Origin: a virus | IMG/VR virus record: IMGVR_UViG_3300042731_009673 | Coordinates: 1 to 25,900 of that record | Strand: one strand, 5' to 3' | DNA length: 25,900 bases | Shown here: positions 1 to 25,900 of the stretch, piece after piece | Layout: every line of letters begins with the position of its first letter | Numbering within the stretch: position 1 is the stretch's first letter | Notes under the pieces: generated by a model | Databases searched by the model: none | Told to the model about the DNA's origin: nothing | Seen by the model: only the letters and a program-made list of their open reading frames with translations | Translations under genes and position numbers: made by a program

Positions 1-263
1 GTCAGTACCATCTCGGAGCGAACCTCCGCCCATTGTTGTCAGAATACGTGTCACAGGATGACTTCGATTCCGCCGCGCTCACCCGTATCAAGAACGCCGT
101 ACAGCGCTGGATGCCATACATTGCGCTCGAAAACTACATCTCCGAGGTAGACCGCCAAGAAACGTCTAACACGAGGGCAGTCATCAAGCTAACGATCACA
201 TATGGCGTACCCGCGTTAAATGTCGCCCGACGGGCGCTCGAGCTTAAGCTGTATGTGATGTAA
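1..263 (+). CDS. Baseplate wedge protein, gp25-like (3' part)
   Basis: This is the 3' end of a gene entering from the left edge; the reading frame begins at base 3 and gives 86 residues to the TAA at 261-263. The visible part has the usual C-terminal pattern of the GPW/gp25 family: a helical stretch around LGANLRPLLSEYV, then ALTRIKNAVQRWMPYI, then alternating strands. T4 gp25 is about 132 residues, so roughly a third is missing upstream. In contractile-tailed phages gp25 joins the baseplate wedge to the sheath. The next gene is a gp6-like wedge protein, as expected for this module. The call is homology by eye; the missing N-terminus prevents a full check. Confidence 0.8.
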   Translation, partial: QYHLGANLRPLLSEYVSQDDFDSAALTRIKNAVQRWMPYIALENYISEVDRQETSNTRAVIKLTITYGVPALNVARRALELKLYVM

Positions 264-289
264 TGGGTCACGATACTTATCGGTGAAAG

Positions 290-2134
290 ATGGCCATCAA
301 GAATGAAAAGCTGAAAGAGGTTCGCCAACGCAAGTACCTCGCCAAAGACTTTGACGGTTTTCGTGCCCAGTTACTTGAGTACGCCAACCTGTACTACCCG
401 AACAGGATCAAGGACTTCTCCGACGCGAGCGTCGGTGGGTTGTTCCTTGACTTCTGTGCGTACGTTGGAGATTCGTTGTCCTTCTATCTTGACCATCAGT
501 ACGCTGAAATGGACCCGGAGACTGCCATCGAACAGGACAACATCGAACGTATCCTTCTTCGTGAAGGTGTTCCGATCACGGGTGCCTCTCCAGCAACGGT
601 ATACATCACAGCATACGTTCAAATACCTGCCGCGCTTGTCAACAATCGAAATGTGCCGTTTGAGGATGCGTTGCCGATCATCAAACAAGGCTCGACATTC
701 ATATCAGACAACGGAATCCAGTTCACGCTGTTGGAGGACATCGATTTCACAGAAACCGATCCTGACACAGGTAAACTGAAGGCTGAACAGAAGGTCGGAC
801 AGTCCGCACCAAACGGAACAGTAACAACATACATCCTTGCTCAAGAAGGATTATGTGTATCAGGAACCGAAACGTCCGAAACGGTGTCGATCGGCGCCAC
901 ATTCGTACCGTTCAAAAAAATCACGCTTTCAAACCCGAACGTGACCGACATCATCTCTGTGAACGACTCGCTCGGTAACGAGTACTACAAGGTCGGCGCG
1001 CTAACTCATGATGTGGTGTACACAAACGTCACAAACTACGCGTACGATTCCGATGAGGTTCCTGAGGTCATCAAGGTTATCCCGGCACCGTACAGGTTCA
1101 TCACCAACACGAATATCAGAACCCGTAGGTCGGTGCTAACATTTGGTGGAGGTAACGCAAACACCCTAGAGGACGATGTGATTCCGGATCCGTCAGAGTT
1201 TGCCATCAACTTCCCATACAGGCAGACGTTTTCACGCGTTCCGGTTAACCCAGAAAGCCTGTTACAGACAAAGACGCTGGGCGTTGCCTCAACAAACTGT
1301 CAACTCAACATCGTGTACCGTTACGGTGGAGGCTTAAGCCACAACGTCACTCCAAATACGCTTCGTACAATCCAGAGCCTGATCATGGAATTCCCTGGAA
1401 ATCCCACGCCGTCGGTGGCGGCACAGATCCGTGGTAGCACAGAAATCACGAACAACGAAAAGGCCAGCGGTGGTGAGGACGCTCCAACGTTGAACGATCT
1501 CAAGGACCTCATCCCGGGCGTAAAGAACTCACAGGAACGTGTCGTCAGCAGGCAGGACCTGCTCGCCAGGACGTACACCATGCCGTCAAACTTTGGACGA
1601 GTGTACCGCGCCCAGGTACGTTCGAATCCGAACAACCCGTTGGCAACACAGATGTTCATCATCTCACGAAACGCGGACGGTAAGCTGATCCAATCAACGG
1701 ATACGCTCAAGCAGAACCTGGCCAAGTACCTCAACCCGTACCGCATGATATCTGACGCGATCGATGTGTTGGACGCAAAGATCATCAACATCGAGATCAC
1801 GTTTGAACTGATGATCGAATCCGCGTTGAACCGCGCCACGGTCATCCAGGCGTGCATCACCAGGTTAAAGAGCTTCTTTGACACGAAGAACTTCCACATC
1901 GATCAACCGATCGTCATCGAGGAGGTCCGCAACGTGATCACGGCGGTGAGAGGCGTGATCTCGATAAACGAGCTCGACATCGACAACATAACCGGGACCG
2001 TTGCAAACCGTGAGTACAGCAACAACACGTACGACCTTGAGAATCACATGATCAAGCAGGTGATCATCCCGCCTCCTGGCGGCATTTTTGAGGTCAAGTA
2101 TCCTGACGTCAACATCATTGGAAGGGCCATCTGA
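290..2134 (+). CDS. Baseplate wedge protein, gp6-like (baseplate J-like)
   Basis: A 614-residue protein, close to T4 gp6 (660). The N-terminal 100 residues (KYLAKDFDGFRAQLLEYA, then GGLFLDFCAYVGDSLSFYLD) are typical of the gp6/baseplate-J family of T4-like phages, in which gp6 dimers form the inner baseplate ring. The C-terminal third (about residues 420-560) has the conserved mixed alpha/beta pattern with RQDLLARTYTMPSNFGRVYRA and a helical ALNRATVIQACITRLKSFF segment. It starts 26 bases after the gp25-like gene behind only a weak SD (GGTGAAAG). Its TGA overlaps the next ATG (TGATG), so translation is probably coupled. Family assignment is confident. Confidence 0.88.
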   Translation: MAIKNEKLKEVRQRKYLAKDFDGFRAQLLEYANLYYPNRIKDFSDASVGGLFLDFCAYVGDSLSFYLDHQYAEMDPETAIEQDNIERILLREGVPITGASPATVYITAYVQIPAALVNNRNVPFEDALPIIKQGSTFISDNGIQFTLLEDIDFTETDPDTGKLKAEQKVGQSAPNGTVTTYILAQEGLCVSGTETSETVSIGATFVPFKKITLSNPNVTDIISVNDSLGNEYYKVGALTHDVVYTNVTNYAYDSDEVPEVIKVIPAPYRFITNTNIRTRRSVLTFGGGNANTLEDDVIPDPSEFAINFPYRQTFSRVPVNPESLLQTKTLGVASTNCQLNIVYRYGGGLSHNVTPNTLRTIQSLIMEFPGNPTPSVAAQIRGSTEITNNEKASGGEDAPTLNDLKDLIPGVKNSQERVVSRQDLLARTYTMPSNFGRVYRAQVRSNPNNPLATQMFIISRNADGKLIQSTDTLKQNLAKYLNPYRMISDAIDVLDAKIINIEITFELMIESALNRATVIQACITRLKSFFDTKNFHIDQPIVIEEVRNVITAVRGVISINELDIDNITGTVANREYSNNTYDLENHMIKQVIIPPPGGIFEVKYPDVNIIGRAI

Positions 2135-3636
2135 TGTTTAAGGTCCTACGAGCTGACAAGGATGCGTACATAACGGACCGCGTTGTTGATGATGTCAGGG
2201 TCGTCAGCGGAAACGTCGGCGCCGCCGGAGCGCTTGACCTGTTCAAACTGTACGGGATTTCATCATCGGGTAGCAACCCAAACGTCGAGCTTTCACGATT
2301 GCTGATCCACTTTGACCTAACGGATCTGCAAACGTTGTACACCGATGGAAAGGTCGACGTAACAAACCCGAGCTTCTCTGCGCGCTTGAACCTCATGGAC
2401 GTGTATGGTGGACAACCCACGCCATCGAACTTCACGGTATCGGTGTTTCCGTTATCTCAATCATTCGATGAAGGCCTCGGCCGCGATGTCGTGTACTATG
2501 CCGACAACGACGTGTGCAACTTCCTGACGGCCTCACGTCCTGATAACCTGTGGATCCTGTCGGGTGCCAACGACGGAGGAAACGCCACGGGATCGCACGA
2601 TTACGTTAGTGAGCTTGGATCGACAAGCATGGAGAGCACGCAGCTCTTTGTGACAGGTGAAGAGGACCTCGATATCGACGTGACCAGCGCGTTGAGCGCC
2701 ACGTTGGTTGGACAGATCCCCGACAGCGGGTTCCGCGTGTCGTTCTCGTCAACGCTTGAGAACGACACGAGAACGTACTTCGTCAAGCGTTTCGGCGCGA
2801 GGAAGGCGTTCAACCCGGACAAGCATCCCCGCCTCGTGATCAGGTACGACGATTCGATACAGGACGATACGCAGGCCTTGGAGCTGGAGTCCAGCGGCAC
2901 GCTGTTCATGTACAACTATTCGCAGGGAACGCTCGCAAACCTGGTGTCAGGATCGTCCACGCTGACAGGATCCAACAGCATCGGCCTGAGGCTTTTAACA
3001 CCCATCTCAGGTGGCTTCAGGGAGTTCTCATTTACCGGCTCACAGCACACCAATGGAGTAAACCCCGTAACGGGCATATATTCTGCGTCGGTTCTCGTGC
3101 CTTCGACGGACTCGGCCGTCGCGGCCCACCTCCTCGCAACGGGATCCGTGAAATTCACGCCGATCTGGGGATCGTTGGACGGTACGGTTGCGTTCCTCAC
3201 CGGAAGCTCGGTCACGTTCTACCCACCATCGCGGACCGCCAAGGTCCTGGACAACACGAGGTACACGATCACGTGCATCGGTATACACCCATCGCATCCT
3301 TCGACTGACCAGGTCGTCGTCCGCGTCAACATCTTCGATCACGATTCACCGCGTGTCTTCCTGGTGAAGGAACCTCTGGAGCTACCCGGCATCGTGATCA
3401 GGGACGTCCACTACTCAGTGAGGGACGCCATAACCTCGGAGGTCGTCATTCCGTTCGACACGACGTATAACTCGACACGCGTATCAAGCGACGCAGGCGG
3501 CATGTTCTTCACCCTCGATATGTCAAGCCTGACAAACACCCGAGCGTACACGATAGACATCCTCGTCCACTCAAATGGTAGCCAACACGTGTACAGGGAC
3601 ACGTCTGCGGTATTCAGGGTCAATGACCTTCAGTGA
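2134..3636 (+). CDS. Beta-rich virion/baseplate-associated protein, 500 aa
   Basis: The ATG overlaps the stop of the gp6-like gene by one base and has a good SD (GGAAGGG) 8 bases upstream. The first 230 residues resemble a DNRLRE/CBM96-like beta-sandwich: LSRLLIHFDLTDLQ, then SARLNLMDV, then SQSFDEGLGRDV, ending in PRLVIRYDD near residue 230. The rest is rich in Ser, Thr and Gly and in predicted strands, with repeated SGS/TGS motifs like those in neighbouring tail proteins. No catalytic motif is visible. Its position between wedge proteins and a large LamG tail protein makes a structural, possibly glycan-contacting, role likely. I do not recognise a characterised homologue; the domain call is tentative. 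Confidence 0.6.
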   Translation: MFKVLRADKDAYITDRVVDDVRVVSGNVGAAGALDLFKLYGISSSGSNPNVELSRLLIHFDLTDLQTLYTDGKVDVTNPSFSARLNLMDVYGGQPTPSNFTVSVFPLSQSFDEGLGRDVVYYADNDVCNFLTASRPDNLWILSGANDGGNATGSHDYVSELGSTSMESTQLFVTGEEDLDIDVTSALSATLVGQIPDSGFRVSFSSTLENDTRTYFVKRFGARKAFNPDKHPRLVIRYDDSIQDDTQALELESSGTLFMYNYSQGTLANLVSGSSTLTGSNSIGLRLLTPISGGFREFSFTGSQHTNGVNPVTGIYSASVLVPSTDSAVAAHLLATGSVKFTPIWGSLDGTVAFLTGSSVTFYPPSRTAKVLDNTRYTITCIGIHPSHPSTDQVVVRVNIFDHDSPRVFLVKEPLELPGIVIRDVHYSVRDAITSEVVIPFDTTYNSTRVSSDAGGMFFTLDMSSLTNTRAYTIDILVHSNGSQHVYRDTSAVFRVNDLQ

Positions 3637-3671
3637 GTTCCTAGGTATTACCGCGGCGTGAGGTCCCACCT

Positions 3672-6600
3672 ATGGCAATCAAGCCTTCGAAAAAGCTACC
3701 TTCGTTCCTGACAACCACGATGGAGGGTGTGCGTCCCGTTGAGATGACGGGCGCAGACGTGGCCCAGTCAAACATCGAGAGCACCTCATCGTTCATCTAC
3801 GATCCGTTGGGTTCACCGCTGAAATCGTCACAGCAACTGAACGTCGACTGGTCACAGTTCGAGAACCACACCTTCTTCATGTCGGCCGAAGCAAAGGTAA
3901 ACCTGGCGTTCGAACAGGTCATCAATCACTATCCGTTCGACGGAACGCAAGCCGACGTTGAGGCGTTCTTTGAGCGCCTTCCTGGTTTCGATAACTGGGT
4001 CTACGAGCAGTTTCCAAAGTTCAGAGGACAGCTTCACTTCTCCGGAACGCAGGTCGGTGAGGACACGGACGGAACCGCAGGCACGTTCATCGTAACGAAG
4101 GATTCCAGCGGTGGGTTGTACCCAGAGATCTCCCACAACGCGGAAGGCAGGTCGGTGTTGAACCCTCGCGATGGGGATTCGTTTTCCGTGGAGGTTCAAC
4201 TCTACCTCCCTTCTGTCGCAAATGACCTACAGGTCGTCTTCCAGAAGCACGATACGAGCACGAACAACGGTTTCACGATGTACCTGGAGCCGACGGCATC
4301 GCTCAGCCAGTGCCAAGCAAAGTTCGTCGTCCTATCCGGAACGTACACGATGGAAACGAACGCCGTCCTGAACAAGGGTCGGTTCAACCACGTGTGCGTG
4401 CAGCTCGATCGTAATGTTACACCGCATAGCGCCAAGTTCTACCTCGCAACGAACCTCCAACAGTCATCATCGCTCGGTGTAAACATTGACAACATGTCAA
4501 TAGATGACACGGACTTCACGATCGCAACCGGATCGGCGTTCACCGTTACGGGAACGCTTGTAACGCCGACGCAAACGTTTTCTGGAACGATGGATGAGCT
4601 TCGGGTGTTTCACTCGACGAGGAGCAGCGTGCAGCAGAAGCAGTACGCAAACAAGTCGATCTTCACCACGGACGCGCTGAAGTTGTATTACAGGTTCAAC
4701 GAACCGGATCCTCCCCTGGTTCCAGACAGCACGGACACGGTTAACTCGATCGTCCTTGATAGTTCCGGTAACGGGCTTCATGCCACGATCACAAACTTCT
4801 TCTCATTCGTGGACACCGATCCCAGCGGAAACATCACAGGTTCCTGGCTACGTCAGGATGCAAGCGTCGATACGTTAAACCCATTGAGTTATGAGAAACC
4901 GTCAACAACGCCGATCCTGTTTCCTGCCAACTCGCTTGTGTCGGCCTTGAATGTCGATCTGTTAAACAGCGCATCCTTGTACGATAACGCCAACCCAAAC
5001 CTCATCACGCGCCTGGTTCCTGAGCACTACATCCGCGATGGTGCAAACTTTGAGGGATACAACGAGGCACTAGGAACGGTCGGTGATCCGTACACAAGCG
5101 ATGGCATTCCGGGAGAAGGCAAAATGGGGAGCACGCAGATGATGCTAACGTTCCTCTATGTCTTTGCACGCTTCTTTGACGATCTCAAGCTCTTTGTTGA
5201 CGCATTTCGTAACCTGAAACACGTCGACTATGATAGCTCTGACACCATACCCGATAACTTCATTCACGCGCTCGCCCGACAGTTTGGGTTTGACCTTCCT
5301 CCCCTTTTCACCGATTCGACAATCGATCAATACGTCTTCGGAAACAACGTTGAACAGGAGATCAGCACGAGCGAAACAACGCTGAAGTACGTTCAAAACC
5401 AGATCATGCGACGGCTGCTGATCAACATGTTGGACATCATCAAGTCGAAGGGCACCCTACACAGCATCAAGGCCTTCTTCAGGACGATCGGCATCGATCC
5501 TGACAACAGCATGAGGATCAGGGAGTACGGCGGACCCACCACGAAGCAATTGAACTTTGCCCGTGAAAACAAGCGCGAACCGGCAATGATGGCAAAGTTT
5601 GGCACGGGATCACTGGCCATATCGCCATACCTGTCTGCGTCATACGTGGAAACGGGTTGGCCATACCCTCAGTCCACACAGGTCCAAAAGAACCTATACC
5701 CTCCACACGGAATCTCTCCCGCCGACGCAGATGGATTTCTCACATCCGGATCGTGGACGATTGAGGGGATCTACAAGTACCCACGACAGGTCACGACTGG
5801 GTCAGGCTTCATGGCAACGCAAAGCCTGTGTCGCCTGGCAGTGACCGGATCAACGTTCTCAGCAGGTGAGGGAATTATCGCAAACCTGATCGGCATATCA
5901 GGGTCAGGTTTGACGTTGTACCTCGCCACGGACCCATCCGGTACAGCTCCTCCGTTGAAACTTCACCTTGATGGCGATGTTTTGTTCGATGGAGACCGAT
6001 GGAACGTATCGTTCGGACGACGTCGAAACGACGACCCGACTGTCGACGATCAGGTGAACTACGAAACTGTTTCAGGGTTTTCATCATCGTACTTCCTCCG
6101 CGCGGCAAAACAGGAAGAGGGTAGGATCGTCGAGTACCACGCCACGTCGTCCGGATACTACGGCATGTCATTTCCTGGTGGGGATTCTCAATCGGCGTTG
6201 TCGGCAACGTATAACGTCTCAGGTGCGTACCTGATGATAGGATCATCGTCGATCAACACGGCACCGTCGTTGTACCTAAATGACGCGTCGATCGAACCTG
6301 ATGAACAAGCCCGTGCCACGAGTTTCACAGGATACGTTTCAAACCTCAGGTTCTGGAGCAAGTACCTCACGACCGTTGAATGGAAGGAACACGTTCGGAA
6401 CTACAAGTCGGCCGGCGTGCAAGATCCGCTATCGAACTACAACTTCGTCACGTCTGCAACCGGTTCACGAAACCGGCTGCGCATGAACACAATGACCACC
6501 CAAGATGAACGATGGGCGGAAGGTACGGGTTCTGTCGGGTGGCCGATAGGCAACTTCCTGTTTATCGATCACAGCCAGAATGGGTTTCACCTCACCGGTT

Positions 6601-7223
6601 CGGCATTTCCGATCGTTGAAGAGGTCATGAAGGGTGAGTTCTTCGACTACAGCTACCTGTCACCGTACTTCGACGAGGCCGTGGGTGTCGATAAGATCAG
6701 GATCAGAGGATACGATGATCCCCTACTGCTCGATGAGTATCCGTGGGCAACGATCGCTCCAGCCTATGAGATCCGTAAGAGCGAACAACCCACCGACGAC
6801 GTTCGCTTCGTCATCGAGTTCTCCCTTGTTGACGCACTGAATCGCGACATCGTGACCATCTTCTCAACGCTTGATTCCTTGGACAACGTTCTCGGAAGCC
6901 CGGAACTGCTCTTTTCTCCCGATTACCCGGATCTAGAACGCCTGCGTGACGTATATTTCAACAGGATAACCGAGAAACTGAACTTCAAGCTGTTCTTCGA
7001 GTTCTTCAGGTGGTTCGATACCACGATAGGAACGTTCATCGAGCAGCTCATACCGCGTAAGACAAACTTCAAGGGAACGAACTTCACGATCGAACAACAC
7101 ATGCTAGAAAGGAACAAGCTTCAATACTTCCACAACGAGATGTACCTTCACGAGAACGACCGCAACAGGTTCCGTGACCAGCTGTTGCTTCAGCAGATCG
7201 TTGGGACCCTGAGGAAATATTGA
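3672..7223 (+). CDS. Large baseplate/tail protein with two LamG domains and a tail-protein-I-like core
   Basis: A 1183-residue virion protein. About residues 165-345 form a LamG/concanavalin-like domain (SFSVEVQLYLPS, GRFNHVCVQLD, GTMDELRVFH, LKLYYRFNEP). About 480-625 is a helical region with NFIHALARQFGFDLPPL and IKSKGTLHSIKAFFRTIGID followed by RIREYGG, a pattern seen in gp7-like or tail-protein-I-like baseplate components. A second LamG-like domain spans about 694-915 (ending FTGYVSNLRFWSKYLT). The C-terminal 110 residues are helical (FFEFFRWFDTTIGTFIEQLIP, HMLERNKLQYFHNEMY). An SD (GAGGT) lies 8 bases before the ATG. It probably links the baseplate wedge to fibres; LamG domains commonly bind sugars. 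The exact T4 counterpart (gp7 or other) is not certain. Confidence 0.72.
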   Translation: MAIKPSKKLPSFLTTTMEGVRPVEMTGADVAQSNIESTSSFIYDPLGSPLKSSQQLNVDWSQFENHTFFMSAEAKVNLAFEQVINHYPFDGTQADVEAFFERLPGFDNWVYEQFPKFRGQLHFSGTQVGEDTDGTAGTFIVTKDSSGGLYPEISHNAEGRSVLNPRDGDSFSVEVQLYLPSVANDLQVVFQKHDTSTNNGFTMYLEPTASLSQCQAKFVVLSGTYTMETNAVLNKGRFNHVCVQLDRNVTPHSAKFYLATNLQQSSSLGVNIDNMSIDDTDFTIATGSAFTVTGTLVTPTQTFSGTMDELRVFHSTRSSVQQKQYANKSIFTTDALKLYYRFNEPDPPLVPDSTDTVNSIVLDSSGNGLHATITNFFSFVDTDPSGNITGSWLRQDASVDTLNPLSYEKPSTTPILFPANSLVSALNVDLLNSASLYDNANPNLITRLVPEHYIRDGANFEGYNEALGTVGDPYTSDGIPGEGKMGSTQMMLTFLYVFARFFDDLKLFVDAFRNLKHVDYDSSDTIPDNFIHALARQFGFDLPPLFTDSTIDQYVFGNNVEQEISTSETTLKYVQNQIMRRLLINMLDIIKSKGTLHSIKAFFRTIGIDPDNSMRIREYGGPTTKQLNFARENKREPAMMAKFGTGSLAISPYLSASYVETGWPYPQSTQVQKNLYPPHGISPADADGFLTSGSWTIEGIYKYPRQVTTGSGFMATQSLCRLAVTGSTFSAGEGIIANLIGISGSGLTLYLATDPSGTAPPLKLHLDGDVLFDGDRWNVSFGRRRNDDPTVDDQVNYETVSGFSSSYFLRAAKQEEGRIVEYHATSSGYYGMSFPGGDSQSALSATYNVSGAYLMIGSSSINTAPSLYLNDASIEPDEQARATSFTGYVSNLRFWSKYLTTVEWKEHVRNYKSAGVQDPLSNYNFVTSATGSRNRLRMNTMTTQDERWAEGTGSVGWPIGNFLFIDHSQNGFHLTGSAFPIVEEVMKGEFFDYSYLSPYFDEAVGVDKIRIRGYDDPLLLDEYPWATIAPAYEIRKSEQPTDDVRFVIEFSLVDALNRDIVTIFSTLDSLDNVLGSPELLFSPDYPDLERLRDVYFNRITEKLNFKLFFEFFRWFDTTIGTFIEQLIPRKTNFKGTNFTIEQHMLERNKLQYFHNEMYLHENDRNRFRDQLLLQQIVGTLRKY

Positions 7224-7251
7224 CGGTATTCTCGTAACGAAAATGTGAACA

Positions 7252-8094
7252 ATGGTTGACACGACGCTATTCAGACCCGACTACGATCCACCCACGAACT
7301 TCTTCGACGAAGGACCGAAGGTGAACAGGCAACCCCTCACCGGGAGCATCATCAACTCGGGATCCATTGACACCAGCCTGTTTGACGGTTACCGCCAAGG
7401 CGTCGAACTAACGCACATCAAGTATTGGGATGCCGGTACGGTAAAGATCCACGCCGGAGAACCCGGTCACGTGCGTCGTAGGACGAGGTACGGCATCGGA
7501 AAGAAGTGGCGGGCGGACATCAATGAGTTTGCCGAAATAGACACGTTCGATCCGGTCACGTACATAAAGGATCCGGACGTGCTCACGTACCCGATCGTGA
7601 TCAAGGACAACGATGCAAACGAGGACCTGTCAATGGATGGAATCATCGAACCGTTTGACATCAGGCCCGAGGCCACATTCATGTCGATCAACGTTCCCTT
7701 TGAACCTCACATGTGTTATGGAACGCTCGCGGCAGGAAACACCGACCCGTTGAGGGCAAGCGATCGCGTGTTGACCGTTGACTATTGGTCACCCAACAAA
7801 GAAATCCCGTCATACGTCGACGTCGTTGACATGTTCGCAGGACAGCCCGGTACGGGATTCTTTAACAACGAACAGGCCACCATCGACCCGTGGGTCGATC
7901 AGAAGCTAACGCGAGGCGTGCCGATACCGGACACGTACGAGGATGACATGGTCTCAGCGTTGGACGGTTTCCTATCAGCCTCTTGGGACTCTCACGTGAG
8001 GTTCAATCAGAAGTCTGCGACCGCGGGTTGGACGTATGATTCCGTGCAGGGGATCGGAACGGATTCGATCGCTTTTGGAGGAAGGACGTACTGA
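7252..8094 (+). CDS. Virion-associated protein of unknown fold, 280 aa
   Basis: Lies between two giant tail genes on the same strand, 28 bases after the previous stop and one base before the next ATG, so it is almost certainly part of the same late operon. No signal peptide, membrane segment or catalytic motif is visible. The sequence is rich in Asp, Pro and aromatic residues, with an N-terminal SGSIDTSLFDGYRQG region and a central run of short strands. There is no convincing SD before the ATG at 7252, so translation may depend on the upstream gene. I do not recognise the family. A structural or assembly role is inferred only from position. Confidence 0.65.
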   Translation: MVDTTLFRPDYDPPTNFFDEGPKVNRQPLTGSIINSGSIDTSLFDGYRQGVELTHIKYWDAGTVKIHAGEPGHVRRRTRYGIGKKWRADINEFAEIDTFDPVTYIKDPDVLTYPIVIKDNDANEDLSMDGIIEPFDIRPEATFMSINVPFEPHMCYGTLAAGNTDPLRASDRVLTVDYWSPNKEIPSYVDVVDMFAGQPGTGFFNNEQATIDPWVDQKLTRGVPIPDTYEDDMVSALDGFLSASWDSHVRFNQKSATAGWTYDSVQGIGTDSIAFGGRTY

Positions 8095-8095
8095 C

Positions 8096-11000
8096 ATGGT
8101 CGCAACAGCAAAGGAACTCAGGCAGCCTCCTTCCGCATCGTTTGAAAACTACGTTCTAACGTATGAGGTCGGATCAAACGTGGGGCTCATGCCGATCGCG
8201 ACTACCAACATGCCAAAGGTCATAGACTGGGCCGGATTGGGAGGGTTCGATAAAAACTCCACCAATAACGCATCAGGTAGTTGGGTACCCACGTGCAACG
8301 TGGAGTTGGGTTTTGAGTTTCCGTTTAGCGGTTCCTTTTATGACAAGGCAACGATCAGCCAGTGTGGGTTCTTGGCGTTACAAAAAAACGAAGTCTGGAC
8401 ATCAGCATCGTTTAGTTCGGTATATGCCAAGTACTCATTGTTCAACAGCGGAGCGATCAGATCTGAAGACATTGCGATAGATCCCACTCAAAACAGCTAC
8501 GGTGATGACTACGGACGTAACGGTTGGGGCCCGATCTTTTCGGTTTGGACGCAACGACTACGCAACCTAATCAACAGATCCGATGGATACACTGAATTGG
8601 GTGAAGCATTTCTGACATTGAAATACCCGACGTGGAACCTTCCGTATGAACTTGAATATGGAACGCGCGCTCCCATGCCGGATTACGAACCCGCAGCAGC
8701 AGGAACACGATACTACAGAGGACAACACAGCGAACACGGACGATTCTTCGTCACGCGTTGGTCCTCGCTAAGCAGCTATGCAACCTCTTCAACGTCACAT
8801 GTCATCAAGTTTGAGTGTGTGTTGTATGAAAACGGACGGATCGAATACCGTTACGCGCCACGGAGCGCAAGAACGATCGACCCAACCGTGTCCGGTTCGA
8901 CACAGGCGGCTGTTGGCGTGTTTGCGTCAGGAACGAACCTCTTTCGTGATTTTTCGTATGAACTAGGATACGACACACACAAGCGAGCTCGCTACCGGTA
9001 CGGTGGCACAGTGTACGATGCATCATACGAAGACCTCTATTGGGTTGATGGCGGCACGGAATGGAAAGGTCGACCTTTTGGGTGGAGGTTACACCCAACG
9101 CTACACTGGCCCGGACAGTCCGAGGCAGGTGGTATGTTCGTGTTTCAACCGCCGATGAACCGAAGAAAGATCCTTCCACACAAGGTCATCGCCGAACGAT
9201 CGTCTCACGAGTCATACCCGTATCACGTGAACCCACAGGTATCATCCAAACCGATAGAGATGTTCGATGATCGAAGATCAATGACGTTTAAGAGCGGTAC
9301 GCTCGTAAACTACCCTGTCGGGCTCAAGAGATCTGCGCAAGCAGGAACCTCAGGCTGGTCGCGGCAGCAGGACCTGTTTGCCGGTGATTTCATCGTGACA
9401 GGGAGCACTGATCCGAACTCAACTGACGTCCTGACGTACGCTCAACGTGAATCTCGTGCACAGGCCACCGCGTTCACGGACACCAACGTTCCACAAGAAG
9501 GAGAGTTTTACGCGACAGGAACGAGCCTGGCGCTCGTCAACGGGTTTTCGGCACCGCTGAGATCCAAAACACGCATCGATGTTTCGCTTCCGTTGGTTGC
9601 GACCACCAGGATGCTTGAAACGACGTCAAGCATACTGTACTATGCGCAACCCGGTCACATGCGAATCAAGCAGGTCAGCGATCTCAGGTCACCGTATGAG
9701 GACAGGGATGGAAGCGGCCCTGTCTATCAATATGGCGATGCCATGCACCTTTTTTCAGCATTCGGTAGCCAAACAACAAGCGGATCACGTGTGGGCACGC
9801 TCAGGAACACATATGATCCATTGAACGGTGAAAAAATCCGTGAAGGTCTACAGGAAGGTAACACCGGTAGAAAGAGCATGGCAACCAACCCGGATTACCG
9901 CGCTGGGGAGGACGAAACGTTTACGTTACCCATTTCTCAACCGTTCCTCATCGAGAAAGCGGTGTTTGAGATCCCGCTTGAATTAGGTGATTCATGGTTC
10001 AGTGGCACCACACAGATGTGGCCCGTGTTTGTTGGCGGCGCCGGTGGTGCGGCTCAATATCCTTATGATCACCCGCCTGGTGGTGGAGCAATAACGTGCG
10101 CGTTGTTTCACCAGGCCGAATACGAAGGAGGATCCGTAAGAAACCTGATCATGTCAGGCACGATCATTCCTGTGGGAGACAACAAGGCGGAGCTGGTCGC
10201 AAGAATGATTCCGCCCACGAATAGCTCGGTAGGATTCATCACGTACGATGGTTTCCTCTCCGCCGGTGCCAAACCCTCGGCGGTCGTTGAACCAAACGCA
10301 GGTGACAACACGTTCACGGGTTCAGTCAAGTTTGAAACCGTTGCAATGAATTCAAACGGTTGCCTGTGTTACCTCTATACGTGGTTCTATGACGCATCTG
10401 CACCATGGAACAGGCAGCAAGCCCGGGATCTGATGACAGGTTCACAGAGGCTGAATCTATACACGTTTGGAAATGACACGGCCGGATCGAAACGTTATAG
10501 CGTTCGATCCGCATACTACGATGTATACGGACGAGCTCAAACGATCGAACAAACGGGACAGTCGTTATTCGGACAAGAGTTCAATTCTGTTGAAACAAAG
10601 CTGTTTCAAAACGTACCGAACAACTTCTTTGCAGGATCTGACCCCGGATCGATCGATCCACAGGTAGACAGCATAATCGACGCGGCAACCGACGTCTTCA
10701 TGGGGTGTTACTACCAGATCGAGAGACATACGCCGTCACCGTACATCGTCTATCCCGGACAAAAGCTTGTCTTTGCCGTGTCACGGTTTAGGCCGATGCT
10801 TTTCACGGACACAGCTGTTGATTCATCAACATCATATGAGGCGTGTCACTCAGGTACCTGGTATGATGTCAAGATCGTATCCGGTTCCGCGATCAAGATC
10901 CAACTGTTCGGTAGCTTCGTGAAAGAAGATACCGAGTTTCACGATACGCTACCACGTCCTCCTCACAGCGATGCCGTCCACGAGACGATTCACTTTGACA

Positions 11001-12286
11001 ATCCGGTGTTGGATCAGCTCGAGCTCGCCACGCGTCAGGAGTATAGCGGAAGCCTGTTTGACGCATTCGTGACGGGTTCATGGGTCAGATCGACAAACAA
11101 GACGCTCGATGTACCAACAGATTCAGAACCAACGCGCCGACGCGGAAAACAACACAACCTGATCCAGGTCTCAAACAAGGACGTTAACGGAGTTGACCTG
11201 AACGTTCTTGGTCAACCCATCGGCACGGAAAACTACGCCTGGGAATGGGCCACCGAGGTGTTCACGCCGCGAAGGTTCCAGACCCAGGTGATACGCGGTA
11301 CCAAACACGTCTGCGACACAGAACGTTTCTATGATTCATTGTTTCCTGCGATGAACGAGGTGTTTGATGCTGACGGCGCAACGGTTTACTGGAATGATAA
11401 CCCTTCATACGGTGGAACTGCTTACTTCTTCCTAGACGTGACCAACACGGGTGCAGAACACCGTTGGTCAGGAGCGTATCCATTCGAACCACACTACTCT
11501 CGAGTGAATCGCGTCACAGATCACAACACATCGTGGGTTGCAAGCGCACGATTCAGCGGCGGTGGGGGTGCAGTCCCACCTGGGTTGCGCCCCGGTGCGA
11601 TCATCATCGCATCAAGGCTCAACGTAGATGTTGGCGCGGCGGGAGTGTACTGGAAAGGTTGGTGGTCTGACATGCCTGCCACTCAAGGCTTCGCGGGATG
11701 GCCTCCGGGTGCCGCGTACCAATCACAAGGTCGGCTTCGTCCTGAACACTTCGGACGATTCATGTACGGTTTCGGCGATCTGAACACGATCGCGCTCGAC
11801 GGTAGCAACCACGGTACAAACCACGCAATTGACGAACAAAACGGGATCTCTACGATTGGCCAAACGTTCTCAATGGGCCCACCGCTGATCAGGGGATGGA
11901 AATACGGCCTGATCAACGGAAACGCGTTCTACACGGCGGCCACGTGGCGTACCGGACGTTACGGGCAGTTCCGCGACATGCTTGAACAACGGCTCGATTC
12001 AACGTTCTACACGCTACCGCGTGATGAGATCGCAAACGTCAAACGTAAGGTCAAGAAAGCCAACAACGTTCTCAACGGTCCGGTGAGCGTACGTTTCATC
12101 AATCCGATCACGAACACGATAACGCAGCCTGATGCGACCTGGTCGTCCAACCTCAGCCAGTTCGCCACCTCGTCGTTACCGTACTTCGACGGCATCACGA
12201 CGAACAGACCGGAGATCAACGAGGACGCGTTGAACCTGAGCATCGCCACGTTGGAATCAGATCAGAACAACAACGTGACCCTCTGA
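8096..12286 (+). CDS. Giant beta-rich tail/fibre protein, 1396 aa
   Basis: I chose the ATG at 8096 because a strong SD (GGAGGAAGG, 8077-8085) precedes it and it follows the preceding TGA by one base; the frame stays open upstream to 8036, but only inside the previous gene. Residues 50-260 look like a nidogen-type extracellular beta domain (GFEFPFSGSFYDKATISQCG, then VIKFECVLYENGRIEYRY). The remaining 1100 residues are strand-rich and aromatic, with a Gly-rich turn near residue 645 (VGGAGGAAQYP), and hold no enzyme motif I can identify. It probably forms a large tail spike, fibre or baseplate appendage. No named homologue is recognised. Confidence 0.7.
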   Translation: MVATAKELRQPPSASFENYVLTYEVGSNVGLMPIATTNMPKVIDWAGLGGFDKNSTNNASGSWVPTCNVELGFEFPFSGSFYDKATISQCGFLALQKNEVWTSASFSSVYAKYSLFNSGAIRSEDIAIDPTQNSYGDDYGRNGWGPIFSVWTQRLRNLINRSDGYTELGEAFLTLKYPTWNLPYELEYGTRAPMPDYEPAAAGTRYYRGQHSEHGRFFVTRWSSLSSYATSSTSHVIKFECVLYENGRIEYRYAPRSARTIDPTVSGSTQAAVGVFASGTNLFRDFSYELGYDTHKRARYRYGGTVYDASYEDLYWVDGGTEWKGRPFGWRLHPTLHWPGQSEAGGMFVFQPPMNRRKILPHKVIAERSSHESYPYHVNPQVSSKPIEMFDDRRSMTFKSGTLVNYPVGLKRSAQAGTSGWSRQQDLFAGDFIVTGSTDPNSTDVLTYAQRESRAQATAFTDTNVPQEGEFYATGTSLALVNGFSAPLRSKTRIDVSLPLVATTRMLETTSSILYYAQPGHMRIKQVSDLRSPYEDRDGSGPVYQYGDAMHLFSAFGSQTTSGSRVGTLRNTYDPLNGEKIREGLQEGNTGRKSMATNPDYRAGEDETFTLPISQPFLIEKAVFEIPLELGDSWFSGTTQMWPVFVGGAGGAAQYPYDHPPGGGAITCALFHQAEYEGGSVRNLIMSGTIIPVGDNKAELVARMIPPTNSSVGFITYDGFLSAGAKPSAVVEPNAGDNTFTGSVKFETVAMNSNGCLCYLYTWFYDASAPWNRQQARDLMTGSQRLNLYTFGNDTAGSKRYSVRSAYYDVYGRAQTIEQTGQSLFGQEFNSVETKLFQNVPNNFFAGSDPGSIDPQVDSIIDAATDVFMGCYYQIERHTPSPYIVYPGQKLVFAVSRFRPMLFTDTAVDSSTSYEACHSGTWYDVKIVSGSAIKIQLFGSFVKEDTEFHDTLPRPPHSDAVHETIHFDNPVLDQLELATRQEYSGSLFDAFVTGSWVRSTNKTLDVPTDSEPTRRRGKQHNLIQVSNKDVNGVDLNVLGQPIGTENYAWEWATEVFTPRRFQTQVIRGTKHVCDTERFYDSLFPAMNEVFDADGATVYWNDNPSYGGTAYFFLDVTNTGAEHRWSGAYPFEPHYSRVNRVTDHNTSWVASARFSGGGGAVPPGLRPGAIIIASRLNVDVGAAGVYWKGWWSDMPATQGFAGWPPGAAYQSQGRLRPEHFGRFMYGFGDLNTIALDGSNHGTNHAIDEQNGISTIGQTFSMGPPLIRGWKYGLINGNAFYTAATWRTGRYGQFRDMLEQRLDSTFYTLPRDEIANVKRKVKKANNVLNGPVSVRFINPITNTITQPDATWSSNLSQFATSSLPYFDGITTNRPEINEDALNLSIATLESDQNNNVTL

Positions 12287-12312
12287 TCGCGGTCCACGAT
12301 ATGTACTAGTCG

Positions 12313-15300
12313 ATGGTCGACAAGGCAGAACTCGATACCTCACCGCTGATTGTCATCCGTGATGGCAGGACCGGGAAGGTAACGCGCATCGCCATGCCTG
12401 CGCCCGTACAGGTCGGCACCAAGGGAAACCCCGTGGAGCTGCAGCTGCTCGGGCGGTTCTCGATCGCGGCGACGATATTCGAGGTAACCGGTGATGAATC
12501 CGCCACCGTCAGGCCCACGAACGATGACACGACCGTCCTGGTGAACGTGACGACCGCCCCGACGGGAAACGTCACCCTTCACCTCCCGGAATCGCCCCGG
12601 GTCGGACAGGTTCACGTGATCAAGGACATGTCAGGCACCGCCGCGGGCACCGCGATCGACATCACGCCGCCCACCGGGATCACGATTGACGGAGCGTCCA
12701 ACAAGCAGATAGCCCTGGCTTACGATTCGGTGTCGCTCATCTGGAACGGCACGGAATGGAACGTTCTCATCTCGATAGCCGCCGCCGGTGGCGGCGCGCC
12801 CGTCGGCGCGTCCTACGTTGTCATATCGTTGGACGGCACGCTGTCGGCCGAACGCAGGCTTCAGGTCAACTCCGGTGAACTTACGTTGACAGACGGAGGA
12901 GCAAACGGCGACGTTGACCTCGGCCTGGCGGACACCGCCGTCGCGGCGGGATCGTACACGAACACCGACATCACGGTTGATGCCAAGGGACGCATCACGG
13001 CGGCATCAAACGGCACGGGAGGTGGTGCTCCGGTCGGCTCATCGTACGTTGTCATCGGACTGGACGGCACGTTGACCAACGAACGTAGGCTCCAGGTTGC
13101 AACCGAGATGTTGCTCGCGGACAGCGGGTCCAACAACGACGTGTACCTCGGTCTAAACACGTCAGGTGTAACAGCCGGTTCATACACAAACGTTGATATC
13201 ACGGTTGATCGATACGGACGTATCACCGCGGCTGCTAACGGTTCGTCGGGCGGTGCCGATGCAAGCGCTCAATACGTGGTGATGGCCGCAACCGCATCGT
13301 TACCGAACGAACGCGCGTTAGCCGGTGGGACGGGCATCACCCGAACCGACGGAGGCGCTGGTGGCAACGTGACAATGGCGATTGACGATAATGTCGTTGC
13401 AACCATCTCCGGATCGCGCTTCACGGGTCCCGTTTCTGCGTCCGCGGGTTTGTCAGGTTCGCTGCAACAGGTCGCTCCGGGATTATCATACATCGTTGAG
13501 AGCCCAGGCATCCTTGTCACGTCGCAGTCAAACGGACAGGTCAGGTTATCGATCGATGATGACGTTGTTGCGACGGTTTCGGGAACGAGATTCTCGGGTC
13601 CTGTTTCTGCCAGCGCCGGGCTGAGCGGCTCACTTCAACAGGTTGCACCAGGTCTTTCGTACCTCGTGGGTCAGGGCACGGTCACGGTCATCTCCCAATC
13701 AAACGGACAGATCATCGTATCAGGCACCGGCGACGGAGGGGGTGGTGGTGGCACGCCGACGTCCCTACCGACACCTGGCATGTATTACCACGGGTACAGC
13801 ACGGGTTCGCTCACGTTCAATTCAATAACCTGGACGGACGTCACAAACGTTGCAACCAACCTGACAGGCACCGTGAATCACGGTGTTGAGCAGAGCGGGT
13901 CAACGTTCATGTTCAGCGCAAGCGTTCCCTTCGTGATCGATGCGAGCTTCAACAGCTACGCCCAGGCCGGGTACTTCGGCCTACGCCTATCAGGAAGCGA
14001 AGGCGTGCTCGCAGAATCTGTCGGGTATGCCAACGGACCTGAGCAACACCCGATCGCGCTTCACGGGGTGTTCGTACCCGCGACAGGAAGCCAATACGTC
14101 CTGCAGTACGTCACGAAGGACAACGGCGGGTTCCCGCTCACCTGGGACGTTGACGATCCCCTGGACGGCGACAACATGCGTACCGGAAGGGTGTCCTTCT
14201 ATTCGATCATCGGAGACTCCGGTGGAAGTACCGACGGTGGTGGCGGCGATCCGGACGCCCGTTACGTGGTGTCCGAACCAACAGCGTCGCTTGCGAACGC
14301 TTATGTCCTGACGGCAGGTCCCAACATCACGATCAACTCAGGATCTGGCTTGATCTCAATCACAGGATCGGCAGGAGGTGGAGGATCACCCACGGGATCG
14401 ATCCAGTACAACACCGCGTCATACCACGATCTGACACACAACCCAGTGGGACTGTGGCAGCTCAGTTCTAGCCTCAACGATTCATCCGGTAACGGATATG
14501 ATTTGTCACTTCAGGCGGGAACAGAACGTTACGTAGAGGTCGCACCGGGCGTTCTCGGTGCGTATTTTGATGGATTAAGTTGGTTCGGACGTTCCGGCGT
14601 TGACGCTGAGTTGCTAATAACAGGTACAATGACGGTTGAGGCGATCGTGTACGTTCCTGATGACAACACAGGTGACATCATCATCGTTGACAGTTCCGAG
14701 AACGGAGAGGCGCTTGACGACAACATCCTGTTTAACTTCTCGTTTATACCCGGTGGTGATGGGCAGTTACGCTGGAGGTACTTTGCCGAGTACGGAGCGG
14801 GCTCAAACACCTCAGCCTACGGCGATCCCACGTTTGTTCCTAGAGGACGAGCGATTCATGTCGCAATGACAAGGCAACCTGACACCAACATCATCACCTT
14901 TTACCTCAACGGTCAACCGGTCACAAGATCAACGTCAACAACAACGCCTGAGTACGCATCTCCCACTCAAAAATTTCAGATCGCCCGCACCAGATCAGCA
15001 GCAGGTACAACGTCAGCAGAATGTGCGATCGCAAGCGTCAAGCTGATCAGCGGTTCGGCGCTAACGGACCAACAGGTGCTCGAGGAATACCAACGAACGT
15101 TGGGTCAACTCTACCAGGCATACACGCCACCCGTAGATTCGGATTGGACGATTTCCGGTTCAACGCTTTACACGACGTCCTCAACCGTGATCGGTGAAGC
15201 AGCAGACGTCACGGAAAAGGGTTCTGACGTTCAGATCTTCGTGTCAGGTACCTACGACGTTACCGGATCAGGTGCAAAGGTCTCGGTCTTCGGCGGTGAC

Positions 15301-16008
15301 CTGCATGTCAGCGGAACGGTGCGTCACAGGACGGCACAACACCTTGACACGAAATACGATCCCGTGGCGTTGTACAAGCTTGATGGAAACCTCTCCGATT
15401 CATCCGTGTCTGGGCTCGCTGACCTTACGCTCGAATCAGGTATTGAACGTTACTGTCCTGTGTGTCCGGGTATGGTTGGATTTTGGTGTGATGCATCTAC
15501 GTCCCTGTACCTTAATTCGATCGAGTCTGTAGTTCAAATAACCGGTGACCTCACCGTCGAATGCATAGTCAATCCTGCCCAGATATTCTCAGCGAGTGGC
15601 GACCTCTTTTATTGTGCAGCTAGCGGAGAAACTGAAGCATCTAACTACGTGTATGCCTTAACGATTATCGCGTCTTCACACGTGTTGCAGTACTTTGCAG
15701 AGTATTCAGCCGGCACAAATATCGTTTTTCCGTCGTCCGGATCTGTTATTCCCGGCATTCCAGTTCACGTTGCAATGGTCAGAGAATCGAATGATGTTAC
15801 GTTCTATGCAAACGGTCAACAGATAGGAGCGGCATCAAGCGGATTAAACTCACCTTCGGGCGGAACGTCTGGGTTGTTACACATGAGCACAACCGGATTC
15901 GTTGGAGCGTTCTGTTCGGCAAAGATCATTGATAAGGCACTAAATCCTGATGAAATCAAGGATGAATACAATCGCTCGCTCGGACACTTGTATGGGTACA
16001 TCGAATGA
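12313..16008 (+). CDS. Repeat-containing tail fibre with two tandem LamG domains, 1231 aa
   Basis: Residues 1-155 resemble the N-terminal domain of many phage fibres ([21 protein letters not shown], then [14 protein letters not shown]). Residues 159-355 carry three copies of a fibre repeat (G-G-APVG-SYVVI-LDGTL--ERRLQV with [18 protein letters not shown]), with a fourth degenerate copy near 647. Residues 357-470 hold two copies of a 38-residue unit ending [13 protein letters not shown]. Two related LamG domains fill the C-terminus, about 709-933 and 1012-1231; both contain a -DSSGNG-like turn, a TVE-IV strand and a final YNRSLGHLY-like helix, so they look like a tandem duplication. This is a trimeric-fibre-like adhesin with carbohydrate-binding candidates at the tip. 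No clear SD precedes the ATG. Confidence 0.8.
13381..13494 (+). repeat. Internal fibre repeat, copy 1 (38 codons)
   Basis: In-frame unit of the 1231-residue fibre starting [18 protein letters not shown] and ending [18 protein letters not shown] second copy at 13552-13668 differs mainly at synonymous positions and a few conservative residues, so the duplication is old enough for third-position drift while the protein is conserved. Confidence 0.85.
13552..13668 (+). repeat. Internal fibre repeat, copy 2
   Basis: Second copy of the 38-codon unit at 13381-13494, reading [18 protein letters not shown] and ending [11 protein letters not shown]. It runs directly into the linker that is also found in the following gene (16178-16281). 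Confidence 0.85.
13651..13755 (+). repeat. Linker shared with the kelch gene, copy 1
   Basis: Encodes [20 protein letters not shown], then [14 protein letters not shown]. The counterpart at 16178-16281 in the next gene encodes nearly the same residues; 13708-13730 and 16233-16255 are identical over 23 bases. This is a candidate recombination point for swapping fibre tips. Confidence 0.85.
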
Positions 16009-17384
16009 CTTACGTTATCGGATCAGGTAGCTTCCTAGAGCAACACGGGACGGACGTCAAGGTCTGGGTCTCGGGATCCGACCAGGACCGTGCGGCGTTC
16101 CAAGGAACTGTCGTGCACTCCGGAAACGTGTACTTCGAGCAAGGCCTGACAGGTTCGATCCAGAGGCTAGCGGACGGCACCTCATACCTTGTTGGACAAG
16201 GCACGGTAACCGTGATCTCGCAGTCAAGCGGCCAGATCATCGTATCAGGCACCGGTGATGGTGGGGGAGGTGGAGGAGGAACGCTATCGCGTGACATATT
16301 TACGATTCCGATAATGGACGTCTGGGAAGATACCGGCGCGTCCTTGCCGGAATCGTTGACATGGATCAGATCATCAACGTTGTTGGTTAACAACGAAAAG
16401 ATTTACCTTGTCGGCGGTTACACCAGCGACGAAACCGCAACGAGAAGCATCTTTACGGCATCGATTTACACGCCAACGGATCTTGGCGTGTTTCATAACG
16501 CACTTCCAAACGCTCGTCGAGATCTTAGCAGCGTTATCGTCGGAAACAAAGCATACGCCTTCGGTGGCCGGGACGATTCAGCAACAACGGTTGCAACGAT
16601 CTTCACCGCATCATTGAGCGATATGACCGATTGGGGTACCTCAACTGGAACGCTCGTCGGCGCTAGAACACGTGCATTATGCGGGATAGTTAATGATAAG
16701 ATCTTCCTTGTTGGCGGCCGTGATGCGTCGGGCAACGATTATCGTACGATTGAAAGCGCATCAATTTCAGATCCAACAACATGGACAAGCACGGGATACG
16801 TGCTACCGACAGATGAATGTCCTGGAGCGCCAGGCGGATGGTACGTTTCAGAAAACCAAATGTACATTTATGGTGGTCGTCGTGACTTAAGCATCTCTGA
16901 TGACATTACAATCATCTCTGTGTCCGATCCACTATCATCAAAGACGTTGTTGGCAAAGTTACCAGCAGACAACCAATATCCATACGGAAACGGTGATATG
17001 ATTGTGGTCGGTAACGGAATATACATGCTCGCCGGTCACAATGACAGCGTGTACGTGTATGATATCATGTGCGCATACACCGGAGCGCCCACGGAAATCT
17101 CATACGTTGCCGGTAAGGTACCTGATAACGCTAACACGGGATTCAACTGTTATTGGATGGGACACGACGGAAAGGTGTATACGTTTGATAACACAGGAAA
17201 GATCTGGCGAACGAAGTATACAACAACGGCGTCGACGATGTTTCCAGTCGTATCAGGAACGTACGATGCCGTACCCGGCGTAACAAGAAACGGTGAGTTT
17301 GTCGCGTTGACATCATGGCAACGGTTATGCATGCCTCCATGGAGACACTCACCGGTAACAATAACGACCAGTAGCCTGGGTTAG
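16005..17384 (+). CDS. Tail fibre/receptor-binding protein with C-terminal kelch-type propeller, 459 aa
   Basis: The ATG overlaps the previous stop (ATGA), implying coupled translation. Residues 1-40 resemble fibre stem sequence, 45-92 duplicate the linker and Gly-rich hinge of the preceding fibre, and the rest contains about six repeats of 45-55 residues with a strand followed by a Gly pair: [11 protein letters not shown] (about 129), [11 protein letters not shown] (180), [11 protein letters not shown] (230), [10 protein letters not shown] (284), [10 protein letters not shown] (337) and KVYTFDNTG (388). This is the kelch beta-propeller pattern, and six repeats would make a closed six-bladed disc. 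It is the last gene of the tail operon, the usual place for host-range determinants. A receptor-binding role is inferred. No chaperone or protease motif is visible. Confidence 0.78.
16178..16281 (+). repeat. Linker shared with the 1231-aa fibre, copy 2
   Basis: Matches 13651-13755. The protein reads [20 protein letters not shown] followed by [10 protein letters not shown] and a Gly run. Codons differ at many third positions outside the central identical block. Confidence 0.85.
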
Positions 17385-17394
17385 GTAGGGCTGC

Positions 17395-17820
17395 TTAACG
17401 TTTTCCGCTGTCCTCGTGAGGTTCGATGTACATCACATCATGGTGATCCTCGTCCACGGTGAAGTACACGCGGCGGATCCCGTACCGCGAGAGCACCTGC
17501 CGGCACATCTCACACGGTTTGGCCAGCGCGATGTCGCCGTTCTTCGTGACCCTGGCGACGTACATCTTGCACCCGTCAAGGTCGATCTTCCTGCGGACCT
17601 TGAACACCGCGTCGATCTCCGCGTGCACGGTCCCGTCCGGGTGGTTCCCGTGGAAGAAAACGTACTCGTTCTGCCTCCGCGAGTTGACCCCCACGGACAG
17701 CACCTTCCCGCCCCTCACGATGACCGCCCCGAGGTGGGCAGGCAGGTCGTCCGGCAGACCGGTCCCTCGGGCCGCCTCGATGGCCACGAGAAAAAACCTG
17801 CTCAACCCGTCAATTGCCAC
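17395..17820 (-). CDS. CMP/dCMP-type (cytidine) deaminase family protein
   Basis: A 141-residue zinc deaminase. The catalytic motifs are intact: H67-A-E69 (HAEIDAVF) and P102-C-E-M-C106 (KPCEMCRQVL), giving the His/Cys/Cys zinc ligands and the Glu proton shuttle. The length fits the free-nucleotide deaminases. The substrate (dCMP, cytidine, a modified base or tRNA) cannot be settled from sequence; a nucleotide-metabolism role is the default for phage members. Translation starts at a GTG overlapping the RNA ligase stop (TAGTG), so it is probably the second gene of a ligase-deaminase transcription unit. It converges on the kelch gene with 10 bases between stops and no visible terminator hairpin. 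Confidence 0.85.
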   Translation of the reverse strand: MAIDGLSRFFLVAIEAARGTGLPDDLPAHLGAVIVRGGKVLSVGVNSRRQNEYVFFHGNHPDGTVHAEIDAVFKVRRKIDLDGCKMYVARVTKNGDIALAKPCEMCRQVLSRYGIRRVYFTVDEDHHDVMYIEPHEDSGKR

Positions 17821-19025
17821 TACCTGTCGAGCCCAAGATTCTTGAGAAGGGTGTCAAGGGCCCTCGTGCCCAACCGCCCGTGCGAGGCGAGGTTCCTGAG
17901 GACGTTGATCGCCTCGAATCCCCTGCCATCCAACAGGCTAAAGTAGACCGCGTGCCACTCGTGAGGGTTTGCGGTGACAAGTCGTGCGAACGTCTTGCGA
18001 TCACCGTTCGCCTCATCACGGCACTTCACGTAGAAGTTGTTGGTGCGAAGGTTCCACTCGCGCAGGGCGTCCTGCATCCTGCGCAGGTAGACCTTGGTCT
18101 CATCGCAGACCAGCGGGATCACGTCATCAAGGCGACCCTCGATCGCGGCGAACAACGCGTTCCTCCGCGAGGAGGTCACGCCGTCCTTCATCTTGGACGC
18201 AAGAACGTAGGCCTCGCTCTTGATCTTCATGCGACGGAACTTGGAATCAACGATCACCACACCTTCGGACTCCTTTGGGTCCTTGAGGTTCACCGCCGCC
18301 GCGATCGTCTTCGGATCGTAGAGGTTCCATCTCTCCGGCACGGGATAACCCATGAACTCCGCGATCTTGTTCACGTCTCCGCGCTCGCTCAAGTCGCCGA
18401 TGAGCTCGCGGACCGCGAGCAACGTGACCTTCCAATCGTCGTACTTGACAACGATTCGGTTGAATGGAGTCGTGAGCTCGAACACGTAGTTGAAGTACCT
18501 GACGGAGGATTCCTCAAGGTGACACTCGAACTGACGACCCGTGGTCACGGCGTATGCCTGACGAAACAACTTGCCAAACGTCATGTCATCGCCGGTGAAG
18601 TCGTTGATCGGAAGGTCCGCCTCAGGCACGGAACGCGTGGCGGTGCACCAGATCTCCTTGAGGGGATCAAAGTACACGCACACCATCGTGCCGTCAAGCT
18701 TCTCGAGGACGTGAAGGATGGGATCACTGAAGTCCACCTCCGCGACGCAGTCCTGACCCAGGTTGAAGAACCTGTCCATGGGATACGCCAGCACCGTGGT
18801 CTCACCCACGATTCCGGACCTCCAACAGCAATCAAGGTCCTTAGGACGCAGCACGAGACCGCGACACTGGCACGCCAGTGGGTCCGTCTCCTTGCTCGCG
18901 ATCTGGTCGTAGTTCAGGCTGAACTTCGTGCCGTCCGTGTCGGCGCGCCAGTTAACACCGTGCTCTTCCTTGAGTTCATCAAGGGTGTGCGTCAATAGGT
19001 AATCCTGTACGAGTAGCGTCCTCAT
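17820..19025 (-). CDS. rnlA: RNA ligase, T4 Rnl1 type
   Basis: A 401-residue member of the T4 RNA ligase 1 family (T4 Rnl1 is 374). The nucleotidyltransferase motifs occur in order: CRGLVLRP (54-61), YPMDRFFNLG (81-90), motif I EKLDGTMV with the adenylated lysine K109, motif IIIa VFELTTPFNR (181-190), motif IV ESEGVVIV (252-259) and motif V MKIKSEAY (266-273). The C-terminal 120 residues are helical, as in the tRNA-specificity domain of Rnl1. Known Rnl1 enzymes reseal tRNA cut by host anticodon nucleases, working with an end-healing kinase/phosphatase; no such kinase is in this window, but HAD and cREC-like proteins are nearby. Its ATG shares the bases CATG with the divergent HAD gene. Confidence 0.92.
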   Translation of the reverse strand: MRTLLVQDYLLTHTLDELKEEHGVNWRADTDGTKFSLNYDQIASKETDPLACQCRGLVLRPKDLDCCWRSGIVGETTVLAYPMDRFFNLGQDCVAEVDFSDPILHVLEKLDGTMVCVYFDPLKEIWCTATRSVPEADLPINDFTGDDMTFGKLFRQAYAVTTGRQFECHLEESSVRYFNYVFELTTPFNRIVVKYDDWKVTLLAVRELIGDLSERGDVNKIAEFMGYPVPERWNLYDPKTIAAAVNLKDPKESEGVVIVDSKFRRMKIKSEAYVLASKMKDGVTSSRRNALFAAIEGRLDDVIPLVCDETKVYLRRMQDALREWNLRTNNFYVKCRDEANGDRKTFARLVTANPHEWHAVYFSLLDGRGFEAINVLRNLASHGRLGTRALDTLLKNLGLDR

Positions 19026-19599
19026 GTCAGTTCCATTCTACCACAGGTTGCTCCGCGAGTTCACCGTCCAGGAGGTCTCACGTAAAAGATCACGTCGAAA
19101 ACTACGCGTTTTCGACTTCGATGACACGCTCGTGACAACGGACGCGGTGGTCAGGGTGAGGAAGGCCACGGGTGAACGACTGCGTCTCACACCTGGACAG
19201 TTCGCGTTGTACCAGAAGGAACCCGGAGACATCATGGATTACGGCGACTTCGAGACGCTGAAGAACCCACGCAAGATACTGTGGACGAACAGGATCATCG
19301 AATCGCTGTACGCAAAGTACGGACCTTCGGGTTTTGTTATCCTGACCGCCCGTGGCGAGCACGGTCCGGTCGAGAAGTTTCTGATCGATGCAGGATTGCC
19401 TGGCGTCGAGGTCGTGGCTCTCGGATCGTCAGATCCCAAGGCAAAGGCACGTTGGGTCTCGATGAAGATCGAGACCGAGGACCTCGATTACGTTGAGTTC
19501 TTTGACGACTCAGTGAAGAACATCGCGGCCGTCGCCGCGATCAGACCCGACCATCCGAACACGGACATCGTGGTCAGGCACATCAGATCGTCACAGTAA
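19024..19599 (+). CDS. HAD-superfamily phosphatase, 191 aa
   Basis: All HAD motifs are present: motif I VFDFDDTL (nucleophile D31, acid D33), motif II VILTAR (T108), a candidate motif III lysine in DPKAKARW (K139 or K141) and motif IV EFFDDS (D161, D162). The cap is small. Proteins of this type are common in large phages; the substrate is unknown, and 3'-end or nucleotide dephosphorylation is plausible beside an RNA ligase. It is the only plus-strand gene among minus-strand neighbours, overlapping the ligase start by 2 bases and the next gene's stop by 9. The start is uncertain: no SD precedes the ATG at 19024, TTG at 19048 is an alternative, and an AGGAGGT at 19070-19076 has no in-frame start after it. 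Confidence 0.82.
   Translation: MSVPFYHRLLREFTVQEVSRKRSRRKLRVFDFDDTLVTTDAVVRVRKATGERLRLTPGQFALYQKEPGDIMDYGDFETLKNPRKILWTNRIIESLYAKYGPSGFVILTARGEHGPVEKFLIDAGLPGVEVVALGSSDPKAKARWVSMKIETEDLDYVEFFDDSVKNIAAVAAIRPDHPNTDIVVRHIRSSQ
19035..19043 (-). promoter_or_regulatory. Possible extended -10 element for the RNA ligase gene
   Basis: Read on the minus strand this is TGGTAGAAT, an extended -10-like hexamer TAGAAT with a TGn upstream, ending 10 bases before the ligase ATG. A start point about 7 bases downstream would give an almost leaderless mRNA. No good -35 is seen. It lies within the 5' coding part of the divergent HAD gene and could be chance. Confidence 0.25.
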
Positions 19600-20064
19600 A
19601 CTTTCTTCTTTTTCAACCTCGGCGGCCATGATCACGTCCCAGCCTAGCTGCGAGTCAACAACGTTGATCGGCTGCACGACGTAGTCTTTGGTGATGACAC
19701 TACGTAGGGGCAAGACGTCGTCGACCACCCACCCAGCATGCATCAAGGACAACATTCCTCTCGGATCCTGTGTCTCCGTGAGTTGAAGTGACTTCATCAA
19801 CCTCACAGCCGAGATCCTCGTACCGTGGGTATCAAACCCGCCAGGCGCGGATGCATCTTCGTAGACGTATTGGTTTCCCAACCATTCGACCTCTATGAAG
19901 TTCGACGAATCGAGCGTCACCACTTCCACGTTCGGAAACGTGCTGAGCGCCTGCGGCGACATCCTGTACGTCTTGATCCACGAGTACATCGTTTCGGCGT
20001 TCGGAAACAGCGGAAAGTCGTGCTCCTGAACGCCGGGTCTGAGGTTTACACGTACGAGTCTCAT
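19591..20064 (-). CDS. Hypothetical protein, 157 aa
   Basis: No family is recognised. The protein is acidic and soluble with no membrane segment or cysteine. Its middle part (VEVVTLDSSNFIEVEWLGNQ, YVYED) looks like a small beta sheet, and its C-terminus ends in an acidic helix (AAEVEKEESLL). An SD-like AAGGA lies 11 bases before the ATG, and that ATG overlaps the stop of the upstream gene (TGATG), so the two are likely cotranslated. The 3' end overlaps the convergent HAD gene by 9 bases. Confidence 0.65.
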   Translation of the reverse strand: MRLVRVNLRPGVQEHDFPLFPNAETMYSWIKTYRMSPQALSTFPNVEVVTLDSSNFIEVEWLGNQYVYEDASAPGGFDTHGTRISAVRLMKSLQLTETQDPRGMLSLMHAGWVVDDVLPLRSVITKDYVVQPINVVDSQLGWDVIMAAEVEKEESLL

Positions 20065-20462
20065 CAGTGTTTGGTTCCTTTGTTGTCAACGAACTCATGG
20101 GCCAGCATGATGTCAACGTGGTCGCTCAGCTGCCTGGTGACGGACGCGTTTTTCACCTCGATCCACGGTCGCGTGTCGATCTCTTCATCGTCGTCAATAC
20201 CGCGATCGTAAAGAACCCGCGCAACATCGTGATCGCACAGCATCTCACCCGTTTCTGGATTCTCAAACGTTGCCAGTCGCCCACACTGTGAACACGGACG
20301 GATTGAACACAACGCCTCGTTGATGAGGATCGATTGGCTTGCGATTGCCGTGGCTGACACGCCGACGATCTGTTCGAGCTTCGCCATCCGTTCGATCACC
20401 TTGATGAGCACGGCAACTGACACGTTCCAATCGTATCCCGTTCGTGCGTGATGTTTTGGCAT
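20064..20462 (-). CDS. Hypothetical protein with a possible zinc-binding motif, 132 aa
   Basis: An N-terminal helix (about residues 15-35) is followed by a candidate metal site, C-S-Q-C then about 15 residues and C-D-H (RPCSQCGRLATF, then MLCDHDV), spaced like a small zinc ribbon. The C-terminal part is acidic and mixed. No family is recognised. The ATG at 20462 lies 4 bases after the mature end of tRNA-Ile and has no SD; M26 (ATG at 20387) has an AAGGTGAT about 8 bases upstream and is an alternative start. Confidence 0.6.
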   Translation of the reverse strand: MPKHHARTGYDWNVSVAVLIKVIERMAKLEQIVGVSATAIASQSILINEALCSIRPCSQCGRLATFENPETGEMLCDHDVARVLYDRGIDDDEEIDTRPWIEVKNASVTRQLSDHVDIMLAHEFVDNKGTKH

Positions 20463-20465
20463 CGG

Positions 20466-20541
20466 TGGGCCACAAGGGAATTGAACCCTTTAACGCAGAT
20501 CCTTATAAGAGACCCGACCCTGACCGAGAGTGCAATGGCCC
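20466..20541 (-). tRNA. tRNA-Ile (anticodon TAT)
   Basis: Acceptor GGGCCAT pairs with GTGGCCC; the anticodon arm is GGTCT-CTTATAA-GGATC with U33 and anticodon TAT (reads AUA). The T-arm is AAGGG-TTCAATT-CCCTT, and the discriminator A is followed by CCG, so CCA is not encoded. The variable region looks slightly long (about 7). Confidence 0.88.
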
Positions 20542-20549
20542 TCAATAGG

Positions 20550-20738
20550 TCACCGACGTATCACGGGGTCGACGGAGCTGACGCGTTCCATCGACACTAT
20601 CTTTGGGATGTCATTCGTTTCGATGCAGATCTCACCCTCGCGGTGCCAGACGCCCACGAGCTTCACCCCTGCGCGAACCAGGTCTCGCGCGAGCGTGTAG
20701 GCTTCACAGCCTTCGACGGGTTTCACGATGTACTTCAT
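20550..20738 (-). CDS. Small hypothetical protein, 62 aa
   Basis: I chose the ATG at 20738, which has an AGGTGG-type SD 9 bases upstream; the frame is open further 5' only because it runs through tRNA-Gly. The protein starts MKYIVKPVEGCEAYTLARDL and has a beta-alpha-beta pattern with an aromatic GVWHREGEI hairpin. No family is recognised. It is tucked between tRNA-Gly and tRNA-Ile, so it is probably cotranscribed with them. Confidence 0.6.
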   Translation of the reverse strand: MKYIVKPVEGCEAYTLARDLVRAGVKLVGVWHREGEICIETNDIPKIVSMERVSSVDPVIRR

Positions 20739-20780
20739 CTCACAGATCCACCTTTTCCACGACAATCCATACCCCTTCTG

Positions 20781-20853
20781 AGCAAGCAGCGGGATTCGAA
20801 CCCGCACCTCCTGGTTGGAAGCCAGGCATGCTGCCATTAAACACCATGCTCAC
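20781..20853 (-). tRNA. tRNA-Gly (anticodon TCC)
   Basis: Acceptor GTGAGCA/TGCTTGC (some G-U pairs), anticodon arm CCTGG-CTTCCAA-CCAGG with anticodon TCC, T-arm GCGGG-TTCGAAT-CCCGC, discriminator U as is usual for bacterial Gly. CCA is not encoded. Confidence 0.9.
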
Positions 20854-20861
20854 CTGGTTTT

Positions 20862-21095
20862 TCACTTTCTTATCGGAATCTTCTGCGTTAGCGGTTCATC
20901 GGTTGACGGATTCCCACCGAGTCCCATCGCCAGGCCGTTGGCCTTCGTTGCAACCTGCATGACCTCCCTACGCAGTACCTTGAGGTTCCCGATGAGCCGC
21001 GGGTCATCGGAACGTCCGATCAGGTCCTCCACCTGACGCTCCACGTCGTTCAGTTGGTTCATGATCGCCCACAGCTCGGGTCTGATGTTCTTCAT
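20862..21095 (-). CDS. Small helical hypothetical protein, 77 aa
   Basis: Starts at ATG 21095 with a GAGG SD about 6 bases upstream; a longer reading would run into tRNA-Ser(GGA). The protein is mostly one long amphipathic helix (ELWAIMNQLNDVERQVEDLI, then a second helix LKVLRREVMQVATKANGLA), consistent with a coiled-coil or oligomerising protein. The tail is polar. No family or function is recognised. Confidence 0.6.
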   Translation of the reverse strand: MKNIRPELWAIMNQLNDVERQVEDLIGRSDDPRLIGNLKVLRREVMQVATKANGLAMGLGGNPSTDEPLTQKIPIRK

Positions 21096-21116
21096 GTCTG
21101 CCTCAGACCTTAAGTA

Positions 21117-21207
21117 TGGCGGAAGGCGCGGGGGTCGAACCCGCAAGGCTGTTACGCTCGTCCGGCTTCCAACCGGGTGCCGTCGCCAACTTTCGGCTAG
21201 ACCTTCC
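21117..21207 (-). tRNA. tRNA-Ser (anticodon GGA)
   Basis: Acceptor GGAAGGT/GCCTTCC, anticodon stem CCGG/CCGG with loop TTGGAAG (GGA), a long class II variable arm (about 16 bases), T-arm GCGGG-TTCGACC-CCCGC, discriminator G, and CCA encoded at 21117-21119. The long variable arm and G73 support serine identity. Confidence 0.9.
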
Positions 21208-21312
21208 TCACAGCAAAAACGTGATCACGACCAACGTACCTAGTATCGTGATCAACGTAACGTAATCCCAAAACCCGAACCTGTACTTCCTTGGGTTTGG
21301 TGGGACGTTCAT
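21208..21312 (-). CDS. Small single-span membrane protein, 34 aa
   Basis: An ATG-to-TGA reading of 35 codons fills the gap between two serine tRNA genes; its stop abuts the 5' end of tRNA-Ser(GGA). The protein has a basic N-terminus (PPNPRKYRFGFWD) followed by a hydrophobic segment of about 18 residues (YVTLITILGTLVVITFLL) ending exactly at the stop. That is the layout of a tail- or C-terminally anchored micro-membrane protein with its N-terminus in the cytoplasm. No convincing SD is seen. Function is unknown. Confidence 0.5.
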   Translation of the reverse strand: MNVPPNPRKYRFGFWDYVTLITILGTLVVITFLL

Positions 21313-21334
21313 CACGGGATCAGTGAATTCCGAG

Positions 21335-21424
21335 TGGCGGAAGGAGGGAGAGTCGAACTCCCAAGGGGGTTTAATCCTCGACCGGGTTCGAGCCGGTTGC
21401 CGTCGCCCATCGGCTTGCCCTTCC
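21335..21424 (-). tRNA. tRNA-Ser (anticodon CGA)
   Basis: Acceptor GGAAGGG/TCCTTCC, anticodon arm ACCGG-CTCGAAC-CCGGT with anticodon CGA, long variable arm (about 18 bases), T-arm GGGAG-TTCGACT-CTCCC, discriminator G, CCA encoded at 21335-21337. Confidence 0.92.
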
Positions 21425-21442
21425 GTACCGCACAGTCCATAC

Positions 21443-21802
21443 CTATTGGCCGTACGGGATGTGTATGCTGGTGATTCCCCTGTCTCGCATGAAGTTCACC
21501 ATGTTCTGCGCCCCCACCGGGTTCCATGAGTGAACCACGATCGCGCCAGGAACACGATCACGGGGGAGTTCATCCGTGATGAACCTAACGACGTCCATCC
21601 CAGACCTCTCGACCAAAGTCTCATCGTCCAGCACTTCCCACTCTCCGAGGTCATGATCAAGTTGAACACGGTCAAACCATAGGTTGGACAGGGCGCTTAT
21701 CGCCTCGCTCACGCTCCTGGCGTGCACCACGTAGTGTCCCGAAAACCTGGCCGAAAACCAATCGTGACGCTGTTCCTGATCGTCCAAAACGAGGATCTTC
21801 AT
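21443..21802 (-). CDS. Receiver-like protein, cREC (cyclic-phosphate-processing receiver) type
   Basis: Starts at ATG 21802 (SD AAAGGA 8 bases upstream); longer readings run through tRNA genes. The 119-residue protein is a lone receiver-like domain: MKILVLDDQEQRHDWF with D7/D8 at the acidic pocket, QLDHDLGEW (D49, H50, D51) at the position of the phospho-acceptor strand, and VVHSWNPVGAQNM (H91, S92, N94). The HD and HSWNPVGA signatures match the family I know as cREC, predicted from genome context to act on cyclic-phosphate RNA ends, rather than ordinary response regulators. There is no output domain or histidine kinase nearby. The RNA ligase and HAD neighbours fit an RNA-end-processing role, which remains unproven. 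Confidence 0.65.
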   Translation of the reverse strand: MKILVLDDQEQRHDWFSARFSGHYVVHARSVSEAISALSNLWFDRVQLDHDLGEWEVLDDETLVERSGMDVVRFITDELPRDRVPGAIVVHSWNPVGAQNMVNFMRDRGITSIHIPYGQ

Positions 21803-21825
21803 CGTTCTTTTCCTTTCGTGATTTG

Positions 21826-21912
21826 CGGAGAGGGTGGGATTCGAACCCACGGTGGTGTTACCCACATCCGGGTAGCGGCCGGATACGATAAGCCTGGCTC
21901 TGTCACCTCTCC
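21826..21912 (-). tRNA. tRNA-Ser (anticodon GCT), with C33
   Basis: Acceptor GGAGAGG/CCTCTCC, T-arm GTGGG-TTCGAAT-CCCAC, long variable arm and discriminator G. The anticodon arm TCCGG-CCGCTAC-CCGGA puts GCT at 34-36 but C, not U, at position 33. CCA is not encoded. Confidence 0.85.
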
Positions 21913-21925
21913 ATGTGAATGATTT

Positions 21926-21999
21926 TGGTACCCAGCGAGGGAGTCGAACCCCCACCTCCTCCGTGTAAGAGAGGCGCGCTACCGTTACGCCAGCCGGGC
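21926..21999 (-). tRNA. tRNA-Val (anticodon TAC)
   Basis: Acceptor GCCCGGC/GCTGGGT, D-arm GCGT-AACGGTA-GCGC, anticodon arm CCTCT-CTTACAC-GGAGG (TAC), T-arm GGGGG-TTCGACT-CCCTC, discriminator A, CCA encoded at 21926-21928. Confidence 0.92.
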
Positions 22000-22010
22000 G
22001 TGTTCAGGCC

Positions 22011-22547
22011 TCAACCTACAAGGTTCCTAATTATACCCTCACGCGTGCTTTGTGTGCTTGACCTTGTTGGACGTCTCACCTGAGGAACCGGGTGTGCGAT
22101 GAACTCGACACCCGCGTCCATAACAGCGATCTCAAAACCGACGAGGTGACCGAACCTATCATCCCAGGCCTCGACGATCTCGATCGCCGGGTTTTCACGG
22201 ATGTACTTTGCGATCTTGAGTTCCTTGTACCGCGCCGTGGGCATGCCGACAGGCGTCAGCGCCACGTCGTCAAACGTGAGTCCCGCCTGGTCGAGCAGGT
22301 CGAGGATCCTACCGAGGTTCTCGCCACGTTTACGACCCGTGATCATCACCGTCATCACGTCAGGATCGGCCATCGACCGCAACGCTGCACTCACAACGGG
22401 AGAGTTCCACCATGTTGGACCGGGTCGATCGGGTACAAACGGTGGAAGCAACGACGCCGGGTTATCCCACCACTTTCCCTTCCACCCGCGAGGCGGAAGC
22501 GGGCTCGCAAAAAGTGTTCCGTCGAAATCGAAAACGTAAAGCTTCAC
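22011..22547 (-). CDS. HAD phosphatase resembling the Swiss Army Knife RNA-repair HAD family
   Basis: Starts at GTG 22547, one base after the stop of the upstream gene (TGACGTG), giving 178 residues beginning MKLYVFDFDGTLFASPLP. HAD motifs: D7/D9 (FDFDGTLF), T70 (VMITGRK), K111 (ELKIAKYI), D129/D130 (EAWDDR). Between motifs I and II it has GKWWDNPASLL and PTWWNSPVV, tryptophan-rich segments that I associate with the HAD_SAK_1 family linked to RNA repair. It differs clearly from the other HAD protein at 19024-19599. The substrate is unknown; removal of terminal phosphates from RNA is a reasonable inference next to a ligase and a cREC protein. Confidence 0.72.
   Translation of the reverse strand: MKLYVFDFDGTLFASPLPPRGWKGKWWDNPASLLPPFVPDRPGPTWWNSPVVSAALRSMADPDVMTVMITGRKRGENLGRILDLLDQAGLTFDDVALTPVGMPTARYKELKIAKYIRENPAIEIVEAWDDRFGHLVGFEIAVMDAGVEFIAHPVPQVRRPTRSSTQSTREGIIRNLVG
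22030..22035 (-). promoter_or_regulatory. Possible -10 box (TATAAT) upstream of the tRNA-Val/Ser cluster
   Basis: A perfect TATAAT on the minus strand, 30 bases before the 5' end of tRNA-Val(TAC), inside the last codons of the HAD gene. No good -35 is visible at 16-18 bases, so a phage-type or activator-dependent promoter would be needed. Confidence 0.35.
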
Positions 22548-22548
22548 G

Positions 22549-23031
22549 TCAATAAGTAGGCCACCACGCCGGCGCCGGCCGGGTGCGGTTCCACCTGGCA
22601 ATGTCCTTCTTCTCATGGATGTAGTACGCACGGTACGACAGAACGGCGTCCTTCCTCTTGTACGCATCAGGCATTGCAAGGGCAAAAGAGCTCGGATCAG
22701 CAACCTCATCAACGTCTGGCCACGGACGGTTTTCAAGCGACCAGACGATAGCATCGTAACACCCGTGTTCCTTATCGTACCTAAACGTGTACTCGCTCAA
22801 CAACGCAAGCGCGTGGCGCTGCAACCACCACCAGTTCTTGACATCCGAGGCTGCCCAAAGCGTACAAGGGTGATGCACGTGAGTCGACCTGTACGGAGCG
22901 TTTCCGTTTCCGTGGATCCTCGCGACGGTTGAGAGCATCTGGGCGCTCTCGAGGACCATCTTGACCACGTGCTTGTCACATTGCATCTGTGCGGCTAACG
23001 CGGGTGACCTATCAAGGACGAATATGTTCAT
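22549..23031 (-). CDS. Conserved phage protein with CDKH motif, 160 aa
   Basis: The sequence matches a family I have seen in many large and cyanophage genomes: it opens MNIFVLDRSPALAAQMQCDK, continues HVVKMVLESAQMLS, then HVHHPCTLWAAS, and later FALAMPDAYK and AVLSYRAYYI, ending in a WWP motif. The invariant-looking Cys, His and Lys residues (CDKH near 18-21, HHPC near 53-56) suggest metal binding or catalysis, but I know of no proven function. The ATG overlaps the stop of the upstream peptidyl-tRNA hydrolase (ATGA), and its own stop is one base from the GTG of the HAD gene, so the three are probably one cotranslated unit. Confidence 0.7.
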   Translation of the reverse strand: MNIFVLDRSPALAAQMQCDKHVVKMVLESAQMLSTVARIHGNGNAPYRSTHVHHPCTLWAASDVKNWWWLQRHALALLSEYTFRYDKEHGCYDAIVWSLENRPWPDVDEVADPSSFALAMPDAYKRKDAVLSYRAYYIHEKKDIARWNRTRPAPAWWPTY

Positions 23032-23420
23032 AGGGGTTTCAAGTGTCCTGTGACCTTATCAACAACGTCGACGTATGTCGGACCGAACGCAGCGCACGTC
23101 ATCGTTGGTTCACCGTGAAATTCCGTACGACCTGAGTCAACTATCGGATACACCTCGATACCCATGAGCTTCGCCTTTAGTATGAGGTCACCGAGTTGGT
23201 CCTCAGAATCGCAACCCAGGACGATCTTGGTGAAAGCTTCACCCTTCCAGATCGCCTCGGTCTCGTTGAGCGGAACCTCCAACCTCATCGGATCGTCTGA
23301 CTCGTTGTTGTCAAAGACGAACTTCATGGCCGCGTGGCCTACCTGTGCCGCGAGCTTTCCCTTCCTCATGTTCAGGTCCTTCCGCACGACGATGACCTGC
23401 TTGACCTCGCGTTCACCCAT
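23028..23420 (-). CDS. Peptidyl-tRNA hydrolase, type 2 (Pth2 family)
   Basis: 130 residues, slightly longer than the usual 115-residue Pth2 core. Family signatures are clear: VVRKDLNMRKGKLAAQVGHA (K22, Q26, H29) at the active site, FTKIVLGCDSEDQLGDLILK (helix packing), IVDSGRTEF (D95, G97, R98, T99) and the terminal DKVTGHLKPL. Pth2 frees tRNA from peptidyl-tRNA dropped by stalled ribosomes. It is standard in archaea and eukaryotes while bacteria normally use unrelated Pth1, so a phage copy is notable. The SD AAGGA lies 8 bases before the ATG. It overlaps the upstream gene by 8 bases and the downstream gene by 4. Its place among tRNA genes supports a translation-maintenance role. Confidence 0.9.
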   Translation of the reverse strand: MGEREVKQVIVVRKDLNMRKGKLAAQVGHAAMKFVFDNNESDDPMRLEVPLNETEAIWKGEAFTKIVLGCDSEDQLGDLILKAKLMGIEVYPIVDSGRTEFHGEPTMTCAAFGPTYVDVVDKVTGHLKPL

Positions 23421-23607
23421 CGGTTCCGTCCTTTCTGGGACCTAATCCCGGGTTCCACAACGGATCCGGGTCCGGCGCGTTGATCCCGTGCCATGCCTTG
23501 ATGTCAGCGGCCATCTCAGGCGTCCAACTCACCCTAAGCTTGCGAGGTGGGGCGGTGGGATCGATGTCGATGACCTTGATCAACGCATCACGTTTGTCAC
23601 CCGACAT
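23413..23607 (-). CDS. Small hypothetical protein, 64 aa
   Basis: I chose ATG 23607 because GAGGTG sits just upstream as an SD; a GTG two codons earlier is the alternative. The protein starts MSGDKRDALIKVIDIDP and contains LRVSWTPEMAADIKAWHG, followed by a Pro/Asp-rich tail. No cysteine, membrane segment or known motif is seen. It overlaps the Pth2 gene by 8 bases, so coupling is likely, and its start lies 13 bases from the mature 3' end of tRNA-Val(GAC). Confidence 0.6.
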   Translation of the reverse strand: MSGDKRDALIKVIDIDPTAPPRKLRVSWTPEMAADIKAWHGINAPDPDPLWNPGLGPRKDGTDG

Positions 23608-23620
23608 GCCCACCTCGCGG

Positions 23621-23694
23621 TACCGGGTCGGGGGATCGAACCCCGCAGGGACCTGCTTGTCGAGCAGGCGTGTTCACCAGCTCACTCACCCGGC
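23621..23694 (-). tRNA. tRNA-Val (anticodon GAC), with C33
   Basis: Acceptor GCCGGGT/ACCCGGT, anticodon arm CCTGC-TCGACAA-GCAGG with GAC at 34-36 and C at 33, T-arm CGGGG-TTCGATC-CCCCG, discriminator A followed by CCG (no full CCA). Position 8 is G rather than the usual U. Its 5' 13 bases overlap the end of the basic-protein gene. Confidence 0.82.
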
Positions 23695-23951
23695 TTGGTG
23701 CGTCTCTTCTTGTTTTCGGCGTCCTTCGACCTTTTCTCGGCCACGTCCTTCTCGGTTCGGGCCTTCTTCACCTTCGATTCGATCAAGGCAGCGAGACGGG
23801 CGCGCTGCTTCTTTGCGCCCTGATCCTTGCCCAACCTGTCATCCAACACCTTGAGTTGTTGCTTCGGCGTGAGCTTCCTCCAGGCCTCGTTGCTGGCCTG
23901 GGCGTTCTTGGCGCGTTCCTCGCGGCGCGATTTGCTATTCTTATTCGACAC
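23682..23951 (-). CDS. Highly basic helical protein, 89 aa
   Basis: Starts at GTG 23951 behind a strong SD (GGAGGAGG). About a third of residues are Lys or Arg, and the pattern is almost wholly helical (MSNKNSKSRREERAKNAQAS, then LTPKQQLKVLDDRLGK, then KVKKARTEKDVAEKRSKDAE), suggesting a nucleic-acid-binding or coiled-coil protein. Its last codons (KPGE and TGA) are read from the first 13 bases of tRNA-Val(GAC). No family is recognised. Confidence 0.68.
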   Translation of the reverse strand: MSNKNSKSRREERAKNAQASNEAWRKLTPKQQLKVLDDRLGKDQGAKKQRARLAALIESKVKKARTEKDVAEKRSKDAENKKRRTKPGE

Positions 23952-23987
23952 TGTCCTCCTCCTTGTAAGATTCTCGGGACATTAACG

Positions 23988-23996
23988 ACTGTACCA
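23988..23996 (-). promoter_or_regulatory. Possible extended -10 element for the basic-protein gene
   Basis: Minus-strand TGGTACAGT, 37 bases before the GTG at 23951, in one of the few short non-coding gaps (23952-24017). It resembles TGGTAGAAT upstream of the RNA ligase. The -35 position is occupied by a palindrome (23998-24015) rather than a consensus hexamer. Confidence 0.25.
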
Positions 23997-23997
23997 C

Positions 23998-24015
23998 GTT
24001 AAACACGTGTTTTAC
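23998..24015. promoter_or_regulatory. 18-bp near-perfect palindrome, possible operator
   Basis: The core AAACACGTGTTT (24001-24012) is a perfect inverted repeat, extended to 18 bases with one mismatched pair. It lies directly beside the encoded CCA of tRNA-Arg(TCT) and just upstream of the -10-like TACAGT for the next gene. It lacks a loop and a U-run, so it looks more like a dimeric protein-binding site than a terminator. Confidence 0.35.
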
Positions 24016-24017
24016 AC

Positions 24018-24095
24018 TGGTACCCCCGGTAGGATTCGGACCCACAACCTCTCGAGTAGAAATCGAGCGCTCTATCCAGTTGATGCTACGGGGGC
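24018..24095 (-). tRNA. tRNA-Arg (anticodon TCT)
   Basis: Acceptor GCCCCCG/CGGGGGT, anticodon arm CTCGA-TTTCTAC-TCGAG (TCT, reads AGA), T-arm GTGGG-TCCGAAT-CCTAC with C at the usual second T-loop position, discriminator A, CCA encoded at 24018-24020. The D-arm resembles other Arg tRNAs but carries one extra A in its 5' strand. Confidence 0.88.
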
Positions 24096-24096
24096 A

Positions 24097-24176
24097 TGGA
24101 GCCGACCACAGGATTCGAACCCGCATGTGTCCAATTACCCTTTCACCGCCTTAGGAGGGCGAGGGGATACGCCGGC
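24097..24176 (-). tRNA. Aberrant tRNA-Arg-like gene (anticodon CCT), no canonical D-arm
   Basis: The 3' half is normal: T-arm GCGGG-TTCGAAT-CCTGT, acceptor strand GGTCGGC, discriminator U and encoded CCA (24097-24099). The 5' strand GCCGGCG pairs with it at six of seven positions. The anticodon arm TCGCC-CTCCTAA-GGCGG is clear and gives CCT (reads AGG). However, only 7 bases separate acceptor and anticodon stems, too few for a D-arm, and 21 bases separate the anticodon arm and T-stem. Those 21 bases include a D-loop-like AATTGG. It could be a D-armless tRNA, a rearranged tRNA or a decaying pseudogene. It lies 1 base upstream of tRNA-Arg(TCT). Confidence 0.55.
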
Positions 24177-24177
24177 G

Positions 24178-24504
24178 TCAGTTCTTTGCGTTGATGATCT
24201 CTATCAGTTGCCTCTCCGTGATCTTGGCGTCATCCATCCAGTTCACGGGCACGTTGGTCTCCGGAACGCGTCGGTACACGACGATCTCCCAATTGAATGG
24301 GATGGTTGTGTGCTCGTAACGCTCTGAGCTTTGTGACCATTCCTTTCGCAGAGCAAGGTGCGCCTTCAATTGACCCAACGTTGGCCATGCCTTTCCGTGT
24401 TTCGACCATTTTGGCGGGTTTCCTCCGCAGGAAAACAACCCCGTCGTGCGATCACGGATCTTGAAGACGTACTCACCCGTGCTTGCGCTTCTTTCCCTTG
24501 TCAC
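24178..24504 (-). CDS. Hypothetical phage protein, 108 aa
   Basis: The start is inferred at GTG 24504, with AGAGGA just upstream; the frame is open further 5' but runs through tRNA-Arg(CCG). The segment EYVFKIRDRTTGLFSCGGNP followed by WSKHGKAWPTLGQLKAHL matches a recurring small phage protein type I have seen without a known function. The rest is a beta strand (NWEIVVYRRV) and a C-terminal helix. It overlaps the upstream zinc-finger-like gene by 32 bases in another frame. Its stop is one base from the 5' end of the aberrant Arg tRNA. Confidence 0.6.
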   Translation of the reverse strand: MTRERSASTGEYVFKIRDRTTGLFSCGGNPPKWSKHGKAWPTLGQLKAHLALRKEWSQSSERYEHTTIPFNWEIVVYRRVPETNVPVNWMDDAKITERQLIEIINAKN

Positions 24505-24802
24505 GCTTCCTCTTTCGCTTGGAGCGCCCACCGGGACTCGAACCCGGATCCACACCTTCGGAGGGTGTGATGTTGTCCGCTACACCATGGACGCCTAAAT
24601 CGTACCTCTTACAGTAGGCACGGTACGCCTCGGCATCATGCGTTTCTGAGTGCATCTTCCCGTGATTCACGTAACAACTGATGCATATCGTCGCACCGCA
24701 ACCGAAACCACACGGATAGATCTCTTCAGGTGACTTGATCTTCGCGATCACGTGTTGGGTACCGCACGTCGGACAGGCTGCAACGAAATGCCTGTCATTC
24801 AT
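24473..24802 (-). CDS. Cys-rich, probably zinc-binding protein, 109 aa, containing a nested tRNA gene
   Basis: The start ATG 24802 overlaps the upstream stop (ATGAATGA); an earlier ATG at 24823 is possible. Cysteines occur as CPTCGTQHVI (about 10-13), YPCGFGC (about 31-35) and ICISCYVNHGKMH (about 40-50), a pattern suited to one or two zinc sites. From about residue 70 onward the reading passes in frame through the whole of tRNA-Arg(CCG), then ends in a very basic tail (KRKRKRDKGKKRKHG). Either the protein truly uses tRNA-encoded residues or the tRNA landed in its 3' end. No family is recognised. Confidence 0.58.
   Translation of the reverse strand: MNDRHFVAACPTCGTQHVIAKIKSPEEIYPCGFGCGATICISCYVNHGKMHSETHDAEAYRAYCKRYDLGVHGVADNITPSEGVDPGSSPGGRSKRKRKRDKGKKRKHG
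24520..24594 (-). tRNA. tRNA-Arg (anticodon CCG)
   Basis: Acceptor GCGTCCA/TGGGCGC, D-arm GTGT-AGCGGACA-ACAT, anticodon arm ACACC-CTCCGAA-GGTGT (CCG, reads CGG), T-arm CCGGG-TTCGAGT-CCCGG, CCA encoded at 24520-24522. The discriminator is U, unusual for Arg; A20 and C35, the main Arg identity bases, are present. The gene is nested in the preceding coding sequence. Confidence 0.88.
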
Positions 24803-25100
24803 CGGTCGTAACGACCTTGCCATCGTCGGTGTTCTTTGCGCTTAGCGCCAGCACGATCTTGGCCAATGTTTCCTTGGGAAGCCTTCCGTCCCAAACGTTC
24901 GAAACCGAAACCTCGTAAACGTCACCGCGCTTCATCACAAAGACCCACGAACCCTGGAACGTTCGAACGATCATGTGACGGGCTTCATCAGCCTCCTCGT
25001 ACGTGTTGAACGTCGCCACGACCTGATCGGATCGTCTGTCATCAACGGCGTTTCCTTCTCCATCATGGTTTGCGGGTGTGTCTGTCGGTTGGGTCTTCAT
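24795..25100 (-). CDS. Hypothetical acidic protein, 101 aa
   Basis: Starts at ATG 25100 with a strong SD (AAGGAG, about 6 bases upstream), 16 bases after the end of tRNA-Leu. The N-terminal 25 residues are polar and probably disordered (TDTPANHDGEGNAVDDRRSD). Residues 27-80 look like a compact beta-alpha-beta fold (QVVATFNTYEEADEARHMIV, then SWVFVMKRGDVYEVSVS), and an acidic tail follows. No catalytic motif or family is recognised. Its stop overlaps the start of the zinc-finger-like gene by 8 bases. Confidence 0.65.
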   Translation of the reverse strand: MKTQPTDTPANHDGEGNAVDDRRSDQVVATFNTYEEADEARHMIVRTFQGSWVFVMKRGDVYEVSVSNVWDGRLPKETLAKIVLALSAKNTDDGKVVTTDE

Positions 25101-25116
25101 GCGTTCTCCTTGTGAT

Positions 25117-25205
25117 TGGTGCTACCGAGAGGATTCGAACCTCCACGCCCTTTCGAGCACTGGTTTCTGAGACCAGCGTGTCTACCTGAGTTCCACCACG
25201 GTAGC
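25117..25205 (-). tRNA. tRNA-Leu (anticodon CAG)
   Basis: Acceptor GCTACCG/CGGTAGC fully paired, anticodon arm CTGGT-CTCAGAA-ACCAG (CAG, reads CUG), long class II variable arm, T-arm GGAGG-TTCGAAT-CCTCT, discriminator A, CCA encoded at 25117-25119. Confidence 0.93.
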
Positions 25206-25209
25206 GTGA

Positions 25210-25527
25210 TCATACCTGACTCTTTCGTTCCTGTTCAACCTCATAGTCGCACACCGTTTTCACGGTGCGTACGCGGTACTCCGCGAGCCTTGCGAAGCCA
25301 TCTCGACAGGCACGTTCCTTGACCATTGCGTGGATCTTGTCCCGTGAGACCGCTGACACCTCGGTGACTGTTCCTTCGCGATCGATGCAGGCCCACATTG
25401 TGGGACCGTTGACGTCCGCCCGCTTGTATGCTTCAACCTCGCGGCGTAGCTTGCGGGTCTTCCACGCGTCGTATGCCCCATACAACACGATGACCAGGAC
25501 GACGAGCGCAAGCGTGGAGACGTTCAC
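25210..25527 (-). CDS. Membrane-anchored hypothetical protein, 105 aa
   Basis: Starts at GTG 25527 with an SD (GGAG) about 9 bases upstream; the GTG overlaps the previous stop (GTGA). An N-terminal transmembrane segment (about residues 4-20, TLALVVLVIVLYGAYDA) is followed at once by WKTRKLRRE, so by the positive-inside rule the C-terminal 85 residues face the cytoplasm. That domain is mixed alpha/beta (TMWACIDREGTVTEVSAVSR) with no known motif. It is translated together with a second membrane or secreted peptide just upstream. Confidence 0.68.
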   Translation of the reverse strand: MNVSTLALVVLVIVLYGAYDAWKTRKLRREVEAYKRADVNGPTMWACIDREGTVTEVSAVSRDKIHAMVKERACRDGFARLAEYRVRTVKTVCDYEVEQERKSQV

Positions 25528-25721
25528 TTCTTCATCTCCTTCCTGATCTCCTTCAACGTCTGGCTGATCTCGCCGAGGTGCTTCGCGACCTGTACCATTG
25601 GGTCCTCAAACGACCTTGCCTGCGCCGATCCCGCACCGATGAAGGTTCCAAACATCGTACCGATCACCAAGCACGTGACGGCAAGCGCCACGGCTCTCAT
25701 GGTTTGCCTTGCTTTTTCCAT
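25524..25721 (-). CDS. Small exported or membrane protein, 65 aa
   Basis: The N-terminus is basic (MEKARQTMR), then hydrophobic (AVALAVTCLVIGTMFGTFIG), then AGSAQARSF, a good signal-peptidase-like AQA site near residue 35. The remaining 30 residues form an amphipathic helix (VQVAKHLGEISQTLKEIRKE). It could be a secreted helix or a single-span membrane protein with its C-terminus outside. A GAGGT lies 12 bases before the ATG, and the stop of the NADAR gene is 4 bases upstream. Function is unknown. Confidence 0.65.
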   Translation of the reverse strand: MEKARQTMRAVALAVTCLVIGTMFGTFIGAGSAQARSFEDPMVQVAKHLGEISQTLKEIRKEMKK

Positions 25722-25725
25722 GTTT

Positions 25726-25900
25726 CTATTCTACCTCGTCTTCCTCGTCCTTTTCACGGCGGATCTCATCGCGAACCTCCATGAGGATCTTACCGAGGTG
25801 GTTCTCACCGACGCCGGTCCGCATGCAAACGCCGAAGAACCTATCGTTCCAGTAGTTCCCTTCGATCAGCTCCGCGTCGCCGGTGGCGAGGAGGAGGGGC
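25726..25900 (-). CDS. NADAR-family protein (C-terminal fragment)
   Basis: The gene runs off the right edge; 57 residues are visible up to the TAG at 25728-25726. The sequence LLATGDAELIEGNYWNDRFF followed by GVC and GVGENHLGKILMEVRDE is the conserved C-terminal signature of the NADAR/YbiA (DUF1768) family, with the Glu-Gly-Asn and Gly-Glu-Asn-His motifs of the active-site region. Family members hydrolyse N-glycosidic bonds, including riboflavin intermediates, and some remove ADP-ribose from modified nucleic acid. In a phage this suggests NAD/ADP-ribose metabolism or countering ADP-ribosylating defence. The last ten residues are acidic (EKDEEDEVE). Confidence 0.82.
   Translation of the reverse strand, partial: PLLLATGDAELIEGNYWNDRFFGVCMRTGVGENHLGKILMEVRDEIRREKDEEDEVE

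Follow-up and report, generated by a model that had tools for sequence, protein, structure and literature searches.

Among the described systems that come close to the locus considered here are the Pnkp-Rnl1 pair of phage T4, known in tRNA repair by the gene names PseT/RnlA, and the bacterial Pnkp1/Rnl/Hen1 system. The RNA-repair and NAD/ADPr repertoire of jumbo phages was set out in papers of 2021 and 2022, reportedly by Iyer, Burroughs and Aravind. In the sections of those papers drawn on here, the repertoire includes Rnl1, a Pnkp-HAD or Swiss-army-knife HAD, NADAR and phage tRNAs, with PTH2 assigned to ribosome rescue and cREC to the opening of cyclic phosphates, the latter being in both papers a prediction (PMC7824862, PMC9503650). 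The original prediction for this DNA was of a composite counter-defence module with a healing step unlike that of T4. The idea of the composite is not new, as Rnl1, HAD, cREC, Pth2 and NADAR appear together as a repair and counter-conflict repertoire in the text of PMC7824862 (2021) used here; the healing step is taken up below.

The window, that is, the whole stretch of DNA analysed, is the complete IMG/VR record IMGVR_UViG_3300042731_009673, a linear fragment (25,900 bases) of a very large bacterial virus genome of a huge-phage lineage. The description of the virus as contractile-tailed fits the Baseplate_J and baseplate-wedge matches found at 290-2131 in a profile search of the window. The features of the island are listed in Table 1. 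The genes named beforehand were largely the correct ones, with the profiles for Rnl1, deaminase, cREC, HAD_SAK_1 and PTH2 all above curated cut-offs, and to these is added a Pyr_excise gene, whose product looks to be concerned with DNA repair, not RNA repair. The island is not the single minus-strand block it was taken for, because one HAD gene lies on the plus strand, the rest of the island genes being on the minus strand. The NADAR match, above its cut-off, is limited to the C-terminal 57 codons (profile positions 110-163 of 163), with the remainder beyond the contig edge. The count of eleven tRNA or tRNA-like genes comes down to the ten tRNAs called by ARAGORN, six of which pass Rfam (another matches tRNA-Sec below threshold), plus a stretch at 24097-24176 with a tRNA-like fold that neither ARAGORN nor Rfam calls.

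Table 1 Features of the island in the window, with the matches on which each assignment is based (curated cut-offs in parentheses).
Feature	Position	Strand	Evidence
Cytidine/dCMP-type deaminase	17395..17820	-	PF00383 57.2 bits (25); phrog_174 dCMP deaminase
T4 Rnl1-type RNA ligase	17820..19025	-	PF09511 36.2 bits (28.3); phrog_562 133.5 bits; TIGR02308 71.4 bits
Stand-alone HAD phosphatase (predicted)	19024..19599	+	phrog_415 24.9 bits; motif residues; HAD fold model
Conserved protein, companion of Pth2/NADAR	19591..20064	-	Homologues similarly placed in relatives
tRNA cluster 1: Ile(tat), Gly(tcc), Ser(gga), Ser(cga), Ser(gct), Val(tac)	20464..21999	-	ARAGORN
cREC receiver-like protein, within tRNA cluster 1	21443..21802	-	PF20274 60.5 bits (27)
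HAD_SAK_1 phosphatase (predicted), GTG start	22011..22547	-	PF10307 64.5-64.7 bits (25.6)
Pyr_excise / phrog_624 protein	22549..23031	-	PF03013 28.3 bits (23); phrog_624 E 3.4e-57
Pth2, archaeal-type peptidyl-tRNA hydrolase	23028..23420	-	PF01981 105.7 bits (23); TIGR00283 87.5 bits (82); NF003314 97.7 bits, under its cut-off (126)
tRNA cluster 2: Val(gac), Arg(tct), [tRNA-like cct], Arg(ccg), Leu(cag)	23619..25205	-	ARAGORN
NADAR C-terminal fragment, contig end cuts gene	25726..25899	-	PF08719 39.3 bits (35.1); phrog_1017 E 4.9e-17

The ligase has intact motifs: residues K109/D111/G112, E183, E254/G255 and K267/K269 are invariant in 7 sequences and correspond to the catalytic motifs KxDG, Glu, EG and KxK. 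Judged by its sequence, it is a member of the family and not a close orthologue of the T4 enzyme, because its TIGR02308 score falls far below the NCBI equivalog cut-off for T4 RnlA (242 bits). The deaminase gene follows it directly, an adjacency seen also in one related locus (L105). In cREC, D7, D8, D49, H50, D51, H91, N94 and G97 are invariant in 7 sequences, the conserved aspartates agreeing with the receiver-like protein foreseen, and in HAD_SAK_1 the FDFDxT, TGR, K and DDR motif residues are invariant in 6. The GTG start of HAD_SAK_1, read from the sequence, lies one base past the stop of the preceding gene. The gene at 19591-20064 has homologues at the same place in many of the relatives found by their tail genes; its product gives an AF2 model (pLDDT 84.4) that found no PDB match under E 0.001 in a fold search.

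Named phages were searched with the proteins at an E limit of 1e-5. Rnl1 matched 753 records, all at less than 60% identity. The 4 records matched by HAD_SAK_1 are uncultured phages with lengths of 485-642 kb, and none was matched by cREC, by the plus-strand HAD or by the tail gene at 3672-7223. A DNA search matched 60 records, and the best 20 of these all fall at the tRNA-Ser stretch 21335-21428, with about 79-80% identity.

Two different HADs had been predicted, and the second, on the plus strand, is recognised by its motifs and fold, having no Pfam match over cut-off (the best is PF12710, 13.2 bits). Its gene is divergent from that of Rnl1, with an overlap of 2 bases. The DFDDT, [TS]AR, K and DD motif residues are conserved in 9 sequences, and the best PHROG match is named 'polynucleotide kinase'. 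Its AF2 model (pLDDT 82.6) aligns by VIA-align to the T4 Pnkp phosphatase, high in the list with a Z-score of 11.8 but tied with other HADs, and the best Foldseek matches are MDP-1. The protein has no match to PF25109 (HAD_PNKP) up to E 1, and the related proteins of L063 and L005 have none up to E 0.1, unlike five Pnkps, which score 137-162 bits. Membership of PNKP was rejected on the absent PF25109 match, the Z-scores being tied with unrelated HADs.

A stand-alone HAD adjoins Rnl1 in 12 of 43 near-relative loci, besides the window; of these, L105 and L106 are distant, at about 90 bits. The expectation that relatives would have HADs beside Rnl1 is thus partly borne out for the plus-strand HAD and fails for HAD_SAK_1, to which no ORF in the flanks covered is best assigned. 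With the window added (its label set by hand) and identical records counted, the neighbor of Rnl1 in 44 near loci is a HAD in 13, a Pnkp in 25, neither in 6 and both in none, so that one or the other adjoins Rnl1 in 38. The tie is not obligatory, since the HAD occurs also in records with no detected Rnl1 (L004, L005/L006, L071, L077 and L094, all incomplete). Mutual exclusion of HAD and Pnkp as repeated replacement was considered and dropped: the labels largely follow two lineages in an Rnl1 tree, and Pnkp is kept elsewhere in records of the HAD type. The tree requires 7 changes for the three labels, the least possible being 2; it leaves out L104, L110, L129, L131 and L140 (identical) and L137 and L141 (short), and its PNKP label for L001 derives from a weak match to the kinase alone (31 bits, no PF25109 match).

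The order of the island in related contigs is NADAR, tRNAs, Pth2, tRNAs, the unknown gene, the divergent HAD, Rnl1 and tail genes, with Rnl1 adjoining the tail genes and convergent with them. All tRNA types shared with the window are collinear in 8 of 10 relatives tested; in the closest relative, L100, the agreement is 9 of 9, a result reached by none of 20,000 shuffles. There are 159 tRNAs in 270 kb across 14 island-type loci; in the sister, Pnkp-linked lineage, the 456 kb that surround 25 Rnl1 genes contain 5. Both counts include duplicate IMG/VR records (L104, L110, L129, L131 and L140) and the short L137 and L141. The theme of RNA repair and tRNA maintenance is therefore supported by a conserved island. 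As far as my searches show, this syntenic island and the divergent Rnl1/HAD pair have not been described before.

Of the conserved company predicted for Rnl1, Pth2 and NADAR recur, and cREC and HAD_SAK_1 do not. No ORF in the flanks (up to 10 kb) of the 43 near-relative Rnl1 genes is best assigned to either, where 39 loci cover at least 5 kb upstream of Rnl1, the side on which the window has both, and 16 cover less than 9 kb to one side or the other. In L100 and L106 there are weak matches to HAD_SAK (26 and 31 bits), but the ORFs concerned have a better score with a different family. I also examined whole records, with phrog_562 used to find Rnl1 since PF09511 missed the window's own ligase. 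cREC is present in 4 of 28, including two long island-type records (G028 and G030) where it lies at least 32 kb from Rnl1; HAD_SAK_1 is present in none of the 28, the same search having matched 6 of 29 in another set. By these comparisons, the two genes are not part of the conserved island.

Profile searches of the window found no kinase, which says little, because the window is a linear fragment of 25,900 bases. A full T4-type Pnkp (AAA_33 + HAD_PNKP, 137-161 bits) is encoded by all four island-type records longer than 300 kb (G006, G028, G030 and G033), at a distance of 149-171 kb from Rnl1, about half a genome; island-type records below 300 kb are too short to span that distance, and all records compared are fragments or of uncertain completeness. 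Kinase-less healing by HAD and cREC, unlike that of T4, is therefore not supported, and it was given up as the favoured view once whole records had been searched for kinases and the full-length Pnkps checked. The unusual repair chemistry is not needed, and to read a kinase as missing from a short contig can mislead.

The locus is probably a tail-adjacent cassette for tRNA supply and tRNA repair, in which healing is mainly the work of a distant Pnkp, with the stand-alone HAD, HAD_SAK and cREC as accessories, and presumably with a role in counter-defence. Phage tRNAs would replace host tRNAs lost in infection, and Rnl1 would reseal those that are cleaved, once the 5' kinase and 3' phosphatase activities, chiefly those of a T4-type Pnkp, had healed their broken ends; this genome too would carry such a Pnkp, at a distance of about half a genome. 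Extra phosphatase capacity would come from the stand-alone HAD, and HAD_SAK_1 and cREC may be optional end-cleaning extras that this member gained. Pth2 would release tRNAs from stalled peptidyl-tRNA, and NADAR would strip ADP-ribose from guanines. According to the portions of two papers used here, all NADARs tested, that of T4 included, remove ADP-ribose from guanosine in RNA but leave RNA phosphate ends that carry ADP-ribose untouched (PMC11833690), and one from an E. coli phage gave no protection against DarT1 in vivo (PMC11125620). In view of the last two results, there is no need to assign NADAR to end healing.

A more specialized role for the stand-alone HAD is conceivable but doubtful. 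Starting from the observation that it is kept divergent beside Rnl1 although long relatives also have Pnkp, the HAD might be a phosphatase dedicated to another class of damaged tRNA ends, e.g., those with a 2'- or 3'-phosphate, and the island a second repair line. Such ends would be left on phage tRNAs by toxins and be handled poorly by Pnkp; the line, coupled to the tRNA array, would be separate from the T4-type one, and cREC and HAD_SAK_1 would widen its range in some members.

Phage tRNAs may also serve codon supply only, a counterpoint to the cassette just proposed. The island would then mainly provide tRNAs for codon use in late translation, with Rnl1 and the other enzymes for maintenance and no counter-defence. 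This I consider unlikely: the tRNA arrays are indeed dense and collinear, and PTH2 (21 of 31 records searched) and NADAR (18) each occur in more records than does the Rnl1 family (12), but the frequency of HAD or Pnkp beside Rnl1 points to the repair of broken RNA, and resistance of phage tRNAs to host tRNases is a published alternative (PMC10264068, in the part cited here).

The kinase-less route, in which cREC would open a 2',3'-cyclic phosphate, the two HADs, HAD_SAK_1 among them, would take the phosphate off and Rnl1 would join the ends, all independently of T4's way and of any phage kinase, is more improbable still. The window has all the enzymes within about 5 kb, motifs intact, and a linkage of cREC to RNA ligase is reported in the text of PMC7824862 drawn on here. 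Elsewhere, among 80 cREC loci of other phages, 10 have a remote Rnl1-type ORF that starts no more than about 1.2 kb ahead of cREC, four of the 10 with identical spacing; HAD_SAK_1 directly precedes Rnl1 in G001/L001, and two of the four long records of the island type have cREC somewhere. Against this stand the lack of both genes in the near flanks covered, the rarity of cREC and lack of HAD_SAK_1 in whole records, and the Pnkp of long relatives. Moreover, ATP-grasp ligases such as Rnl1 require a 5'-phosphate (PMC7824862, same portion), so metal-independent cuts still call for a kinase.

It is very improbable that Rnl1 is chiefly a tail-fibre attachment protein, conserved for its place beside tail genes: phrog_562 bears attachment in its name and the gene adjoins and converges with tail genes, but it lies on the strand opposite to them, the same as the tRNA genes, its ligase motif residues are conserved, and none of 25 sister-lineage, Pnkp-linked Rnl1 loci matches three tested tail genes in its flanks. 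T4 gp63 does act as a tail-fibre attachment protein as well.

The published jumbo-phage repertoire is now placed in one conserved, testable island, in which the tRNA order is largely fixed, Pth2 lies within the array and the partner of Rnl1 is a stand-alone HAD, as yet uncharacterised. Parts and proposed roles are the same as in the repertoire (PMC7824862, PMC9503650); unlike anything in the text of it used here, the window's HAD has no PF25109 match, is divergent from Rnl1 and sits in a tail-adjacent, collinear tRNA island. Like T4 Pnkp-Rnl1, the locus has an Rnl1-family ligase with intact motifs, and its long relatives a full Pnkp, but the Pnkp is remote in those four relatives and absent from the window, which adds extra phosphatases, cREC, Pth2 and NADAR. 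As for bacterial Pnkp1/Rnl/Hen1, the plus-strand HAD model aligns to Pnkp1 (4xrp, residues 173-309, Z 11.4), tied with many HADs, whereas neither Hen1 nor a kinase domain is seen in the window.

The window is the whole of a linear virus record, a contig fragment of 25.9 kb, with the features listed in the table. The original prediction of one minus-strand block holds for the island except for the stand-alone HAD, which is encoded on the plus strand. Rnl1 (a T4 Rnl1-type RNA ligase), cREC, HAD_SAK_1, Pth2 and the deaminase are present as predicted; in Rnl1, cREC and the two HADs the conserved motif residues are intact. NADAR is also present, but truncated. Of the eleven predicted tRNA or tRNA-like genes, ten are tRNAs and the eleventh is a tRNA-like stretch, called by neither ARAGORN nor Rfam. 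It has a 6-bp acceptor stem, a T arm and an anticodon-type loop reading CCT, and its CCA is encoded, but D-loop-like sequence comes after rather than before the anticodon-like arm. The stretch occupies the position of tRNA-Arg(cct) in several relatives.

Features of the window
Feature	Position	Strand	Remarks
Tail genes	3-17384	+	Fill this span
Baseplate gene product	290-2131	+	Matches Baseplate_J and baseplate-wedge families
Deaminase, Rnl1, gene of no known function, cREC, HAD_SAK_1, Pyr_excise-like, Pth2	from 17395 on	-	
Small ORFs of no known function, ten tRNAs	from 17395 on	-	
Stand-alone HAD	19024-19599	+	Divergent from Rnl1, overlap 2 bases
Protein of no known function	19591-20064	-	Many tail-gene relatives conserve it next to Pth2/NADAR; AF2 models it confidently (pLDDT 84.4), and the PDB offers nothing under E 0.001
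tRNA-like stretch	24097-24176	-	
NADAR	end of record	-	Last third only

The claim that RNA ends are healed here without a kinase, in a manner unlike T4's, is not supported by the long relatives. Among island-type records (Rnl1 with a tRNA array and usually the stand-alone HAD, adjoining tail genes), all four longer than 300 kb (G006, 340 kb; G028, 309 kb; G030, 324 kb; G033, 369 kb) encode Pnkp at full length, with both its AAA_33 kinase and its PF25109 phosphatase, 149–171 kb from Rnl1 in contig coordinates. The nine others searched (26–191 kb) give no kinase match over the cut-off (G035 has a weak one, 17.5 bits), and their coordinates never extend 149 kb from their Rnl1. The window's lack of a kinase is therefore best explained by truncation of the contig. 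In an earlier set, each of the six records that matched PF09511 also matched AAA_33.

From 170 Rnl1 relatives the best 80 loci were kept, and 43 of these, at 34–50% identity (L003, L100–L141), are considered near. With the window added, the stand-alone HAD adjoins Rnl1 in 13 of 44, Pnkp lies within about 5 kb upstream in 25, neither is near in six (two cut short beside Rnl1), and the two never occur together. Repeated replacement of one by the other was set aside; the local exclusion is mostly a single history, since the Rnl1 tree separates HAD-type and Pnkp-type ligases largely into two lineages. In L114 (4975-5922) Pnkp is preceded by a second ORF, roughly 310 aa long, that shows a P-loop pattern and has counterparts in five other Pnkp-type loci (L112, L115, L120, L122, L138); the L114 product bears a DYDGT motif as well.

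The HAD-type order is NADAR, tRNAs, Pth2, tRNAs, the gene of no known function, HAD, Rnl1 and convergent tail genes, individual loci missing some parts or having them off contig. Island loci hold 159 tRNAs in 270 kb (14 loci, duplicates counted; L101 and L123 are without HAD), and Pnkp-type loci five in 456 kb (25 loci). Every tRNA type shared with the window is collinear in eight of ten relative loci tested. Nine of nine are collinear with L100 (reached by none of 20,000 shuffles) and eight of nine with L105 (equalled by three of 20,000); L123 is a weak case (four of five; 2,858 of 20,000 equally good). At 8761 in L109, ARAGORN calls a tRNA with anticodon tta (stop) where others carry Ile(tat), probably a one-base shift in the call rather than a suppressor. 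The parts list and the counter-conflict reading are already published (PMC7824862, PMC9503650); searches of open-licence papers turned up no account of the collinear tRNA / Pth2 / NADAR / HAD-Rnl1 island.

For the tail gene at 3672-7223, 48 IMG/VR contigs carry a relative, several of these contigs being 160–340 kb long. The collection of named phages yields no relative, so the source looks like an uncultivated huge-phage lineage. The site past the tail genes is usually occupied by Pth2 and NADAR, both found there in 11 of 15 records fetched (some near-identical); G014 has neither, G004 has Pth2 without NADAR, its contig running out shortly beyond; G018 and G022 stop too early to show the site. 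Rnl1 occurs in a subset of these relatives.

Pth2 and NADAR recur in the HAD-type order, but the predicted co-occurrence does not extend to cREC and HAD_SAK_1: in the available flanks of Rnl1 at the 43 near loci, no ORF has either as its best assignment. On the side where the window carries both, these flanks reach at least 5 kb in 39 loci. A search of 28 whole records, 13 of them island-type and 15 Pnkp-type, gives cREC in four and HAD_SAK_1 in none; two of the four cREC records are long island-type ones, with cREC about 249 kb (G028) and 32 kb (G030) from Rnl1. The window has deaminase and cREC in one island; elsewhere, a deaminase ORF (L082, 572-931) overlaps the probable start of cREC (region 572-1296), and weak deaminase matches (27 bits) in L186 and L189 begin some 335 bases ahead of cREC.

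Some backing for the original prediction comes from other loci. A remote Rnl1-type ORF begins within about 1.2 kb before cREC in 10 of 80 cREC loci, four equally spaced, and at greater distance in two more. In L001 of record G001 (7559-11730), a kinase ORF is followed by HAD_SAK_1 and Rnl1, apparently a compact, complete set for healing and sealing ends; the kinase ORF has a possible phosphodiesterase domain, marked by two H-x-T-like motifs and a weak match to tRNA_lig_CPD, the fungal tRNA-ligase phosphodiesterase (20.9 bits, below the cut-off of 23). These loci fit PMC7824862, where cREC and HAD enzymes are proposed to clean up RNA ends so that ligases can join them. The public phages LR756502.1 and LR745206.1 (634–642 kb) carry cREC, HAD_SAK_1, Rnl1, P-loop kinases, NADAR and a weak PTH2, dispersed across the genome rather than in one island.

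With identities, motifs, synteny and the Pnkp of long relatives in hand, a route may be proposed. Phage tRNAs would substitute for cleaved host tRNAs, a hypothesis put forward in PMC10264068, and Pth2 would free peptidyl-tRNA, a role proposed in PMC7824862. NADAR may remove ADP-ribose from guanine; PMC11833690 demonstrates this on RNA for bacterial and T4 NADARs, with no action on phosphate ends, and PMC11125620 reports that the one E. coli-phage NADAR tested gave no protection from DarT1 in cells. Cleaved tRNA halves would be healed by the distant Pnkp, perhaps helped by the stand-alone HAD, and then sealed by Rnl1. If T4 Pnkp itself processes 2',3'-cyclic phosphates, cREC would be unnecessary for that step.

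Follow-up and report, generated by a model that had tools for sequence, protein, structure and literature searches.

The window analysed here, a 25.9-kb virus record with T4-type baseplate genes taken as a whole, carries in its tRNA array an RNA gene with an arginine CCT anticodon, acceptor, anticodon and T arms and CCA, and no D hairpin between the acceptor and the anticodon arm. The question raised by this locus is whether such an RNA can be a working tRNA. Our comparative results indicate that the gene is very probably a functional elongator tRNA-Arg reading AGG, in a previously undescribed structural class of phage tRNAs. The class itself is probably natural, widespread and functional, with a D-loop placed 3' of the anticodon arm and a D-stem equivalent that wraps this arm; nearly all of its members are phage Arg or Ile tRNAs, which would be accepted by bacterial synthetases, EF-Tu and ribosomes, and it would have been overlooked because tRNA finders assume the cloverleaf order.

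The gene occupies 24176-24097 on the minus strand and is 80 nt long (77 nt plus the encoded CCA). Its first half reads GCCGGCG TATCCCC TCGCC CTCCTAA GGCGG TGAAAGGGTAATTGGACACAT, and after TGAAAGGGTAATTGGACACAT it continues as GCGGG TTCGAAT CCTGT GGTCGGC T CCA. The minus-strand sequence confirmed the acceptor, anticodon arm, T-arm and encoded CCA described in the original prediction, and the spacings given there, 7 nt from acceptor to anticodon stem and 21 nt from anticodon stem to T stem, proved exact, as did the length. The D-loop-like AATTGG that had been noticed on the wrong side of the anticodon arm was confirmed too; no other stretch of the linker is as conserved. The acceptor stem forms 6 of 7 pairs, with G7.G66 as a mismatch, and the anticodon loop CTCCTAA has the 7 nt and U33 of a canonical tRNA, to which the acceptor/discriminator/CCA end and the T-loop consensus also conform. 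The features of the gene and its two canonical Arg neighbours are as follows.

24097..24176, minus strand: whole Arg(CCT) gene in the new architecture, from the sequence and covariance model R1 (81 bits, element in the training set)
24170..24176, minus strand: acceptor 5' strand GCCGGCG, pairing at 6/7 positions with 24101-24107; across the family each of the 7 pairs covaries
24167..24169, minus strand: connector U8 A9 U10; U8 and A9 invariant in 36 diverse members, and U8 could form a U8-A14 tertiary pair
24164..24166, minus strand: 5' strand CCC of the helix wrapping the anticodon arm, pairing with 24138-24140; 100% paired and covarying (36 sequences)
24146..24162, minus strand: anticodon arm TCGCC-CTCCTAA-GGCGG, from the sequence and a covarying helix; anticodon CCT at 24153-24155
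24141..24145, minus strand: conserved bulge N-GAAA opposite C14; G33, A34, A35, A36 and C14 invariant in 36 same-layout members
24138..24140, minus strand: 3' strand GGG of the wrapping helix, pairing with 24164..24166 (covariation)
24130..24137, minus strand: relocated D-loop UAAUUGGA, with invariant TAA..GG, nt15 x nt48 covariation and nt20 following the amino acid; it holds A14-A15-like and GG18-19-like bases and A20, the Arg identity base
24125..24129, minus strand: linker CACAU, its final base the U48 equivalent (A15-U48 / G15-C48 covariation)
24108..24124, minus strand: T arm GCGGG-TTCGAAT-CCTGT, from the sequence and covariation
24101..24107, minus strand: acceptor 3' strand GGTCGGC, from the sequence
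24097..24100, minus strand: discriminator U73 and encoded CCA, from the sequence
24018..24095, minus strand: canonical Arg(TCT) tRNA found by ARAGORN, one nucleotide downstream in the same array and with another anticodon
24520..24594, minus strand: canonical Arg(CCG) tRNA found by ARAGORN, upstream in the same array

Canonical Arg(TCT) and Arg(CCG) genes thus lie on either side of the new Arg(CCT) gene, and among the 389 Arg codons of the window AGG is the most frequent, with 99. The region adjoining the array (17820-23420) codes for a set of RNA-repair and tRNA-handling proteins, namely a T4-type RNA ligase, a PNK-like protein, a HAD/SAK protein and the peptidyl-tRNA hydrolase PTH2.

Standard models did not recognize this copy. 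ARAGORN listed ten other tRNAs in the window, all on the minus strand, and missed the Arg(CCT) element, while Rfam RF00005 scored it below its gathering threshold of 29 bits and did not report it; the best Rfam match, even at E<=10, was tRNA-Sec (RF01852) with 16.4 bits against a cut-off of 47. Folding of the lone RNA was no better than that of shuffled sequence (z = 0.02), and since the single-sequence fold is unexceptional, the evidence has to be comparative.

No close relatives of the window were found through searches with its neighbouring proteins, an exact-sequence pattern of the element found no relatives, and DNA blast of the 800-bp neighbourhood matched only where the neighbouring canonical Arg(TCT) tRNA and the sequence flanking it lie. 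Because no close relative of this neighbourhood was found, positional orthologues could not be compared, and the family was found through spacing patterns instead. A pattern of CTCCTAA, 18-44 nt and GGTTCGAATCC, run on viral contigs, returned 54 stretches, most of them ordinary or chance matches and several with the same odd layout built from different bases. An anticodon-blind pattern of linker and T-arm returned at least 120 stretches; among the matches listed nearly all had the new layout, and those all carried Arg anticodons. Since this pattern fixed the A after GG, a second anticodon-blind pattern forbidding A at that base was run, and it returned 57 stretches, almost all of them Ile (TAT, GAT) or CAT, with one Trp. 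A class restricted to Arg was therefore rejected as an artefact of the fixed A20 in retrieval. In bacterial and archaeal genomes (257 Gb) a scan returned no more than 33 stretches, and where the new layout was present it mostly lay within dense tRNA arrays.

A structural descriptor (acceptor, anticodon arm 5-10 nt on, 14-31-nt linker with TA[AG]..GG, T arm) gave 256 hits on 2.29 Mb of fetched loci, a few of them misparsed ordinary tRNAs, and none on shuffled copies. Early descriptor hits without UAA..GG were mostly misparsed ordinary tRNAs and were dropped. Filtering by isotype and UA at 8-9 left, with isolates included, 250 members in 195 loci (210 distinct members in an earlier set) from IMG/VR, annotated phages and a few bacterial contigs. 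The new architecture therefore recurs in hundreds of phage loci, far beyond chance, with member frequencies that are biased because A20 was fixed in much of the Arg retrieval and the T-loop motif in every pattern. Default ARAGORN overlapped 11/210 members and mostly got the ends or the isotype wrong. With RF00005 some relatives score 29-39 bits (38.6 for the one at locus L283, just above 29 for several others), so that an early view that Rfam misses every member was wrong.

All but two members are Arg or Ile, CAT included. The single Trp member (L231 from 127, plus strand) has the anticodon CCA, G20 and G73, and the single Lys member (L196, minus strand) has the anticodon CTT and lies beside another member in the fetched loci; the architecture may therefore extend, rarely, beyond Arg and Ile. 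Among bacterial contigs, new-type Arg genes were seen in Bradyrhizobium and Acidobacteriaceae (L238, L240, L263) within dense tRNA arrays that also hold canonical Arg tRNAs with other anticodons, and these arrays are probably mobile or phage-derived.

At least 16 sequenced isolates carry the new architecture. Structurally checked members come from the Streptomyces phages Jay2Jay, Mildred21 and TomSawyer, Rhizobium phage RHph_I1_18, Mesorhizobium phage Cp1R7A-A1, Microbacterium phage Zooman, Vibrio phage 1.170.O, Klebsiella phage KB57, Xanthomonas phage XacN1, the crAss-like Kehishuvirus 'tikkala', Felix O1, wV8, EmilieFrey and 121Q. The member of EmilieFrey (BASEL Bas61) is an Arg(TCT) gene at 143204-143282. 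Judged only by blast, the KB57 copy has matches in 257 phage records and none in the E. coli genomes searched.

The new fold is established by covariation in 36 diverse members that share one gapless layout, the window element included. From the 5' end, the chain runs through the acceptor, UA, a 3-bp strand, the anticodon arm, a bulge and the pairing 3-bp strand, and then through UAAnnGGn (the "D-loop"), a linker ending in U/C48, the T arm, the acceptor and N73, often with an encoded CCA. The 3-bp helix 11-13:37-39 encloses the anticodon arm and is paired in 36/36 sequences, with pair 12-38 found as UA, CG, GC and AU and pair 13-37 as CG and GC, and compensatory changes occur in every helix of the structure. 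The covariation score of the whole structure was 0.919, as compared with 0.200 for shuffles and no more than 0.186 after sliding the partner, values that overstate significance since the 36 sequences are related and not independent. Unguided RNAalifold returned the same structure except for one weak anticodon-stem pair. When columns were set independently of pairing, with the acceptor as one anchor and the UAA motif as the other, no two positions were more strongly coupled than nt12 and its partner (MI 1.56; paired in 97%). Long-linker members also show a coupling of nt10 to the base two positions after nt20 (80% paired), and in all 79 of them nt15 x nt48 is perfect (A-U 74, G-C 5). Invariants of the gapless set include U8, A9, C14, the bulge GAAA, UAA and GG. 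Covariance model R1, trained on the 36 sequences with the window element among them, gave this element 81 bits as a training-set member and the isolate members 47-89 bits, with 29-33 for two that have an extra hairpin and at most 29 for ordinary tRNAs.

These results bear on the possibility that the RNA is truly D-armless, as in mitochondria, with an anticodon arm that follows directly on the acceptor and a long variable region that is spacer and not a docked D-loop. There is indeed no hairpin between acceptor and anticodon arm, and the mitochondrial mode of ARAGORN detects 46/210 members, often with wrong ends. RF00005 skips the D-arm when aligning the EmilieFrey member and places a 20-nt insert between anticodon arm and T arm; this alignment arrives at the layout independently, and no hidden canonical D-arm was found in it. 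A mere spacer, however, is difficult to reconcile with a linker in which UAA..GG is invariant, nt15 and nt48 covary and nt20 tracks the amino acid, with a covarying helix around the anticodon arm, or with the retention of elbow sequence in the T-loop and the total length of a normal tRNA, and we regard this explanation as unlikely. The class resembles the D-armless animal mitochondrial tRNA-Ser (AGY/GCU) in its short connector and in lacking a D-arm between acceptor and anticodon arm, but its D-loop has been moved rather than lost, the T-loop and GG elbow bases and the full length are kept, the isotypes are Arg and Ile, and the genes are found in phages. The original prediction of a D-armless RNA holds in that no D-arm precedes the anticodon arm, and fails in that the D-loop UAAnnGGn is conserved, relocated 3', with a covarying D-stem-like helix wrapping the arm. 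Its wider suggestion of a rearranged tRNA, very unusual outside mitochondria, is supported.

The amino-acid identity of the members was considered next to the identity elements described for bacterial tRNAs, which are A20 (the main determinant), C35 and U/G36 for tRNA-Arg, with U73 also listed, and U20, A73, A35 and U36 for tRNA-Ile (PMC9976931). Where retrieval left the base at nt20 free, A20 was present in 49/50 Arg members and U20 in 14/15 Ile/CAT members, in agreement with these sets. A73 was found in all 53 Ile/CAT members and U73 in 50/155 Arg members, and the window copy also has U73. The CAT members carry the Ile element C4-G69 in 11/14 cases and the Met element U4-A69 in 0/14, and by these bases they are probably Ile2, a Met reading being less likely. 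Overall, the family spans many Arg and Ile anticodons, ACG and GAT included, with 7-nt loops and U33 intact, and CCA is encoded in 123/250 members.

The genes are also placed as tRNA genes are, the nearest canonical tRNA being on the same strand in 228/229 cases and within 100 nt in 127. Slot filling was tested in 115 loci with at least 5 canonical tRNAs, using stretches of up to ~15 kb (40 kb once) and not whole genomes. New and canonical Arg(ACG) genes occurred together in 2 loci against 10.9 expected (p=2.7e-5), and new and canonical Arg(TCT) genes in 2 against 10.3 (p=7.7e-5); exclusion in Ile slots was not significant in the same loci, so that the statistics are clear for Arg ACG and TCT only. 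Arg members thus tend to fill an anticodon slot without a nearby canonical tRNA. An example is Felix O1, whose genome paper expected an Arg[AGA] tRNA and did not find it (PMC3185647), and in which a new-type Arg(TCT) gene lies at 25951-26029, overlapping an annotated HNH ORF.

From the identity bases, the clusters, the slot filling, the AGG usage of the window and the Felix O1 gap, we infer that these RNAs are charged and decode as elongators, and the recurrence of the same plan in hundreds of phages, almost always for Arg or Ile, looks like a real and overlooked class of working tRNAs. In the mechanism that we propose, the 3-bp helix would stack on the anticodon stem in the place of the D-stem, under the elbow. 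The relocated UAAnnGGn would dock on the T-loop, with GG contacting the T-loop, U8 pairing with A14 and A15 with U48, and the docked loop would rebuild the elbow and with it the L-shape. Base 20 would then be presented to the class Ia synthetase, A20 to ArgRS and U20 to IleRS. After release from a polycistronic tRNA transcript and charging by the host synthetase, the RNA would serve at the ribosome, where it would supply the phage with a tRNA for a codon that the canonical phage tRNAs leave uncovered.

A non-decoding tRNA-like RNA, either a decoy for anticodon nucleases or a regulator that retains tRNA processing features, is an equally improbable account. Phage tRNAs are known to counter tRNA-cutting defences (PMC10264068), and the stable RNA RNAX of phage T5 starts with a related element that lost the anticodon arm, so non-decoding derivatives can exist. 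However, a decoy need not span different isoacceptors, whereas the new-type genes have many Arg and Ile anticodons in intact loops, identity bases that agree with these anticodons, and a CCA that is often encoded. The decoy or regulator once proposed for this gene is therefore unsupported, given also the location of the family in tRNA clusters and the tendency of Arg members to take slots left free by canonical tRNAs.

Far less credible is a tRNA gene that is permuted or spliced and yields a canonical cloverleaf. The order of elements is non-canonical, as it is in circularly permuted tRNA genes, where the 3' half comes before the 5' half and the cloverleaf is restored by RNA processing. In the new type, by contrast, the gene starts with the 5' acceptor strand and finishes with the 3' one and CCA, covariation of the wrapping helix fits the chain as it stands before any splicing, nothing is left to build a D-stem, no bulge-helix-bulge splice motif was apparent on inspection, and the RNA itself has the new order. 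That the gene is dying, as also suggested originally, or an assembly error has next to no probability: one acceptor mismatch and the failure of tRNA finders speak for it, but it is refuted by conservation in hundreds of independent contigs from unrelated phages and in at least 16 sequenced isolates and by compensatory changes in every helix, the window copy keeping all invariant positions of a family that shows the opposite of degradation.

A working tRNA of the new class would have much in common with canonical tRNA-Arg and tRNA-Ile (RF00005): the 7-bp acceptor, CCA, 5-bp T stem and TTCGAAT-type loop, the 7-nt anticodon loop with U33, U8, an AA-nn-GG loop and 15-48 covariation, as well as A20 for Arg and U20 and A73 for Ile. 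It differs in the position of the D-loop, 3' of the anticodon arm, and in a D-stem equivalent that encloses this arm and does not close the D-loop, in having 7 nt (versus about 18) before the anticodon arm and about 20 (versus 4-5) after it, and in that the window copy is missed by RF00005 and ARAGORN. Like tRNA-Sec (RF01852) and other non-canonical bacterial tRNAs, which have altered stem lengths, it is natural, but those keep the cloverleaf order (PMC7609411); the window copy moreover has 16.4 of the 47 bits needed for tRNA-Sec and the anticodon CCU, not UCA. The review of these bacterial tRNAs mentions no phage or virus tRNA (PMC7609411). A laboratory-evolved tRNA without a normal D-arm indicates that bacterial translation can use such a molecule; the new class differs from it in being natural and phage-borne and in keeping a relocated D-loop. 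The paper on that tRNA states that all known bacterial tRNAs are cloverleaves and that natural armless ones are only mitochondrial. Our search of open-access reviews and papers found no description of the class, and as preprints and most subscription papers lay outside this search, priority is not certain.

A functional class of this kind would mean that tRNA elements need not follow one another in a fixed linear order and that translation needs only the three-dimensional core, which phages would have rebuilt along another chain path with the Arg and Ile identity bases retained. It would also explain missing tRNAs in well-studied phages such as Felix O1, make phage tRNA counts and codon-supply studies incomplete, and open to experiment the question of how the D-arm is read by synthetases, tRNA modification enzymes and tRNA-cutting defences. 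Annotations would be corrected as well: the new-type gene of 121Q is annotated as tRNA-Leu(taa) (L284 4999-5080), that of Mildred21 as tRNA-Phe(gaa) (L272 3001-3076), and several would replace a 'tRNA-OTHER'.

The 'tRNA-OTHER' annotation was seen on new-type genes of several Klebsiella and E. coli phages (L283, L278 and others), and other new-type genes are unannotated, sometimes under or overlapping ORF calls. New-type Arg(ACG) genes of Xanthomonas phage X1 (L273 2995-3085) and Stenotrophomonas phage DLP6 (L279 2995-3084) have an extra, class-II-like hairpin between nt20 and the T arm. GOLLD RNAs (RF02032) were found inside tRNA arrays of Cp1R7A-A1 (L275 3602-4064) and X1 (L273 5048-5477). 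T5 RNAX (L266 15433-15504; T5 41432-41503) is annotated as a stable RNA of unknown function, and the related element in its 5' part consists of the acceptor, CCGUAACUGG and the T arm (27 bits), with the anticodon arm reduced to a short loop; its linker and T-arm part has blast matches in hundreds of T5-like records.
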